From: Shimia sp. R9_2
GTDB lineage: Bacteria > Pseudomonadota > Alphaproteobacteria > Rhodobacterales > Rhodobacteraceae
NCBI RefSeq assembly: GCF_017743735.1
Contig: NZ_JAGHRO010000002.1
Coordinates: forward strand, 744,001 to 808,000
DNA length: 64,000 bases
Reading direction: 5' to 3'
Shown: piece by piece, positions 1-64,000 of the stretch
How the letters are laid out: the number at the start of each line of letters is the position of its first letter
Position numbering within the stretch: the stretch's first letter is position 1
The notes under the pieces: model-generated
The model's database searches: none
What the model saw: only the letters and a program-made list of their open reading frames with translations
Told to the model about the DNA's origin: nothing
Made by a program: the position numbers and the translations under genes

Positions 1-286
1 CAAGCTGCGACGCTGCATTGGTCGGACGGGTTGCGGTGTCGAAGGTCGGCTTAAACCCGCAGATCACTTTGCGGTCGCGGGTCACACGGGGCACCCATGT
101 GGTCACCCCGTCCACACCTGAGCGGATGTAAACACAGCCGCGGCTGTCAACGAACTGTTTGCCCTGGAAATTCGCCGGCGGAAACTCCGCCGGTGTTTGC
201 CTGTCACTGATCGATTGCGCATGGGCTGCGCCGAATCCAGAAGCGGTTGCGATTGCAGCAATCGCAAGAAATTTGCCTAATGTCAT
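1..286 (-). CDS. Exported SPOR-like envelope protein, 5' part only
   Basis: The reading frame runs off the left edge, so only about 95 N-terminal codons are visible. ATG at 286 opens a signal peptide (LAIAAIATASGFGAAHAQ) followed by EFPPANF and a segment VDSRGCVYIRSGVDG...TWVPRV...VICGF with two cysteines about 28 residues apart. From memory, exported Rhodobacterales proteins with a C-terminal SPOR (peptidoglycan-binding) domain start like this, but the SPOR domain itself would lie outside the window. The two-cysteine segment resembles those in the genes at 51680 and 51991. It is read in the same direction as the upp operon, 77 bases downstream of the upp stop. Confidence 0.7.
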   Translation of the reverse strand, partial: MTLGKFLAIAAIATASGFGAAHAQSISDRQTPAEFPPANFQGKQFVDSRGCVYIRSGVDGVTTWVPRVTRDRKVICGFKPTFDTATRPTNAASQL

Positions 287-363
287 TTTGCCCCCACAAG
301 ATGTAGGGGTACATTAGCCAAAATCTTTACAGTGAGTAAACCACTGAAAAGCCCAAATTCTGC

Positions 364-993
364 CTATCTTGTGCCAAACATGCGGTCGCCCGCATCGCCA
401 AGACCCGGCAGGATGTAGCCTTTTTCGTTCAGACGCTCATCCAGCGCTGCTGTCACGATTGGAACGTCAGGGTGCGCTTCTTTCATACGCTCTACACCCT
501 CAGGGGCCGCCAACAGGCAAAGGAACAGGATATTGGTCGCGCCTTCTTTCTTCAGAAGATCAATAGCTGCCGCAGAGCTGTTGCCGGTTGCCAGCATCGG
601 GTCCACAGCAATCACCAGACGCTCGCCCAGCTCGCTAGGCGCTTTGAAATAGTACTGCACCGGCTCCAGCGTTTCTTCGTCGCGGTAAAGACCAACAAAG
701 CCAACACGTGCAGAAGGCACCAGTTCCAGCATGCCATCCAGCAGGCCGTTGCCCGCACGTAGGATCGACACCAGCGCCAATTTGCGCCCATCCAGTGTCG
801 GCGCATCCATCTCGACCATAGGTGTCTTGATGCGTTTGGTTGTCATCGGCAACTCGCGCGTCACCTCATAGGCCAACAGCTGACTGATCTCGCGCAGCAA
901 GCGACGGAACTCGCCCGTTGAGGTTGCCTCATCCCGCATGATCGTGAGCTTGTGCTGCACAAGTGGGTGGTTCACTACGGTCAAATGATCCAT
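364..993 (-). CDS. upp: Uracil phosphoribosyltransferase
   Basis: Converts uracil and PRPP to UMP in the cytoplasm (pyrimidine salvage). The 209-residue product has the usual family length. The PRPP-binding loop is visible at about residues 120-130 ([11 protein letters not shown]), as is the Upp-type C-terminal segment [13 protein letters not shown]. It is the last gene of the salvage operon and its ATG overlaps the add stop codon, implying translational coupling. In context it captures uracil released by cdd/deoA action on cytidine and uridine nucleosides. Confidence 0.95.
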
Positions 994-1979
994 CAGGTTT
1001 TCTCCAGTCTCTTGGCCACAATTGCCTTCGTATCTGCGTCACAGAACGCGGCGTCAAGCGCGGTTTTGGTGATCTCGGCAAAATCTGCCTCACCCCAACC
1101 AAAGGCCTTTTCGAGCATCTCGTATTCGCGCCGCATGGTGGTGTGAAAGAAGGGCGGATCATCCGTACTGACAGTAACCCGCACACCCGCGTCCCGCAGT
1201 TTCTGGATCGGATGAGAGGCAAAATCAGGATAAACTCCCAGCACCACATTGGATCCGGGGCACACTTCAAGCGTCACCTGACGCGCAACCAGTTCCTTGA
1301 CCAGATCAGGATCTTCGATCGAGCGCACGCCGTGACCGATACGCTCGACATTCAGGTCGTTGATCGCATCCCACACACTTTCCGGCCCGCCAAACTCGCC
1401 CGCATGGGTGGTGAGCTTCAAACCAGCCTCACGCGCCTGATCATAGGCATAGGCAAAATCGCCTTGCGTGAATTGCCCTTCGTCACCGCCCATGCCAAAG
1501 CCGACAATGAAATCGCCCGCCGTTTCCGCCGCACAGAGCGAGGAGGCACGAGATTTCTCCGGACCGAAGTGGCGCACCGCCGTCACAACCCCACGCAGCG
1601 TGATGCCATGCTTGGCTTCCGACGCGCTCGCCGCTTCTTCAATGGCGTGCAGATATTCGCGCCAAGCGCCCGCATCGCCACCTCCGCAGAAATCCGGGCT
1701 GATAAAGCTCTCGGTGTAGACCACGCCATTTGCTGCGCTTTCCTCAAGCCAGGCAGACGTCAGCCTCGCGAACTCCTCAGGGCCGGTCAGAACACTGGTC
1801 GCCGCCTCATAGACGCTGAGGAAATGCACAAAGTTCTCAAACGCATAGCCACCGTCGTCCGTGAAGACCTTGCTCAGGTCCATCTTCTTTTCATGCGCCA
1901 GCTGCTTGGTGAACGCAGGCGGGGCCGCGCCTTCATGGTGAATGTGCAGTTCGATCTTTTTCAGGTCTGCCACTGTCAT
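993..1979 (-). CDS. add: Adenosine deaminase
   Basis: Hydrolytic deamination of adenosine/deoxyadenosine to inosine/deoxyinosine. The 328-residue protein shows the metal-binding HxH near the N-terminus ([10 protein letters not shown]12 and H14), then THAGE, IGHG and the late STDDP motif carrying the metal-ligand aspartate. It starts inside the end of deoB (4-base ATGA overlap) and ends on the upp start. Some family members act on adenine rather than adenosine; the nucleoside operon favours adenosine. Confidence 0.92.
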
Positions 1980-3184
1980 AGGAAACTCCTTCCACGCGGC
2001 GGTGTCACGCCAAGATGGGACGCTGCGGTCGCGGCCACATCCACAAAATCAATCAATCCAGCCTCACCGGAGCCAACACCGGCACACAGCACCGGAACGC
2101 GCTCACGGGTGTGGTCTGTGCCAGGCCAACTTGGATCATTGCCGTGATCGGCCGTCAGGATCAGCAAATCACCCTCCCGCATCTTCGCGGTGAAGGCACC
2201 AATCTCGAGGTCAAACCATTCCAGCGCACGGGCGTAGCCCGCCACGTCGCGGCGATGCCCGTAAAGGCTGTCAAATTCCACAAAATTCGCAAATGTCAGA
2301 CTGCCCTCTGGCGCGGTCTCGGCCAGCCCATGCAAATCCTGCATCAGCTTCGCGTCACTGCCTTTGGTGCAGCTGTCGATACCAGCCATGGTGAAGATGT
2401 CACCAATCTTGCCAACCCCCAACACTGCGCCGCCTGCGTTCTGCACCCAGTTGGTCAGGATCGGCGCTGGTGGCGCAATCGCAAAGTCACGCCGGTTGGT
2501 GGTCCGACTGAAACCCTCTTTCGCGCTGCCGACAAACGGGCGCGCAATCACGCGGCCGATTTTCATCTCATGCAGGATCGGCGCGAGATCGCGGCACAAA
2601 TCAATCAATCGCTCCAGCCCGAAGTGTTCTTCGTGCGCTGCGATCTGAAACACGCTGTCCGCAGAGGTGTAACAAATCGGCGCGCCGGTTTTCACGTGCT
2701 CGCCCCCAAGCTCATTGATGATGACCGTGCCAGAGGCATGGCAATTGCCCAAGATCGCATCGGTGCCTGCCAACTCGCAGACTTTTGCGACCAGCTCGTC
2801 CGGGAAGCATGGTGCGCCTTTGGGGAAATACCCCCAATCCCACGGCACAGGCAGACCCGCGAGCTCCCAATGGCCCGATGGTGTGTCTTTGCCGGGGCTC
2901 TGCTCGCTGGCCGCGCCCCAGAAGCCAGTTGGCGTTGCGTCCAATCCGGGCGTCTCATCGCCGGAGGCCAGTCGCACCGCCGCTCCCAAACCAAGCGCAT
3001 CCAGATGCGGCACAGTCAATGGACCAGACCGCCCCTCCTCTGCCAAACCTTTGGCGCAGGCCTGCGCGATATGCGCAACCGTGTTCGCACCCGTGTCCGG
3101 CAGATCATCGTTGAAGAACCGAGCAGCATCCACTGCCCCGCCGCAGCCAACGGAATCCATCACCACCAGAAACACACGTGCCAT
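1976..3184 (-). CDS. deoB: Phosphopentomutase
   Basis: Interconverts (deoxy)ribose-1-phosphate and (deoxy)ribose-5-phosphate, linking nucleoside phosphorolysis to central metabolism. The product is 402 residues. It begins [17 protein letters not shown], with the alkaline-phosphatase-superfamily metal aspartate, and carries [10 protein letters not shown] and a late TADHGNDP metal motif. The frame stays open upstream to 3379, but the start at 3184 matches the family N-terminus, has AGAGGAG-like bases upstream and follows the deoA stop by 4 bases. Confidence 0.95.
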
Positions 3185-3188
3185 CGCC

Positions 3189-4493
3189 CTACCGGCTCCT
3201 CTCATGAATAAGCGGGGGTATATCGGGCATTCCCTCGCCAATGACAATGGCCTTTCGCACAGCCGCCTCAGCCGCTGCCGCTGCATCCTCACGCGCTGCA
3301 TGCAAACGCAGCAAAGGCTGCCCTGCCTGCACTGTTTCGCCAAGCCGCACCACGTCTGACAGGCCAACCGCGGAGTCAATCACGTCGCTTTCTACCTGAC
3401 GGCCGCCGCCCAGACCAACAACAGCCAGCCCAAGCGCCTCGCCATCAATGGCTTGCACAACGCCAGCTTGCGGTGCCGCGATTTCGCGAATGATCGGCGC
3501 TTCCGGCAGGAACCTCTGCCACTCTTCTGTGAAGCGCATGGGGCCACCCATCGCGGCGACCATGCGCCCAAAGATCTCTGCGGCCTTACCGCTGGACAGC
3601 GCCTCAAGCATCCGCGCGACACCCTCTTCCACATCCGCCGCCAGCCCGGCATTGGCCAGGAGCACACCGCCAAGTGACACAGACAGCTCTGCAAGCGGCC
3701 CGCCGTTTTGTCCGCAGAGCACCTTCATGCATTCCGCAACCTCAAGCGCATTGCCAAGTGACGCCGCCAAAGGCTGGTTCATGTCGGAAATCACCGCACT
3801 TGTGGGACAGCCCGCAAGGTTGGCTGTACTGACAAGCGAGTTCGCCAGGGCCTGCGCATCCTCAACGGACTTCATAAACGCGCCAGAGCCGACTTTCACG
3901 TCAAGCACCAAGCCCTCAAGCCCCGCCGCAAGCTTCTTTGACAGGATGGAGGCGGTGATCAGATCGAGACTTTCCACCGTCGCGGTCACATCGCGGATGG
4001 CATAGAGGCGCTTGTCAGCCGGGGCGATCTCAGCCGTGGCGCTGACAATGGCGCAGCCCACATCGGCCACCACCTCTTTGAAGCGGTCTTCCGTCAAGCT
4101 TGTGGACAGCCCCGGAATGGCCTCCATTTTGTCGAGCGTGCCACCGGTATGCCCCAGACCACGTCCGGAAATCATGGGCACATATGCCCCGCAGGCCACC
4201 AAAGCCGGGGCAAGCACCAGCGAAACGCAATCGCCAACACCGCCGGTGGAATGTTTGTCCAACACAGGGCCGGGCAAATCCCACGCCATGCGGTCGCCGC
4301 TATCGCGCATCGCAAGTGTCAGCGCGACGCGGCCCTCTTCCGAAAGCCCCCGCAGGCAGACCCCCATGGCAAAGGCCCCGGCCTGAGCATCAGACACAGT
4401 GCCATCCGCCAGGCCTTTGGCAAACCAAGCCAATTCCTCTCGGCTTGGCGTCTCTCCGCGGCGCAGATGCGCGATAATCGCCCGCGCGTCCAT
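3189..4493 (-). CDS. deoA: Thymidine phosphorylase
   Basis: Phosphorolysis of thymidine/deoxyuridine to base plus deoxyribose-1-phosphate, the substrate of the next gene deoB. The 434-residue protein has the class II nucleoside phosphorylase signature KHSTGGVGD, the phosphate/base region [16 protein letters not shown] and a C-terminal pyrimidine-phosphorylase domain. The start abuts the end of cdd with no spacer, so the two are probably co-translated. A pyrimidine-nucleoside phosphorylase of broader specificity is possible. Confidence 0.93.
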
Positions 4494-4913
4494 TTAGTCG
4501 CGGTCCTTGTGATCAGCGTCCATATGGTCTGTGCCAAAGGCACCGGGCAACAGCTCTGCCATGGTCATAGAAACCCGCACGCCTTCCAGATTGGCCAAAG
4601 TGACCTTGGTGTCCTTGCCGCCAAACTCCGCCAGTTTCTGACGGCATCCACCACAGGGGCTGACCGGCTGTTTGCTGTCGGCCACCACAAAGACCTCGGT
4701 CAGGCGGGTTTCCCCTGCCGCCACCATGGCCGCAATGGCTCCGGCCTCCGCGCATGTGCCTTCAGGATAGGCAATGTTCTCCACATTGCAGCCTGCGTAT
4801 TTCACGCCACCTTCAGACAGGATCGCCGCCCCAACCTTGAAGTTGGAATAAGGTGCATAGGCGTTTTCACGCACCTCAAAGGCGAGGGTTTCAAGGCTTT
4901 TGTCTTGGCTCAT
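4494..4913 (-). CDS. cdd: Cytidine deaminase
   Basis: Deaminates (deoxy)cytidine to (deoxy)uridine. The 139-residue homotetrameric-type enzyme shows its zinc site as TCAEAGAI (Cys ligand and catalytic Glu) and PCGGCRQ (two Cys ligands), plus the N-terminal YAPYSNFKVGAA. Its ATG overlaps the stop of the upstream cupin gene by 4 bases and its end abuts deoA, so it sits second in the salvage operon. Confidence 0.95.
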   Translation of the reverse strand: MSQDKSLETLAFEVRENAYAPYSNFKVGAAILSEGGVKYAGCNVENIAYPEGTCAEAGAIAAMVAAGETRLTEVFVVADSKQPVSPCGGCRQKLAEFGGKDTKVTLANLEGVRVSMTMAELLPGAFGTDHMDADHKDRD

Positions 4914-5998
4914 GTCTCGATCACTTTCGTCTTAAACGCACCCGACAAGGTCACTTCCAACAGTTCGATGTCGTAGCTTGGCTCGGCGTAGCGGGTTTTC
5001 ATGCCCGGCGGGATAACAAAGGCATCACCAGCTTCAAGCGGGAATGGCGCGCGCTCCTCCCCTTCCAAAAGCATCGTGCCCTTCATCACAAAGGTAAAGT
5101 GGATATCCGCGTCATGGCGGCTCCACTGCGGCGTGCCTTGACCCCGGCGCACGACCTGCACGCCGGCGACGTCTTTGGTGTTGGCTGCAATGGTGGTGTC
5201 GCGGCATTCAAACCCGGGCAGGCGGAACGGCTCCCACGCCGCACCTTCTGCCAGATTGTGCACAAAACGCTGGCCATCCCATTCACGCTCAGGCCGCTCA
5301 TGGGGTGTTGGCAGCTCCATCTCATGATCAATCTCAGTGACATGATCGGCTGGCACGCCAATCTCGATCACCTGCAGATCATCACTCGCCTCACAAACCC
5401 GATGGCGGATCTCTGGCGGCTGGATAAAGCAATCCCCCGCATTCAGGCGGCGCATGCCCCCCTGATCTTCATAAAGCACATCAACCCAACCGTTGACGCA
5501 GAAGATCAGCTGAAAGCCAACCTTGTGATAATGCACCATATCCGGCACCGGCCCGCCGTCGGGAATGCGAATGTGGCTAGCGATCATCGCGCCGCCCAAA
5601 CGATCCGGCACCAGATCCCGATAGTGCATTCCGGCCCGGCCGATCACCCAAGGGGCCTGATCCGCCAGACGGCGCACCACAAAGGAATGCTGCACAGGAG
5701 GCAATACCAAAGGCGGGTTCAGCTCTTCGATCTCGATTTTGGTGCCATTGGGCGCGGTCAGATGACGCTGTCCGTCAGCAAACCCGTCCGGATCATCGGT
5801 CAAGATCCGCAGCGTACCCGGCGCTTCTTCAGCCCCCTTCTCAATCCGCAGCCGCAGCCCACGGCCGGAAAACACCGCAATCGTCGGGTCATCCGCGGGA
5901 TAGATCATGTCCATCCGCATTTTCAGCACTTTGGTGTAAAACGGGATATCGTCGCGCAATTCCTGTGTCGGCAGGCGAAATTCGGCTTTGATCTCCAA
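4910..5998 (-). CDS. VOC-like plus two-cupin protein of unknown function
   Basis: A 362-residue protein that I cannot assign to a reaction. Residues 1 to about 80 look like a vicinal-oxygen-chelate (glyoxalase-like) half (FYTKVLKMRMDMIYPADDPTIAVFSGRGLRLRI). The remainder contains two cupin-like segments: the first with HYHKVGFQLIF ending in GDCFIQPPEIRHRV, the second with WSRHDADIHFTFVMKG ending in GDAFVIPPGMKTRY. Histidines typical of metal cupins are present in both, fewer in the second. It is first in the salvage operon and overlaps cdd, so a role in nucleoside or nucleobase breakdown is plausible. A regulator or sugar-modifying enzyme is also possible. Confidence 0.7.
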   Translation of the reverse strand: MEIKAEFRLPTQELRDDIPFYTKVLKMRMDMIYPADDPTIAVFSGRGLRLRIEKGAEEAPGTLRILTDDPDGFADGQRHLTAPNGTKIEIEELNPPLVLPPVQHSFVVRRLADQAPWVIGRAGMHYRDLVPDRLGGAMIASHIRIPDGGPVPDMVHYHKVGFQLIFCVNGWVDVLYEDQGGMRRLNAGDCFIQPPEIRHRVCEASDDLQVIEIGVPADHVTEIDHEMELPTPHERPEREWDGQRFVHNLAEGAAWEPFRLPGFECRDTTIAANTKDVAGVQVVRRGQGTPQWSRHDADIHFTFVMKGTMLLEGEERAPFPLEAGDAFVIPPGMKTRYAEPSYDIELLEVTLSGAFKTKVIET

Positions 5999-6032
5999 GG
6001 TGTCACTCTCCGCTCATTTGATTGCGCGAGAT

Positions 6033-6050
6033 TGAGACCAAATGGTCAAA
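6033..6050 (-). promoter_or_regulatory. RutR-like palindrome upstream of the salvage operon
   Basis: On the minus strand the site reads TTTGACCATTTGGTCTCA: arms TGACCA and TGGTC around a 2-base centre. It lies about 35-52 bases before the first gene of the nucleoside operon. It closely resembles the E. coli RutR consensus TTGACCA-N2-TGGTCAA, a TetR-family repressor released by uracil. No regulator gene is nearby; assignment is by motif only. Confidence 0.5.
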
Positions 6051-6164
6051 AATACAAGCTTGTGCCGTTGCGTCAGATTTGTGCATTTTAACTGGGAGAA
6101 AATTGGTTTAAGGCTGAACTAATTTCTTTTTGACCGCACCCAAAGTGCCAAACAGAGGTCTCCG

Positions 6165-8444
6165 ATGTCTGAAAATCGCAACCAATCCCTGCGCGAGGCA
6201 GCGCTGGCCTATCACGCCAACCCAAAACCCGGCAAACTGGAGATCCGCGCGACCAAACCGCTCGCCAACGGGCGCGACCTGTCACGCGCCTATTCCCCCG
6301 GCGTGGCTGAGGCCTGCCTCGAGATCAAAGACGATCCGGCAAATGCTGCACTCTATACCGCACGCCAAAACCTTGTGGCTGTGGTCTCCAACGGCTCCGC
6401 CGTGCTTGGGCTCGGCAACATTGGCGCGCTGGCCTCCAAGCCGGTTATGGAGGGCAAGGCTGTTCTCTTTAAGCAATTTGCCAACATCGACTGCTTTGAC
6501 ATCGAGCTGGACGAAGCAGACCCGGAAAAACTGGCGGACATCGTCTGCGCCATGGGGCCGACATTTGGCGCGATCAACCTTGAAGACATCAAAGCGCCCG
6601 ATTGCTTTATCGTGGAAAAAATCTGCCGCGAGCGGATGAACATCCCGGTGTTTCACGACGACCAGCACGGCACCGCCATCGTGGTCGGCGCCGCAGCCAC
6701 CAACGCATTGCGCGTGGCGGGCAAAAAGTTTGAAGACATCAAAATTGTCTCCACCGGTGGTGGCGCGGCGGGCATTGCCTGCCTCAACATGCTGGTGAAG
6801 CTGGGCGTCAAACGCGAGAACATCTGGCTCTGCGACATCCACGGGCTGGTTTATGAGGGCCGCGAAGAAGATATGAATCCGCAAAAAGCCGAGTTTGCCC
6901 AAAACTCCGAGCTGCGCACGCTTGAAGAGGTGATCGATGGCGCGGATATGTTTCTGGGCCTATCCGGCCCCGGCGTCCTAAAACCTGAACTGGTCGAAAA
7001 GATGACCAGCCAGCCGATCATCTTTGCTCTGGCAAACCCAACCCCGGAAATCATGCCGGATCTGGCACGCAAAGTTGCGCCCGATGCCATCATCGCAACC
7101 GGCCGCTCCGACTTCCCCAACCAGGTCAACAACGTCCTGTGCTTTCCGTTCATCTTCCGCGGTGCGCTTGACGTTGGCGCGACAGAGATCAACGATGAAA
7201 TGTGCGTCGCCTGCGTGAACGGCATTGCCGAACTGGCCCGCGCCACCACGTCGGCTGAGGCAGCGGCTGCCTACAAAGGCGAACAGCTCACCTTTGGCGC
7301 TGAGTATCTGATCCCCAAACCTTTTGACCCACGCCTTGTCGGCGTGGTGTCCGCCGCCGTGGCCCAGGCTGCCATGGACAGTGGTGTTGCCACCCGCCCG
7401 ATTGAAAACATCGACGCCTATGTTCACAAACTCAATCAATCGGTCTTCAAATCCGCGCTGCTGATGCGCCCGGTGTTTGAGACCGCTCAGAAAGCTTCCC
7501 GCCGCATCGTTTTTGCCGAAGGCGAAGATGAGCGCGTGCTGCGCGGAGCGCAGGCAATTCTGGAAGAGACCACAGAGACCCCCATCCTAATCGGCCGCCC
7601 CGAGGTGATCGAAGCCCGCTGTGAACGCGCGGGCCTGTCAATCCGCCCCGGTCGGGACTTCCAGATCGTAAACCCGGAAAACGATCCACGGTACTACGAC
7701 TACTGGAACAGCTATCATGAACTGATGGAGCGCGAGGGGGTCACGCCTGATCTGGCCAAGGCCATCATGCGCACCAACACCACGGCAATCGGAGCAATCA
7801 TGGTGCACCGCGAGGAGGCCGACAGCCTGATCTGCGGCACCTTTGGTGAATACCGCTGGCACCTCAACTATGTTGAACAGGTGCTGGGCAAAGGCACTCT
7901 CTCTCCGCATGGTGCGCTGTCTCTGATGATTTTGGAGGATGGCCCGCTCTTCATCGCTGACACGCAGGTGCATGAGCTGCCAAGCCCCGAGGATATCGCC
8001 CGCATCGCGGAAGGCGCTGCGCGGCATGTGCGCCGGTTTGGTCTGGAGCCAAAAATCGCGCTGTGTTCGCAAAGCCAGTTTGGCAACCACCGCCAAGGCT
8101 CTGGCAAGCGTTTGCGCGAAGCCATCGCAATCCTGGACAGCAAGCCGCGCGATTTTGCCTATGAAGGGGAAATGAACGTGGACACCGCGCTTGACCCAGA
8201 CCTGCGCAGCCGTATTTTCCCGCGCACACGCCTTGAAGGGGCCGCCAACGTGCTGGTCTTTGCCCACGCCGATGCGGCGTCAGGGGTGCGTAACATCCTG
8301 AAAATGCGCGCTGATGCCTTGGAAGTGGGACCGATCCTGATGGGCATGGGCAACCGCGCCCATATTGTCAGCCCATCGATCACGGCGCGCGGCCTGCTGA
8401 ACATGGCCGCCATTGCTGGCTCTCCGGTCACCCACTACGGATAA
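6165..8444 (+). CDS. maeB: NADP-dependent malic enzyme with phosphotransacetylase-like domain
   Basis: Oxidative decarboxylation of malate to pyruvate, giving NADPH. The 759-residue protein has the MaeB two-part form. Residues 1 to about 425 are malic enzyme, with SRAYSPGVAEAC, DDQHGTAIVV and the nucleotide loop STGGGAAGIACL. From about 430 to the end is a phosphotransacetylase-like domain (RIVFAEGEDERVLRGA) that in studied relatives acts in allosteric control rather than catalysis. It is transcribed divergently from the salvage operon and ends at a hairpin shared with the convergent yceI-like gene. Confidence 0.95.
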   Translation: MSENRNQSLREAALAYHANPKPGKLEIRATKPLANGRDLSRAYSPGVAEACLEIKDDPANAALYTARQNLVAVVSNGSAVLGLGNIGALASKPVMEGKAVLFKQFANIDCFDIELDEADPEKLADIVCAMGPTFGAINLEDIKAPDCFIVEKICRERMNIPVFHDDQHGTAIVVGAAATNALRVAGKKFEDIKIVSTGGGAAGIACLNMLVKLGVKRENIWLCDIHGLVYEGREEDMNPQKAEFAQNSELRTLEEVIDGADMFLGLSGPGVLKPELVEKMTSQPIIFALANPTPEIMPDLARKVAPDAIIATGRSDFPNQVNNVLCFPFIFRGALDVGATEINDEMCVACVNGIAELARATTSAEAAAAYKGEQLTFGAEYLIPKPFDPRLVGVVSAAVAQAAMDSGVATRPIENIDAYVHKLNQSVFKSALLMRPVFETAQKASRRIVFAEGEDERVLRGAQAILEETTETPILIGRPEVIEARCERAGLSIRPGRDFQIVNPENDPRYYDYWNSYHELMEREGVTPDLAKAIMRTNTTAIGAIMVHREEADSLICGTFGEYRWHLNYVEQVLGKGTLSPHGALSLMILEDGPLFIADTQVHELPSPEDIARIAEGAARHVRRFGLEPKIALCSQSQFGNHRQGSGKRLREAIAILDSKPRDFAYEGEMNVDTALDPDLRSRIFPRTRLEGAANVLVFAHADAASGVRNILKMRADALEVGPILMGMGNRAHIVSPSITARGLLNMAAIAGSPVTHYG

Positions 8445-8459
8445 AACTTGAAGCACTTA

Positions 8460-8484
8460 ACGGCGGGCACCCAAAGCCCGCCGT
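8460..8484. terminator. Hairpin between convergent maeB and yceI-like genes
   Basis: Perfect 9-bp stem ACGGCGGGC / GCCCGCCGT with a 7-base loop in the 45-base gap between two convergent genes. There is no clear T-tract on either side, so terminator function is likely but not certain. Confidence 0.5.
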
Positions 8485-8489
8485 ACCGC

Positions 8490-9116
8490 TCAACTGTCTG
8501 AGCGATTCACCCGCGCAAGGATGCGCAAATCAATGGTTGGCCCCACCAGATCGGGATAGCCATCCGCGCCGAACTCCCGCCGATCCAGGCTGCCCGTCAG
8601 CAAAATCGACAGCTTGTCCAGGTCTCCGGCCTCGGTGCCGCGCTGACGGAACAGTTGCGCCGCCAGCGTCACCGGACGCGACACGCCCCGCACCGTCAGA
8701 TCCCCCAGCACCTTCGCCCCGTGGATCGTGCCCGAAATCTCACGCGCAACAAAACGGATAGTGGGGTGGTTGCTGGCATCAAGCACCTGCGCCCCCTTGA
8801 GCGCCTCGGTGGCAAACAGGAACCCAGCCTTTGCCCGCTTGGGGCTGAGGGTCACATCAATTTTGCTGCGGGAGACATTGCCCAGATCCAACTGCAAATC
8901 TGCCGCCTCAACCGGCATCTGACCTTCTGTGCCGTCCTGATTGAAGTAGTAGGTGAAGCCAACAACGCTGGCCGATTTATCAAGCTCATATTGCACGGGT
9001 GCCGCCTGCGCGGGCTGCACAACAGCCCCACCAAGCAGTGTCACAGCCGCCAAAACGCGCAATCCACTCCAAAGACCATGACGTCTTCCTTTGACGCTAA
9101 CCAATGTCCCAATCAT
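8490..9116 (-). CDS. YceI-family periplasmic protein
   Basis: A 208-residue exported protein. A basic N-terminus, a hydrophobic stretch (LAAVTLLGGAVVQPAQA) and an AQA cleavage site indicate a Sec signal peptide. The mature part has YceI features: YELDKSASVVGFTYYFNQDG, LSPKRAKAGF, and the family-typical GDLTVRGVSRPVTL near the middle. YceI proteins are lipocalin-like barrels thought to bind isoprenoid or other lipids; the ligand here is unknown. The start has GGGAGGAAG upstream. It is divergent from prpE across a control region with repeated TTTGCAAA. Confidence 0.85.
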   Translation of the reverse strand: MIGTLVSVKGRRHGLWSGLRVLAAVTLLGGAVVQPAQAAPVQYELDKSASVVGFTYYFNQDGTEGQMPVEAADLQLDLGNVSRSKIDVTLSPKRAKAGFLFATEALKGAQVLDASNHPTIRFVAREISGTIHGAKVLGDLTVRGVSRPVTLAAQLFRQRGTEAGDLDKLSILLTGSLDRREFGADGYPDLVGPTIDLRILARVNRSDS

Positions 9117-9428
9117 GATCTTCCTCCCAGTTCACAGGCCCGGATGGGCTAGTCCCCCTCAGTATGGCAGAGAAAACCGTTACAGAGTTGCACGTTTCTG
9201 CGAGAATAGGTGAGCCGGCTATCAGCCAAAGTCGCAAAATTTGCAAATTTGCAAAAATGACGAATTTCTCTATTTTTCCTGCAAAAATTGGCGACTTTAC
9301 TAAACTTTGCAATTTCAAGGCTCAAAAACTGGCGAAACAAATGCGATAATCTGTCCCGCTTTTCTGCCCCGCACTTGTCGCCGATGTGATACCTCCTCTA
9401 TGCCGTCTGGCAGGTAGAGGAGGACCAC
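9117..9428. other. 312-base divergent control region, yceI-like / prpE
   Basis: No gene seen. The centre, about 9230-9315, is much more AT-rich than its surroundings and carries repeated GCAAA/TTTGC elements (listed separately). The prpE start is preceded by GTAGAGGAGG, a strong ribosome-binding site. Confidence 0.6.
9231..9313. promoter_or_regulatory. Cluster of TTTGCAAA elements (ScfR/PccR-like operator)
   Basis: Two abutting TTTGCAAA copies at 9240-9247 and 9248-9255 form overlapping palindromes (GCAAAATTTGC, GCAAATTTGC). Partial copies occur at 9232 (TCGCAAAA), 9280 (TGCAAAA) and 9306 (TTTGCAAT). The Rhodobacter sphaeroides propionyl-CoA regulator PccR, of the ScfR family, recognises paired TTTGCAAA. 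Position upstream of propionyl-CoA synthetase fits, though here the copies abut instead of being 4 bases apart. Confidence 0.55.
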
Positions 9429-11321
9429 ATGTCATATCAAGACGTATACGAACGCTGGAAAAATGATCCGGAAGCTTTCTGGATGCAGGCGGCAGAAGCA
9501 ATTGATTGGCATACGCCGCCCTGCAAGGCGCTGACGGACAAAGGCGACCATCTTTATGAGTGGTTCGCGGACGCAAAGGTCAACACCTGCTGGAACGCGG
9601 TGGACCGCCACGTCGAAGCCGGGCGCGGCGAGCAGACGGCCATCATCTATGACAGCCCGATCACCCACACCAAACGCGAAATCTCCTATGTTGAGCTGCG
9701 CAACCGTGTCGCCACACTTGCCGGCGCCCTGCGCGCCAAAGGCGTTGAGAAAGGCGACCGCGTCATCATCTACATGCCGATGATCCCCGAGGCGCTGGAA
9801 GCCATGCTGGCTTGCGCCCGACTGGGTGCCATCCACTCCGTGGTGTTTGGCGGATTTGCCGCCAACGAACTTGCAGTGCGCATCGACGACGCCAAGCCCA
9901 AAGCCATCATCGCCGCCTCCTGCGGGTTGGAGCCGGGCCGCGTGGTGCACTACAAACCTCTGCTCGACGGCGCCATCGACCTCTCCACACACAAGCCCGA
10001 TTTCTGCGTGATCCTCCAACGCGAACAAGAGGTGGCGCAGCTGGTCGAGGGGCGGGACGTCAACTGGCACGGCTTTCAGTATGGCGTGGAACCGGCCGAA
10101 TGTGTTCCGGTCGAAGGCAACCACCCGTCCTATATCCTCTACACCTCCGGCACCACAGGGCAGCCCAAAGGCGTGATCCGCCACACCGCAGGTCAGCTGG
10201 TCGCGCTGAACTGGACCATGAAAAATATCTACAATGTCGACCCCGGCGATGTGTTCTGGGCGGCCTCCGATGTGGGCTGGGTCGTGGGCCACAGCTATAT
10301 CTGCTACGCCCCTCTGATCCATGGCAACACCACCATTGTCTTTGAGGGCAAACCGGTTGGCACACCGGATGCGGGCACCTTCTGGCGCGTGATTTCAGAG
10401 CACAACGTCAAAAGCTTCTTCACCGCCCCCACCGCCTTCCGCGCCGTGAAGCGCGAAGACCCGACAGGCGAATACGTCAAGAAATATGACCTCAGCTGCC
10501 TTGAGCAGGTCTATCTCGCGGGCGAACGCGCTGATCCGGACACCATCGTCTGGGCGCAGGAGCAACTGGGCGTGCCAATCGTGGACCACTGGTGGCAAAC
10601 AGAAACCGGCTGGTCGATTGCCGCCAACCCGCTCGGCATCGAAGAGCTGCCCATCAAACTGGGCTCCCCAACCGTTCCCATGCCCGGCTATGACGTCGAA
10701 ATTCTGGACGAAGGCGGCCACCCCGTCGCGGCTGGCGAACTTGGTGCCATCGCCATCAAGCTGCCGTTGCCTCCCGGCACGCTGCCCACGCTGTGGAATG
10801 CCGAAGAGCGCTTCAAATCCTCCTACCTCACCCACTTCCCGGGCTATTATGAGACCGGTGATGCGGGCATGAAGGATGAGGACGGCTACGTCTATATTAT
10901 GGCGCGCACCGATGACGTCATCAACGTCGCTGGCCACCGCCTGTCCACCGGCGGCATGGAAGAGGTGCTTGCTGGGCACCCGGATGTGGCAGAATGCGCC
11001 GTGATTGGCGTGGCGGATCAGCTCAAGGGCCAGATGCCCGTCGGTTTCCTCTGCCTCAACGCTGGCAACGAACGCGCCCATGACGAGGTAGTCAAAGAGG
11101 TTGTCGCTCTGGTGCGCCAGAAAATCGGCCCGGTTGCCGCCTTCAAGCTCGCGGTTGTGGTGGATCGTTTGCCAAAAACCCGCTCGGGCAAAATCCTGCG
11201 CGGCACCATGGTCTCCATCGCAGATGGCACCGACTGGAAAATGCCCGCCACCATCGACGATCCAGTCATCCTCGATGAAATCACCGAGGCCCTGAAAACC
11301 ATAGGCTACGCATCCGCGTGA
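9429..11321 (+). CDS. prpE: Propionyl-CoA synthetase
   Basis: ATP-dependent activation of propionate to propionyl-CoA via an acyl-adenylate. The 630-residue protein shows the AMP-binding P-loop YTSGTTGQPKGV at about residue 238, the WWQTETGW adenylate motif, the hinge/C-domain GHRLSTGGMEE, and PKTRSGKILRG near the C-terminus, whose lysine is the usual acetylation target. The GHRLSTGGME form and overall length favour PrpE over acetyl-CoA synthetase. A strong terminator follows the gene. Confidence 0.92.
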   Translation: MSYQDVYERWKNDPEAFWMQAAEAIDWHTPPCKALTDKGDHLYEWFADAKVNTCWNAVDRHVEAGRGEQTAIIYDSPITHTKREISYVELRNRVATLAGALRAKGVEKGDRVIIYMPMIPEALEAMLACARLGAIHSVVFGGFAANELAVRIDDAKPKAIIAASCGLEPGRVVHYKPLLDGAIDLSTHKPDFCVILQREQEVAQLVEGRDVNWHGFQYGVEPAECVPVEGNHPSYILYTSGTTGQPKGVIRHTAGQLVALNWTMKNIYNVDPGDVFWAASDVGWVVGHSYICYAPLIHGNTTIVFEGKPVGTPDAGTFWRVISEHNVKSFFTAPTAFRAVKREDPTGEYVKKYDLSCLEQVYLAGERADPDTIVWAQEQLGVPIVDHWWQTETGWSIAANPLGIEELPIKLGSPTVPMPGYDVEILDEGGHPVAAGELGAIAIKLPLPPGTLPTLWNAEERFKSSYLTHFPGYYETGDAGMKDEDGYVYIMARTDDVINVAGHRLSTGGMEEVLAGHPDVAECAVIGVADQLKGQMPVGFLCLNAGNERAHDEVVKEVVALVRQKIGPVAAFKLAVVVDRLPKTRSGKILRGTMVSIADGTDWKMPATIDDPVILDEITEALKTIGYASA

Positions 11322-11331
11322 CCTGTGTCAG

Positions 11332-11364
11332 AGAGGCGCGCACCCCGCTCGCGCGCCTCTTTTG
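11332..11364 (+). terminator. Terminator after prpE
   Basis: Perfect 10-bp stem AGAGGCGCGC / GCGCGCCTCT, 9-base loop, then TTTTG. It lies 11 bases past the prpE stop and just before the convergent nadK end. Confidence 0.85.
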
Positions 11365-11367
11365 TCC

Positions 11368-12129
11368 TTAGACGAACTGTTCGCGAATAAGCCGCTCTTC
11401 GAGCCCATGGCCTGGGTCAAACAGAATGCGGTGCGCGATCTGCGCGTCCGAGCGGATTTCAACTCGCGACACATTCTCAATTGCGCGGCTGTCGGCATGG
11501 GCCATCACCGGGCGTTTCTGCGGCTCCAGAACATCAAAGGTCACTGCCGCAGATTTTGGCAGCAGCGCCCCGCGCCAGCGCCGCGGGCGGAACGGCGCAA
11601 TCGCCGTCAGCGCAAGCACATCCGACCCGATTGGCAAAATGGGTCCGTGGGCAGAATAGTTGTAGGCTGTGGAACCCGCAGGGGTGCTGATCAATGCCCC
11701 GTCACAGACCAGCTCTTCCATGCGCAGACGCCCATCAATCGAAATCTTCAGCTTGGCTGCCTGTGGCCCCGCGCGCAGCAGCGAGACTTCGTTGATAGCG
11801 AGCGCTTCATGCACCGATCCGTCCGCAGCTGTGGCGCGCATCGCCAGCGGGTTGAGCATCTCTTCTTCTGCGGCCCCCAGCCGTTCCAGCAGACCGCTTT
11901 CGGAATAGGCATTCATCAAAAAGCCCACCGTACCGCGGTTCATACCGTAGACCGGCGCAGACATCGCCTGCGTCATATGCAGGGCCTGAAGCATGAAACC
12001 ATCCCCGCCAAGCGCGACAATCACATCCGCCTCCTCAGGCGCGACATTGCCGTAGCGCCCGATCAGGGCGGCGCGTGCGGTCTGCGCAACTGGCGCATCG
12101 CTGGCCATAAAAGCGATTCTTTCAGACAT
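11368..12129 (-). CDS. nadK: NAD kinase
   Basis: ATP-dependent phosphorylation of NAD to NADP. The 253-residue protein has the invariant GGDG at residues 41-44 (ALGGDGFML), the AINEVSLLR motif, and the [17 protein letters not shown] segment that binds NAD. Length fits alphaproteobacterial NadK. It is convergent with prpE and divergent from glyA. Confidence 0.94.
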
Positions 12130-12272
12130 CGTCGCTCATGCTCCCAACTCCCAAAAAGCAGGTTTCCCTGCGCCGCCAAAGGTTTCCGATAGCGACATAT
12201 GTTTACCCCCTGCACCATCTGCGGCGCTCAGGCAAGGTGTTGCGTCGCTTTGGGACCTTTCAAGCCGGGCAT

Positions 12273-12288
12273 GTTTCCATTAGGAAAC
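12273..12288. promoter_or_regulatory. Palindrome upstream of glyA
   Basis: GTTTCCATTAGGAAAC: perfect 6-bp arms around ATTA, 35 bases before the glyA ATG. Its size and place suit a dimeric repressor or activator site. I cannot name the regulator. Confidence 0.4.
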
Positions 12289-12323
12289 TCGCAACTCGAA
12301 CCGTTCAACAGGAGCAAACGTCC

Positions 12324-13616
12324 ATGAGCACCTCCCGTGATTCTGGCTTTTTCACCGAACCCCTCGCATCCCGCGACCCGGAGCTGTTTGGCTCCATCAC
12401 AGATGAGCTGGCCCGCCAGCGCGACGAAATCGAACTGATCGCGTCTGAGAACATCGTGTCTGCGGCCGTTATGGAAGCGCAGGGCTCTGTGCTGACCAAC
12501 AAATACGCAGAAGGCTACCCGGGCCGCCGCTACTATGGTGGCTGTCAGCACGTGGATGTGGCAGAGAACCTCGCCATCGACCGCGCAAAAGAGCTCTTTG
12601 GCGTTGAGTATGCAAACGTGCAGCCAAACTCCGGCTCCCAGGCCAACCAGGGTGTATTCACCGCACTGCTGCAGCCGGGCGACACCATCCTCGGCATGTC
12701 CCTGGACGCAGGTGGCCACCTGACCCACGGCGCAAAACCAAACCAGTCCGGCAAATGGTTCAACGCGGTGCAGTACGGCGTGCGCAAGCAAGACAGCCTG
12801 CTGGACTACGATCAGGTTCAAGAGCTGGCCAACGAGCACAAGCCAAAGCTGATCATCGCAGGCGGTTCCGCCATCCCGCGCCAGATCGACTTCGCAAAGT
12901 TCCGTGAGATCGCGGACTCCGTTGGCGCATACCTGATGGTCGACATGGCACACTTCGCTGGTCTCGTGGCCGCAGGTGAGCACCCCTCCCCATTCCCTTA
13001 TGCGGATGTGGCAACCACCACGACCCACAAGACCCTGCGCGGCCCGCGCGGCGGCATGATCGTGACCAACGATGAGGCAATTGCCAAGAAGGTCAACTCC
13101 GCGATCTTCCCAGGCATTCAGGGTGGCCCGCTGATGCACGTGATCGCAGGCAAAGCCGCCGCCTTTGGCGAAGCGCTGCGCCCTGAGTTCAAAGCCTACC
13201 AGCAGCAGGTTCGCGCCAACGCTGTGGCGCTGGCGGATCAGCTGGTCAAAGGCGGTCTGGACATCGTCACCGGTGGCACCGACACCCACGTGATGCTGGT
13301 CGACCTGCGCCCCAAAGGTGTGAAAGGCAACGCCACCGAGAAAGCTCTCGGCCGCGCCCACATCACCTGCAACAAAAATGGCATCCCGTTTGACCCTGAA
13401 AAGCCAATGGTCACCTCCGGCATCCGTCTGGGCACCCCGGCCGGCACCACCCGTGGCTTTGGCGAGGAAGAGTTCCGCGCGATTGCTGACATGATTGTGG
13501 AAGTGGTCGACGGTCTGGCCGCCAACGGCGAAGAGGGCAACGGCGAAGTGGAAGCGGCTGTGAAAGCCAAAGTGGCAGATCTCTGCGCACGCTTCCCGCT
13601 CTACCCGAACCTCTAA
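12324..13616 (+). CDS. glyA: Serine hydroxymethyltransferase
   Basis: PLP- and tetrahydrofolate-dependent interconversion of serine and glycine, the main source of one-carbon units. The 430-residue protein has the family features [25 protein letters not shown] and the PLP-lysine motif [14 protein letters not shown] with the lysine near residue 236. The frame stays open upstream to 12138, but ATG at 12324 matches the family N-terminus and follows ACAGGAGC. Codon choice looks strongly biased, as for a highly expressed gene. Confidence 0.96.
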
Positions 13617-13639
13617 GCCCAGCGCTTAGCTAAAGACAA

Positions 13640-13676
13640 AGCCGCCGCAGACACCCTCTGCGGCGGCTATTTTTTG
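13640..13676 (+). terminator. Terminator after glyA
   Basis: 12-bp perfect stem AGCCGCCGCAGA / TCTGCGGCGGCT with a 5-base loop, followed by ATTTTTTG. It lies in the gap between glyA and the convergent nnrS gene. Confidence 0.9.
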
Positions 13677-13687
13677 TGGGGCCGGCG

Positions 13688-14881
13688 TTACCCTTCTATT
13701 GGCGGTTTGGGTCGCACCAGCGCGGCGCCATAGCGCAGCGCAAATCCGCCAAAAGCCGTAACCCAAAGCACGGCGGAAATCTCTAGACATACAGGGACTT
13801 CGCCCGCCAACCACCGTGCGATAACAGAGCCAAAGAGGCTGAGATAGATCGCAAGTGTGGGCCCATCCGCTTTCAACGCACGACCGGTATGGCCCAGCGT
13901 CGCCCGCGTCATCACCGCCAAGGTCATTGCCCCGATCGCACCTGCCATCCATATGTGTTGCGCGGCGGCCTGCCCTGCCCCGACTCCCAGAATGGAGTCT
14001 CCCAATGCCAGGGCTCCCAGCGGGATCAGAGCATAGGAAACGTGCAGCACCGACAGCAACGGTTCAGCCAGCGTATGCGTGCCTTTCCAACGCCAGAGGC
14101 GCGCCACATGCAGCAGTGCCAAACCGATCAACAGCCCACCTACGCCAGCCTCCTCTGGCCAAAAACTCCAAAGCAGAAGCACCGCAACCGTTGTCAGCAG
14201 TACAAACTTGTCAAAGCGCTGCATGGGGGGTGCGGGGCGCACATCGCTGCCCTGTTTGACCAACCAGTTGCGCGTGAACGACGGCACGATGCGCCCACCG
14301 ATCACGACAATCATCATCACAGCGGTCGCGAGACCCAAACGGAGGCCCAGCCCCTGCGCGGCAAAGCCGTCCACCAGCGCCTCAAGGTGAAACACCCCAT
14401 TCGCCAGGGTGAAAACGGCCAGCATCGCCAACACGATCAGGTTGCGCCAATTCTGACCAGCAATGATCTCTCGCAAAATCACGCCGCCCAAAACGATGGG
14501 AAAAGCCAGATCAACAGCGGCCGCTGCGCCCAAGGGTAAGCTTGCCGAGAAAAGCACCGCCACGCGCCCTGCCACCCAAAGTGCAAAGAGCCCGCCCAGC
14601 CGCCAGCCCACCAGAGGCAAACGCCCTGTCCAATTGGGCACCGCTGTGAGCAGGAACCCCGCCAAGATCGCGCCAAGATAGCCAAAGAGAAATTCATGTG
14701 CATGCCATGTCACCGGGTCAAAGCGCAACGGCAGCTCAAAGGCACCGCTCAGCGCGGCAATCCAGACCGGCATCGCCAGCGCCGCCCACAGCGCGCCAAA
14801 CAGAAAGAACGGGCGGAACCCATAGCTCAGCAACGCCGGTCCCGACCAGCGGCGCATTTGTTCAGAAGAAGACAGGGCCAT
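13688..14881 (-). CDS. nnrS: NnrS-family membrane protein
   Basis: A 397-residue polytopic membrane protein with about 12 hydrophobic segments and the NnrS-type N-terminus LLSYGFRPFFLFGALWA, then WHAHEFLFGYLGAILAGFLLTAVPNWTG. Studied NnrS proteins are haem/copper membrane proteins linked to resistance to NO and nitrosative stress. The histidines in WHAHE and HIWMAGAIG are candidate metal ligands. A GGAGG lies upstream of the ATG. It is the distal gene of the nor transcription unit. Confidence 0.9.
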   Translation of the reverse strand: MALSSSEQMRRWSGPALLSYGFRPFFLFGALWAALAMPVWIAALSGAFELPLRFDPVTWHAHEFLFGYLGAILAGFLLTAVPNWTGRLPLVGWRLGGLFALWVAGRVAVLFSASLPLGAAAAVDLAFPIVLGGVILREIIAGQNWRNLIVLAMLAVFTLANGVFHLEALVDGFAAQGLGLRLGLATAVMMIVVIGGRIVPSFTRNWLVKQGSDVRPAPPMQRFDKFVLLTTVAVLLLWSFWPEEAGVGGLLIGLALLHVARLWRWKGTHTLAEPLLSVLHVSYALIPLGALALGDSILGVGAGQAAAQHIWMAGAIGAMTLAVMTRATLGHTGRALKADGPTLAIYLSLFGSVIARWLAGEVPVCLEISAVLWVTAFGGFALRYGAALVRPKPPIEG

Positions 14882-14911
14882 GTTGCGGCCTCCTTATGTG
14901 TGAGATGGCGC

Positions 14912-15151
14912 TCAAAGCGCATCCGTGCCGTCGGCCACATCCATCAGATGACGAATGTGGCGGGCAAAGTACCATGTCGCAGGCGCACCAATCAGCGCGC
15001 CCAGCAAAATCGAAAGACCGGTCGATACCACCGGACCACCCACCCAGCTGAAGATCAAAGATAGGAAAAACACGTTCACTGCTGCGGCTCCTACCCCAAA
15101 CGGGTACAGCGCCAGCGCAATTCTCTGTACTGACCAGCCCGCTTGTGTCAT
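14912..15151 (-). CDS. Small two-helix membrane protein of the nor operon
   Basis: A 79-residue protein with two hydrophobic stretches, one around residues 10-35 (IALALYPFGVGAAAVNVFFLSLIFSW) and one around 40-62 (STGLSILLGALIGAPATWYF), and a charged tail. ATG at 15151 overlaps the stop of the preceding 57-codon gene as ATGA. The frame could begin at 15169, but the overlap favours 15151. No family recognised. The place between norD and nnrS suggests a role in NO-reductase assembly or NO handling. Confidence 0.7.
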   Translation of the reverse strand: MTQAGWSVQRIALALYPFGVGAAAVNVFFLSLIFSWVGGPVVSTGLSILLGALIGAPATWYFARHIRHLMDVADGTDAL

Positions 15152-15321
15152 CGCCGCGACACCAGCCATTGCACCGCAGCCATGGACGCAACCAGCGTCA
15201 GGCAGGCCAGCGCATACCAGAACTCCGCTGTGGCAGATTGCGCCTGCGGAATCGGGCGGTCAAACGCCTCTGCCATTGCAGGCGAAGCCATGAATGCAAA
15301 AAGAACGACAGTAAGTTTCAT
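15148..15321 (-). CDS. 57-residue exported/membrane peptide, possible NorF-like factor
   Basis: A very small gene read directly from the DNA. It encodes MKLTVVLFAFMASPAMAEAF, then a short linker with a proline (FDRPIPQAQSATAEF), a hydrophobic helix (WYALACLTLVASMAAVQWLV) and SRR. The N-terminus looks like a signal peptide with AMA before the mature part. It begins 1 base after the norD stop (TGAGATG) and overlaps the next start (ATGA), which strongly suggests it is translated. In other denitrifiers norD can be followed by norE/norF, and NorF is a small membrane protein; similarity to NorF could not be tested. Confidence 0.65.
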   Translation of the reverse strand: MKLTVVLFAFMASPAMAEAFDRPIPQAQSATAEFWYALACLTLVASMAAVQWLVSRR

Positions 15322-15322
15322 C

Positions 15323-17215
15323 TCAAGTCTCCTGTGTCAGACTGCGGTAAATGTCGGGCAAGGCGCGCGACAATCGCATCGGGTTTGGCAACAGCGAGAA
15401 GCCGCCACGCCCAAAGATGCGGGCAAACCAATCCTGCCCGTCTTCATCAATGATCACACCATGCAGGTTCAGCCCTATGTCTCGCGCTTCCCGCACGGCC
15501 ATATGGCTGTCTTCAATACCATGCTGCCCCTCATAGTGATCGAGATCGTTGGGCTTGCCATCGGTCAGCACGATCAACAGCTTATGGGCACTCGGCTCCT
15601 TAGCCAGCTGCGCGGTCACATGCCGTATCGCGGCCCCTAGACGCGTAAAATGGCCGGGTTTCAACGCGCCTATGTTGTCGGTTACATCGCAGGTCATCGG
15701 CGCCTCAAAATCCTTGCAACGCGTCAAAAACACCCGATCCCGGCGCAGGGAGGAAAAGCCCCAGATGCCGATCCGGTCACCGGCAGCATCCACACCCACG
15801 GCCAAAGCGGCCATGGCTTGACGGGCCACTTCAATAACGCTGGTGTCGCCAATCGCTGCCTCGGTCGAGCGGGACACATCAATCAAGAAAGCAACCGAGA
15901 CATCGCGTTCAACTTTGCGCGCAGCCTGCCAGATGCGGTCAGAGCCACGCCCCGTGGCCGCAAGATCCGCCTTTGCCGTCAGCACAGCCTCCAGATCCAG
16001 CTCGCTGCCGTCGATTTGGCGGGCCTGCAAAATCCGGCGCGGTCGCAGGGCTTCAAACTGCCTGCGCACCTCGCGCACTGTGCGTGCATGGGGGATGAAT
16101 TGGGTGCCGTCAGGCTGCGCAGGCGCTTCCAGCACACGGCAGTGATCCTTCATATAGCTGCGCGCCCGGTGATTCCATTCGTCATAGGTATGCACGCCCG
16201 CAAGCGCCTCATGATCCGCATCCGCGGGGGACAGGTCGAGGTGCAAGCGCAAGCGCGTCGCTGCCTTGCGGTTCTGCTTGGACAGGGTGATGCGATCCTG
16301 ATCATCCGCGGCTTTCTGGGCATTTTCATCGTCATCATCATCCACACTGCGGTTGATGTTCATCGACTCCACCCAAGACAGGATGGATTCAAAACGGTGA
16401 ATGATAAAACTGTCCTTACGGCTCTGCTGTTCCTGATCTTTGCGCTCACCAGCTTTGCGTTTTGAATAGGCCGCTGCCGTTGGCGGTGCCTTATCCGCAG
16501 CGTCTTCCTCGCCAGCCGCCGCACCTGTGCCGGGGGCCGCAAAACGCAACCAAATTGGCACTGGCGCAAAGGGCATATAGCCCCGCGTTGCGACACCAGC
16601 TTCCAGAGTGGCCTGCGTGCCGAACAGCTGATCGCGGATAGCCTGCTCAAGGGCGGCCTCCTGCGCGGGTCGGGCAACCTCGGGCCGAATATTCAGGCAA
16701 TGCCGCGCCATCTGGGCATAGCCCTTGCGCAATCCCGGGCAGGCCTCAAAGGCGTCATCTGCGGCCTGCGCATTTGCCCGGATTTGCGCGCAATCAAGTG
16801 CGGCACCATCGCCAGAGAATGTGTTTGGGGTGATGTCTGCCTTGGCCGCCAGCGCGGTCAGCCAGAAATAGGCGGCGCGATTCAACCACTTCTCGGGAAA
16901 GACCGCGATCTGTGGCGGCAGGGCCAACCGCTCGCCATCAAAACGCGCCACATATTCCTTCTCGCGCTCCGCACCCATCTTGCGGCGCAGCGGGCGGCGA
17001 TGCCGCATCACGGTCGCAGGTGCCTCCCCCAGCTCCACCGCAGCATCCCCGCCCAGCGCACGAAACAAAACCGCAAGGCTTGGGCGCACAGACGCCAACG
17101 TGACCGCCGCATCCGGATAATGTGCCTCCGCACCCAATCCGCTGGCCATCTCATGCCAGAGGTTGCCCACGGTCTCTTCCGGCTCCATCAAATAGAGAAG
17201 TCGCATTCCGCTCAC
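15323..17215 (-). CDS. norD: NorD, von Willebrand A protein for NO reductase activation
   Basis: A 630-residue cytoplasmic protein needed, with NorQ, to mature the NO reductase in studied denitrifiers. The C-terminal third is a VWA domain with the metal-ion site DVSRS (VAFLIDVSRSTEAA) and later TDGKPND. The middle is acidic and low in complexity (DDDDEN), typical of NorD/CobT-like proteins. It overlaps the norQ stop by 4 bases. A MoxR AAA ATPase paired with a VWA protein is a general metal-insertion/remodelling arrangement. Confidence 0.92.
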   Translation of the reverse strand: MSGMRLLYLMEPEETVGNLWHEMASGLGAEAHYPDAAVTLASVRPSLAVLFRALGGDAAVELGEAPATVMRHRRPLRRKMGAEREKEYVARFDGERLALPPQIAVFPEKWLNRAAYFWLTALAAKADITPNTFSGDGAALDCAQIRANAQAADDAFEACPGLRKGYAQMARHCLNIRPEVARPAQEAALEQAIRDQLFGTQATLEAGVATRGYMPFAPVPIWLRFAAPGTGAAAGEEDAADKAPPTAAAYSKRKAGERKDQEQQSRKDSFIIHRFESILSWVESMNINRSVDDDDDENAQKAADDQDRITLSKQNRKAATRLRLHLDLSPADADHEALAGVHTYDEWNHRARSYMKDHCRVLEAPAQPDGTQFIPHARTVREVRRQFEALRPRRILQARQIDGSELDLEAVLTAKADLAATGRGSDRIWQAARKVERDVSVAFLIDVSRSTEAAIGDTSVIEVARQAMAALAVGVDAAGDRIGIWGFSSLRRDRVFLTRCKDFEAPMTCDVTDNIGALKPGHFTRLGAAIRHVTAQLAKEPSAHKLLIVLTDGKPNDLDHYEGQHGIEDSHMAVREARDIGLNLHGVIIDEDGQDWFARIFGRGGFSLLPNPMRLSRALPDIYRSLTQET

Positions 17216-18012
17216 CCGTAGATCGTTGCAACCAGATCCCTGAGGGACTGCTGCACATCTGGCTCATCACTCAAAGGTTCGATGATCGCCGCCTCAAGCG
17301 CGCGATCCACGCCCATGCCTCCCGCCATCAGACTGGCGGCATAGATCAGCAAACGGGTCGAAACGCCTTCTTCAAGATGCATGCCGGAAAGCTTTCGGAT
17401 ATGCCCGGCAAGCCGCACCAGAGGCGCGACCCGCCCCACTTCCAGACGGCTTTCCTGCGCAACCACCGAGATTTCGGTTTCCGCATCCGGAAAGTCAAAG
17501 GAGATCGACAAAAAGCGTTGGCGTGTAGAGGGTTTCAACCGCTTAAGCACATTCTGATAGCCGGGGTTGTAGCTGGCGACCAACATGAAGTCCTTGGGCG
17601 CCACCAGCTCCTCTCCGGTGCGATCGATCATCAAGGCGCGCCGCGAGTCTGTGAGCGGGTGCAGCACCACAGTCACGTCTTTACGGGCTTCAACCACCTC
17701 ATCAAGGTAACAGATCCCGCCGTCGCGCACTGCGCGTGTCAGCGGGCCATCGACCCAGACAGTCTCGCCCCCTTTGAGCAAATAGCGCCCGATCAAATCT
17801 GCCGCAGAGAGATCATCATGGCAGGCCACCGTATAAAGCGGCTTGCCCAGCTTGGCGGTCATGTGCTCAACAAAACGGGTTTTGCCGCAGCCGGTCGGCC
17901 CCTTCAAAAGAAGGGGCAAACCATTGTCATAAGCGGTCTCAAACAGATCGCACTCACGGCCGGTTTCTTGATAAAACGGCAACGAAGGAACAGTTGCGAT
18001 ATTCATACTCAT
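17212..18012 (-). CDS. norQ: NorQ, MoxR-type AAA+ ATPase
   Basis: A 266-residue AAA+ ATPase of the MoxR class with Walker A GPTGCGKT (LLKGPTGCGKTRFVEH), Walker B ICYLDEVVEA, and sensor-like ASYNPGYQ. It works with NorD to activate the NorCB complex, probably helping insert the non-haem iron. Its ATG overlaps the norB stop (4 bases) and its end overlaps norD, so norB-norQ-norD are coupled. Confidence 0.94.
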   Translation of the reverse strand: MSMNIATVPSLPFYQETGRECDLFETAYDNGLPLLLKGPTGCGKTRFVEHMTAKLGKPLYTVACHDDLSAADLIGRYLLKGGETVWVDGPLTRAVRDGGICYLDEVVEARKDVTVVLHPLTDSRRALMIDRTGEELVAPKDFMLVASYNPGYQNVLKRLKPSTRQRFLSISFDFPDAETEISVVAQESRLEVGRVAPLVRLAGHIRKLSGMHLEEGVSTRLLIYAASLMAGGMGVDRALEAAIIEPLSDEPDVQQSLRDLVATIYG

Positions 18013-19358
18013 TCTCCTGCAACAATTTTGGCAGAGCCCGGTGCGATGATTTCTTTTTCACGCACAACGGCCAGCGAGTAGATGAACAGAAGCGCGCCAA
18101 TCACCACAGCGGCACCCGCGCCAAAGCGCATCAGATAGAAGACCGACAGGCTCTCCTGCACGTCCATGAAATAGTCGCCCACCACGCGCTGCATATGGGT
18201 CTGGATCGTACCTGCGAAGGTCAGCACAAATGTCATGAAGGCCATGCCACCGGTCATCAGCCAGAACGACGCCATGTTCAGCACCTGATTATACGGCATC
18301 CGGTTGCGCAGCATCGGCATCGCATAGGTAAAGACCGCAAGGTTGAGCGCAACATAGGCACCGTAGAAGGCCAGGTGACCGTGGGCTGCGGTGATCTGCG
18401 TGCCATGGCTATAGAAGTTCACACCATGCAGCGTGTGCAAAAAGCCCCAGACCCCTGCGCCAAAGAAGGCGACTGTGCTTGCCCCCAAAGACCACAAGAG
18501 CGCGGCTTTATTGGGGTGGTTCTTGCGGCCCTTCCAGACCATCACAAAGGCAAAGGACATCATCAGGAAGAAGGGGATCACCTCAAAGGTGGAGAAGATC
18601 GAACCAACCCACTGCCAATAGCCCGGCAAGCCAATCCAGTAGAAATGGTGCCCGGTGCCAAGGATGCCGCTGAAGAGCGCCGTAGCCACGATGACATAGA
18701 GCCATTTTTCAACCACCTCACGGTCCACGCCGGTCAGCTTCAGCATCAGAAAGGCGAGGATTGCAGCCATCACCAATTCCCAGGTGGCTTCTACCCAGAG
18801 GTGGATCACAAACCACCAGTACATTTTATCAAGGCTCAAGTTAGCCGGATTGATGAAGGCAAATACCCACAACAGCGACAGCAGCCAAAGCCCCATCAGG
18901 AGCACATTGGTGATCGCGGTTTTCTTTCCCGCCAGCACAGTCATCGAGATGTTGAGCAGAAAGATCAGCGCCCCAACAAGAATGCCGAATTTCACCCATA
19001 ACGGCTGCTCCAGAAACTCACGGCCACCGTGGATGCCCACAAGGTAAGAGCCAACTGCGCCCAGCGCGCCTACTGTCAGAATGATGAGCTGGATATAGGC
19101 CAATTTCGGTGACCAAAGCTCGCGCTCGGATTCTTCGGGAATAAGGAAGTAAGCTGCGCCAAAAAAACCTAGCAACAGCCAGACCACCAGCGCATTGGTG
19201 TGGATCATACGGATCACATTGAAAGGCAGGATTTCCGCCAAGAAGTTGGGAGAAACGTAAACCCAACCTGCGAGCAGACCACCCAATACCTGCACGCCAA
19301 ACAGCGCCAGCGCTGCGGCGAAATAGTAAAGGGCCACTTTTTGAGACTGATATTTCAT
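18009..19358 (-). CDS. norB: Nitric oxide reductase, catalytic subunit
   Basis: Integral membrane subunit of cytochrome-c-dependent NO reductase (cNOR), which reduces two NO to N2O. The 449 residues form about 12 membrane helices. Conserved haem/iron histidines are seen in IRMIHTNALVVWL, HLWVEATWELVMAA (with the conserved glutamates), TGHHFYWIG and HGTQITAAHGHLAFYGAY. It has the short form without the quinol-oxidase extension, and norC lies 12 bases upstream. Confidence 0.96.
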   Translation of the reverse strand: MKYQSQKVALYYFAAALALFGVQVLGGLLAGWVYVSPNFLAEILPFNVIRMIHTNALVVWLLLGFFGAAYFLIPEESERELWSPKLAYIQLIILTVGALGAVGSYLVGIHGGREFLEQPLWVKFGILVGALIFLLNISMTVLAGKKTAITNVLLMGLWLLSLLWVFAFINPANLSLDKMYWWFVIHLWVEATWELVMAAILAFLMLKLTGVDREVVEKWLYVIVATALFSGILGTGHHFYWIGLPGYWQWVGSIFSTFEVIPFFLMMSFAFVMVWKGRKNHPNKAALLWSLGASTVAFFGAGVWGFLHTLHGVNFYSHGTQITAAHGHLAFYGAYVALNLAVFTYAMPMLRNRMPYNQVLNMASFWLMTGGMAFMTFVLTFAGTIQTHMQRVVGDYFMDVQESLSVFYLMRFGAGAAVVIGALLFIYSLAVVREKEIIAPGSAKIVAGE

Positions 19359-19370
19359 GGTTTCGCCTCC

Positions 19371-19823
19371 TTATCCGGCGTCATTGGGCGGCCAGCCCTG
19401 CGTGTCTGTCTGATCCGCCCAGCGCAAAAACTCAGACAGCCCGCGGATGTCTTCATCGCTCAACTCATAGCGGGGCATCTGGCGACGCCCTTCGATCCCG
19501 CTGGGCTGGCTTTCGATCCACCCCTTCAGCATTTCAAAGGCGTCTTCCGGGCTGTCCTGCACACCCCAGCGGGTCATCACATTACCCACTTCAGGCGCGA
19601 AGTAGGCACCCTCGCCATGCAGGGTGTGGCAATTGATACAGGAGTTCTCTTCCCAGACATGTTTGCCGTGGATCACCGCCTCGCTCAGCGCCATTCCGGC
19701 GGTCGAGGTGTTCACCACGTATTTGTGCGATTGGACGGTCATCCCCACGAAGATCACGACAAAAAAGATCGAACCTCCGTAGAAGATGTTTCGCGCCCGC
19801 GACTTTGTCAGAAATTCAGCCAT
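19371..19823 (-). CDS. norC: Nitric oxide reductase, cytochrome c subunit
   Basis: Membrane-anchored c-type cytochrome passing electrons to NorB. The protein is 150 residues: one N-terminal transmembrane helix (NIFYGGSIFFVVIFVGMTV), then a haem-binding CINCH (ENSCINCHTLHGEGAYFAPE) and a distal methionine region (GRRQMPRY). The frame extends upstream to 19874, but ATG at 19823 is preceded by AAGGAGG and gives the family N-terminus. First gene of the nor operon, with a perfect TTGTG-N4-CACAA box 60-73 bases before the start. Confidence 0.95.
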   Translation of the reverse strand: MAEFLTKSRARNIFYGGSIFFVVIFVGMTVQSHKYVVNTSTAGMALSEAVIHGKHVWEENSCINCHTLHGEGAYFAPEVGNVMTRWGVQDSPEDAFEMLKGWIESQPSGIEGRRQMPRYELSDEDIRGLSEFLRWADQTDTQGWPPNDAG

Positions 19824-19882
19824 GAGCCGGCCTCCTTGGATTCGGGATGGCCTTGTCATAGCGGGGCAGCTCACGTGGAAGT

Positions 19883-19896
19883 TTGTGCCAGCACAA
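19883..19896 (-). promoter_or_regulatory. NnrR/DNR-type box upstream of norC
   Basis: TTGTGCCAGCACAA is a perfect TTGTG-N4-CACAA palindrome about 67 bases (centre) before the norC ATG. Crp/Fnr NO regulators such as Rhodobacter NnrR bind sites of the TTG-N8-CAA type, and such a regulator is encoded immediately upstream. Confidence 0.75.
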
Positions 19897-20023
19897 CCTT
19901 TGAAACGGTTATTGGGGCAAACCTGCTCTAAAACGCAGCACGCAAATGCCTGCGGAGAAAATGTCGGACGAGAAGAGATCGCTGCAGATTGCTCAGGCGC
20001 GCCAGTAAAGGCAAAAGCCGCGT

Positions 20024-20740
20024 TTAGGCCCGGCTCAAATCCACAAGCGCACTGGGATCAAGCACCTTGATCTGTTTGCGTTTGCTCTGCACCAGCCCAC
20101 GCTTTTCCCAGTCGCTCAACAAACGGCTGACCGTATGCAGCGTGGTCGCTGTGAGCTCAGAAAGATCCTGCCGCGTGATCGGGAAGTCTATTTCTATACC
20201 GTCGGGTGTCTTGCGTCCGGTCTGGTTGATCAACCGCAACAAGGCATTGGCCAAACGCTGTTCCACCTGCTGCGTGGCCAGCTCCACAATGCGTGTGTTC
20301 AACTCTCCGACCCGCTTGCCCACCGTCTTATAGGTGTTCACGGCAAACCCTTGATAGTCGGAAACAAAGCTCTCCCACAGCCCCATCGACCAACTCAGAA
20401 CAATCGACTCCGTCGCCGTCACTGCGGTTGCGGGATAGGTTTCGCGCCCAATGGCCTTTGCAATCCCGAGCAGCTGGCCCGACGGGATATACAGGGAAGT
20501 CACCTGCTCGCCGGTCGCCGTGATCCGCACCACACGCACATACCCATCCAGCAGCATATAAAAGCGCTCTGCCGGAGCGCCTTCGTCAAAAATCGCCACC
20601 CCCGCTTCATATCGCTTAGAGGTCGCCTGATCCAAAATCCTGCGGATCTGCCGTTTTTCAAGTTCGGAAAACGGCGGCAAGTGCGTGAGCAGGCTTTCAT
20701 CCAGCCTAGGCAGCGTTTTATGCGGCGGCGTACGGTCCAT
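20024..20740 (-). CDS. Crp/Fnr-family regulator of denitrification (NnrR/DNR type)
   Basis: A 238-residue regulator. Residues 20-130 form a cyclic-nucleotide-binding-like sensor fold (RYEAGVAIFDEGAPAERFYMLLDGYVRVVR). The C-terminus is a winged helix with ITRQDLSELTATTLHTVSRLLSDWEKRGLV. FNR-type N-terminal cysteines are lacking, so an Fe-S oxygen sensor is unlikely; haem-based NO sensing as in DNR/NnrR is the closest match. The start at 20740 is chosen over 20785 because upstream residues are not family-like. It lies between nor and nir, with candidate boxes on both sides. Confidence 0.85.
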   Translation of the reverse strand: MDRTPPHKTLPRLDESLLTHLPPFSELEKRQIRRILDQATSKRYEAGVAIFDEGAPAERFYMLLDGYVRVVRITATGEQVTSLYIPSGQLLGIAKAIGRETYPATAVTATESIVLSWSMGLWESFVSDYQGFAVNTYKTVGKRVGELNTRIVELATQQVEQRLANALLRLINQTGRKTPDGIEIDFPITRQDLSELTATTLHTVSRLLSDWEKRGLVQSKRKQIKVLDPSALVDLSRA

Positions 20741-20814
20741 GCATGAGTTGTGCCAGAACACCAAGGCGAAGACCACCTGCCGCAAGGCCCGCGCGCCGAC
20801 AAAACCAAAGTTCT

Positions 20815-20828
20815 TTGCGCTGGAACAA
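20815..20828. promoter_or_regulatory. Candidate NnrR/DNR box between regulator and nirK
   Basis: TTGCGCTGGAACAA fits TTG-N8-CAA with imperfect inner symmetry. It is 75-88 bases before the regulator start and about 153-166 before nirK, so it may serve autoregulation, nirK, or both. Confidence 0.5.
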
Positions 20829-20980
20829 AGTTCAGATTTTCAAATCCGTTAAATCTCGCCGCAACACACAGCCCACTTTGAACACTGCAAAAACTTTCAA
20901 GGCGTGACTGCGCGTTTCTCTTCAAAAGCAGCACATGGGTCGACCACCCGGTGCCAAGCAACCACCTCATGGAGGGTAAA

Positions 20981-22198
20981 ATGGCCAAAATCATCAATCC
21001 CGGTCTCATGAAAACAAGCCGCCGCAATGTTTTGCGCGGCAGCATGCTCGCAGGGGCCGCCGTTATGGCGGGTGCCACGGTTAAGGCGACACCGCGTGCG
21101 CCCAAAATCGACGCGATCAATGCAACCTCCACACACCTTTACAAAACAGCTGGCAAACAAGAGACAGCAAGCACCGCGAAGCCAGCAGATCTGTCCGGCT
21201 ACACCCGTGTGAAACAGGAGCTGGTCGCGCCGCCCTTTGCACCGGAACATGAGCAGGTCGCCACTGGTGGGCCAAAAATCATCGAAATCACCATGATCAC
21301 CGAAGAGCGTCTGATGGTGGTGGATGAAGACACCGGTGCCAGCATCTGGGCGCTGACATATAACGGCTCGGTGCCGGGCCCGCTGATCATCTGCCACGAA
21401 GGCGACATGATCGAGCTCACCCTGCGCAATCCTGAGAGCAGCATGATGGAGCACAACATCGATTTCCACGCGTCCACCGGAGCGCTTGGCGGCGGCGGAC
21501 TGTCCCATGTTCTACCCGGCGAAGAGGTAGTGCTGCGGTGGAAGGCCACCAAACCAGGCTGCTTCACCTATCACTGTGCCCCCGGCGGCGCGATGATCCC
21601 CTACCACGTCACCCACGGCATGAACGGCGCTGTGATGGTGCTGCCAAGAGACGGACTGAAGGACAAAGACGGCAATCCGCTGCGCTATGACCGCATCGCC
21701 TACATCGGCGAGCAGGACTACTACCTGCCACAAGATGAAAACGGCGACTTCATTCAATATGAGCAAGCGGGCGAAGACTTCTCTGACAGCCTTGACGCCA
21801 TGCGCACCCTGATCCCGACGCACTCTGTCTTCAACGGAGCCGTGGGCGCATTGACCGGCGAAAATGCCCTGAAAGCCGAGGTGGGTGAAACGGTCCTGAT
21901 GATACACAATCAGGCCAACCGCGACTCCCGTCCGCACCTGATCGGTGGGCACGGTAACTATGTCTGGGAAAGCTCCTTCACTGATGCGCCCTTGCAGGAC
22001 ATGGAGACCTGGTTCGTGCGTGGCGGCTGCGCGGTGGCGGCGATGTATACCTTCGAGCAACCGGGCGTCTATGCCTACGTCAACCACAACCTGATCGAAG
22101 GTGTCATGCTTGGTGCCACGGCCCACTTTGTTGTCGATGGCACTTGGAACAACGAACTGATGGAGCAGGTGGTCGCTCCCAGATACTTTGAAACCTGA
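20981..22198 (+). CDS. nirK: Copper-containing nitrite reductase
   Basis: Periplasmic reduction of nitrite to NO. The product is 405 residues with a Tat-type leader ([19 protein letters not shown]) and two cupredoxin domains. Type 1 and type 2 copper ligands are seen in EHNIDFH, in FTYHCAP and in [10 protein letters not shown]; a further histidine is in [12 protein letters not shown] at 20981 is chosen because GGAGG sits 5 bases upstream; an upstream GTG at 20951 lacks this. The region between leader and first cupredoxin domain seems longer than usual. It leads directly into nirV. Confidence 0.96.
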
Positions 22199-22215
22199 TC
22201 TGAAAGGATAGACCC

Positions 22216-22983
22216 ATGCCCGCCGCCAAGCGCCCGAACCTCACAAGCGCCCCCCCCCTTCGTCTTGCCGGTTTTGGTGTCTTGGCGGCGGCTCTTTTAG
22301 GGGCTGCTGCCCTGCAATTTGCCCCCAAATCACCATCACGGCCCGAACTACTGCCGCAGATGGCCGCCCATGCGGTTGTCATGCCAGACGGGCAACAGTT
22401 TTTTGCGCAGCGCTTTGAGGTCTCCGTTGCTGAGTGGAACATATGCGCGGCAGAAGGCCGCTGCGCGGTGTCGTTGCGGGTGCGGCCGGACCAAAAGCCC
22501 GAGACCACACCGGCCACAGGCCTCAGCTACGAAGATGTGCAGCAATATATCCGCTGGCTCAACACGCAGACCCGACAGCGCTTTCGCCTGCCCACCGCCA
22601 CGGAATGGGAACATATGGCGGTCGATGTTCTACCAGAAGAACCCGATCCGCTCTTCACTGATCCGTCGCTCACCTGGGCCTCAACCTACCTGACGGAAGG
22701 CACAACACCCCGCGCGCTGAAACCTCAAGGCAGCTTTTCCACCTCTCCCGAGGGGGTGGCTGATCTGGATGGCAGCGTCTGGGAATGGACCATGGAATGC
22801 TACGCTGGCGCCGAGGAGGGGATCGACCGCGACCGTTGTCCGGCATATTTTGTGGGCGGTGAACACGTCGCAGCGATGTCTTATCTGATACGCGATCCGG
22901 CCCGCGGTGGATGCGCTGTCGGCTCTCCACCAGCTCATCTCGGGCTCCGCCTAATCTCTGATCATGAAGTGCCGCGCGGCTAA
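22216..22983 (+). CDS. nirV: NirV, formylglycine-generating-enzyme-like protein
   Basis: A 255-residue protein with an N-terminal hydrophobic anchor or signal (LAGFGVLAAALLGAAAL) and an FGE/SUMF1-like fold: FEVSVAEWNICAAEGRC, FRLPTATEWEHMA, DLDGSVWEWTMECY and a C-terminal GLRLIS. NirV commonly follows nirK in Rhodobacterales and some other denitrifiers; its exact task is unsettled. The gene lies 17 bases after nirK, with a purine-rich ribosome site (GAAAGGA). Confidence 0.88.
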   Translation: MPAAKRPNLTSAPPLRLAGFGVLAAALLGAAALQFAPKSPSRPELLPQMAAHAVVMPDGQQFFAQRFEVSVAEWNICAAEGRCAVSLRVRPDQKPETTPATGLSYEDVQQYIRWLNTQTRQRFRLPTATEWEHMAVDVLPEEPDPLFTDPSLTWASTYLTEGTTPRALKPQGSFSTSPEGVADLDGSVWEWTMECYAGAEEGIDRDRCPAYFVGGEHVAAMSYLIRDPARGGCAVGSPPAHLGLRLISDHEVPRG

Positions 22984-22992
22984 GGCCCCGCC

Positions 22993-23634
22993 TTAAAACG
23001 CGCCGGTGTTTTGAAATTCGATATCCGCGCGCAGGCGCTGGCTTTGCACCAAACGCGCGTTTGTCAGGTCGTTTTCCTCTGCGCGCTGCACTGCCTGCTC
23101 TTGTGACAGCCCGTGGGTCAACCACCGCTCCACCAGACGCCGACGCAGCTCTTCCTCTGGCACCGACAGAAAAACCGACACATCCCAAATGTCTGACAGC
23201 GCCCGCCAGACCGGCGCGTCAAACAGCAGGTAATTGCCTTCAACCACCACCGTATCGCACTGCGCCGACACCGCGCCGCCACCGGGTATGGTCACATCGC
23301 GGGCGCGGTCAAAGGTTGGATAGGCCAGAACCCCGCCTTGAGACAGCTGTCCAGCCAAGGCCACAAACCCTTCGGAATCAAAGGTATTTGGCGCGCCTTT
23401 TCGCGCCAGAAGCCCCAGATCCACGAGGTCCTGATTGTCCATGTGAAACCCGTCCATCGGCACAACCTGCGCCGCTGATCCGGTGTCACTCAACCGCGCA
23501 GCAATCTCTTCTGCCAGCGTTGATTTCCCGCTCGCCGGAGCACCGGCCACCGCCACAACCCTGCGCGCACCTTTGCGTGGCGCGGCCGCTATGGCCGCAA
23601 CCAGCGCATCCAGATCCTGCATCACGCGGCTCAC
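22993..23634 (-). CDS. frcK: FrcK-like P-loop kinase
   Basis: A 213-residue P-loop kinase of the uridine kinase/pantothenate kinase fold: Walker A AGAPASGKST at about 30-39, VPMDGFHMDN, and VVVEGNYLLFD. It overlaps the frcA end by 4 bases. In Sinorhizobium meliloti a kinase of this class (FrcK) is encoded with the FrcBCA sugar importer. Phosphorylation of the imported sugar is the expected role, though the superfamily also holds nucleoside kinases. Confidence 0.8.
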   Translation of the reverse strand: MSRVMQDLDALVAAIAAAPRKGARRVVAVAGAPASGKSTLAEEIAARLSDTGSAAQVVPMDGFHMDNQDLVDLGLLARKGAPNTFDSEGFVALAGQLSQGGVLAYPTFDRARDVTIPGGGAVSAQCDTVVVEGNYLLFDAPVWRALSDIWDVSVFLSVPEEELRRRLVERWLTHGLSQEQAVQRAEENDLTNARLVQSQRLRADIEFQNTGAF

Positions 23635-24401
23635 GCCGCCTCCGACGGCGCAGCCTTCGCCCCCGTCATAAAGGCCACCGCATCGGACATGGTGTAATCC
23701 TTTGGATCAATCACACAGAGCCGCTTGCCCAGACGGTGCACATGGATGCGATCAGCCACCTCAAACACATGCGGCATGTTGTGGCTGATCAGGATGATCG
23801 GAATGCCCCGCGCCTTCACATCCTGGATCAACTCCAGCACTTTCCGGCTCTCTTTCACGCCCAGCGCCGCAGTGGGCTCATCCAGAATGATCACCTTGGA
23901 GCCAAAAGCCGCCGCACGCGCCACGGCCACGCCTTGCCGCTGACCGCCGGAGAGGGTTTCCACCGCTTGATTGATGTTCTGAATGGTCATCAGCCCCAAC
24001 TCGCTCAGCTTGTCGCGGGCAAATTTCTCCATGGCAGGACGGTCGAGCTGGCGCATCCATTTGCCGCGAAAACCGGGTTTGCGCAGTTCTCGCCCCATGA
24101 ACATATTGTCGGCAATCGACAGCGCAGGCGACATCGCAAGGGTTTGATAAACCGTCTCAATCCCCGCCTCCCGCGCCTCAATGGGGGAGGTAAAACGCAC
24201 CTCCTTGCCCTCCAGCGTCACCGTGCCCTCATCGGGGATCACCGCACCGGAGACCGCCTTGATCAGCGAGCTTTTCCCAGCGCCATTGTCGCCAATCACC
24301 GCCAAAATCTCGCCCGGCATCAGGTCGAAGTCACAATGATCCAGCGCCGTCACACGGCCATAGCGCTTGACCAGCCCGCGGCCTTTCAAAATCGGTTCCA
24401 T
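23631..24401 (-). CDS. frcA: Sugar ABC transporter ATP-binding protein, FrcA-like
   Basis: A 256-residue ATPase with a single nucleotide-binding domain: Walker A GDNGAGKSSL, Q-loop TVYQTLAM, signature LSGGQRQGVAVARA, Walker B VIILDEPTAALG and the switch histidine ISHNMPHV. Most ribose/xylose-type importers have a double ATPase; the single form matches FrcA. It overlaps frcC by one base and frcK by four. Confidence 0.88.
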   Translation of the reverse strand: MEPILKGRGLVKRYGRVTALDHCDFDLMPGEILAVIGDNGAGKSSLIKAVSGAVIPDEGTVTLEGKEVRFTSPIEAREAGIETVYQTLAMSPALSIADNMFMGRELRKPGFRGKWMRQLDRPAMEKFARDKLSELGLMTIQNINQAVETLSGGQRQGVAVARAAAFGSKVIILDEPTAALGVKESRKVLELIQDVKARGIPIILISHNMPHVFEVADRIHVHRLGKRLCVIDPKDYTMSDAVAFMTGAKAAPSEAA

Positions 24402-25462
24402 TATGCCGCCACCTTTCTAATCCACTGATCCACGGCCACCGCGCCGATGATGAGCGCGCCGATGAGCAGGAAGGTCCATTGCGCATCTGCGCCGGCCAGC
24501 CGCAGCCCCAGTGTGAAAACCCCCACAATCAATGCGCCAAAGAATGTGCCCAGAATGGAGCCGCGCCCGCCAAAGAGCGAGATGCCCCCGATCACCACCG
24601 CGGTGATGCTCTCGATGTTCAGAAGTTGCCCCGATGTTGGCGAGACAGAACCAATCCGCCCGATCAGCGCCCAGCCTGCAAAGGCGCAGATCAGCCCGGC
24701 CAGTGCATAGACTGAGATCAGCACGCCCTTCACATTCACGCCCGACAGCTCCGCCGCTTCAGGGTCATCGCCCACCGCATAGACATGTCTGCCCCATGCC
24801 GTGTGTTTCAGCACATAGGCCAGCACGACAACCAGAAGCACCATGAAGACCACACCCAGCGTAAATACTGCGCCGCCCAGTTTGAATTTCGCCCCCAAGA
24901 GCTGCAACAAAGGCGCCTCTGCGGCGATGTCCTGTGATCGGATGGTCTCATTGGCCGAATAGAGGAAATTCGCCGCCAGAACGATCTGCCACATGCCCAA
25001 TGTGACGATAAACGGTGGCAGCTTCATACGCGCCACAAGCCAGCCATTGAGCGCACCAATCGCGGTGCCAAAAGCCAGCCCGAAGGCCACCGCCACCGCA
25101 GGCGGCAAGCCATAGCGAAAGGTGAATTGCCCCATCACCACGGAGGAGATCACCGCAATGGCCCCGACACTCAAATCGATGCCTGCGGTCAGGATCACAA
25201 GGCTTTGCGCCGCCGCCACAATGCCGACGATCTGCACCTGTTGCAAAATCAAGGTGAGCGCGAAGGGTGAGAAAAACCGGCTGCCCAGCAGCAGGCCAAA
25301 AATCACCACCGCACCGATCAGTACAATCAGCGGCACCAGCGCGGGCGTGGTGTGCAAAGCGTGGTGAAACCGCCCGACAATCCCCTTTTTGCCCTCGTCA
25401 AAATGAGCAACTTCGGACGCTGAATCTGTCACCACAGCCTCATAATTCTCCGACTGAGACAT
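24401..25462 (-). CDS. frcC: Sugar ABC transporter permease, FrcC-like
   Basis: A 353-residue inner-membrane permease of the RbsC/FrcC family with about 9-10 hydrophobic helices. Family segments include ILTAGIDLSVGAI, ALNGWLVARMKLPPFIVTLG, AVGDDPEAAELSGVNV and VIGGISLFGGRGSILGT. It probably forms a homodimeric channel with FrcA. It is separated from frcB by 92 bases containing a hairpin. Confidence 0.9.
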   Translation of the reverse strand: MSQSENYEAVVTDSASEVAHFDEGKKGIVGRFHHALHTTPALVPLIVLIGAVVIFGLLLGSRFFSPFALTLILQQVQIVGIVAAAQSLVILTAGIDLSVGAIAVISSVVMGQFTFRYGLPPAVAVAFGLAFGTAIGALNGWLVARMKLPPFIVTLGMWQIVLAANFLYSANETIRSQDIAAEAPLLQLLGAKFKLGGAVFTLGVVFMVLLVVVLAYVLKHTAWGRHVYAVGDDPEAAELSGVNVKGVLISVYALAGLICAFAGWALIGRIGSVSPTSGQLLNIESITAVVIGGISLFGGRGSILGTFFGALIVGVFTLGLRLAGADAQWTFLLIGALIIGAVAVDQWIRKVAA

Positions 25463-25501
25463 GTGAGCCCTCCCCCGGCATTCTGTCTGAGCTTGTGCAA
25501 A

Positions 25502-25523
25502 AGGGTGAGGCTGCCCCCACCCT
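25502..25523 (-). terminator. frcB-frcC intergenic hairpin
   Basis: Minus strand reads AGGGTG - GGGGCAGCCT - CACCCT, then TTTTGC. Such partial terminators or 3' stabilisers are common between the binding-protein gene and the permease gene and would allow more binding protein than transporter. Confidence 0.45.
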
Positions 25524-25554
25524 CTCGCGTCAGGTTAACACGACTTGGCCGCGA

Positions 25555-26565
25555 TCAGCCCCAGCAAAGCTCGGTGCCTTTGGCGGTGTCGATGCTGTCC
25601 ACGCCATCAACCGGCTGATCGGTGACAAGCGACACGCCAGTGTCAAAGAACTCCTTGCCGTCAGAGGCCTGCGGCTTGGTGCCGTCTTTGGCCCAGGCTG
25701 CAATCGCCTCAATGCCTTTGGACGCCATCAACAGCGGATACTGCTGCGATGTCGCGCCAATGACACCGTCCTTGACGTTGTCCACACCAGGACAGCCGCC
25801 ATCCACAGACACTATCAGCACGTCATTTTCACGGCCAATCGCCTTCAACGCTTCATAGGCACCCGCAGCGGCAGGCTCATTGATGGTGTAGACCACGTTG
25901 ATCATCGGATCTTTGGCCAGCAGGTTCTCCATGGCGCGGCGGCCACCTTCCTCGTTGCCAGCGGTGATGTCATTGCCCACGATGCGTGGATCGGTCTCAT
26001 CGCCCCATTTGCCGGGGTCGCCCAGCTCAATGCCAAAGCCTTTCAGGAAGCCCTGATCGCGCAGAACACCCACAGTGGGCTGGCTCACCGCCAGATCAAG
26101 CATCGCAATCTTTGCGTTGGCCGCCTCGTCGCCCAACGCCGCTGCCGCCCATTTCCCAATCAGCTCTCCAGCCAGGAAGTTGTCGGTGGCAAAGGTCATA
26201 TCCGCAGAGTCAATCGGCTCCAGCGGGGTGTCGAGTGCAATCACCAAAAGGCCCGCATCCCGCGCCTGCTGCACCGCTGGCACAATCGAGCTGGTGTCAG
26301 AGGCGGTCAGCAAAATACCTTTCGCGCCATTGGCAATGCAGGTCTCAATCGCCGCCACCTGAGTTTCGTGGTCACCATCCACCTTACCGGCATAGCTGTT
26401 GAGCGTGATGCCCAGCTCTTCGGCCTTTGCCGTCGCGCCTTCGCGCATCTTCACAAAGAACGGATTGGTGTCTGTTTTGGTGATCAGGCACGCGCTCACA
26501 TCCGCCGCCGCACTGACCGTCATTCCGGCCAAAACAAGGGCCGATGTCGCAAGTAGCTTTTTCAT
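25555..26565 (-). CDS. frcB: Sugar ABC transporter substrate-binding protein, FrcB-like
   Basis: A 336-residue periplasmic binding protein of the ribose/fructose type. It has a signal peptide ([21 protein letters not shown]) and type I fold segments [43 protein letters not shown] and [26 protein letters not shown]. The frame is open far upstream, but ATG at 26565 has GGGAGGA before it and gives a clean leader. By analogy with S. meliloti FrcB it may bind fructose, ribose and mannose; specificity is not readable here. Confidence 0.9.
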
Positions 26566-26683
26566 AATGTCCTCCCAAGGTTCGCAATATTTGGATCTGG
26601 CTCCCTCCAGCTCCAGGCCTGCCTCTAATTCGTGACGCAGGATGCCCCCATAGGTAACGGCGATTCCCCAAGAGCTGTCAATA

Positions 26684-26700
26684 AATAAATTAACTTTATT
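26684..26700. promoter_or_regulatory. AT-rich inverted repeat between frcB and frcR
   Basis: AATAAA-N5-TTTATT lies in an AT-rich patch (26680-26707) centred between the divergent frcB and frcR starts. It is the natural candidate operator for the ROK repressor FrcR; ROK operators are often of the TTTATT type. Confidence 0.5.
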
Positions 26701-26745
26701 AAATAATCGAAGCGCCCTATCTTCCAAAGCTGGGAGGAGCCTTTT

Positions 26746-27954
26746 ATGGTCAGCCATATGGATGGCGGAAAAATCAGAGCACTCAGCGGCGGCGTGAATC
26801 AACGGCGCGTCCGCAACCACAATGAACGCCTTCTGATGTCCATCCTGCAGCGGCAGGGCGCCCTGCCCGGCATCGACCTGGCAAAACGCATGGGGCTGAC
26901 GCCACCGGCGATCTCCACCATGTTGCGCAAGCTGGAAAGCGATGGCCTGCTTCAGCGCGGCGAACCCACGCGCGGCAAGGTGGGCAAGCCCTCCATTCCC
27001 ATGCACCTCAACCCCGACGGGGTCCTGGCGCTGGGATTGAAGATCGGCCGCCGGACTGCGGATCTCTTACTGCTCAATTTCGCGGGCAATGTGCGCGCCT
27101 CAGAGCACACCACCTACGACTACCCGCTGCCCGCAGATGTCTTCTCATTCCTTCATGACAGTCTTGAGACATTGCTCGCCGGCCTCAGCGCCGAGGAGGT
27201 CGCGCGCATTTGCGGGATCGGCGTCGCCGCCCCTTTTGAGCTCTGGCGATGGAGCGATCTGGCAGGCCCCGCCGCAGAGCAGTTCAAGCTCTGGAAAGAC
27301 ATTGATTTTGCTCAAGAGGTGGCCCGCTTCAGCGACCTGCCCATCTTTGTTGGCAATGACGCCACCGCAGCTTGCCGCGCCGAGCATCTCTATGGCCGTG
27401 GCAAAGAGTTCCGCGACTATGCCTATTTCTTTGTCGGCTCCTTTGTTGGCGGTGGCATCGTCATGAATGACAGTGTGTTTGAGGGCAATCAGGGCAACGC
27501 GGGCGCGCTTGGCTCCATGCGCGCCACAGGCCCTATGGGCGAAAGCCGCCAGCTCATTGATGTGGCCTCCATCCACCTGCTGGAAACGCGGCTGATCGAG
27601 GCCGGTCTCAACCCCGACATGCTCTGGAGCCAGCCACAAGATTGGTCAGTGCTCAGCCGCTATGTCGATCCGTGGCTGGGTCAGACCGCGCAGGAGCTCG
27701 CCAAGGCCGCACTGTCGGTCTGCTCCGTGGTCGATTTTGAGGCCATTCTGATCGACGGTGCCTTTCCCGCCGATGTCCGCCAAGAGCTGGTGGAGCGGGT
27801 CCGGCGCTATCTGGTCAATCAGGACACACGCGGCCTGATCGTGCCGCGCATCGAAGAGGCTGTGGTGGGTCAGGACGCGCGTGAAATTGGTGCCGCCAGC
27901 GGCCCGATCTTCTCGCAGTTCTTCCTCAACACGCACGCCGGATTGTCCCGCTGA
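26746..27954 (+). CDS. frcR: ROK-family transcriptional repressor, FrcR-like
   Basis: A 402-residue regulator. Residues 25-80 form a winged helix ([37 protein letters not shown]). The rest is the ROK fold, with a kinase-like nucleotide motif region and [16 protein letters not shown] and [22 protein letters not shown]. The usual ROK zinc cluster CxCGxxGC is absent, as in many FrcR/XylR-like regulators. It is divergent from frcB, so it probably controls the frcBCAK operon in response to sugar. Confidence 0.86.
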
Positions 27955-27992
27955 GCCGCAACACCCGACTTTGTCGCAACCAAAGTGAGCGG

Positions 27993-28012
27993 GCCTATAC
28001 CTGCGTATAGGC
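27993..28012. promoter_or_regulatory. 20-base palindrome upstream of the polysaccharide genes
   Basis: Arms GCCTATAC / GTATAGGC (8 bp, perfect) around CTGC, 84 bases before the first gene of the polysaccharide cluster and 39 after frcR. It could be an operator for the cluster or a transcript-end hairpin for frcR. No T-tract follows, which favours the former. Confidence 0.4.
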
Positions 28013-28095
28013 GCCCTGCCTTTTGCCACCCCGACCATACCTGAGCGCGGCGCGCGCTGACGCCATCCGCCAGCTACCTTCTGGGCATTCAACCT

Positions 28096-29532
28096 GTGAG
28101 AGTGCCCGTGCAAATCCGCCATGAAAACCCCAGCGCCCAGCTCAGCTGGAAGGTGCACGCCCCGCTGTTTTTGGAAACGCCAGACGGCGACCAAATCCGC
28201 ATTGAGGCGTGGTCGCTTGCTGGCTTTGACTGGCCCGAGGACGCAGGATCGTGCCCGCAATCCGGCACCCTCAGCGTGCCTTTTCAGGGGGTCGATGTCC
28301 GCTTTGACGTGCGCCTGACCGCACCGGATGCCGACGGCACAGTGGCCTTTGAAGGCCTCAGCGGGCGACAGCGCGAAACGCTGGCGCTGTTTTACCGCTC
28401 CATCCTGTCCGGTCGCATGGCCAGCAGCGAAGACGTGATCATGAGCCTTGATACGCCCGTTGATCTCGTGCCCATGGAAGAGACCGAAGAAGAGAAAACC
28501 ACCAACCAGCAATCCAGGATGCCCGGCTCTGTGCGTGCGGTGATCCATGTGGTGATCTACCTGCTGCTTGCAGGCCTTATCGCCACCGTGCTTGGCTCTG
28601 CCCTCTTCAACGGCCTCACCCGCATCAACATCCAGCACGGCCGCGTCGTCGCGCCCATCGCCGAAGACCTCCCCGCCAGTGAAGGCTTTGTGAAATCCAT
28701 CCACGTGGTCCCCGGCCAACGGGTTGAGGCAGGCGAGGTCATGGTGCGCCTGCGCGATCCGGCAGCGCAGGCAGAGCTGTCCCAGACCCGCGCCCGCCTG
28801 AGCCTTGCAGAGAAAGAGCTCGACCGCGTCATTGAAGCCCGCGCCATGCTGGAGGCCTTGGACGAAACACAGCCCCTTCAGGTGCGGGGCGCGCTCGCAG
28901 CTCAGATCTATGCACAGTTCATCGGAGATCGCGGTTTCGACGCCCTCTGGAAGCGTTGGCTCGATATTCAAACGCATGATCCCGAAGCGGCCACAGCCTT
29001 TGACCCTTTTGCCTTTGCGCTGGACAAACTCATAGAGCTGGAATTTGAACACAACGCCAAAGTGCGCCGCCTGCGCGCCACCCGCGACGCCAACAAATCG
29101 GCGATCTCCATGAGCCACGTGCGCGCGCCTTCAGATGGGGTGGTGCACGAGGTTCTGGTGCGCAAGGGGCAACCCTACCGCCACGACGATCTCGCGGTTG
29201 TCTTTGAGTCTGACACACCTCGCGTGGCCATGGGCTGGGTCTCTGAGCGGTATTCCGAGGCCATCTTCATCGGGATGGAGGCGCATATCGGCGTCAACAG
29301 CCTTGGCCAGAAAACCACCATCGCCGGCACTGTCACCGATGTGCGGGCGGGCGCCGATCCCCGCCGCCCCGGCGAATTTGGCATCATTGTCACCGTCACA
29401 CCCCAAGACATCACTCCGGCTCAGACCAAATCCCTGCTACGTCGCGACGCGCCGGTCAATATCCAGACCCGCCGCGCGGTTGGCCAGCGCATGATTGCCC
29501 GCATTCAATCCCTGGTGAGCCGCGATGAGTGA
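28096..29532 (+). CDS. Alg44-like membrane-fusion protein with degenerate PilZ-like region
   Basis: A 478-residue protein. Residues 1-130 resemble a PilZ domain, but the RxxxR and (D/N)xSxxG motifs are degenerate (IEAWSLAGF is the nearest). One membrane helix follows at about 150-172 (VIHVVIYLLLAGLIATVLGSAL), then a periplasmic HlyD/biotinyl-lipoyl-like part with VVAPIAEDLPASEGFVKSI, a coiled coil and a second lipoyl half (VRAPSDGVVHEVLVRKG). The order PilZ-TM-HlyD is that of alginate co-polymerase Alg44. The GTG start is uncertain (another GTG 12 bases downstream). It overlaps the next gene by 8 bases. Confidence 0.75.
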   Translation: MRVPVQIRHENPSAQLSWKVHAPLFLETPDGDQIRIEAWSLAGFDWPEDAGSCPQSGTLSVPFQGVDVRFDVRLTAPDADGTVAFEGLSGRQRETLALFYRSILSGRMASSEDVIMSLDTPVDLVPMEETEEEKTTNQQSRMPGSVRAVIHVVIYLLLAGLIATVLGSALFNGLTRINIQHGRVVAPIAEDLPASEGFVKSIHVVPGQRVEAGEVMVRLRDPAAQAELSQTRARLSLAEKELDRVIEARAMLEALDETQPLQVRGALAAQIYAQFIGDRGFDALWKRWLDIQTHDPEAATAFDPFAFALDKLIELEFEHNAKVRRLRATRDANKSAISMSHVRAPSDGVVHEVLVRKGQPYRHDDLAVVFESDTPRVAMGWVSERYSEAIFIGMEAHIGVNSLGQKTTIAGTVTDVRAGADPRRPGEFGIIVTVTPQDITPAQTKSLLRRDAPVNIQTRRAVGQRMIARIQSLVSRDE

Positions 29533-31108
29533 GTTGTCCGAGTTCGCCTTTGACAAGGATCTGACCCTCAAGCTGCGCGATCTGCAGACCCCGATCAAAC
29601 CCTATTGGGCGCGCTGGACATTGCCCAACGTGCTGGCGCTCATGGCGGTGATCGCAGCGCTGCTCTGGTTGCTGGTGAATGTCCCCAACCGCTTTGTCGA
29701 TCCCAACGCTTTGCACATCACCGTGATCCTCGGCGCTTTGGGATTGTGGCGCTTTGGCTGGTGGTTCACCCATTCGGTGCGCGCCATGATCTATGCCCGC
29801 CTGAAGTGGCCCCAGATACGCGCCAGCGCCGATGCGCTCTGGCAGGAAGGCTGGCGCCCCAAGCGCCTGCACATCCAGATGACCACCTACTACGAGGAAC
29901 CCTCGATCACCAAACGGGTGATCGGCTCCATTCTTGGCCAGATCAAACGCGAGCGCATTCCCACCACGCTCTATATCGGCACCGGCAGCGCCTATGATGA
30001 AAACATCATTCGCCAATTCGTGGACACCTATGCCCAGGACATTCCCGATGATCTGGCGGAACTGGTGTTTATCCGGCAAAACCAACCGGGCAAGCGCATG
30101 GCGATCGGGCTGATCCTGCGCGCCATTTCACGGGCCGGTGCGGACCCCGATGATATGGTCATCTTTATGGATGGGGACGCGCTTTACGGGCAGGATGTGC
30201 TCAAGAAAACCCTTTCAATGTTTGCCTATGATCCGGAGCTTCAGGCGCTTACCACCGATGAAGAGGTGATCTGCTACGGCCCTACATGGATCGCCAAATG
30301 GCTCGACATGCGTTTTGCCCAGCGCCGCCTCGCCATGCAGAGCCACGCCCTATCCAACCGTGTGCTCACCCTCACCGGCCGGATGAGCGTCTTTCGCGCG
30401 CGCCACATCGTCGATCCCAAGTTCATCCGCACCATTGAGGCCGACCACCTCAATCACTGGCTCTGGGGGCGCTTCCGCTTCCTGTCAGGGGATGACAAAT
30501 CCACCTGGTACCGGCTGCTGAGCGTGGGTGCCAAGATGACCTATGTGCCGGACGCCACGGTCTACACCATCGAAGTCATCAAAGAAAACGGCCTGCTGAG
30601 GATGGTGCAAAACTTCCGCCGCTGGTCTGGCAATATGCTGCGCAACGGCAGCCGCGCCATAGCGCTTGGCCCGCGCCGGATGCCGTTCTTCATCTGGTGG
30701 TGTGTGGTCGATCAGCGCATCGCCATGTGGACCATGATGGTGAGCCCTTTCATGGCCGTGCTCGGCAGCATCGTGGCCCCCGGCTACATATGGAACTGCC
30801 TGATCTGGGTGATCTTCTCCCGCGTCGTGCTCTGCATGTTCCTGTTTGGCTACAGCCGCCGCGCCGACATGACCTGGCCGTTCATTCTCTACCTCAACCA
30901 GGTCATCAACGCGTCGGTCAAAATCTACATGATCTTCCATCTCTCCAAGCAGAAATGGTCCAACCGGGGCAATCAAAGCGCAGGCGATGGCGATGGTCTT
31001 CTGGAGCAGCTGCGCAACGGCTTTGCCAAGTTCCAGCTGGTCACAGCGGTCACAGGCTTCCTGACATTGCTGATGATATACGTCGGACTGATCGAGCTGC
31101 CGTTTTGA
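29525..31108 (+). CDS. Alg8-like family 2 processive glycosyltransferase
   Basis: A 527-residue membrane glycosyltransferase: two N-terminal helices (about 35-75), a cytoplasmic GT-A domain and at least three C-terminal helices. Catalytic motifs: DGD at 216-218, GDD at 322-324, and a Q..RRW-like gate QNFRRW at 362-367. This matches processive GT2 synthases (cellulose, hyaluronan, mannuronan). With an AlgD-like enzyme downstream, GDP-mannuronate is the likely donor, but another nucleotide sugar cannot be excluded. Translationally coupled to the Alg44-like gene. Confidence 0.8.
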   Translation: MSELSEFAFDKDLTLKLRDLQTPIKPYWARWTLPNVLALMAVIAALLWLLVNVPNRFVDPNALHITVILGALGLWRFGWWFTHSVRAMIYARLKWPQIRASADALWQEGWRPKRLHIQMTTYYEEPSITKRVIGSILGQIKRERIPTTLYIGTGSAYDENIIRQFVDTYAQDIPDDLAELVFIRQNQPGKRMAIGLILRAISRAGADPDDMVIFMDGDALYGQDVLKKTLSMFAYDPELQALTTDEEVICYGPTWIAKWLDMRFAQRRLAMQSHALSNRVLTLTGRMSVFRARHIVDPKFIRTIEADHLNHWLWGRFRFLSGDDKSTWYRLLSVGAKMTYVPDATVYTIEVIKENGLLRMVQNFRRWSGNMLRNGSRAIALGPRRMPFFIWWCVVDQRIAMWTMMVSPFMAVLGSIVAPGYIWNCLIWVIFSRVVLCMFLFGYSRRADMTWPFILYLNQVINASVKIYMIFHLSKQKWSNRGNQSAGDGDGLLEQLRNGFAKFQLVTAVTGFLTLLMIYVGLIELPF

Positions 31109-31377
31109 GGCGCGCCCTATCCTTTCGCGCAAACCCGCCTGACCAGCCCCTGCCCTAAGATAGGTACCACAACGTGGGTTGTGGCAACGCCGACCCCAAT
31201 ACAGCCCACGCGGCAAACCTGCATGTCCCCTCATGCAGGCTTTGTCGTTTTCAGGGGTATTTTTCATTTTTATCAAAAGGATAACCTCGTGACCCAAAGC
31301 CATCCCCACCTGATCTAACGCCAGCAAAACGACTGCGGGCTTCCTCCTAAGCTCAATTCAAACAGGAGGACGTATTT
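31109..31377 (+). other. 269-base gap between glycosyltransferase and algD-like genes
   Basis: No gene seen. It holds an inverted repeat CCACAA-CGTGGG-TTGTGG at 31167-31184, a hairpin at 31218-31239 and, at the end, ACAGGAGG just before the algD-like start. It probably contains a second promoter for the algD-RTX pair. Confidence 0.5.
31218..31239 (+). terminator. Hairpin after the glycosyltransferase gene
   Basis: Perfect 8-bp stem CCTGCATG / CATGCAGG with a 6-base loop, followed by CTTTGTCGTTTT. Likely terminator of the two-gene transcript, which would separate synthase and dehydrogenase expression. Confidence 0.6.
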
Positions 31378-32772
31378 ATGGAATTCCGCGATTTTTCAAA
31401 CCAACCAGCTGAGCTTGTCACCCCCATCCCAAGCGAGAAGGCAAGCATCAGCATCGTAGGCCTCGGCTATGTCGGCGCGGTATCCACCGCCTGCCTCGCA
31501 GCACTTGGTCACCGTGTGATCGGCGTCGATCTTGATCTTGGCAAAGTGGCGCAAATCGGCCGTGGCAAAAGCCCGATCCATGAGGCGGATCTGAGCGAAA
31601 CCCTCACACAGGGCGTCAAGGATGGGCTGATCTCTGCAACCGACGATCTCACCGCCGCTGTGCGCGAGACGGATGTGACCTTTGTCTCCGTTGGCACGCC
31701 AACCGCTGCCGATGGTGGCTGTGACGACACCTACATCCGGGCCGCCTCCCGCGCGATGGCCGAAGGGCTGCGCGACAAAGAAGGGTTTCACGTCTTCGCC
31801 ATGCGCTGCTCGATCCCGCCGGGCACCACCATGTCTGTGATGACCCCCATTCTGGAAGAGGTCTCCGGCAAAGTAGCGGGCCGCGATTTCGGCATCTGCT
31901 TCAATCCGGAATTCCTGCGCGAAGGCGTGGCAATCTCTGATTTCCATCACCCGCCCAAAACCGTGATCGGCACCACCGATTTTGCCACCGCGGAAATCAT
32001 GCGCCGGATCTATGCGCCGGTGGATGACAATCCGATCCTCACCACCATCGAAGTGGCGGAAACGATCAAATATGTCGATAACGTCTGGCACGCCACCAAG
32101 GTCTGCTTTGCCAATGAGGTCGGCCGTCTGTGCAAACCCCTTGGTGTCGACAGCCACGCCGTGATGGACATCTTCACTCAGGACCAGAAACTCAACCTGT
32201 CCTCCTACTACCTCAAACCCGGCTTTGCCTACGGCGGCTCCTGCCTGCCCAAAGAGGTGCGCGCGGTACAATATGTGGCACAAAAACACGGCGTGTCGCT
32301 GCCCATGATCGGCAATCTGGAAAGCTCCAACGCCGAACAGATCAACCGCGCAGTCGAAATGGCCTTGGCCACAGGTGCCCGGCGCGTCGGCGTCCTCGGT
32401 CTTGCGTTTAAGCCGGGCACCGACGATCTGCGCGAAAGCCCGATCCTTGAAGCCATGGCCACTTTGCAAGGCCAAGGCGTAGAGCTGCTGGCCCATGACG
32501 CCGCCGTCACCAAAGACACCCCGCTGGAAGGTCTCGCAAGCTACACCAAACATGGCAGCCAGGGTCTGGCGACCCTCTCGGCACAGCTCAAAGACATGCT
32601 GTGTGTCGACATCGACCACCTGATGCGTTCGGTGGATGCCGTGATCGTCTGCCACGCCAGCGACACCTATCGCGAGGCCGTCACCCGCCACCAGGATATC
32701 GAGGTGATCGACGTGGTGCGCCTCTTTGACACCGCTCCCCGCAACATCGCCGTAAACGGCATCGGCTGGTAA
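31378..32772 (+). CDS. AlgD-like GDP-mannose 6-dehydrogenase
   Basis: A 464-residue nucleotide-sugar dehydrogenase: Rossmann motif SIVGLGYVGAVSTACLAALGH, ICFNPEFLREG, the catalytic-cysteine motif PGFAYGGSCLPKEVRA, and GLAFKPGTDDLRESP. The stretch around the cysteine (LKPGFAYGGSCLPKEVRAVQY) is closer, from memory, to Pseudomonas AlgD than to UDP-glucose dehydrogenases. An N-terminal extension of about 25 residues precedes the fold. It would oxidise GDP-mannose to GDP-mannuronate for the neighbouring synthase. Confidence 0.82.
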   Translation: MEFRDFSNQPAELVTPIPSEKASISIVGLGYVGAVSTACLAALGHRVIGVDLDLGKVAQIGRGKSPIHEADLSETLTQGVKDGLISATDDLTAAVRETDVTFVSVGTPTAADGGCDDTYIRAASRAMAEGLRDKEGFHVFAMRCSIPPGTTMSVMTPILEEVSGKVAGRDFGICFNPEFLREGVAISDFHHPPKTVIGTTDFATAEIMRRIYAPVDDNPILTTIEVAETIKYVDNVWHATKVCFANEVGRLCKPLGVDSHAVMDIFTQDQKLNLSSYYLKPGFAYGGSCLPKEVRAVQYVAQKHGVSLPMIGNLESSNAEQINRAVEMALATGARRVGVLGLAFKPGTDDLRESPILEAMATLQGQGVELLAHDAAVTKDTPLEGLASYTKHGSQGLATLSAQLKDMLCVDIDHLMRSVDAVIVCHASDTYREAVTRHQDIEVIDVVRLFDTAPRNIAVNGIGW

Positions 32773-32808
32773 GCCCGCACGCCTCCGAGAAACAGGAAAG
32801 GAACGGCT

Positions 32809-35421
32809 ATGCCTGATCCAACAGAAAACACACTCATCGGGACAATTCTGTCCGACGCCTTTGATGGCACACAAGCCAGCGACCTCATGGTCGGGCTGGA
32901 CGGGGATGACACGCTCACCGGCTCTGCTGGAAACGATGTCATCCACGGCGATCACGCTCAGGAAAACCTGCTGTCTGGCACCTCTGGCGCCTCCGGCTTT
33001 CAGGATTATGCCAACAGCGGCAACTGGACCATCACCGACCTGGACGGTGGCCACCAATCCATGAGCCAAAGCCTCTCGCTGGCAGAAAACGGCGTCTATC
33101 GCCTGAGCTTCGATCTCGCGGCCAACTTCTCCGCCGGTCTGACCAACGCCTCAATCGAAGTGCTGGTCGACGGCGTGGTGGTCGGCGACTTCTCTTCAGA
33201 AAGCGGGGCCTTCTCCACTTTCGAGACCACCTTTACGGCGCAAAGCAATGCGCCTGAAATTACCATCCGCTCGGTTCAGGGCGAAGGCCAAGGCCCGGTC
33301 ATCGACACCTCAGGCCCTGCTTTCCACTATGACAAAGAGATGGAGACCGGCGGGCAGACTGTGACAGTCGCGGCCTTTGCGGATGGCCAATCCAATCTCT
33401 ATCAGGTGCTCAACGGCACGCTGCACGTCTTTGACGTGGAAACCCAAAGCTATGAGATCGCAGGCGCCGCAGGCACGGTCAATGTGAACTCCATGGGCTA
33501 CAACGCCGAAGACGATCTGCTCTATGCGATTGCCGTCAGCAACGGTGTCGACAGCCTTGGCAATGCGGTTCAGCGCTCTGATCTGATCATGCTCGATGCC
33601 GAAGGCCACAGCTACCGGATCGGTGAAACACCTTACCGCTCCTGGACTGGGGATTTTGATGATCAAGGCAATCTCTGGTCTTTTGAATCCAGCATAGACC
33701 GCATCGCGGTAATCGACGTCGATACGTTTGATGAAAACGGCAATCCCGAGGTCACCGTGCACCACCTCCCCCGCTCTCTGGTGCAGCATCGCGTCTATGA
33801 TGTGGCTTACGATGCCGGCAGCCAGAAATTCTACGGCGTTGCCCGCCCACCGGGGGAAGGTCACGACACCATCCTTCTGGTCGTGGACATCTCTTCAGGT
33901 GAGCCCACCTTCTCCACCGTTCCGGTCACATCAACCGTGGTGGATGGGCAGACCCTCGCTGGCGCACCCGCGATCACCTTTGGTGCTGCGATCGTGGATG
34001 CCGATGGCACGCTCTATGTGGGCGGCAACTCCGGTGATCACGATATGAACAACAGCACCCGCAGCTCAGGCGGCATCTATCAGGTCATCATCGATCCAGA
34101 CACCGGCGAAGCAGCCCTGCATCTGATCACCAATGCGCCACGGTCTTACTCCAACGATGGTGCCGCTGACCCAACCGCAGAAAGCCCCTTTGCCGAGGTG
34201 GATCTCAGCTCCTCCGTGCTCCTGCGCGATCTGGAGCTTGTCGCCACCACCGAGGGCGCGTTGACCTATGATGACCATCTCTCCGGAAATGCGGGGCATG
34301 ACACCATCAACGGCGGCATCGGCACCGACGCCCTTATCGGCGGCAGCGCCGGAGACGCGCTGCACGGTGACGACGGCAACGACTATCTGCACGGCGGGGC
34401 TGGCCCCAACTACGAAAGCAGCATCATATCCGACTACGACGGCGGGCTGCGCTATGACCAGTACGGCAACCTCTTACCGGAGGACGACGACCTGCTGTTA
34501 GGCGGTGCCGGAGACGACACATTGGAAGGCTCCGCAGGCCACGACACGCTGGATGGCGGCGCAAACAATGATGTCTTGAATGGCGGCTCCGGCTCAGACG
34601 CCCTCTATGGCGGCACCGGCGACGATCTGTTGTCGGGCGGCGGCCAAGACGACACGCTGGAGGGCGGCACCGGTGCTGATACCCTCGACGGCGGCTCAGG
34701 CGACGATGCGCTCTCAGGTGGCGCAGGCAGTGATCTGCTGCGCGGCGGGTCAGGCTACGATACCCTCGACGGCGGCGCAGACGCCGACACGCTCGAAGGC
34801 GGCAGCGGCCATGATGCGCTCTCAGGCGGCGCAGCCGATGACAGTCTTGTGGGCGGATCAGGCGATGACACGCTCAACGGCGAGGACGGAGCAGACTCGC
34901 TCCGGGGTGGGTCCGGCGACGACCAGCTTGATGGCGGCGCAGGCAATGACGATCTGCGCGGCGGTGTGAACGACGATGTGCTCACCGGCGGTTTGGGGCG
35001 CGACAGCCTGCGCGGCGACAGCGGCAACGACGTGCTCAGTGGCGGCGAAGATCGCGACTATCTCAGCGGCGCGTCAGGCAATGACACTCTGGACGGCGGC
35101 GCAGGCGGCGACCGGCTATACCTCGGGGCTGGCGCAGACCTCGCCTCCGGCGGCAGCGGCGCTGACCGTTTCATCTTCCGCAGCGATGATCTGGATGGCA
35201 GCACCGACCGCATTCTGGATTACGACACCGATGAGGGCGACCGTCTGGACTTCCGCCGCCTGGAGTTGGGCGCAAGTGACGCGGAACATCTGCAATGGTT
35301 TGCCACGCATGTCACAAGCTCTGGCGATGATCTGCAGATCTCCCTGTCAAACAGCACCACGCTGTTGCTGGACGGCACGGCCGCAGATCTCGGCGATCTC
35401 TATGACACCATCCTGTTCTGA
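32809..35421 (+). CDS. Large RTX calcium-binding secreted protein
   Basis: 870 residues. A short RTX-like start (about 10-50, [20 protein letters not shown]) is followed by a jelly-roll-like part (about 60-155). Next is a beta-propeller-like part (about 170-460, with [21 protein letters not shown] and repeated D-G-N/D-G-T units). A long array of GGxGxDxLx nonapeptides (about 490-790) and a C-terminal cap ending DTILF complete it. There is no Sec signal, so type I secretion is expected; no T1SS gene is in the window. It lacks the DPH motif of AlgE epimerases. It lies 36 bases after the algD-like gene. Confidence 0.8.
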
Positions 35422-35456
35422 CAGGCTCTTAGAGGTGGGCTTGGGGGCGCAAGCCC

Positions 35457-36071
35457 CTACTCAAAGCCCGCCTCTTTCGCGATCAGCGCCGCCTGTGTGC
35501 GGTTCTTCGCATTCAGCTTTTTGCAAAGGGTACGCACATGCAGCTTGATCGTGACCTCCTGAAGATCCAGATCCCGCGCGATTTCCTTGTTGGAATGCCC
35601 TTTGCAAAGCCCGGTCAGCACTTCTTTTTCACGCTGACTGAACTGCTTGGCAAAAGCGGTTTCCTCGTCCGCTTCGCCCCCCGCCATCACGCTGGGCGGC
35701 ACAAAGCTCTCTCCCGCGATCATGAAGCGCACGGCGTTCACCAACGATTTGGCACCCATGGTTTTGGGCAGAAATCCGATCGCACCCGCATCCAGAGCCT
35801 CTTGCGCCACCTTATTGGGAGCGGTGCCACTGACAATCGCAATGGGCTGTTCCGGGTATTTGGCCAAAGCGTCGGTCAATCCCTGAAGCCCGTTCATGCC
35901 GGGCATGCTGAAATCCAGCAAAACGAGATCAAAGGTCCCTTTCTGCTCCAGCGCCTTCATGGCTTCAAAGTAGTCAGACACCGCAACAACGGCCGCACGC
36001 CCCTCAGAGGTGAGGTAGGCAGAAATGGTTTCCCGAACCATTCCATGATCATCAGCAAGTAAAATTCGCAT
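35457..36071 (-). CDS. NarL/FixJ-type response regulator
   Basis: A 204-residue regulator. The receiver domain 1-120 has the acidic pair ADDH, phospho-acceptor D in LVLLDFSMPG, the conserved S in IVSGT and lysine in LPKTMG. A LuxR-type HTH lies at about 140-200 (LTGLCKGHSNKEIARDLDLQEVTIKLHVRTLCKKL). The frame extends to 36173, but ATG at 36071 gives the exact receiver start. Divergent from the molybdopterin-fold protein/hybrid kinase pair, so that kinase's Hpt domain is its probable donor. Confidence 0.88.
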   Translation of the reverse strand: MRILLADDHGMVRETISAYLTSEGRAAVVAVSDYFEAMKALEQKGTFDLVLLDFSMPGMNGLQGLTDALAKYPEQPIAIVSGTAPNKVAQEALDAGAIGFLPKTMGAKSLVNAVRFMIAGESFVPPSVMAGGEADEETAFAKQFSQREKEVLTGLCKGHSNKEIARDLDLQEVTIKLHVRTLCKKLNAKNRTQAALIAKEAGFE

Positions 36072-36408
36072 CGAAACCGGTCGCCCTATGTGATTGGCCT
36101 GACCCGAGCCTAACTCGCAAGCGGTGCCAGAACCAGAGAGCGCTCCCTTATCCTTATAGAATTCAAATGGCATAGTAATCTTACCTTTCCCCTAATGACC
36201 CAAGGTCAAAAACAACGCAAATTCGATAGGTTTGAGTAAACCCGCATAGATTGCGCCATGGCGAGGCACACTTCCGGTGCGCCCGCGCGGCGAAAGGTAT
36301 GGGCGACTATACGAAAGGTTAGTCGCGTAACCCAATGCGCGTCCCCACCCAAAATCAAGCCGTGGCACAACACTTCTGCGATGTAAGAAATCCACAGGAG
36401 TCGGCCCC
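36072..36408. other. 337-base divergent control region
   Basis: No gene supported. It contains a TGACC-CAA-GGTCA inverted repeat at 36196-36208 that could be an operator. ACAGGAG lies shortly before the start at 36409. Confidence 0.4.
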
Positions 36409-36900
36409 ATGAATATGTTGAAATCCGTTTTGTTCTCTGCCGCCGCTGCAGCCTGCCTTGCCACTTCGGCGGCCAGCGAAACCATCCTTGCGGTTTACGG
36501 CGATGTTGCCACATCCTCTGATGGCGGTGCCTGGAGCTTCAGCGCCGAAGACCTGCGCACCCTGCCCAGTGAAAGCTTTCAGACCGAAACCATCTGGACC
36601 GAAGGCGAACAAACCTTTGTGGGCGTCCCCCTTCACAGCCTTCTGGAACATGTCGGTGCCAGCAACGGCAAATTGATTGCCATTGCTGCCAATGACTATG
36701 CTGTATCGATCCCGACAAGTGACGCGGTGCCCAATGGCCCCATCGTGGCCTATCTGCGCAACGGCGAAGAAATGTCTCTGCGCGACAAAGGGCCACTTTG
36801 GATCGTTTACCCATTCGCAGGCAACGCAGCGTATAAGTCTGAAGAATATTATTCTCGCAGCATATGGCAGCTCAGTCAGATTGAAGTGGTTGCCAATTAA
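36409..36900 (+). CDS. Periplasmic molybdopterin-fold protein without the Mo-ligand cysteine
   Basis: 163 residues: signal peptide (SVLFSAAAAACLATSAAS), then a compact domain like the sulfite-oxidase molybdopterin-binding fold. Key segments are FVGVPLHSLLEHVGA, AANDYAVSIPTSD, GPIVAYLRNGEEMSLRDKGPLWIVYPF and YYSRSIWQLSQIEV. The mature protein has no cysteine, so it lacks the thiolate that ligates molybdenum and is probably not an enzyme. It lies 39 bases before a hybrid kinase gene, suggesting a binding or sensing partner. Confidence 0.75.
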   Translation: MNMLKSVLFSAAAAACLATSAASETILAVYGDVATSSDGGAWSFSAEDLRTLPSESFQTETIWTEGEQTFVGVPLHSLLEHVGASNGKLIAIAANDYAVSIPTSDAVPNGPIVAYLRNGEEMSLRDKGPLWIVYPFAGNAAYKSEEYYSRSIWQLSQIEVVAN

Positions 36901-36939
36901 CCATCTGGGGTAGGCACGATACGCGATCGACACTCTTTG

Positions 36940-39411
36940 ATGCTGGGGCGGTGGCCACTCATAGCGCTTGGCGCGCTTTTGATCGCAAGTCTGATTATCA
37001 TCGGCTTGCTTGGCCGCTCTGTGACCACCGACCTGCGCGTGCTGTCCACCGCGCAGCACGATGACGTCAGCTGGCGTATGTCGCAGCTGGAGGTCGAACT
37101 CCTGCGATTGCAGAATGTCACGCTGGACGCATTGAACGACCCGCGGGCGGAGCTGAATGTCCTGCGTAAACGCTATGACATCTTCTACAGCCGCATCACC
37201 ACCCTGCGGCAAAGCGCGCTGTATCAGTCCTTCAAAGACGAGCCCGAAATTGTCGGCCAGTTGAAGATGGCCACCGACTTTCTGGACAAGACCACCCCCG
37301 CCATCGACGCGGACAATGCGGCCTTACGCGCAGCACTTGATGGCATCTATCAGGACATCACCGCCTTGGCCCCAGCGGTGCGTAGTCTGGCGCACTCCGG
37401 CATCGCTAGCTTCACGGCGCAAGAAACCGCCCGTCGCGAAACCTTTTCTGACACCCTGCGCAGCCTTGCCATTGGCATCGTTGTCCTGATCACCGTGCTG
37501 TTTGGCGCACTTGCCACGCTGATCGGATTGCATCGGCAGGGCAAATCCATTTCCCTGATCAGCGACATCGCCCGCGCCCGCTTTGAGGCGGCCATTTCCT
37601 CTTCCCTTGATGCGGTCTTGGTTGTGGATGCCAAGGGTCACATCATCGAATTTAATGGCGCTGCACAGTCGGTCTTTGGCTATCAACGCGAAGAGGTTCT
37701 TGGGCAGGACATGGTCGACCTGATCGTGCCGCAACACCTGCGCGATGCCCACCGCGAAGGCATGGCCCGTTTCCTGCGCACAGGAGACCGCAAAGTCATC
37801 GACGCGGGCCGTGTTCGCCTGCAGGGCCTGCGCAAATCCGGCGAGGTCTTTCCGGTCGAGCTCTCCATTTCCCTGTCACAAGCGGCGGGGGAAACGGTGT
37901 TTGTCTCCTACCTGCGCGACATCACGGCGGAGCTTGAAGCCGAAGAAGCGCTCAAGGATGCGCTGGAGAAAGCCCAGCTTGGCGAGAAGGCCAAATCAAA
38001 CCTGCTCACCGTGATGAGCCACGAAATGCGCACCCCGCTCAATGGCATCCTCGGCTCGCTTGACCTGATTGACCAAACGTCGCTCAGCGACCGCCAGAAA
38101 CAGCATCTCAACGCCATCGCCGTCTCCGGCGATCTGCTGCTGTCACATGTCAACGACGTGCTCGACTTCTCCAAGCTAACCTCAGACGCGGATTTCGACG
38201 AAAGCGCCACCTTTGATCTGAGCGCCCTGATCACCGAAGTCACAGACAGTCTTCAACCGGGTGCAAAGGCGCAGAACAACACGCTTTCGGTCTCGTTCCA
38301 GTCCGAGGACCTTGGCTATGTGCGCGGCGCTCCGCGCTCACTTCAGCGCTGTCTGGTCAATCTGATCGGCAATGCCAATAAGTTCACCCAAAATGGCGTC
38401 GTCAACGTTGAGGTCGAACGGCTCTCAGGCGGCGACGTCGAAATCCGTGTTGCCGACACAGGCGTGGGCATCGCCCCTGAAAACCTCGAACGGATTTTTG
38501 AAGAGTTTGTCACCATCGACACCGCTTTTGCCCGCACCAACTCCGGCACCGGCCTGGGATTGGCGATCACAAAACGTCTGATCACCCAGATGGGCGGGGA
38601 CATCGACGCGGACAGCCTCTTGGGCGAAGGCAGCCTCTTTGTCCTGCGCCTGCCGCTTCCCGTTGCCGATGCACAAACCGCACCGCAAAGCGCCTCCGCC
38701 CCTTCAATGCTCACAAGCCTACCGCGCGCCATTCACGCTCTGGTCTGTGACGACAACCAGATCAACCGCAACATCTTGTCCGCAATCCTTGAAGAGCTTG
38801 GGGCCACCGTCACCTCTGTCTCCAACGGGTTTGATGCCATAGCCGAGGTCGAGGCGCGGGAGTTTGACGTTCTGATGCTCGACATCAGCATGCCGGAAAT
38901 CGACGGCATCGAGACCCTGCGCAGAATTCGCGAAAATTCAGAGGACGGACTGCCGCTCCCGGCAATCGCCGTGACCGCACACGCGGCACCCGCGGATCAC
39001 AAAAAGATCCTCGCCGCCGGTTTTCACAACCTGCTGGTCAAGCCCGTCTCCCGCGCCGCAGTGCATCAATGCCTCGCGGGCGTCTTTGACATGCGGCTGA
39101 CCGATCAGCCCACCGACGCGCCTGCTGAGCCGGAAAACGAATATCTCGCCCGCTTTGGCCCCGAACGCTTTGCCAAGGCGCTTGCGGAAATGAACGCAGA
39201 TCTGTCGCAACTCATAGCAACCCTCGAACATAAATCGCACCTGACCGAAGCGGACCGCGACGCCGCGCATAAGCTCTCTGGTTCCGCCGCTGTGTTGGGA
39301 CAAACCGACATGTGGGACACGCTGCAAACCCTGCAGCATTGCCCAGATACGGACTGGCAAGCAGACAAACCGCTTCTGCTCGCCACGCTCAATGCACTGC
39401 TCGGAACATAA
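36940..39411 (+). CDS. Hybrid sensor histidine kinase with receiver and Hpt domains
   Basis: About 823 residues. Transmembrane helix 1 at about 5-27, a helical periplasmic part to about 170, helix 2 about 178-200, PAS about 215-325, H-box MSHEMRTPLNG, ATPase domain with NLIGNANKFTQNG, DTGVGIAPE and GTGLGLAITK. Then come a receiver domain (phospho-Asp in VLMLDISMPE) and a C-terminal Hpt with AHKLSGSAAVLG. A phosphorelay His-Asp-His is thus built in, needing an external receiver; the NarL-type regulator at 35457 is the nearest. TTG at 36937 is an alternative start. Confidence 0.9.
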   Translation: MLGRWPLIALGALLIASLIIIGLLGRSVTTDLRVLSTAQHDDVSWRMSQLEVELLRLQNVTLDALNDPRAELNVLRKRYDIFYSRITTLRQSALYQSFKDEPEIVGQLKMATDFLDKTTPAIDADNAALRAALDGIYQDITALAPAVRSLAHSGIASFTAQETARRETFSDTLRSLAIGIVVLITVLFGALATLIGLHRQGKSISLISDIARARFEAAISSSLDAVLVVDAKGHIIEFNGAAQSVFGYQREEVLGQDMVDLIVPQHLRDAHREGMARFLRTGDRKVIDAGRVRLQGLRKSGEVFPVELSISLSQAAGETVFVSYLRDITAELEAEEALKDALEKAQLGEKAKSNLLTVMSHEMRTPLNGILGSLDLIDQTSLSDRQKQHLNAIAVSGDLLLSHVNDVLDFSKLTSDADFDESATFDLSALITEVTDSLQPGAKAQNNTLSVSFQSEDLGYVRGAPRSLQRCLVNLIGNANKFTQNGVVNVEVERLSGGDVEIRVADTGVGIAPENLERIFEEFVTIDTAFARTNSGTGLGLAITKRLITQMGGDIDADSLLGEGSLFVLRLPLPVADAQTAPQSASAPSMLTSLPRAIHALVCDDNQINRNILSAILEELGATVTSVSNGFDAIAEVEAREFDVLMLDISMPEIDGIETLRRIRENSEDGLPLPAIAVTAHAAPADHKKILAAGFHNLLVKPVSRAAVHQCLAGVFDMRLTDQPTDAPAEPENEYLARFGPERFAKALAEMNADLSQLIATLEHKSHLTEADRDAAHKLSGSAAVLGQTDMWDTLQTLQHCPDTDWQADKPLLLATLNALLGT

Positions 39412-39550
39412 GCCCCATTCTCAATGACCCTTTCACCAATGCCAATAGGGCAGCCAACCTCACTCTTGGCGCCTCCATTCAAAAAGTGTGACATATTCAA
39501 CACTATCCGAAAGTTGTATACACCTCCCCCAAAGGTAGATCGTCGCGATA

Positions 39551-39572
39551 GATGCATGTATCGTACATCATC
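39551..39572. promoter_or_regulatory. Inverted repeat upstream of the double-SBP kinase gene
   Basis: ATGTA-TCG-TACAT core extended by GATG/CATC, nested inside a wider GTAGAT (39535) / ATCTAC (39570) pair, about 72-93 bases before the kinase ATG. Candidate operator in the 232-base gap; the regulator is unknown. Confidence 0.35.
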
Positions 39573-39643
39573 TACCCAAATAAATCGCGAAACGGCCGAA
39601 AGACTAAACCTCCCAAGAACACTCGCGCACTACGAGAGCGACT

Positions 39644-42298
39644 ATGACTAGATACTTTGCGATCCTTGTATTCGCGCTGCCGGTGATGTTTGGCATGGCA
39701 GAACGTACGAAAGCTCAGCATTCTGAAGCGTCTTTGGTTGTGGGCTGGACTGAAATTGCCCCCCTCTTTCGCGTTGAGCCGGATGGCAGCGCAGGCGGCT
39801 TCGGCGCCGAAGTCATCCGAGAGGTGGCAGCACGTGCCGGCTTCAAGATCGCGTTTCGAAAATTCTCCCGCGCAGAAGATCTCATCCGGGCGCAAGTTCT
39901 GGGCGATATCGACTTGATGCCGGCCATTGCCGCGCTGCCGGTGCTGGCTGAGAACAACATCTTTTCAGACCCAATAGCCCAAACCCATATGCGGATATTT
40001 ATCCGCACCGAAGACGCGGAAACCCTCAACCCGGCCACGATGTCTGATGCTAAGATCGCTGTTCCTGGTGTCTCGGTTGGCACCGAAGGCACCTCCTTTA
40101 TTGCGCGCAACATCCCCGTAGAAATTCCGGTCTCGACCAATTCCATCATGGAACTGCTACGCGGTACGGTCGATGCGTTGATTGCCAGTGACAACGTCAC
40201 GCTCGCAGACGCCCATGCGCTCCGTCTTGATCACCGCATCCTTGCGGTTGGCCCGCCGCTGCGGAATTTTGACCGTGTCATCACCCTGCGCCGCGAGTTC
40301 TCAGACCTCATGCCCGCCATCAACCAGGCAATCGCCGAATTGGAGGCGGATGGCACCCTTGAGGAGCTGCGCAACATAAACCGGGTCTCTGTTGCGCCTC
40401 TAGAGCCTGACGTGCTGAAAGTGGGTGTGTTTCACGCCCCACCCTACTCCATGATCAATCCGGATGGCACCTTTTCCGGGTTTTCCGTCGACACCATCCG
40501 CCACCTTACAAAATCCGCTGGGATCGCCATCGAGTTTGTTGAAATTGACGAGGAGGGCCTCGCCCTTGGTCCAGCGCCGGATCGCTATGACCTTCTGCCT
40601 CAAGCAGCGATCAACGAAGAAGCCCGCCTGCGTATGGACTTCACCGCGCCGATTGATCGGGCCTCCTTTGCGGTTTTCACGCGCGTTGGCGAAGGTCGCC
40701 AAATTTCCGACCTCTATTCCCTGGTGGGCTCGCGGCTTGGCGTCGAAGCCGTTGGCGTTGCCCGACAACTGGCGGAAAATCATGAAGGTCTGGAACTGCG
40801 CATCTTTGACGGACCCGACGCTTTGCTAAATGGCCTTCTGGCTGGACAGGTCGATGCAATCCTGTACCCAAGGCACGCCATCACCGTGGCCGCAGCCGGC
40901 CTCGGCGTTCAGGATCAGATCCGCGAAATCGAAACCCCGATCCACAGCGTCGACCGCGCCATTGCCCTGCGTTTTGGTCTGGGACAAACCCGGGAACGCC
41001 TTAACGCGGTTATTCCCGGCTATCTCGCCTCCTCCATGGACACTCAAATCCGCGAAGAATATTTCGGCACGCCTGTGTTCTGGACAGACAGCCGCATCAC
41101 ATTTGTCCGAAACGCGCTGCTCATTGGTGCCGCCTCAATTCTGGTGCTCTTTATTGCCTGGGCGCGCTGGCGCCAAAAACGCACCACGCAGGCCCGCCGC
41201 AAATTCGCCTCAACGCTGGTGGATCAAATACAGCTCGGCATCGTTTTGGTATCCCCACAGGGTGCGATCGAATTTGCCAATCAATTTGCCAAAGACCGCG
41301 CGCCAAACGGACATGCCCTGCTTAAGCGTGGCAACAACTTCCAGAAAGTTGTTGAAACGTTGATTGATAACGGAACCGTACCGCTGAAAGGCAGGACAAA
41401 AACGGAATTTCTGGGGCATCTATCCAACGACGGCCTGCAACTGAACAGCACCAATGAGTTCAAATTCTCCGACGGGAAAACCTATGTGCGCACAACACTG
41501 CCTCTTGGCGCTGACGGGACATTGCTCACTTACGCGGATGTCTCAGAGGACCGCCGCCAGCTGACCGAAATCCGCAATCTCAATGCCAAACTGCTTCAGC
41601 AGGTGAGCCTGGCAAGCGCAGCCAACGCAGAGCTGCGCGCTTTTGCCTATGCCACCTCCCACGATCTGAAGGCGCCCACCAACACCACCTCGCTGCTCAT
41701 ATCTGAACTGGGTGAGGCCCTCGCGCCGCATATGTCGGAAGATGATGCGGAGATGTTTGACGACCTGACCGCCACCAACCAACGCATGGCGCAGCTCATT
41801 GACGATGTGCTGGAATACACAAATGCGATCGGCAGCGAAATGAAGCGCTCCGAGGTGGATATGGATGTGGTTTTGAGCGAGGTTCTGGATGACCTCAAAG
41901 CCGACATCATGGAAAGCGGAGCGGAAATCGAGAGCGCTGCGCTGCCCAAGCTTCATGCCCATCCGGCACAAATGCGGCAGCTTTTGCAAAACCTCATCAG
42001 CAACGCGATCAAGTTCCGCGCCGCCGACCGCACCCCAAAAATCTCAATCACCTCAGAGACATCTAAACGCGGCGAAGTGGCTTTCACAGTCACAGACAAC
42101 GGTATTGGCATGCGAAGTGAGCTTCAGGGGCGGATATTTACGCCTTTTACACGACTTAATGCGCAAGAAGACTATGCTGGCTCTGGACTTGGCCTTGCGA
42201 TATGTCAACGCATAGCGATGAACCATGGCGGCAAAATTGAGGTGACGTCCGAATTTGGAGAGGGCAGCCAGTTCCGGGTGCGCATTAAGGAAAGCTAA
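39644..42298 (+). CDS. Sensor kinase with two tandem solute-binding domains
   Basis: 884 residues. A signal peptide (about 1-24) precedes two bacterial extracellular solute-binding family 3-like domains, about 28-250 and 255-485 (KVGVFHAPPYSMINPDGTFSGFSV is typical). A membrane helix follows at about 490-510 (NALLIGAASILVLFIAW), then a PAS-like linker, DHp H-box ATSHDLKAPT and ATPase motifs NLISNAIKF, DNGIGM, GSGLGLAICQ. It resembles BvgS/EvgS-type kinases in sensing, but the core is short with no attached receiver. The next gene, 1 base away, supplies the receiver. Confidence 0.9.
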   Translation: MTRYFAILVFALPVMFGMAERTKAQHSEASLVVGWTEIAPLFRVEPDGSAGGFGAEVIREVAARAGFKIAFRKFSRAEDLIRAQVLGDIDLMPAIAALPVLAENNIFSDPIAQTHMRIFIRTEDAETLNPATMSDAKIAVPGVSVGTEGTSFIARNIPVEIPVSTNSIMELLRGTVDALIASDNVTLADAHALRLDHRILAVGPPLRNFDRVITLRREFSDLMPAINQAIAELEADGTLEELRNINRVSVAPLEPDVLKVGVFHAPPYSMINPDGTFSGFSVDTIRHLTKSAGIAIEFVEIDEEGLALGPAPDRYDLLPQAAINEEARLRMDFTAPIDRASFAVFTRVGEGRQISDLYSLVGSRLGVEAVGVARQLAENHEGLELRIFDGPDALLNGLLAGQVDAILYPRHAITVAAAGLGVQDQIREIETPIHSVDRAIALRFGLGQTRERLNAVIPGYLASSMDTQIREEYFGTPVFWTDSRITFVRNALLIGAASILVLFIAWARWRQKRTTQARRKFASTLVDQIQLGIVLVSPQGAIEFANQFAKDRAPNGHALLKRGNNFQKVVETLIDNGTVPLKGRTKTEFLGHLSNDGLQLNSTNEFKFSDGKTYVRTTLPLGADGTLLTYADVSEDRRQLTEIRNLNAKLLQQVSLASAANAELRAFAYATSHDLKAPTNTTSLLISELGEALAPHMSEDDAEMFDDLTATNQRMAQLIDDVLEYTNAIGSEMKRSEVDMDVVLSEVLDDLKADIMESGAEIESAALPKLHAHPAQMRQLLQNLISNAIKFRAADRTPKISITSETSKRGEVAFTVTDNGIGMRSELQGRIFTPFTRLNAQEDYAGSGLGLAICQRIAMNHGGKIEVTSEFGEGSQFRVRIKES

Positions 42299-42299
42299 G

Positions 42300-42698
42300 A
42301 TGATCAACAATCTGATGATGATCGACGACAGCAAAGTCGAACAAAAAATTTATCAGAAAATTGTGGAGCGCTCGCAGATCGTCGGCTCGCTGGAACAGTT
42401 TTATGAACCAGAAACCGCATTGGAATTCCTGCGCTCCAAAAATGGCATCACAACAGACGCCATTTTGCTCGACATCAATATGCCCCGCATGAACGGCTTT
42501 GAATTCCTCGAAGCCGCCAGCCAAGAATTCGGCGATGATTTTGCCCGCGCCACTGTGATCATGCTCACCACCTCCATTTCTGAGGCCGATATGGAGCGCG
42601 CAAAATCTTTCCCGGTCGTCCGCGGCTATATCAACAAGCCGCTCAAAAGCGATCATCTCACCATGATCGACAATATGCTCAACGAGCCTGAAAGCTGA
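42300..42698 (+). CDS. Single-domain response regulator
   Basis: A 132-residue stand-alone receiver domain: acidic MIDDSK, phospho-acceptor D in AILLDINMPRMNG, T in MLTTSI and K in YINKPLK. It has no output domain. The Rcp1/bacteriophytochrome-partner style (…DILLDINMPRMNG…) fits the kinase's SHDLKAP H-box. Its ATG follows the kinase TAA after a single base (TAAGATG), so the two form a coupled pair. A terminator follows. Confidence 0.9.
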   Translation: MINNLMMIDDSKVEQKIYQKIVERSQIVGSLEQFYEPETALEFLRSKNGITTDAILLDINMPRMNGFEFLEAASQEFGDDFARATVIMLTTSISEADMERAKSFPVVRGYINKPLKSDHLTMIDNMLNEPES

Positions 42699-42748
42699 CG
42701 CGGGGCAGCTCGCCCTTCAGCCCCCCACGCTGACACGCCAAACGCAAA

Positions 42749-42777
42749 ACGGCTCAGGAAACCCGAGCCGTCTTTTG
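42749..42777 (+). terminator. Terminator after the response regulator
   Basis: 7-bp stem ACGGCTC / GAGCCGT with a 9-base loop followed by CTTTTG. It lies between the regulator and the convergent aroA end. Confidence 0.75.
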
Positions 42778-42812
42778 TGTCCTATCGAATGTAGAACGCC
42801 AGTGCGCGCGCC

Positions 42813-44159
42813 TCAGCTCCGCGTGATTGCGGCACCCAGCCCACTCATCAGCGGCTCAAAGATCGGGAACGAGGTGGCAATCGGGCTGCCATCATCCACG
42901 CTCACTGGCTTCTGTGTGGCCATGCCCATCACCATAAAGCTCATGGCAATGCGGTGATCCAGAAAGCTCTCACAGGTCGCGCCACCCGGCACATTGCCGT
43001 GGCCACGCCCTTTGACAATCCACCAGTCATCGCCTTCTTCCACCTCAACGCCATTGGCGCGCAGCCCTTTGGCCATGGCGTCAATCCGATCACTTTCTTT
43101 GACGCGCAGTTCCTTCACGCCTTTCATAACCGTGTCGCCTTCGGCAAAGGCCGCCACCACCGACAGCACAGGGTATTCATCAATCATGCTGGCGGCGCGC
43201 AGGGGGTCAATCTCGGCGCCCTTCAAGTCAGGTGAGAACCGCGCGCGCAGATCCGCCACAGGCTCGCCGCCCTCTTCACGCTCATTTTCAAAGGTCAGAT
43301 CCGCGCCCATGGATTGCAGCGCATAAAACAGGCCCGCACGGGTCGGGTTCAGGCCGATATTGGGCACCAGCACATCAGAGCCCGGCGTGATGATCGCGGC
43401 ACAGACGGGAAACGCCGCCGAGCTTGGATCACGGGGCACCACAATGGTCTGCGGCTTCAGCTCCGGCTGACCGGTCAGGGTAATCACGCGGCCCTCATCG
43501 GTTTCCTCAACCGTAATCTCCGCGCCAAAGCCTGCCAGCATCCGCTCGGTGTGATCCCGTGTGGCTTCTTTCTCGATCACCACAGTTTGCCCGGGCGCGT
43601 TCAACCCCGCCAAAAGCACCGCAGATTTCACCTGCGCTGAGGGCATCGGCACCTCATAGCGCACCGGCACCGGATCATGCGCGCCCACAATGGTCATGGG
43701 CAGACGCCCGCCGGAGCGGCCCACTGAGGTGGCGCCAAACAGCGCAATCGGATCGGTCACTCGCGCCATGGGGCGGCCATTGAGGCTCGCATCTCCGGTA
43801 AAGGTCACCGTGATGTCGCTGGTGGCCATCGCCCCCATGATCAAGCGCACGCCGGTGCCGGAGTTACCACAGTCAATCACCGTGTCCGGCTCGCCAAAAC
43901 CGCCAACACCCACCCCATGCACAGACCAGTTGCCCTCGCCGTGGTTGATCACCTCTGCGCCAAAGGCCTGCATGGCTTTGCCGGTGTCCAGCACGTCTTC
44001 GCCTTCCAGCAGACCGCTGATTTTGGTCTCCCCCACCGCCATCGCGCCAAGGATCAGACTGCGGTGGCTGATGGATTTATCACCGGGCACATGCGCCTCA
44101 CCAGAAAGCGGGCCGCAGGGGGAAGAAGTCATCGGGATCGGGGTGCCATGGCCGGACAT
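42813..44159 (-). CDS. aroA: 3-phosphoshikimate 1-carboxyvinyltransferase (class II EPSP synthase)
   Basis: Joins shikimate-3-phosphate and PEP to form EPSP (aromatic amino acid pathway). The 448-residue protein has [52 protein letters not shown] and DHRIAMS. The whole layout follows the CP4-like class II enzymes. At the position where CP4 carries alanine (GNAATG), this protein has the ordinary glycine (GNSGTG). Start at 44159 with AAAGGA upstream; a second ATG lies nine codons in. Confidence 0.95.
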
Positions 44160-44203
44160 ATGCGCGTCATCCTTTGTTCAGTTGCCAAAGCTGTTAGCGC
44201 AAC

Positions 44204-44232
44204 AAAGCCCCCCCGTAAATGCGTGGGGCTTT
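44204..44232 (-). terminator. Possible terminator after trmB
   Basis: Minus strand: AAAGCCCC, 13-base loop, GGGGCTTT, then GTTG. It lies between the trmB end with its repeat element and the aroA start. The short T-tract leaves doubt. Confidence 0.4.
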
Positions 44233-44289
44233 CTCATTCAAAAAATATCCCGGGGGTGAAGCCGCAGGCTGAGGGGGCTGGCCCCCTCA
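44230..44289 (+). repeat. Dispersed GC-rich hairpin repeat, copy 1
   Basis: Starts TTTCTCATTC, then AAAAATATCC and CGGGGGTG, and ends in the perfect hairpin GAGGGGGC-TG-GCCCCCTC at 44271-44288, which reaches into the trmB stop codon. The same order of elements recurs on the minus strand at 50341-50389. Confidence 0.7.
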
Positions 44290-45012
44290 CAACTTCCTGA
44301 AAGTCAGATAATGCGGCTTGCGACCTTCGCGAAACGCCTTCTGCTCATAACGCGTGGAAATCCAATCTTCCCACGGCTCCCGCCAATCTGCGGGCTTTTC
44401 CGCCAGCCATTCAAAGCCATGGCGCGGCACCTGCTCCAGCGTCTGGCGCACGTAGTCCTCAATGTCGGTGGCCACGCGGAAAATCGCGCCGGGCTTGAGC
44501 TTGCGTGACAGCGGCTCCAGATGGTCAGGTGTGACAAAGCGGCGGCGGTGGTGACGCTTCTTTGGCCATGGATCAGGATAGAGCAGAAAGGCGCGGCTGA
44601 GGCTCTGGTCGGGCAGCACATCAAACATGTCACGCGCATCCCCGGGATGCACCTTGATGTTGTCTGCACCCGCCTGCCGGATCTTGCCCAGCAACATGGC
44701 CACCCCGTTGATGTAAGGCTCACAGCCGATGATGCCCACATCGGGGTTCTGCACCGCCTGATGCACCATATGCTCGCCGCCGCCAAAGCCGACCTCAAGC
44801 CAGACGTCCTTATCGCCAAACAGCGCCTTCAGATCGATATGCGCGCGCTCCGGGTTCTCTTCCCAGCTCACCTTGCCCGGTGACAGCGCCGCCAGATCCT
44901 CATCCAGATAGGCTTCCTGACTGGGGCGCAGCCCCTTGCCTTTGAAGCGGCCATAGAAGTTGCGCCAGGGCGCGCCTGAGGGATGGTTGGTGGGTTTGGT
45001 GTCGTCAGACAT
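44287..45012 (-). CDS. trmB: tRNA (guanine-N7-)-methyltransferase
   Basis: Makes m7G46 in tRNA using SAM. 241 residues: SAM-binding motif WLEVGFGGGEHM, then GCEPYINGVA and the TrmB signature LLYPDPWPKKRHHRRRFV, and a C-terminal RYEQKAFREGR. Part of the same-strand series with metK, lnt, ybeY and miaB, though separated from metK by a transporter gene. Confidence 0.95.
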   Translation of the reverse strand: MSDDTKPTNHPSGAPWRNFYGRFKGKGLRPSQEAYLDEDLAALSPGKVSWEENPERAHIDLKALFGDKDVWLEVGFGGGEHMVHQAVQNPDVGIIGCEPYINGVAMLLGKIRQAGADNIKVHPGDARDMFDVLPDQSLSRAFLLYPDPWPKKRHHRRRFVTPDHLEPLSRKLKPGAIFRVATDIEDYVRQTLEQVPRHGFEWLAEKPADWREPWEDWISTRYEQKAFREGRKPHYLTFRKL

Positions 45013-45067
45013 GGCAGCGTGATCCTCGATCTTTGCGCGCAGCCTTTGCCCAAAGCCGCGCCAAAGG

Positions 45068-45928
45068 TCAAGTTTTGCCGAAGATCAGGCGCAAAAGGCA
45101 CACCCCGGGTATGGTCACCACAAACATCGTGATGCCGTAAACCGCCGAGGGCACCGCATATTCCGGGATGCCTGCCACCGCGCCCACCATACCAGCCACG
45201 GTGATGCCAAGTGTCGCGTTTTGCACCGCCATCTCCACCGAGATACAGAGGCCGTCCGCACCGGACAGGCCAACCACCCGTGCCACGACCACGCCCAACA
45301 GCAACAGCACCGCATTCAGCCCGATCAGGACCGGCGCGAGCGTGCCCAGATTGGCGGCAAACATCGCCCAATTGTCCGCCAGCGCCGCCGCCACCATGAT
45401 CACAAACAGCACCAGCGCCACCAAAGAAACCTTGCCCTCGTGACGGTCAGCAAAAGCAGGCGCGACAAAGCGCAACAACACACCAATCATCACCGGCACC
45501 GCCGTGATGACAAACATGCTCATGCCAATCGCCGTGACATTGAGGTCAGGCGCTGCGCTGCCAAGGAAGTAGTCGGTGGACCAGCCCACCAGCGCGGGCA
45601 CCGTCAGCACTGACAACAAGCTAACCACCGCTGTGAGCGTGATCGACAGGGCCACCGTCCCGCCCGCGAGCTTGGTGAGAATACTGGAGGTCACGCCCCC
45701 GGGGCAGAACGAGAGGATCATCACCCCCAGCGCCAGACCGGGCGGCAGGCTGGTGAGGCTGACCAGCACAAAGGCCACCACCGGCAGGGCCACCACCTGC
45801 ATCAGAATGCCCGTCAGAACCGCGCGCGGTAGGCTGAAGACCCGGCCAAAATCCGCAAAAGTCAGCCCAAAGCCTAGCGAAAACATGATAATGGCCAGCG
45901 CCAGCGGCAGTGCCACTTCCAACAGCAT
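45068..45928 (-). CDS. Bile acid:sodium symporter family (BASS) transporter
   Basis: A 286-residue membrane protein with about nine hydrophobic helices and SBF-family stretches: SLGFGLTFADFGRVF, ILSFCPGGVTSSILTKLAGG and a late VEMAVQNATLGITV. ATG at 45928 has GGGAGGACAAAGGG upstream, so the longer frame to 45982 is rejected. The substrate is unknown; bacterial members carry organic anions with Na+. It interrupts the common metK-trmB pairing. Confidence 0.85.
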   Translation of the reverse strand: MLLEVALPLALAIIMFSLGFGLTFADFGRVFSLPRAVLTGILMQVVALPVVAFVLVSLTSLPPGLALGVMILSFCPGGVTSSILTKLAGGTVALSITLTAVVSLLSVLTVPALVGWSTDYFLGSAAPDLNVTAIGMSMFVITAVPVMIGVLLRFVAPAFADRHEGKVSLVALVLFVIMVAAALADNWAMFAANLGTLAPVLIGLNAVLLLLGVVVARVVGLSGADGLCISVEMAVQNATLGITVAGMVGAVAGIPEYAVPSAVYGITMFVVTIPGVCLLRLIFGKT

Positions 45929-46035
45929 CCCTTTGTCCTCCCTCGTTTCTGCAAAACTCGCACAAAAACGCGGCAAAACCAATGCGCTCCTTAGCAGAGC
46001 TGATGCACAGGCCCCTGCCTGACCTTATGCGCAAC

Positions 46036-46065
46036 AAAAAAAGCCCGCCGAAATCACCGGCGGGC
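46036..46065 (-). terminator. Terminator after metK
   Basis: Minus strand: GCCCGCCG, 7-base loop, CGGCGGGC, followed by TTTTTTTG. A strong intrinsic terminator 28 bases past the metK stop. Confidence 0.9.
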
Positions 46066-46092
46066 CTTTCAAATTTCAGATCAAAGCAGTGC

Positions 46093-47274
46093 TCAGATCG
46101 CTTTTTTCAGATCGTCCACCAGATCTGTGCGCTCCCAGCTGAAGCCACCATCCGCATCCGGTGTGCGGCCAAAGTGGCCATAGGCTGCGGTGCGCTGATA
46201 GATCGGCTTGTTGAGCTGCAGCTTCTCTCGAATGCCGCGCGGGGTCAGGCTCATCACGTTGCGGATCGCTTTTTCGATCTCCGCCGGGGCGACCTCACCG
46301 GTGCCGAAGGTGTCAGCATAGACCGACAGCGGCTCAGACACACCAATCGCATAAGACAGCTGGATGGTGCAGCGCTCCGCCATGCCCGCGGCCACCACGT
46401 TTTTCGCCAGATAGCGCGCCGCATAGGCGGCCGAGCGGTCCACTTTCGTTGGGTCTTTCCCAGAGAAAGCACCGCCGCCGTGCGGAGCTGCACCGCCATA
46501 GGTGTCCACGATGATCTTGCGGCCTGTCAGACCTGCGTCGCCATCCGGGCCACCGATCACAAACTTACCGGTCGGATTCACGTGCCACGCGGTGGCATCC
46601 GTAATCCAGCCCTCAGGCAGGGTTTCGCGAATGTAAGGTTCGACCACGGCGCGCACATCCGCGCTGGTCATGCTCTCATCCAGATGCTGGGTTGAGAGCA
46701 CGATGGAGCTCACACCCACCGGCTTGCCGCCTTCATAGACAACAGAAAGCTGAGACTTCGCATCCGGGCCCAAAGTTGGCTCCTGGCCAGACTTCCGCAC
46801 CTCCGCCAGACGGCGCAGGATCGCGTGGGAATACTGAATGGGGGCGGGCATCAGCGCTTCGGTTTCCGTGGTGGCATAACCAAACATGATGCCCTGATCC
46901 CCGGCACCTTCGTCTTTGTCCGCAGCCGCATCCACGCCCTGCGCGATATGGGCGGATTGCTCATGCAGCAGGTTGGTGATTTCCACCGTCTCATGGTGGA
47001 ATTTCTCCTGCTCATAGCCGATGTCCTTGATACAGGCGCGCGCGATCTCATCGATCTTGCCCATATAGTCGTGCAGCTTGTCCTGATCTGACAGGCCCAC
47101 CTCCCCGCCGATCACCACGCGGTTGGTGGTGGCAAAGGTCTCTGCGGCCACTCGGGCCTCCGGTTCTTCCGCCAAAAAGGCGTCAAGTACGGCGTCCGAG
47201 ATACGGTCACAGACCTTGTCTGGGTGCCCTTCCGAAACACTTTCGGAAGTAAACGTGTAGTTCTGTCGTGTCAT
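46093..47274 (-). CDS. metK: S-adenosylmethionine synthetase
   Basis: Makes SAM from methionine and ATP. 393 residues with [26 protein letters not shown], the glycine-rich ATP loop [16 protein letters not shown], and [15 protein letters not shown] at 47274 is chosen because it lies just after the GGAGCA of the leader riboswitch and gives the family N-terminus; the frame itself runs on to 47328. Expression is expected to fall when SAM is high. Confidence 0.97.
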
Positions 47275-47277
47275 GAA

Positions 47278-47326
47278 GTGCTCCATTAGAAAGTCGATCG
47301 TCACGTCAGGAAGCCGTTGTGACGAC
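47278..47326 (-). promoter_or_regulatory. SAM/SAH-type riboswitch before metK
   Basis: The metK leader on the minus strand contains CACAACGGCTTCCTGACGTG followed by GACG..., CTTTCTAATGGAGCA and the ATG. This matches the SAM/SAH riboswitch known from Rhodobacterales metK leaders: a small H-type pseudoknot in which the GGAGCA (ribosome-binding) strand pairs with GGCUUCC-region bases. Ligand binding would hide the ribosome site 4 bases before the start codon. Confidence 0.88.
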
Positions 47327-47363
47327 AAAGTGAGTTCCGCCCTACCCGAGCAAAAATGTCAGG

Positions 47364-48878
47364 TCAATTGCTTTTACGCCACAGGGTTAAGCTTGTCGCG
47401 CATAGCAGCAAGAACACCACTGCAATGATCGGCCAATCCCCGGTGCGCGCATAAACCGTGCGTGGGCGCGGCGCGGGCAAGGCAACGTCCAGATACCCCT
47501 CGGTATTGAGCTCCAGCGCCTGCAAAACGCGCCCCTGCGCATCAATCGCAGCGCTCACACCCGTGTTGGCCGCGCGCAGCACCGGCAAGCCGCTTTCAAT
47601 CGCCCGCATCCGTGCCTGCGCGAGATGCTGAAACGGGCCTGAGAAAGAGCCAAACCACGCATCATTGGTCAGATGCAGAATGAACGAGGGGCGCTCCGGT
47701 GCGTTAAATACATCCTGCGGAAAGACGGCCTCATAGCAGATCAGCATCAGCGCCTTGCCCAGCGTTCCCAGATCCATCAGCGCAGGCCCCGGCCCCGGCG
47801 AGAACCCGTCCCCGCTGCGACTTGCAAAACCGGTGATGCCAATGCGCGCCATCAGATTGCCAAGCGGGATATATTCTCCAAAAGGCACAAGGTGATGTTT
47901 GTCGTAGGTGGCGGCAACCTCACCATCGCCATCCAGCAAGATCGCGGCGTTGTGGATGCGCGTGCCTTCAAAACGATTGATGCCCAGCACAACCGGCACA
48001 CCTGCTGCGGACCGGCTGATGATCTGCAGCGTCTCCTCAGCGTAATTCAAAAGAACCGGCACCGCTGTTTCCGGCCAGACGATAAGATCGGGCCGCTTCT
48101 CTCCCGCTGCGGTGGCGCGCACCAGCCGTTCAAAGAAAAGGCCGGTGTATTCCGGATCCCATTTCTGATGCTGCGGGGCATTGGGCTGCACAAGACGCAC
48201 CACAGGCTGCTCCGGTTGTGCCTCAGGCTCTGCTGGAGCCATCGGCCAGGCCAAGGCCACCGCGCCGCTCACGCCCAGCGCCGCCAACGGCAGACGCCCG
48301 CGTGTTGCCACCGCCGCCAGCCCCAGTGCCAAGCTCACAGCAAACAACATGGGGTTCAGCCCATGCGGCCCCACAAAGGCCGCGCCCTGCCCTGCCAGCC
48401 GATCCACCAGCGCATAAGACGGCATTCCCCAAGGAAAGCCCGTCAACACATAGGCTCGCAACAGCTCCGCCCCGGTCAGTGTCAGCACAACCGGCCAGCC
48501 CGAAGGATGCAACCGCTTGGCCAGCCAAAAGGCCGCACTCCAGAACAGGCTCAAGCCCACCGCCATAAAGACAATGGCAAAAGGGGCCATCCAGCCGTGG
48601 CGCAATGGGTCGACAAAAAACGGCTCGACAATCCAATGCAGGGACATGGCGAAGTAACCGGTGCCAAACCCCAGACCGAGCCAGACGGTCTCCCGTCCGC
48701 GCTGCACTTCATGCAGCAGGTAAAAGACCGCCGCGAAGGCCAGAAGGGTTGCCCACCACAGATCAAACGGTGGATGGCCCAGCCCGGCCATGGAGCCAAG
48801 TATGGCGCCGCCCGCGGCAATTCGGAAGGGCACAGCGCGCCAGCCGCGCCGCCCCTCCGAGCTGTTGGTGTCAGCCAT
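47364..48878 (-). CDS. lnt: Apolipoprotein N-acyltransferase
   Basis: Adds the third acyl chain to lipoproteins in the inner membrane. The 504-residue product has N-terminal membrane helices and a nitrilase-like periplasmic domain with the Glu-Lys-Cys triad in VWPETAVP, YDKHHLVPFGEY and LICYEAVFP. ATG at 48878 (MADTNSSEG) overlaps the end of the CBS gene by 8 bases and is preferred to the longer frame to 48908. Confidence 0.94.
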   Translation of the reverse strand: MADTNSSEGRRGWRAVPFRIAAGGAILGSMAGLGHPPFDLWWATLLAFAAVFYLLHEVQRGRETVWLGLGFGTGYFAMSLHWIVEPFFVDPLRHGWMAPFAIVFMAVGLSLFWSAAFWLAKRLHPSGWPVVLTLTGAELLRAYVLTGFPWGMPSYALVDRLAGQGAAFVGPHGLNPMLFAVSLALGLAAVATRGRLPLAALGVSGAVALAWPMAPAEPEAQPEQPVVRLVQPNAPQHQKWDPEYTGLFFERLVRATAAGEKRPDLIVWPETAVPVLLNYAEETLQIISRSAAGVPVVLGINRFEGTRIHNAAILLDGDGEVAATYDKHHLVPFGEYIPLGNLMARIGITGFASRSGDGFSPGPGPALMDLGTLGKALMLICYEAVFPQDVFNAPERPSFILHLTNDAWFGSFSGPFQHLAQARMRAIESGLPVLRAANTGVSAAIDAQGRVLQALELNTEGYLDVALPAPRPRTVYARTGDWPIIAVVFLLLCATSLTLWRKSN

Positions 48879-49767
48879 CCTGCACAACCACCGACGGGCT
48901 TGGCACAAAGACCCTCAGGCGTTTGATCCGGCGTGGATCCGCGTCCACCACTTCAAACTCCACACCGTCAGGGCTTTCCACAACCTCGCCGCGCGCCGGC
49001 ACATGACCAGACAGCATAAAGACCAGCCCGCCCAAGGTGTCGATCTCTTCGCGGTCCACCTCTTCGTGGTGGGTCAGCGAGCGGCCAATGGCAGCCTCAA
49101 AATCCTCCAGCGGGGTTTTCGCAAGCGCCAGATAACATCCCGGCTTCTCCTCCACAAAAAGGTCCGCCTCCTCGATGTCATGTTCGTCTTCGATGTCGCC
49201 AATCACCTGTTCAATCAGGTCTTCGATGGTCACCAGACCATCAACACCGCCATATTCATCAATCACCAGCGCCATGTGCCGCCGCTCGGTCTGCATCTTG
49301 GTGAGCAGCACGCCAATGGTCATCGAAGGCGGCACAAACAGCAGCGGACGCAGCACGCGGGTCACGTCAAAATCGCCGTCGCCATTGCCGTTAAAGCCGT
49401 GGCGCAACGCAAAATCCTTCAGGTGGACAAAGCCCACCGGCGTGTCCAGCGTGTTGTCATAGACCGGCAGGCGCGTCAGGCCGCTGTCGCGAAACAGCTG
49501 CACCAACTCGGCCTTGGTGATGGTGTTCGGCACCGCGATGATATCTGCCTTGGGAACGGCCACATCCTCAACGCGCATGCGGCGCAGGTTGACCATGCCA
49601 TGCACCTGCCCAGCAGGTGCCAAGGGGGCGACCGGGCGCTCTGCACCAGGTTCTGCGGTGTCATTTGAGCCAAAGAGGCGGCCAAGCCAGCCTTTTGACG
49701 CGGTTCTCTGGCCTTCCGGCTGCGCGCGGGGCGCTGCGTTAGAAGACCCGTCTATACTGTCGCCCAT
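48871..49767 (-). CDS. CBS-domain protein, CorC/HlyC type
   Basis: A 298-residue soluble protein: variable N-terminus, two CBS domains (about 70-190; MRVEDVAVPKADIIAV, LPVYDNTLDTPVGFVH, MALVIDEYGGVDGLVTIEDLIEQVIGDIEDE) and a C-terminal CorC_HlyC/transporter-associated domain. The CBS pair could bind adenine nucleotides. E. coli CorC affects Mg/Co efflux, but a membrane DUF21 part is absent here. Located between ybeY and lnt as in many proteobacteria. Confidence 0.88.
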   Translation of the reverse strand: MGDSIDGSSNAAPRAQPEGQRTASKGWLGRLFGSNDTAEPGAERPVAPLAPAGQVHGMVNLRRMRVEDVAVPKADIIAVPNTITKAELVQLFRDSGLTRLPVYDNTLDTPVGFVHLKDFALRHGFNGNGDGDFDVTRVLRPLLFVPPSMTIGVLLTKMQTERRHMALVIDEYGGVDGLVTIEDLIEQVIGDIEDEHDIEEADLFVEEKPGCYLALAKTPLEDFEAAIGRSLTHHEEVDREEIDTLGGLVFMLSGHVPARGEVVESPDGVEFEVVDADPRRIKRLRVFVPSPSVVVQDG

Positions 49768-49821
49768 CTGTCCTTTCCGATGATCGGTGTCATTGGTCTG
49801 TGTCTGGAGGCTTTGCGCCCC

Positions 49822-50328
49822 TTAAGTGTCGTCATATGGGTCCGCCAGACCCAGTTTGCCAAGTATGGCCACCTCGTGACCTTCCATCAAAGTGGCATCT
49901 TTGTCACGAATGTGATCATAGCCCAAAAGATGTAACACGCCATGAACCACAAGATGTGTGCAGTGATCGGCCAGCGATTTGCCCGACGCATCCGCCTCTT
50001 TCAGGCAGGTGTCATAGGAAATCGCGATGTCGCCAAGCTCCTCCGGCATGCCCGGCAGGCTCTGTTCCGGTGGCAGCGGATCTGCGCCGTCATCTTCTGC
50101 GCCGCGTTCCTCACTTGGCCAGCTCAGCACATTGGTGGCTTTGTCCTTATCGCGAAAATCCGCGTTCAAAACCGCAATGCGCGCGTCATCACAGGCCAGC
50201 ACCGCAATTTCGAAATCCTCCGCCTTGAGCGCAAGATGCGCCAAGGTCGCCTGCGCGGCGGTTTCGGCAAGGGTTTCAAAATCGAGCGTGTCCCACCGCG
50301 GATCTTCCAGGATCGTGTCGGTCAGCAT
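49822..50328 (-). CDS. ybeY: Endoribonuclease YbeY
   Basis: Metal-dependent RNase for 16S rRNA 3' maturation and ribosome quality control. 168 residues with the zinc motif HLVVHGVLHLLGYDH (HxxxHxxxxxH), and LNADFRDKDKATNVLSWP. The start ATG at 50328 has no recognisable Shine-Dalgarno sequence; a GC-rich repeat hairpin lies just upstream in the gap to phoH. Confidence 0.93.
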   Translation of the reverse strand: MLTDTILEDPRWDTLDFETLAETAAQATLAHLALKAEDFEIAVLACDDARIAVLNADFRDKDKATNVLSWPSEERGAEDDGADPLPPEQSLPGMPEELGDIAISYDTCLKEADASGKSLADHCTHLVVHGVLHLLGYDHIRDKDATLMEGHEVAILGKLGLADPYDDT

Positions 50329-50340
50329 GCAGGCGTCGCA

Positions 50341-50389
50341 CGGGGGCTGACTGCCCCCGCACCCCCGTGGATATTTTCAGAATGAGAAA
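50341..50389 (-). repeat. Dispersed GC-rich hairpin repeat, copy 2
   Basis: Minus strand: TTTCTCATTC, TGAAAATATCC, ACGGGGGTGCG, then the hairpin CGGGGGC-AGTCA-GCCCCCG. Same element order as copy 1 at 44230. It fills most of the 64-base gap between phoH and ybeY inside an otherwise tight gene series. Confidence 0.7.
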
Positions 50390-50392
50390 CGC

Positions 50393-51433
<1,041 letters not shown>

Positions 51434-51616
51434 TCACATCTCCTGTAGCGAAGGGTCTGTCTTTATCGTGCCAAGTTGCGCGGCCACGTGCAAGCGCAGG
51501 CCAATGAATTTTCCATGACGCAGGCAAATTTCAGCACAGGCGCTGAAATCCCAAACGCATCCGGCTCACCTCGCTCTGCCGCCACCTGCCAGCGCGGGTA
51601 CCAACCCCCTCGCGCA

Positions 51617-51650
51617 AAAAGAAAACGCCGCCTGCAATCCGCAGACGGCG
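51617..51650 (-). terminator. Terminator after the envelope gene pair
   Basis: Minus strand: CGCCGTCTGC, loop GGATT, GCAGGCGGCG (one G-T pair), then TTTTCTTTTT. It separates the OmpA/lipoprotein transcript from phoH. Confidence 0.88.
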
Positions 51651-51679
51651 CTCCATTTCATCATGTCAGCTTGCAGCGA

Positions 51680-51979
51680 TCAGATCCAATCGCCAAAGCC
51701 GGAGCCTTCTTTATAGGGTCCGGTTGCCACGCCGGGAGGGGCTGCACCGGAGCAGACCGGCTTGCCATAGGGGTCAAGACGCTGGGACAGATAGCCCTCC
51801 ACACCGTCATCAATGATCCAGTGGTCACAGCCGTTTGGATCCACCCAGACACCGGCAACAAGGTTGCTCAGGTGGCCGGAGTCGCGGCCATTGTCCACGG
51901 TCTTGTCAATTTTTGGCTCCACACAGGCAGACACACTCGCGGCCAGCCCAAGAAGGAGAACACCTTTGATCAGTTTCAT
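51680..51979 (-). CDS. Small lipoprotein with two-cysteine module
   Basis: 99 residues. The N-terminus MKLIKGVLLLGLAASVSAC is a lipoprotein signal with the lipobox cysteine at 19. The mature part contains VWVDPNGCDHWIIDDGVEGY...PYGKPVC, nearly a copy of the segment in the OmpA-like protein encoded directly upstream, and little else. Function unknown; probably an outer-membrane-anchored partner of the OmpA-like protein. It lies 11 bases after that gene. Confidence 0.75.
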   Translation of the reverse strand: MKLIKGVLLLGLAASVSACVEPKIDKTVDNGRDSGHLSNLVAGVWVDPNGCDHWIIDDGVEGYLSQRLDPYGKPVCSGAAPPGVATGPYKEGSGFGDWI

Positions 51980-51990
51980 ATTCGCTCCCC

Positions 51991-52566
51991 TTAGCGCAGG
52001 CAGATGATTTCGACGCGACGGTTTTCCGCCTGACCCGCCGAAGTGCTGTTGGTGGCACGGGGCTGGCGCTCGCCATAACCGCGCACATCCGCAACGCGCA
52101 CACCGCTCTGACGGGCCACTTTGGCCACCGCATTGGCGCGGTTGTAGCTCAGGCGCATGTTGTAGGAATCGCTCGCCCGGCTGTCGGTGTGGCCGGTGAT
52201 GATAAAGGCGGAAGCGGTCGCATTCTGGAAGAATTCCGCCAGACGCTGCCGATTGGCCGCGTTGATGTAATGTTTGTCGGTGGCAAAGAACTGGTCAGAG
52301 TTCATCACGCCACAGACATTGCCCCGGCGGCAGACCGGAATGCCCTGACGGTTCACGTGGGGGGTCATGTAGCCTTCAACGCCATCGTCCATCACCCAGT
52401 GCTCACAGCCATCCGGATCAACCCAGACGGTGGGCACATAACGCTGCCCCAAGACGGTGCGCTGGTTCTGCGCGGCGGCGGGTTCAGCAATAGACACAAG
52501 CGCAACACAGGCAGCTGCCGCGCTTGTCATAATTGCCCGCGCCATATTTTTGGAATTTTTCGCCAC
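51991..52566 (-). CDS. OmpA-family protein with two-cysteine module
   Basis: 191 residues: signal peptide (AIMTSAAAACVALVSIAEPAAAQ), a module VWVDPDGCEHWVMDDGVEGY...RQGIPVC at about 46-80, then an OmpA C-terminal peptidoglycan-binding domain (FIITGHTDSRASDSYNMRLSYNRANAV, VRGYGERQP, QAENRRVEI). It would tie the cell envelope to peptidoglycan. No beta-barrel is present. First gene of a two-gene unit with the lipoprotein. Confidence 0.82.
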   Translation of the reverse strand: MAKNSKNMARAIMTSAAAACVALVSIAEPAAAQNQRTVLGQRYVPTVWVDPDGCEHWVMDDGVEGYMTPHVNRQGIPVCRRGNVCGVMNSDQFFATDKHYINAANRQRLAEFFQNATASAFIITGHTDSRASDSYNMRLSYNRANAVAKVARQSGVRVADVRGYGERQPRATNSTSAGQAENRRVEIICLR

Positions 52567-52800
52567 TGCGATTACCTCTCCATATCCCCCGAAGGCCCCG
52601 GTTCAGTTGAAACACGTTCTAAATCAAGGCTTTCACAATTAACTTAAGATGCCGTGAAAAGCCCCCTAAGTGAAGAAAAAATGCAGCATTTTCGCACGCA
52701 GATCACAAAATTATGGTCAGAATGTGACGACGGCGCCCCACCCGATATGAGACGCCGTGACCAATATTTTACCGTGTATAGAAATGTTTCCAGAGTGCGA

Positions 52801-54141
52801 TCAATCGCTCAGCAACACCGCACCAAGCGAATTCGCACTGCTCTCAACGATTCTCACACGTTTGATGTCCCCGACCCGGCCTTTGGGGTCCTGCACATAG
52901 ACCGCGTGCAGATAGTCGGACTTGCCCACCATCTGCCCTTCAAGGCGACCGGGCTTTTCATAAAGCACGCTCACTTCGCGCCCCACCATGCTGTCCTGAA
53001 TTTCGCGCTGCTGGGTGCCAAGCAGGGCCTGCAGGCGTTGCAGGCGGTCATTGGCCTCAGCCTCATCCACCAGCGGACGCTCCGCCGCCGGAGTGCCCGG
53101 ACGTGTGGAGTATTTGAAGCTGTAGGCCTGCCCGTATTTGACCTCTTTGATCAAATCTAGGGTGTCCTGAAAATCCTCTTCGGTCTCCTCCGGGAAGCCC
53201 ACGATAAAATCACCGGACAAAAGCAGGTCGGGCCGCGCCGCGCGGATGCGCTCGATCAGCCGCAAATAGCTGTCACGGTCATGGCTGCGGTTCATGCGTT
53301 TGAGGATCTTGTTGGAGCCCGATTGCACCGGTAAGTGCAGGTAAGGCATCAGCTTTTCGCAGGTGCCATGGGCCTCGATCAGGTCATCCATCATGTCGTT
53401 GGGGTGAGAAGTGGTAAAGCGGATGCGCTCCAGCCCGTCGATCTTATCGAGCTCCCAGATCAGCCCCGCGAGGGTCATATCGCCGCCGCCATATGCACCG
53501 TGATAGGCATTCACATTCTGCCCCAGCAGGGTGATCTCACGCACGCCGCGCTCCACCAGATCACGCGCCTCGGTCAGCACGCGATCCACCGGGCGGCTCA
53601 CTTCGGCCCCACGGGTGTAAGGCACCACGCAGAAGGCACAGAATTTGTCGCAGCCTTCCTGCACGGTCAAAAATGCGGTGGGCGCGCGCTTGGCTTTGGA
53701 GCGGCCTTTGAGCTTTTCGAATTTGTCTTCTTCCGGGAAATCGGTGTCGAGCGCCTTCACCCCCTCTTGGGTTTTGGCCTCCATCTCCGGCAGGCGGTGA
53801 TAGGCCTGCGGCCCCACAACCAGATCCACCAACGGCTGGCGGCGCATGATCTCTTCGCCCTCAGCCTGGGCCACACAGCCCGCCACGCCGATCTTCAGGT
53901 TGGGCTTTTCCGCCTTCAGCCCCTTGAAGCGGCCCAACTCGGAATAGACCTTCTCGGCCGCCTTTTCCCGGATGTGACAGGTGTTGAGCAGGATCATATC
54001 CGCATCATCCGCACTGTCGGTGGTCTCATAGCCAGCGCCGCCCATGGCTTCGGCCATCCGCTCGCTGTCATAAACATTCATCTGACACCCGTAGGTCTTG
54101 ATGAAGAGCTTCTTTTTCTCAGCTGCAGTGTTCTCGGCCAT
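52801..54141 (-). CDS. miaB: tRNA-2-methylthio-N6-dimethylallyladenosine synthase
   Basis: Radical-SAM methylthiotransferase acting on i6A37 of tRNA. 446 residues: N-terminal UPF0004 domain with [14 protein letters not shown] and further cysteines ([14 protein letters not shown]), the radical-SAM cluster motif [16 protein letters not shown], and a C-terminal TRAM domain. It starts the housekeeping series that continues through phoH, ybeY and lnt, but here 234 bases and the envelope gene pair separate it from phoH. Confidence 0.96.
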
Positions 54142-54284
54142 GGCTCACATCCTGTCGCGTCTCGCGGTTTCAAGGCGTTTCCCTACATCAAAATGAGGGG
54201 TGCTTGCAATGCGGAGGCTTTTACCTGATTTTGACGGGAACAAGAGTATGAAAGAACGGGCAAAAATCGCATGTGGGGCAGCGT

Positions 54285-55154
54285 ATGACATACGACTCGC
54301 TGGAGCAGTTCCTGCAAACCGGCCAAGAGCATCTCGCCAAGGGACCGGTGGCGCTGATCTTTGCCGAAGATGACGTGGAGGTGGACAGCACCCTGCGCCA
54401 CCATCTGTCGCTCGGTTTCAAAGCCGTCATCGCCTTCATGCCCGCGTCTTTTGAGATGGCAGCGGATCTCGTGGACTGCTGTCAGCGCGTGACCATGGAC
54501 AGGCCCTCCGGCCCGCCGATGCGCGAGACGGTCAATGCGATCACCAAGGCCGCGCCAGACATCTGGATCTACTACTGCTTTAACGCCGAATATCTGTTCT
54601 TCCCCTTCTGTGAGACACGCGGCATTGGCGAAATGCTGACTTTTCACACCGAGGAACGCCGCGACGCGATGCTCACCTATGTGATCGATCTCTACGCCGC
54701 CGACCTCTACCAGACACCAAATGCCGTGGCGCTGGACACCGCACAGCTGGACCGCTCCGGATATTATGCGCTGGCACGGCTGGACGCGGACAACCACAAT
54801 CACCCCAGAGAGCGGCAACTCGATTTCTTTGGCGGCCTGCGCTGGCGCTTTGAGGAGCACATCCCCGCCAACCGCCGCAAAATCGACCGAATTTCGATCT
54901 TCCGCAGCAAGCCGGACCTGACCCTGAACGAGGATTTCACCTTCAACGATCAGGAATACAACACCTACGCCTGCCCCTGGCACAACAACCTGACCGCCGC
55001 CGTCTGCTCGTTCCGCACCGCCAAGGCGCTGAAGTCCAACCCCGGTTCAACTTTCGACATTCAACAGTTCAGCTGGCACAACTCCGTGCGCTTTGAGTGG
55101 CACTCCCGCCAATTGCTCGACCTCGGCCTGATGGAACCGGGGCAGTGGTTCTAA
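54285..55154 (+). CDS. Conserved-looking protein of unknown function
   Basis: 289 residues, no signal peptide or clear membrane helix. Features seen: EDDVEVDSTLRHHLSLGFKAVIAFMP near the start, a cysteine/aromatic-rich middle (IWIYYCFNAEYLFFPFCETRG), a charged central part with DNHNHPRERQ, and QFSWHNSVRFEWHSRQLLDLG near the C-terminus. The opening pattern faintly recalls family-2 glycosyltransferase-like proteins (the HHLSLGF stretch), but no catalytic DxD is convincing. ATG at 54285 is preferred to the in-frame GTG at 54273. Divergent from miaB. Confidence 0.65.
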   Translation: MTYDSLEQFLQTGQEHLAKGPVALIFAEDDVEVDSTLRHHLSLGFKAVIAFMPASFEMAADLVDCCQRVTMDRPSGPPMRETVNAITKAAPDIWIYYCFNAEYLFFPFCETRGIGEMLTFHTEERRDAMLTYVIDLYAADLYQTPNAVALDTAQLDRSGYYALARLDADNHNHPRERQLDFFGGLRWRFEEHIPANRRKIDRISIFRSKPDLTLNEDFTFNDQEYNTYACPWHNNLTAAVCSFRTAKALKSNPGSTFDIQQFSWHNSVRFEWHSRQLLDLGLMEPGQWF

Positions 55155-55388
55155 GGGCCTGACTCTTTGGGGCTTTGGGGGCCCTGCCCCCGGCCACAGT
55201 CGCCCAACCAGAGAACTGACTTAGAGCATCGTCCTGAAATCATGGATCACACGGTCTCAACCAATTCTAAGGAGGCAAAGCCGACCAGACCCCGACCCTC
55301 CCCAAGGGAGGGGGCTTCACCCCCACCCAGGGCCGGGGGCTGACCTATGTGACCAGATACAGCCGTTGCAGATTTGTTGGGCGATGCA
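55155..55388. other. 234-base gap with GC-rich inverted repeats
   Basis: No gene seen. Several short GC hairpins occur: GGGGGCCCTGCCCCC near 55178 and CTCCC...GGGAG near 55300. They look like degenerate intergenic repeats or bidirectional terminators between the two converging genes. Confidence 0.4.
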
Positions 55389-56372
55389 CTAGAATCCCAC
55401 CAAAACCGCACCTTTGCGTCCGCCCGCTTCAACCAGATCATGCGCGGCACCCGCCTCTTCCGGCATAAAGACGTTCGGAGCCTCCAAGGTCAGCGCCCCC
55501 GCCTCCAGCGCCTCATGCAGGCGCGCTATCGCCGCATCGCGGGCCGCTTTTGGCAGGATATAAATCAGGGTGATATCAAGCTTCAGCGCTTTGAACAGCA
55601 TTGGGCCAAAAGGCATCTCAGGCGCCATGTCCTTTGCCGATCCATAAGCCGCAATGGTGCCAAGCGGCTTCATGACCTCGGCAAGCAGCGGCAGGTTTGG
55701 CCCGAGCTCCACCTCCACAGCACGGTCCACGCCCCCGCCGCTGGCGCCCAGAATATCCTCCGCCAAAGTCGGACTCGCGTAATCAAACACATGGGTGGCC
55801 CCTGCCGCCCGGACCCGATCCACATCGCGCGCGCCGCAGGTGGCAATCACCGTGGCCCCGCCCCAAACCGCAAGCTGCACCGCCAGATAGCCCACAGCGC
55901 CACCGCCGCCAGCCACCAGCACCGTCTGTCCGGTGACATCTCCGTCTCCAAACACCGTCTGCGCCGCCGTCAGCCCGGGAATGCCCAGCACCGCCCCAAC
56001 TTCAAGGGAAACACAATCCGGCAAAGCCACCGCCTGATCTGCTGGCAGGGCGACATAATCCGCACAGGTGCCAAACGGGCGTTGCCACTGGCCATTCCAG
56101 ATCCAGACCCGCTCGCCCACACAGGCCGCATCCACGCCCGCGCCCACCGCCTCGATCACGCCGGAGCCGTCGCTATGGGGCACAATGACCTCAAAGGGCG
56201 GCTTGGTCACACCCGGACGTGTACCGCTGCGCGCCTTGGCATCCGAGGGATTCGCACCGGAAAACGCCACGCGCACCAGAACCTCGCCCTCTGCCGGGGT
56301 CGGCTTGGGCAAATCCTCAACCTGCAAAACATCCTGCGCCGCGCCAAAACTGCGCCAAGTCACTGCCTTCAT
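55389..56372 (-). CDS. Quinone-oxidoreductase-like MDR family protein
   Basis: 327 residues of the medium-chain dehydrogenase/reductase family, zinc-less NADPH:quinone reductase type. N-terminal GroES-like half (VLVRVAFSGANPSDAKARSG, PHSDGSGVIEAVGAGV), Rossmann loop VLVAGGGGAVGYLAVQLA, and the C-terminal VFMPEEAGAAHDLVEAGGRKGAVLV. No structural or catalytic zinc cysteines are seen. ATG at 56372 has AAGGAGAGG upstream; the longer frame to 56411 is rejected. Substrate unknown. Confidence 0.88.
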   Translation of the reverse strand: MKAVTWRSFGAAQDVLQVEDLPKPTPAEGEVLVRVAFSGANPSDAKARSGTRPGVTKPPFEVIVPHSDGSGVIEAVGAGVDAACVGERVWIWNGQWQRPFGTCADYVALPADQAVALPDCVSLEVGAVLGIPGLTAAQTVFGDGDVTGQTVLVAGGGGAVGYLAVQLAVWGGATVIATCGARDVDRVRAAGATHVFDYASPTLAEDILGASGGGVDRAVEVELGPNLPLLAEVMKPLGTIAAYGSAKDMAPEMPFGPMLFKALKLDITLIYILPKAARDAAIARLHEALEAGALTLEAPNVFMPEEAGAAHDLVEAGGRKGAVLVGF

Positions 56373-56506
56373 TGCCCTCTCCTTCGTGGTCCGCCCCAAT
56401 CTGAGCCACACTCATGCTGTCACAGGCATGAGCCGCGCACAATCACAGGGCGCCGCCGCGCGTCGCCACGTCACAATAGGAGAAAGGAACTTGGCTGGGT
56501 CGCCGC

Positions 56507-56953
56507 TCAGGTGCGGCGCAGACGGATCACCACGTCGATCTTGGAGATCTCGGCACCCTCAGGCGCATCGGGCAGGCGCGCGATCTTCAGCTCTTCAGAG
56601 GGCGCGTCGGTCAGAATACGGTCATCTTCCCAGAAGAAATGCGGGTGATCGCCGGTGTTGGTGTCAAAATAGCTTTTGGCACCATCCACGGTGATTTCCT
56701 GCATCAGCCCCGCATCACAGAACGCGCGCAGGGTGTTGTAGACCGTCGCCAGAGACACGCGATCCCCGGAATCCTGCACAGAGGCATAAAGGCTCTCGGC
56801 CGTCACATGCCGGTCATTGCCATCGCCCACCAACAGCGCTGCCAACGCCACCCGCTGCCGGGTCGGGCGCAGACCACCGGAGGCCAGCCACTTAGTCCCC
56901 ACGCGGGTGGGGTCATCGGAGATATGTGCCTGTGTGCCGTCTGTCGTGCTCAT
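56507..56953 (-). CDS. irr: Fur-family regulator, Irr type
   Basis: 148 residues: winged helix with [15 protein letters not shown] and [19 protein letters not shown], then a metal/haem region with [11 protein letters not shown]. The absence of the C-terminal CxxC pairs of many Fur proteins and the position next to fabA suggest Irr, the iron/haem-responsive regulator of Rhizobiales and Rhodobacterales. The HHH haem motif of rhizobial Irr is only partial here. Divergent from fabA. Confidence 0.78.
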
Positions 56954-57003
56954 GGGTCAAATCCTGCTTGTGCGCGTCATGTTTAGCGCAGCCTTAGGGG
57001 CAG

Positions 57004-57015
57004 TTTCAATTGAAA
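57004..57015. promoter_or_regulatory. Palindrome between irr and fabA
   Basis: TTTCAATTGAAA is a perfect 12-base palindrome 51 bases before irr and about 130 before fabA. It does not match the known iron-control element of Irr well, so the regulator is open. Confidence 0.3.
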
Positions 57016-57143
57016 ATGAGTCGCAACACCAGATGTCGCACCTCCAAAGTGCTTCTTTTGCGGCACGAGAGCCGCCTTGCAGGAGTATAGGAGCAAGTGC
57101 TAGAGGGGTCCAAATCAAGATAGATGGACAAGGGACTCCCAGA

Positions 57144-57653
57144 ATGGCCGACTACCCAACGAGCTTTGACAAAGACGATCTGCTGAAATGCGCCCGTGGC
57201 GAGCTCTTTGGTCCCGGCAACGCACAGCTCCCTGCCCCGCCCATGCTGATGATGGACCGCATCACCGAGGTTTCCAGCGACGGCGGCGCCCATGGCAAAG
57301 GCCACATTCTGGCAGAATTCGACATCACGCCCGACCTCTGGTTCTTTGACTGCCACTTCCCCAACAACCCGATCATGCCCGGCTGTCTGGGTCTCGATGG
57401 CCTGTGGCAGCTGACCGGTTTCAACCTCGGCTGGCGCGGCTGGACCGGCCGCGGCTACGCGCTGGGTGTGGGTGAAGTGAAACTCAAAGGCATGGTGCGC
57501 CCGGACCGTAAGATGCTGACTTATAAGATCGACTTCACCAAAGCCGTCCAAACCCGCCGCCTGACCATGGGCGTGGCCGACGGCATCGTCGAAGCCGACG
57601 GCGAAGTGATCTACGAAGTCAAAGACATGAAGGTTGCGCTCAGCGAGAGCTGA
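57144..57653 (+). CDS. fabA: 3-hydroxydecanoyl-ACP dehydratase/isomerase
   Basis: Dehydrates 3-hydroxydecanoyl-ACP and isomerises trans-2 to cis-3, the entry to unsaturated fatty acids without oxygen. 169 residues with the catalytic-histidine segment [25 protein letters not shown] and [14 protein letters not shown] near the start. ATG at 57144 is chosen on family length; the frame is open further upstream. Works with fabB just downstream. Confidence 0.96.
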
Positions 57654-57681
57654 TCTGCAGCGACATGTGAGGAAAAGGAAG

Positions 57682-57702
57682 AGGCCCTGCGGGGCCTTTT
57701 TT
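57682..57702 (+). terminator. Terminator after fabA
   Basis: Stem AGGCCC / GGGCCT with a 4-base loop followed by TTTTTTG, 29 bases past the stop. Confidence 0.85.
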
Positions 57703-57798
57703 GTTGGCGGAAGAGTGCTTTTGCGAAGGGGCGTGTTCAAGCCCTCATGACTAGACCTATGCTTAAAGAGACACTTGCTCCTTGTCCGCGACAGCCTG

Positions 57799-58776
57799 TT
57801 ACCTACACCCAGACCACTGCCCGATTTCCAAAATCCGCCCTACGTCCAGCATCACCCGACCCGACTGAATATACTCCTCATCGGAAACCAGAGACTGAGC
57901 TGGGCTTGCGAACGGAAATGGAAACAAGACCCCCTTGGGGGCAGCATACGCTCCGCTCGCGAGACAATACTGTAAGTCATGCGGCGCACAGGTTTGCTGA
58001 CAAAAATTGACCAAAGGCTCAAATTCTGGCAACGCGCCAACTGCATCGGCGATCTCAGAGCGCAACTGTGGATCTTCTGGGAGCGTTATCCCGGCTTCAC
58101 CAATTGGAAAAGATCCAATACTCGCAAGAGTGTTCTGGTTAGATTGCAAACTGAGACCATGAGCAAAATCAGCTTGCTGCACACTGTACTCCGTTGAACC
58201 TGCGCTTTTTGATGCCGTATCTACCAAAAACTGCCCTAAAACGTAACGTCCTGCAGCACCAAAATCTGCTTCGTGGCTCACAAGTAGCTGCGCGACCGAA
58301 AACCCATGTTCGCCGAACAGAAGCGGTTTCATGTATAAGAGCGCCATCTTGTATTCGCCATGTGCAATCAATTCCTCAAGATACTGGACGGGATTCGATG
58401 CGCTGGCAGCCGAAGATTGAAACGCCCACATGGCGGCAGCCAAGTCGCTTTCATTGGAGGCACTTTTTAGCCAATCACGTCCTGACAATCCCTTAGGCTC
58501 CCGAAACAACGACACACGCTCTTTGCGGTCTAGCTTCTCGGAAACATGCCCACTCAAATGTGGTGTCTGCGCAATTCTGGACAACAAAATCTTTGCAGCA
58601 ACATTCCCTCCTCGGGATAACTCTGCAAGGGTTTGCAGCGCATCCAGATCACTCCCCTGCAGCCACATAGTCTTCGCGCGCTCAAAGTCAGCAGCATTTG
58701 CGCCATCAACCACTTCAGCAGAAGCGCTGCAAATCCCCACCACGGATATCCAAGCTATGACAAAAAACAGTTTCAT
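57799..58776 (-). CDS. Exported protein of unknown function between fabA and fabB
   Basis: 325 residues with a signal peptide (MKLFFVIAWISVVGICSASA). The body is helical and alanine/leucine-rich with loosely repeated units (DALQTLAELSRGGNVAAKILLSRIA), perhaps a degenerate Sel1/TPR-like array. The C-terminal third has a cysteine cluster (VNFCQQTCAPHDLQYC). GC content and codon use look lower than in neighbours. It lies antisense within the fab block, which suggests a later insertion. No family recognised. The start is at 58776 rather than the longer frame to 58857. Confidence 0.6.
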   Translation of the reverse strand: MKLFFVIAWISVVGICSASAEVVDGANAADFERAKTMWLQGSDLDALQTLAELSRGGNVAAKILLSRIAQTPHLSGHVSEKLDRKERVSLFREPKGLSGRDWLKSASNESDLAAAMWAFQSSAASASNPVQYLEELIAHGEYKMALLYMKPLLFGEHGFSVAQLLVSHEADFGAAGRYVLGQFLVDTASKSAGSTEYSVQQADFAHGLSLQSNQNTLASIGSFPIGEAGITLPEDPQLRSEIADAVGALPEFEPLVNFCQQTCAPHDLQYCLASGAYAAPKGVLFPFPFASPAQSLVSDEEYIQSGRVMLDVGRILEIGQWSGCR

Positions 58777-58951
58777 AATGCCGCCTATCAACCAAGAATT
58801 GATTGCACCATGATGTGACGCATCCAAGGCTGCAAGCTCGAATTGAAGCCCACCCATTGTCTAGAGTGTGTGCATGTCTCATCCCCAACCCACCTTGCGC
58901 CCTGCCCTCTCAATGCCTAGTAAGACAACAGCAAACTAAGGGAGAGCGCAC

Positions 58952-60181
58952 ATGCGTCGCGTCGTCGTTACCGGACTGGGTATCGTTTCCTCGATCGGCA
59001 CCAATGCCGAAGAAGTCACCGCCTCGCTGAAAGCGGGCAAATCTGGCATCTCTGCCAGCCCGGAAATGAGTGAGCACGGCTTCCGCAGCCAGATCGCCGG
59101 TCATATTGACATCGACCCCAAGGAACATGTGGACAAGCGCACCCTGCGCTTCATGGGCCCCGGTGCCGCTTATGCCCATATCGCCATGAGCCAAGCGATT
59201 GCCGATTCCGGCCTCGCCGAAGATCAGGTTGTGAACGAGCGTACCGGTCTTGTGGCTGGCTCCGGCGGCCCTTCGACATCCTCCATGCTGGTTGCGCATC
59301 AAACCGTGGAGAAAACCGGTGCGACCAAGCGCATCGGGCCTTTTGCCGTGCCAAAATGCATGAGCTCGACCATTTCGGCGAACCTCGCCACCGCTTTTAA
59401 GATCAAAGGCATCAACTACTCCATCACCTCCGCCTGCTCGACCTCGCTGCACTGCATCGGCAACGCCGCAGAGCAGATCATGATGGGCAAGCAGGATGTG
59501 ATGTTTGCCGGCGGCGGTGAAGAGCTCGACTGGACCCTGTCCTGTCTGTTTGATGCCATGGGCGCGATGAGCAGCAAGTATAATGACACGCCTGAAAAAG
59601 CCTCCCGCGCCTTTGATGAAGACCGCGACGGTTTTGTGATCTCCGGCGGTGGCGGCATTGTGGTGCTCGAAGATCTGGAGCACGCACTGGCCCGCGGCGC
59701 AAAAATCTACGCCGAAGTGACCGGTTTTGCCGCGACCTCGGATGGTCACGACATGGTGGCCCCATCCGGCGAAGGCGGCGAGCGCGCCATGCGTTTGGCG
59801 CTGTCCACCCTGCCTGAGGGGCGCAAAGTGGATTACATCAACGCACACGGCACCTCCACGCCTGTGGGGGATGTGGGAGAAGTCGAGGCCGCCCGCCGCG
59901 TCTTTGGCGCAGGCAATGTGCCACCGATCTCCTCCACCAAATCCATGACCGGCCACGCACAGGGCGCGGCAGGCGCGCTGGAGGCAATCTTCTGCCTTCT
60001 GATGCTCGATCAGGATTTCATCGCCCCGTCGATCAACGTGGACACACTGGCCACCGGCATCGAGCCGGGCGAAGTGGCGACCTCTTTGGTGGAGAACGCG
60101 GGCCTTGATAGCGTGATGACCAACAGCTTCGGCTTTGGCGGCACCAACGGCTCCATGGTTCTCAGCAAATACAAAGGGTAA
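58952..60181 (+). CDS. fabB: Beta-ketoacyl-ACP synthase I
   Basis: Elongates acyl-ACP, including the cis-3-decenoyl product of FabA. 409 residues: MRRVVVTGLGIVSSIG start, catalytic cysteine in TSACSTSLHC near residue 161, and histidines in NAHGTSTPVGD and MTGHAQGAAGA. FabB rather than FabF is indicated by the fabA/fabI context and the VPKCMSSTISANLATAF stretch. Start preceded by AAGGGAGAG; fabI follows after 4 bases. Confidence 0.95.
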   Translation: MRRVVVTGLGIVSSIGTNAEEVTASLKAGKSGISASPEMSEHGFRSQIAGHIDIDPKEHVDKRTLRFMGPGAAYAHIAMSQAIADSGLAEDQVVNERTGLVAGSGGPSTSSMLVAHQTVEKTGATKRIGPFAVPKCMSSTISANLATAFKIKGINYSITSACSTSLHCIGNAAEQIMMGKQDVMFAGGGEELDWTLSCLFDAMGAMSSKYNDTPEKASRAFDEDRDGFVISGGGGIVVLEDLEHALARGAKIYAEVTGFAATSDGHDMVAPSGEGGERAMRLALSTLPEGRKVDYINAHGTSTPVGDVGEVEAARRVFGAGNVPPISSTKSMTGHAQGAAGALEAIFCLLMLDQDFIAPSINVDTLATGIEPGEVATSLVENAGLDSVMTNSFGFGGTNGSMVLSKYKG

Positions 60182-60185
60182 CGCC

Positions 60186-60977
60186 ATGACAGGTGTGTTG
60201 GCGGGCAAGCGCGGCCTGATTATGGGCGTCGCAAACGAGCGCTCGATTGCATGGGGCATCGCCCGCGCCATGCATGAGGCCGGAGCCGAGCTCGCCTTCA
60301 CCTACCAAGGCAACGCCTTTGGCAAGCGGGTCAAACCGCTTGTCGAAAGTGTCGGCAGCGATCTGCTGCTCGACGTGGATGTGACCGATGATGCCTCGCT
60401 CGATGCGGCCTTTGCCCAACTGGCAGACGCATGGCCCACCATCGACTTTGTGGTGCATGCGATTGCCTATTCAGACCGCAACGAGCTGACCGGGCGCTTT
60501 GTTGACACCACACGGGACAACTTCAAGAATTCGCTGGATATTTCCTGCTATTCCCTGATCGAAGTCGCCCGCCGCGCCCATCCGATGATGGCGGAAAACG
60601 GCGGCACCATCCTGACCCTGACCTATCAGGGCGCAAACCGCGTGACCCCATTCTACAACGTCATGGGTGTCGCCAAAGCTGCCCTTGAAAGCGCCGCGCG
60701 CTATCTGGCCAATGATCTTGGCCCTGACGGCATCCGCGTCAACGCGATCTCGCCGGGGCCGATGAAAACCCTGGCTGGGGCCGCCATCGGCGGCGCACGC
60801 GCCACCTTCAAACACGCCGAGCAGAACGCCCCGCTGCGCGCCAATGCAACGCTTGATGCCGTGGGCGGCACCGCCGTCTATCTAGCCTCTGACGCAGGCG
60901 CCTGCACCACCGGCGAAGTGCTGCGTGTGGATGGCGGCTTTCACGTGCTGGGCATGCCGCTGACGGAAAACCTCTAG
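60186..60977 (+). CDS. fabI: Enoyl-ACP reductase (FabI type)
   Basis: NADH-dependent reduction of enoyl-ACP. 263 residues of the SDR-related FabI family: GKRGLIMGVANERSIAWGIA, LTLTYQGANRV, catalytic tyrosine and lysine in YNVMGVAKAAL (about Y157, K164), and GPMKTLAGAAIGG. The frame is open upstream inside fabB; ATG at 60186 gives the family start. fabB and fabI form an operon. Its end overlaps the convergent next gene by 4 bases. Confidence 0.95.
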   Translation: MTGVLAGKRGLIMGVANERSIAWGIARAMHEAGAELAFTYQGNAFGKRVKPLVESVGSDLLLDVDVTDDASLDAAFAQLADAWPTIDFVVHAIAYSDRNELTGRFVDTTRDNFKNSLDISCYSLIEVARRAHPMMAENGGTILTLTYQGANRVTPFYNVMGVAKAALESAARYLANDLGPDGIRVNAISPGPMKTLAGAAIGGARATFKHAEQNAPLRANATLDAVGGTAVYLASDAGACTTGEVLRVDGGFHVLGMPLTENL

Positions 60978-62029
60978 GCCGAGGCCGCCTCCAGCTCCGC
61001 ACCAATGGCCTGCAGGATCTCTGCCGCACCGCCTTGGCGCACACGGGCCACACCGGCACCAGCCCATTGCGCGCCAAAGCCCGCTTCGCCCGCCGATTTC
61101 GCCGCCGCGTTCAGCGCTTTGGCCACATCATAGGCCACCGGATAATCCGGCAAGCGCGCGCCGAGCTGTTCCCCCAGCGCCACATATTTGTTCTGCAAAC
61201 ACCGCGCCGGACGCCCAGACAGCACCGGCGTCAGCACCGGAGGCCGCAACGCCTCATCCCTGAGCGCTGCGCGGTATCCCGCATCTGCCGCCGATTCCGC
61301 GCTGTCCAGAAACGCAGTGCCAAGCTGCGCCACAGTGGCGCCCGCCGCCAAGGCCCGCGCCACATCCGCACCATCCATCAGGCCACCGGCGGCAATGACC
61401 GGCACCTCAACCGCCCCTGCCAACTGCCGCACAAGCGCCAGCGTTGGCAGCGCCGCATCTTCCGCATCCGGATCAAACACGCCTCGGTGCCCACCCGCCT
61501 CGATGCCCTGCGCCACAACCGCATCCACGCCCGCCGCCTGACAGGCCAAGGCTTCGGCCACACTGGTGGCGCTGGCGAAAACCAGATTGCCCGCCGCCTG
61601 CAGCTCTTTGATCCAACCCTCATCCGGCAGACCGAAGTGCAGGCTCACCACACCGGGCTTTTCCTCCAGAAACATCTCACACATGGCCCGATCCACGGCG
61701 AAGCTCTGATAGATTTCATGCAGCGCGTCCGGCGGCTTGGCTTCAAAACCAGCAAAGGTCGGCGCAAGCGCATCAAGCCAGGCCGCTTCCACATCCGCAT
61801 CGCGCACAGCGGGCGCATGACAGAACACATTGGCATTGATCGGGCGCTCCGTCAGGGCCCGCGCCTGCCGCAGCATCGCCCGTGCCACCTCCACACCGGC
61901 TGAACCAAGCCCCAGCGCGCCCAAACCGCCCGCATTGCTGACCGCTGCCGCCATTTCCGGCGTGGACACCCCCGCCATCGGGGCCTGAAACAGGGGCCAC
62001 TTAAGCCCCAACCGCGTGACCAAATCCAT
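60974..62029 (-). CDS. Nitronate monooxygenase-family flavoprotein
   Basis: 351 residues, FMN-dependent TIM-barrel of the 2-nitropropane dioxygenase/NMO family: LFQAPMAGVSTPEMAAAVSNAGGLGALGLG, VVAQGIEAGGHRG, VPVIAAGGLMDGADVARALAAGATVAQLGTAFL. Some relatives are enoyl-ACP reductases of the FabK type, of note because the gene adjoins fabI, but the class I NMO pattern GIEAGGHRG is the better match. GGAGGAG upstream of 62029 sets the start. Confidence 0.85.
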   Translation of the reverse strand: MDLVTRLGLKWPLFQAPMAGVSTPEMAAAVSNAGGLGALGLGSAGVEVARAMLRQARALTERPINANVFCHAPAVRDADVEAAWLDALAPTFAGFEAKPPDALHEIYQSFAVDRAMCEMFLEEKPGVVSLHFGLPDEGWIKELQAAGNLVFASATSVAEALACQAAGVDAVVAQGIEAGGHRGVFDPDAEDAALPTLALVRQLAGAVEVPVIAAGGLMDGADVARALAAGATVAQLGTAFLDSAESAADAGYRAALRDEALRPPVLTPVLSGRPARCLQNKYVALGEQLGARLPDYPVAYDVAKALNAAAKSAGEAGFGAQWAGAGVARVRQGGAAEILQAIGAELEAASA

Positions 62030-62277
62030 GAGCACTCCTCCTTGCCCTCACGCTACTGCAGCGCAGCCAAAAGAAAACCCGTGAAACGTCACCGCGCGGA
62101 TCTTTTGACACGGCTCACCCGACAATGCCGCGTGCCTTCTCTCATTTGACAAGGTGTAAAGCCTTTCAAATTTTACATAACGGGACGCCCCAAACAGCAT
62201 AACGCGTCCCCTTGGAACCCCGGTTTTGGGCGCAATATAGAGGGCTTCATTTTGTCTTTGCCCGGACGTTCTTTAAA

Positions 62278-62604
62278 ATGCAGCTTTATACACTCTTATT
62301 GGCCATCACTGGCGTGGCATTCATGGTCTTTCTGGCCGCGAATATCCTCAGCGACACCCCGCGTTTGAAAAAGCTTGAGCCGCTGTTTGTCGGCCTCAGT
62401 TTGGGCATCGTGTTCTGGGCGCTGCTCACCTCCTCCACCGGCAAATCGGAACCGTTTTCCGAAAGCATCGCCCATGCCAATTTGTCCAAGCTGCAATGGG
62501 CCTCTTCCTGCCCGGCCAAGGCAGGTGGGCCGCTGACGCAGCAAGGCAATTTTCAATGTTGCCCCGCGAAAGAGCCCAACTCCGTCGCCTGCCTGCATCG
62601 TTAA
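62278..62604 (+). CDS. Small membrane protein of unknown function
   Basis: 108 residues. Two hydrophobic segments (about 3-24, LYTLLLAITGVAFMVFLAANI; about 38-56, LFVGLSLGIVFWALLTS), then a polar tail with cysteines (SSCPAKAGG, QCCPAKEPN). ATG at 62278 is preferred to the longer frame from 62212 because it starts at the membrane segment. Ribosome site weak. Family not recognised. Confidence 0.55.
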   Translation: MQLYTLLLAITGVAFMVFLAANILSDTPRLKKLEPLFVGLSLGIVFWALLTSSTGKSEPFSESIAHANLSKLQWASSCPAKAGGPLTQQGNFQCCPAKEPNSVACLHR

Positions 62605-62610
62605 GGCAAC

Positions 62611-62637
62611 AAAAAAGCCCGCCATAAAAGACGGGCT
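62611..62637 (-). terminator. Terminator after the FKBP gene
   Basis: Minus strand: AGCCCGTC, short loop, GGCGGGCT, then TTTTTG; one mismatch in the stem. It lies between the convergent small membrane protein and FKBP genes and may serve both. Confidence 0.8.
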
Positions 62638-62664
62638 CTTCGCTGAATTCTACTGAGCACAGGT

Positions 62665-63093
62665 TCAGTTGATCGAGACCAGCTCGATCGCAAAGGTCAG
62701 ATCTTTGCCCGCCAGCATGTGGTTGGCATCCAACTTCACGATCTCTTCGGTGATCTCAACCACGGTCACAGGCACAACCTGACCTGTCGGGGATTGCATC
62801 TGCAGCTGCAGGCCGATTTCCAGCGGGATCTCTGCCGGGATCTGCTCACGCGGCACATCCTGTACGGCTTCGTCATGACGCGGGCCATAGGCCTGATCCG
62901 CCGGGATCTCTGCGACTTTCTTGTCACCCACACTCATACCATCCACGGCGCTGTCAAAGCCCGCGATCACCTGACCGGAGCCAAGGGTGAACTCCAGCGG
63001 ATCGCGCCCTTCAGAGCTGTCAAAAACAGACCCGTCACTCAGGGTGCCAGTGTAGTGGATGCGGACGGTGTCGCCCGATTTCGCTGCGGTCAT
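62665..63093 (-). CDS. SlyD-like FKBP peptidyl-prolyl isomerase
   Basis: 142 residues: FKBP domain VRIHYTGTLSDGSVFDSSEGRDPLEFTLGSGQVI with the SlyD-type insert-in-flap region and a C-terminal half (VKLDANHMLAGKDLTFAIELVSI) that matches SlyD proteins. The His-rich metal tail of E. coli SlyD is missing. Cytoplasmic folding helper. ATG at 63093 is used; an ATG four codons upstream is possible. Confidence 0.9.
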   Translation of the reverse strand: MTAAKSGDTVRIHYTGTLSDGSVFDSSEGRDPLEFTLGSGQVIAGFDSAVDGMSVGDKKVAEIPADQAYGPRHDEAVQDVPREQIPAEIPLEIGLQLQMQSPTGQVVPVTVVEITEEIVKLDANHMLAGKDLTFAIELVSIN

Positions 63094-63233
63094 AAAATGT
63101 CCCATCTGTCAGCATGTCCCGACCAAAGCGTCGGCTTTAAAGGCGCACCCTATAGACCTTGGTGTTAATTGGCAAACAGGCCTTTTCGCCCTGCGTCAAA
63201 CCTGCCAGTCTGCACTTTAAATGGGAGGATCAC

Positions 63234-63920
63234 ATGGCCATCACAACTTGTGTTTTTGACGCTTACGGCACGCTTTTTGACGTCGCCGCCGCCGCGCGGG
63301 AAGCCGCAAGCGAACCGGGACGAGAGGCTTTTGCGGCGCATTGGATGGATGTCGCAAACAACTGGCGTCTCAAACAGCTGCAATACACATGGCTGCGCGC
63401 CGTGGCAGATGCCCACACCGATTTCTGGGAAGTCACCCAAAACGGTCTGGACTGGGCGCTGGAGTCCTCGGGCCTGCAGGGCGATGCTAAGCTGCGCGAG
63501 CGCCTTCTGGCGCTTTACTGGGAGCTTTCGGCCTACCCCGAAGTGCCCGCCATGCTGGCCAAACTGAAGGCCGCCGGTTTCAACACCGCAATCCTGTCCA
63601 ATGGCTCGCCTGACATGCTCAACGGCGCGGTGCAGTCGGCGCAGGTTGGCGAATTTCTGGATGATGTGCTCAGCGTCGAAGATGTGGGCATCTTCAAACC
63701 CGCCGCCTCCGTCTATGACCTTGTTGGCAAGCGGTTCAACTGCGCCAAAGACGAGGTGCTCTTTGTTTCCTCCAATGGCTGGGACGCAGGCTGCGCCACC
63801 GGCTACGGCTTCACCACCGCCTGGGTCAACCGCGCAGGCGAACCGGTGGACCGCCTGCCCTGGCAACCGGCTCATATTCTGTCCGACCTGACCACCATCC
63901 CCGATCTTGCGAGCCCCTGA
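63234..63920 (+). CDS. HAD-family haloacid dehalogenase, type II
   Basis: 228 residues of the L-2-haloacid dehalogenase type: nucleophile aspartate in VFDAYGTLFDV (D9), the LSNGSPDMLNGAV motif, the lysine in VGIFKPAASVYD, and the late VSSNGWDAGCATGYG with SSNxxD. It likely hydrolyses 2-haloalkanoates. ATG at 63234 follows GGGAGGA; the longer frame from 63159 lacks that. The next gene starts on its stop codon (TGATG). Confidence 0.9.
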   Translation: MAITTCVFDAYGTLFDVAAAAREAASEPGREAFAAHWMDVANNWRLKQLQYTWLRAVADAHTDFWEVTQNGLDWALESSGLQGDAKLRERLLALYWELSAYPEVPAMLAKLKAAGFNTAILSNGSPDMLNGAVQSAQVGEFLDDVLSVEDVGIFKPAASVYDLVGKRFNCAKDEVLFVSSNGWDAGCATGYGFTTAWVNRAGEPVDRLPWQPAHILSDLTTIPDLASP

Positions 63921-64000
63921 TGCCCCATTTCACCACGTCTGATGGCCTGTCGATCTACTTTGACGACACCGGCGGCAACGGCCCCGCTGTGCTCTGCCTC
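63920..64000 (+). CDS. Alpha/beta hydrolase, 5' end only
   Basis: 27 codons before the window ends: MPHFTTSDGLSIYFDDTGG...GPAVLCL. The pattern (polar start, DG...I/L-YFDD-G, then a hydrophobic strand) is the common N-terminus of alpha/beta-fold hydrolases, which often lies beside a haloacid dehalogenase gene. It overlaps the HAD stop by one base, so coupled. Confidence 0.6.
   Translation, partial: MPHFTTSDGLSIYFDDTGGNGPAVLCL

Follow-up and report, generated by a model that had tools for sequence, protein, structure and literature searches.

Does a locus that sets an Alg44-like membrane-fusion protein, an Alg8-like GT2 and an AlgD-like dehydrogenase beside an RTX protein encode a complete and compact polymer system, as the original prediction had it, or is it one part of a larger pathway? 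The locus lies at 28096-35421 of the window, the 64,000-nucleotide stretch of Shimia sp. R9_2 DNA that was analysed (Table 1). Its four genes are intact and under selection: the codon-position G+C pattern is gene-like in all four frames, and dN/dS against Shimia sp. R10_1 (L050), whose locus has a reduced arrangement like that of the window, is 0.071 for the Alg44-like gene, 0.014 for the GT2, 0.062 for the dehydrogenase and 0.10 for the RTX gene. The Alg44-like and GT2 frames overlap by 8 bases, and the GTG start of the former is uncertain by at most 12 bases, with further in-frame GTGs at 28102 and 28108, the latter closer to where relatives of the protein begin. Pfam assigns the four frames to HlyD-type membrane fusion proteins, GT2, UDP-glucose/GDP-mannose dehydrogenases and RTX repeats (14 stretches). 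Our analysis suggests that the pathway is probably of the alginate type and divided among different contigs of the genome, these genes providing its polymerising core and an extracellular protein partner. The comparisons below draw on the best 80 of the 182 related loci found, of which 60 have at least 9 kb on each side (full-flank loci); about 21.6 kb was scanned around each GT2.

Table 1. Features of the locus and its neighbourhood; positions are those of the window, and locus counts refer to full-flank loci (among the best 80 of 182) with GT2 identity of at least 60%
Feature	Position	Strand	Basis
Alg44-like membrane-fusion protein	28096..29532	+	478 aa open frame
Alg8-like GT2, putative mannuronan synthase	29525..31108	+	527 aa; Alg8 identity, tree
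Spacer, position of the AlgA-type gene in many relatives	31109..31377	.	terminator-like stem-loop 31218-31239
AlgD-like GDP-mannose 6-dehydrogenase	31378..32772	+	464 aa; PDB match, AlgD identity, tree
RTX protein	32809..35421	+	870 aa; Pfam, AF2 model, fold matches, co-conservation
LuxR-type response regulator	35457..36173	-	Pfam; near in 38/45 loci
Small protein, molybdopterin-binding fold	36409..36900	+	Pfam Oxidored_molyb 29.3 bits, cut-off 24
Hybrid histidine kinase	36937..39411	+	Pfam; homologue near in 37/45 loci

The GT2 is 34-36% identical to Alg8 across 454-472 residues and 31-38% identical to the type B synthases, and the synthase stretches that are conserved in Alg8 are also present in it. 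In the tree, the window's GT2, Alg8 and the type B synthases form one group, set off by a 100/99 branch from BcsA, PgaC, NodC and the pSymB GT2, the rows of which carry long-branch warnings. The pSymB protein is BcsA-like and we take it, by its position only, to be BgsA, its record being without annotation. A BgsA/BcsA-type synthase is rejected on this branch; the GT2 joins Alg8 rather than falling outside the mannuronan synthases, with its own group placed beside, and not within, the group of Alg8 and type B. The GT2 by itself had no match among PDB sequences.

The dehydrogenase scores 374 bits to the P. aeruginosa GDP-mannose dehydrogenase 1mfz versus 248.9 to the best UDP-glucose enzyme, and is 43.6% identical to AlgD. 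The genome holds three paralogues, and in the tree the window's dehydrogenase is the only GDP-mannose-type one. Judged by its sequence, the enzyme is of the GDP-mannose (AlgD-like) type; neither scores nor tree place it among the UDP-glucose dehydrogenases, and that class is rejected on the margin in favour of 1mfz together with the tree. Two observations count against a split alginate pathway: the closest named NCBIfam equivalogs are UDP-glucose enzymes, at less than half their cut-offs, and such a dehydrogenase is absent nearby in 9 of the 15 full-flank loci (best 80 of 182) with GT2 identity below 60%.

The membrane-fusion protein combines a PilZ-fold domain (residues ~20-104), one membrane helix (144-175) and a barrel-sandwich domain, the last bearing, in the model, a long helical hairpin (222-338). 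Its kinship with Alg44 is seen by profile and by the PilZ fold; blastp did not link the two, and Pfam PilZ gave no hit on it. The identities first proposed for these three proteins are thus upheld, the Alg8-like one by identity and tree, the AlgD-like one by PDB scores, identity and tree, and the Alg44-like one by profile and fold. The c-di-GMP motifs RxxxR and DxSxxG are broken, with Q, K and A in place of R17, R21 and D44; S46 and G49 are retained. Among the 73 loci (of the best 80 of 182) with frames of at least 400 residues, R17 occurs in none and R21 in 6 of the 58 rows of the window's group, and the arginines are retained in all 15 rows of the sister group. The window's protein has therefore kept the PilZ fold and lost the c-di-GMP arginines, so that the usual switch is probably gone. 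Since the same loss occurs in loci where AlgA, AlgF-I-J-X and AlgE-like genes remain, it is not a sign of decay. PMC8461298 ties certain Alg8 residues to c-di-GMP activation, in a numbering that did not match ours.

That no further alginate genes accompany the core holds for the window, where blastp of all frames of at least 60 residues with Pseudomonas-type AlgK/E/G/X/L/I/J/F/A and Rhodobacterales AlgA/E/F/G/I/J/X found no accessory gene at E 1e-3. It does not hold for the genome, other contigs of which carry AlgF, AlgI and AlgJ/X-type genes (C23) and an AlgA-type gene (C21) that shares 236 of 471 positions with the AlgA of the L031 cluster. Nor did the idea of a complete three-gene system survive, because relatives carry AlgA and AlgF-I-J-X in their clusters. 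In many of them AlgA lies between the synthase and dehydrogenase genes (tblastn saw no AlgA remnant in the corresponding spacer of the window; best E 4.4), and an AlgA-type homologue is near the GT2 in 36 of the 45 full-flank loci with GT2 identity of at least 60% (best 80 of 182). AlgF-I-J-X is in the cluster in 13 of the best 80 of 182 loci, an AlgE-like porin gene precedes AlgF in six of these 80, and one genome of the same genus (G014) has the whole set within 19 kb. Across the genus, the GT2 is present in 13 of 25 genomes, and all 11 genomes with PF16822 are among these 13. The absence of PF16822 from the other two, and from 4 of the 9 genomes in the family that carry a close GT2, weighs against a split alginate pathway.

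Export, epimerisation and cleavage genes are a different matter. AlgG, AlgK and AlgL are not found in the window's cluster. PF13372, for the AlgE porin, was found neither in this genome nor in any of the 25 genus genomes; the model does detect the AlgE-like protein of L070, at 65.9 bits. That this genome yielded no AlgE-type porin counts against the proposed pathway. Three AlgG queries gave no homologue in the window or in the best 80 of 182 loci. The Pseudomonas-type AlgG query, which detects one of two Rhodobacterales type B AlgGs (L200, not L198), found nothing in the genome in a run that had no control of its own, and the better-suited Rhodobacterales AlgG queries had no match in the 1.26 Mb of it that they covered. 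AlgK likewise had no match in the window or in 1.26 Mb of the genome's own stretches, Sel1/TPR proteins being hard to assign; a Sel1/TPR-type gene is present in L057 and in the Roseibium-type loci. A PL5-type alginate lyase is encoded on contig C24, a point against a split pathway, although a plain polymannuronate maker might or might not require such an enzyme. We do not take it as AlgL, because its stretch (L197) has a frame that weakly matches a TRAP-type DctM protein, hinting at catabolism.

The RTX protein comprises a jelly-roll-like region (~65-180), a propeller (~190-462), a long RTX beta-roll (~490-790) and a C-terminal cap. Pfam reports HemolysinCabind, DUF6923 and a weak DUF642, and the AF2 model (pLDDT 88.8) has fold matches that support the jelly-roll-like and propeller regions. 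Pfam found no toxin-type N-terminal domain, the model having the jelly-roll-like and propeller regions instead, and an RTX toxin is rejected on these grounds. A profile of the N-terminal region gave a single match (E 0.21, judged to be chance), and a weak CBM35 match (E 0.072) was left unused. The proposed link of this gene to the synthesis genes is supported by co-conservation: an RTX gene is near the GT2 in 57 of the 60 full-flank loci (all but L055, L071 and L081; best 80 of 182, related loci not being independent) versus 3 of 60 control stretches. The controls come from this genome only (contigs C11, C18, C23 and C24) and, with 58 of 20,000 bases, one of 16,000 and one of 18,500, are a bit shorter than the region scanned around each GT2. 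Relative to the synthase, the RTX gene is downstream on the same strand in 45 loci, upstream on the same strand in 8, downstream on the opposite strand in 3 and upstream on the opposite strand in 1.

The neighbouring kinase and LuxR-type regulator likely control the cluster. The small molybdopterin-fold protein precedes the kinase and is near in 30 of the 45 full-flank loci with GT2 identity of at least 60% (best 80 of 182). A related kinase is also nearby in Roseibium-type loci that retain the PilZ arginines, and the kinase therefore did not simply replace c-di-GMP, a point against the proposed pathway. The original prediction did not include these sensor genes, the lost c-di-GMP site or the long hairpin.

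In the pathway that we propose, the AlgA-type enzyme encoded on the other contig would provide GDP-mannose, which the window's dehydrogenase, by its family, would convert to GDP-mannuronate. The GT2 and the Alg44-like protein would then carry out polymerisation and passage over the inner membrane, and the AlgF-I-J-X set, judged by family and co-occurrence, would O-acetylate the polymer. As an incomplete search found no AlgG, we predict that the polymer is acetylated polymannuronate in which guluronate is scarce or absent. With the usual switch probably gone, control likely lies with the conserved kinase and LuxR regulator. The long hairpin might conceivably dock a TolC-type channel, replacing AlgK and AlgE, and the RTX protein may be secreted, fold in sea-water calcium and bind or organise the polymer. 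Going further, these bacteria could be natural producers of acetylated polymannuronate that are epimerase-free, have shed the c-di-GMP switch, dispense with AlgK and AlgE for export within the window's lineage, and hold the polymer together by a secreted RTX protein that, with calcium, takes the part played by guluronate blocks in other alginates; we offer this as a tentative idea, possible rather than probable.

Several other explanations bear on parts of this pathway. The RTX protein may be unrelated, for example an adhesin that shares the place only and does not bind the polymer; RTX genes are common (19 open frames in this genome) and their N-terminal domains vary between groups, but the 57 of 60 against 3 of 60, in four arrangements of loci that are not independent, make us regard this as somewhat doubtful. 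It is unlikely that the GT2 uses GDP-mannuronate for another polymer, differing in linkage or in a second sugar, for which 'alginate' would be a misnomer. The position of its group beside Alg8 and type B, the limited Alg8 identity and the outcome of the partial searches for AlgG, AlgE and AlgK in the genome are all in keeping with this; however, the GT2 shares its conserved stretches with Alg8, and both the 13 of 80 loci (best 80 of 182) and the genus profile associate it with AlgF-I-J-X, the set responsible for mannuronan acetylation where such systems are known.

A decaying remnant in the window's lineage is very unlikely and is rejected on the low dN/dS against L050, which shares the reduced arrangement; the empty spacer, the scattered acetylation genes, the lack of PF13372 in the genome and the lost PilZ residues could be read as decay, but the PilZ loss also occurs where the other genes remain. 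Least credible is a synthase of mixed-linkage glucan (BgsA/BgsB) or of the cellulose type, an idea that could appeal to the adjoining membrane-fusion protein and to NodC, which at 56.7 bits (cut-off 550) was all that NCBIfam matched to the GT2, but BcsA, PgaC, NodC and the pSymB GT2, long-branch warnings notwithstanding, lie beyond the 100/99 branch.

The alginate-type pathway proposed here resembles known systems in different respects. The Pseudomonas-type operon (algD-8-44-K-E-G-X-L-I-J-F-A, as in L171) has the Alg8, Alg44 and AlgD core types in common with the window, and its AlgA and AlgF-I-J-X are matched by the relatives' clusters and, in trans, by the genome itself. The window, in contrast, has the core only, without AlgG, AlgK or AlgL, with the PilZ arginines lost, an RTX partner added and a hairpin of 119 residues versus 25-31 in the Alg44-like protein. 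The type B operons of Rhodobacterales and Rhizobium (L187-L189) share the synthase superfamily, the AlgD-type dehydrogenase and AlgA-/AlgF-type genes, but group with Pseudomonas Alg8 and have a beta-helix (AlgG-like) gene; L188, unlike the window, also has an alginate lyase gene in its annotated stretch. The Roseibium/Labrenzia-type clusters (L091-L105), with a GT2 54-57% identical, have the membrane-fusion protein, the RTX protein and an MBOAT acyltransferase in common. They differ in retaining the PilZ arginines, in the DUF4114 of their RTX protein and in their accessory genes (SGNH-like, Sel1 and a 650-residue protein without a Pfam hit).

The secreted AlgE-type mannuronan epimerases of Azotobacter are calcium-dependent and carry RTX-type R-modules. 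The window's RTX protein resembles them in its repeats, its alginate context and its expected secretion and calcium dependence, but has jelly-roll-like and propeller regions, with no beta-helix recognised by Pfam, model or fold matches. A functional precedent, with no kinship shown, is provided by the Rap proteins RapA2 and RapD of Rhizobium leguminosarum, described in PMC9298526 as type-I-secreted, calcium-binding and able to bind acidic exopolysaccharide; they have cadherin-like Ra domains where the window's protein has an RTX beta-roll and propeller.

A 2015 review states that AlgG is encoded by all alginate-producing bacteria and that a natural mannuronan producer had not been identified, and mentions alginate-type genes outside Pseudomonas in general terms (PMC4444821). 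One alphaproteobacterial MAG with 5 alginate-type genes appears in PMC9238374, and our literature search recognised no publication as treating this cluster. New here are the loss of the PilZ arginines in the window's group and an AlgG search that, although incomplete, found none. The cluster points to marine isolates in which natural mannuronan production can be tested directly, and offers a natural experiment on Alg44, with a synthase operating without the c-di-GMP arginines beside a sister group that retains them. A secreted calcium-binding protein tied to genes for acidic-polymer synthesis would also bear on marine biofilms and aggregates. Some members of this GT2 family already appear in databases as 'glycosyltransferase Alg8' or 'alginate synthesis-related protein'.

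Genes were found at all four places for which the original prediction had proposed an Alg44-like membrane-fusion protein, an Alg8-like GT2 synthase, an AlgD-like dehydrogenase and an RTX protein, and each has a gene-like sequence pattern. Shimia sp. R10_1 (locus L050) shares the arrangement, and dN/dS values against it of 0.071, 0.014, 0.062 and 0.10, in gene order, indicate that the genes are kept by selection. The assembly (4.47 Mb, with the window at C18:744001-808000) is of Shimia type, as judged by its closest named matches. The three enzyme genes had been read as a complete system; this view could not be sustained, as the window contains a pathway's core alone; some relatives have the pathway in one stretch, whereas in this genome it is split. 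The core of a split alginate-type pathway with an RTX partner is, in our judgment, the probable explanation of the cluster. Other features of the window are listed below.

Features in and around the cluster (window positions)
Feature	Position	Strand	Remark
Multicopper oxidase-type gene, FGE-sulfatase-domain gene	20951-22983		in a row
Sugar-type ABC transporter genes, kinase-like gene, ROK-family regulator	22993-27954		just upstream of cluster
Binding protein (long frame)	25555-27006
ROK gene (long frame)	26746-27954
Four-gene cluster	28096-35421	+
Terminator-type stem-loop	31218-31239		5' of dehydrogenase
Small molybdopterin-fold protein (Oxidored_molyb)	36409-36900		conserved directly 5' of hybrid kinase
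Second sensor kinase with solute-binding-protein domains, then receiver-domain gene	39644-42298
SAM/SAH riboswitch aptamer	47279-47328	-	RF01727, 59.8 bits

The assignment to the alginate class is plausible for both the synthase and the dehydrogenase. The only Pfam domain match of the synthase is GT2, and NCBIfam gives a weak NodC match only. Alignments with Alg8 of two complete Pseudomonas-type alg operons (L171 and L172), used as a comparison set, span 454-472 residues at 34-36% identity, with E values of 7e-87 and 2e-90, and the protein contains the conserved stretches of Alg8. In a 42-row tree it falls not outside the mannuronan synthases but with Alg8 and a second Rhodobacterales/Rhizobium group (type B); a branch supported at 100/99 parts this side from BcsA, a BcsA-like row, PgaC, NodC and a pSymB GT2, several outgroup branches being long and flagged by the tree tool. 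The group that includes the window's synthase (type A) has low support as a whole (44/21); its 15-row part containing the window is supported at 99/98. Some family members are already labelled Alg8 in databases. Full type B operons occur on roseobacter plasmids of Jannaschia and Loktanella (L188, L189). Two distinct alginate-type systems therefore exist in the family, and one genome (G120) carries the synthases of both.

The dehydrogenase is 43.6% identical to AlgD, and its best solved relative is the GDP-mannose 6-dehydrogenase of P. aeruginosa, which scores 374 bits, whereas the top-scoring UDP-glucose enzyme reaches 248.9. Its tree likewise places it with AlgD, away from Escherichia coli Ugd and the genome's own Ugd-like gene (100/100), rather than among the UDP-glucose enzymes; a third paralogue, on a very long branch, has no placement. 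One finding speaks against the GDP-mannose reading: among named NCBIfam equivalogs, UDP-glucose enzymes come closest, although the scores are less than half their cut-offs.

Relatives were collected in one scan of genome contigs, of which the best 80 of 182 loci were retained; 60 of these have at least 9 kb on both sides of the synthase gene, 45 of them with a synthase at least 60% identical to the window's. The membrane-fusion gene lies directly 5' of the synthase gene in all of the best 80. Between synthase and dehydrogenase, many Rhodobacterales loci encode an AlgA-type enzyme, about 475 residues long, with nucleotidyltransferase and mannose-6-phosphate isomerase domains; 36 of the 45 have a homologue within about 10 kb of the synthase. 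It was not found in the window, and is missing from 12 loci with a synthase at least 60% identical and at least 7 kb downstream, including that of R10_1. A few loci retain merely a short isomerase part: in L051, L052, L060 and L061 the gene is reduced to a short frame, which in L060 comprises 161 residues of the isomerase part only. AlgF, AlgI, AlgJ and AlgX are all nearby in 13 of the best 80 loci, six of which (L067, L070, L073, L075, L077, L078) have an AlgE-like porin just 5' of AlgF; four of the six porin genes run off the locus end, and that of L070 was the only one scored (PF13372, 65.9 bits). In G014, a genome of the same genus, a single contig holds within 19 kb the order 44-8-A-D-RTX, a regulator on the opposite strand, a molybdopterin-fold protein, a kinase and F-I-J-X. 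Roseibium-type clusters conserve, 3' of the MBOAT gene, a protein (L099:15943-17898 and equivalents in L091-L105) that is about 650 residues long and has no Pfam match; it could be a polymer-modifying enzyme.

Contig C23 of the window's own genome carries, as one group, the genes for AlgF (45.2 bits), an AlgI-type MBOAT and two proteins of AlgX/J type, AlgF being 25% and AlgI 47-51% identical to the Pseudomonas-type forms. An AlgA-type enzyme adjoins GT4 genes on C21, and a PL5-type lyase lies on C24. Across 25 genomes of the genus the synthase occurs in 13 and PF16822 in 11, every one among the 13, a nesting whose chance would be 78 in 4,457,400 under independence of the genomes, an assumption that does not hold here. 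Among 149 genomes of the family, nine have a synthase at least 63% identical and five of these have PF16822; acetylation is thus usual, not universal.

According to PMC8461298, the Alg44 PilZ domain holds c-di-GMP through RxxxR; R21 is essential, the messenger in its dimeric form requires R17, and Alg44 mutants defective in binding no longer produce alginate. Among 58 relatives with a synthase at least 60% identical, R17 is retained in none, R21 in six and D44 in two, and S46 and G49 each in 51. The 15 rows below 60% (Roseibium, Cohaesibacter, Bermanella and others) all retain R17 and R21, and 14 retain D44; R95 is present in none of these 15 and in one of the 58. The Pfam PilZ model matches Pseudomonas Alg44 and the proteins of L095 and L099, and has no match in the membrane-fusion proteins of the window and L031. 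In the window's group the PilZ fold has stayed, while the c-di-GMP site appears to be gone.

With these residues lost, no AlgG found in the cluster and no AlgE-type porin in the genome or the other 24 of the genus, the cluster is classed here as a variant of the alginate system rather than as an alginate operon proper. A Pseudomonas-type AlgG query, a search without a built-in control, had no match in the genome; of two Rhodobacterales type B AlgG genes, the same query detected one but not the other. Better Rhodobacterales queries had no match in the window, the best 80 loci and 1.26 Mb of own-genome stretches, so the absence is secure at the level of the cluster but not at that of the genome. 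We regard as rather doubtful the further reading that the system makes acetylated polymannuronate, with no epimerase, the c-di-GMP switch shed, export without AlgK/AlgE in the window's lineage and the secreted RTX protein taking over, with calcium, the role of guluronate blocks; the known target missed by the first query lowers its odds slightly. What is new here is the worn c-di-GMP site, the epimerase-less cluster and the steady RTX partner.

The proposal of an RTX protein as partner is likewise plausible, and none of the outcomes that the original prediction had set as refuting it occurred. An RTX gene lies near the synthase in 57 of the 60 loci with full flanks, which are related and not independent, against 3 of 60 own-genome stretches (19 RTX frames in the whole genome). 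Their placement nevertheless varies: RTX genes are downstream of the synthase on the same strand in 45 cases, upstream on the same strand in eight, and on the opposite strand downstream in three and upstream in one. In the structural model (pLDDT 88.8) the protein opens with a short RTX-like segment, followed by a jelly-roll-like region (DUF642, 20.3 bits, below the cut-off of 27), a propeller (DUF6923, above its cut-off), a long RTX beta-roll and a C-terminal cap; no catalytic domain was recognised by Pfam, the model or fold matches. Since the N-terminal domain varies among loci (DUF6923 propeller, DUF4114 or neither), what is conserved is the RTX protein as such. A precedent, though no proof, for a polymer-binding role comes from Rhizobium, where Rap proteins, which bind calcium and are secreted by a type I system, bind the acidic exopolysaccharide and have an influence on it (PMC9298526).

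The 45 closer loci with full flanks also have a LuxR-type regulator (38), the small molybdopterin-fold protein (30) and a kinase homologue (37). Roseibium-type loci that retain the PilZ arginines have a related kinase nearby as well (34-38% identity), which rules out the kinase as a simple replacement for c-di-GMP. Given the stem-loop before it, the dehydrogenase may form with the RTX gene a transcription unit of their own; perfect stems of at least seven pairs occur at this site in 30 of 47 loci, a raw count without a shuffled control. Upstream of the cluster, the binding-protein and ROK genes overlap when their long frames are taken in full, which makes a later start of the binding protein probable; of the best 80 of 182 loci only that of R10_1 shares this neighbourhood. 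The multicopper oxidase-type and FGE-sulfatase-domain pair resembles copper nitrite reductase clusters.
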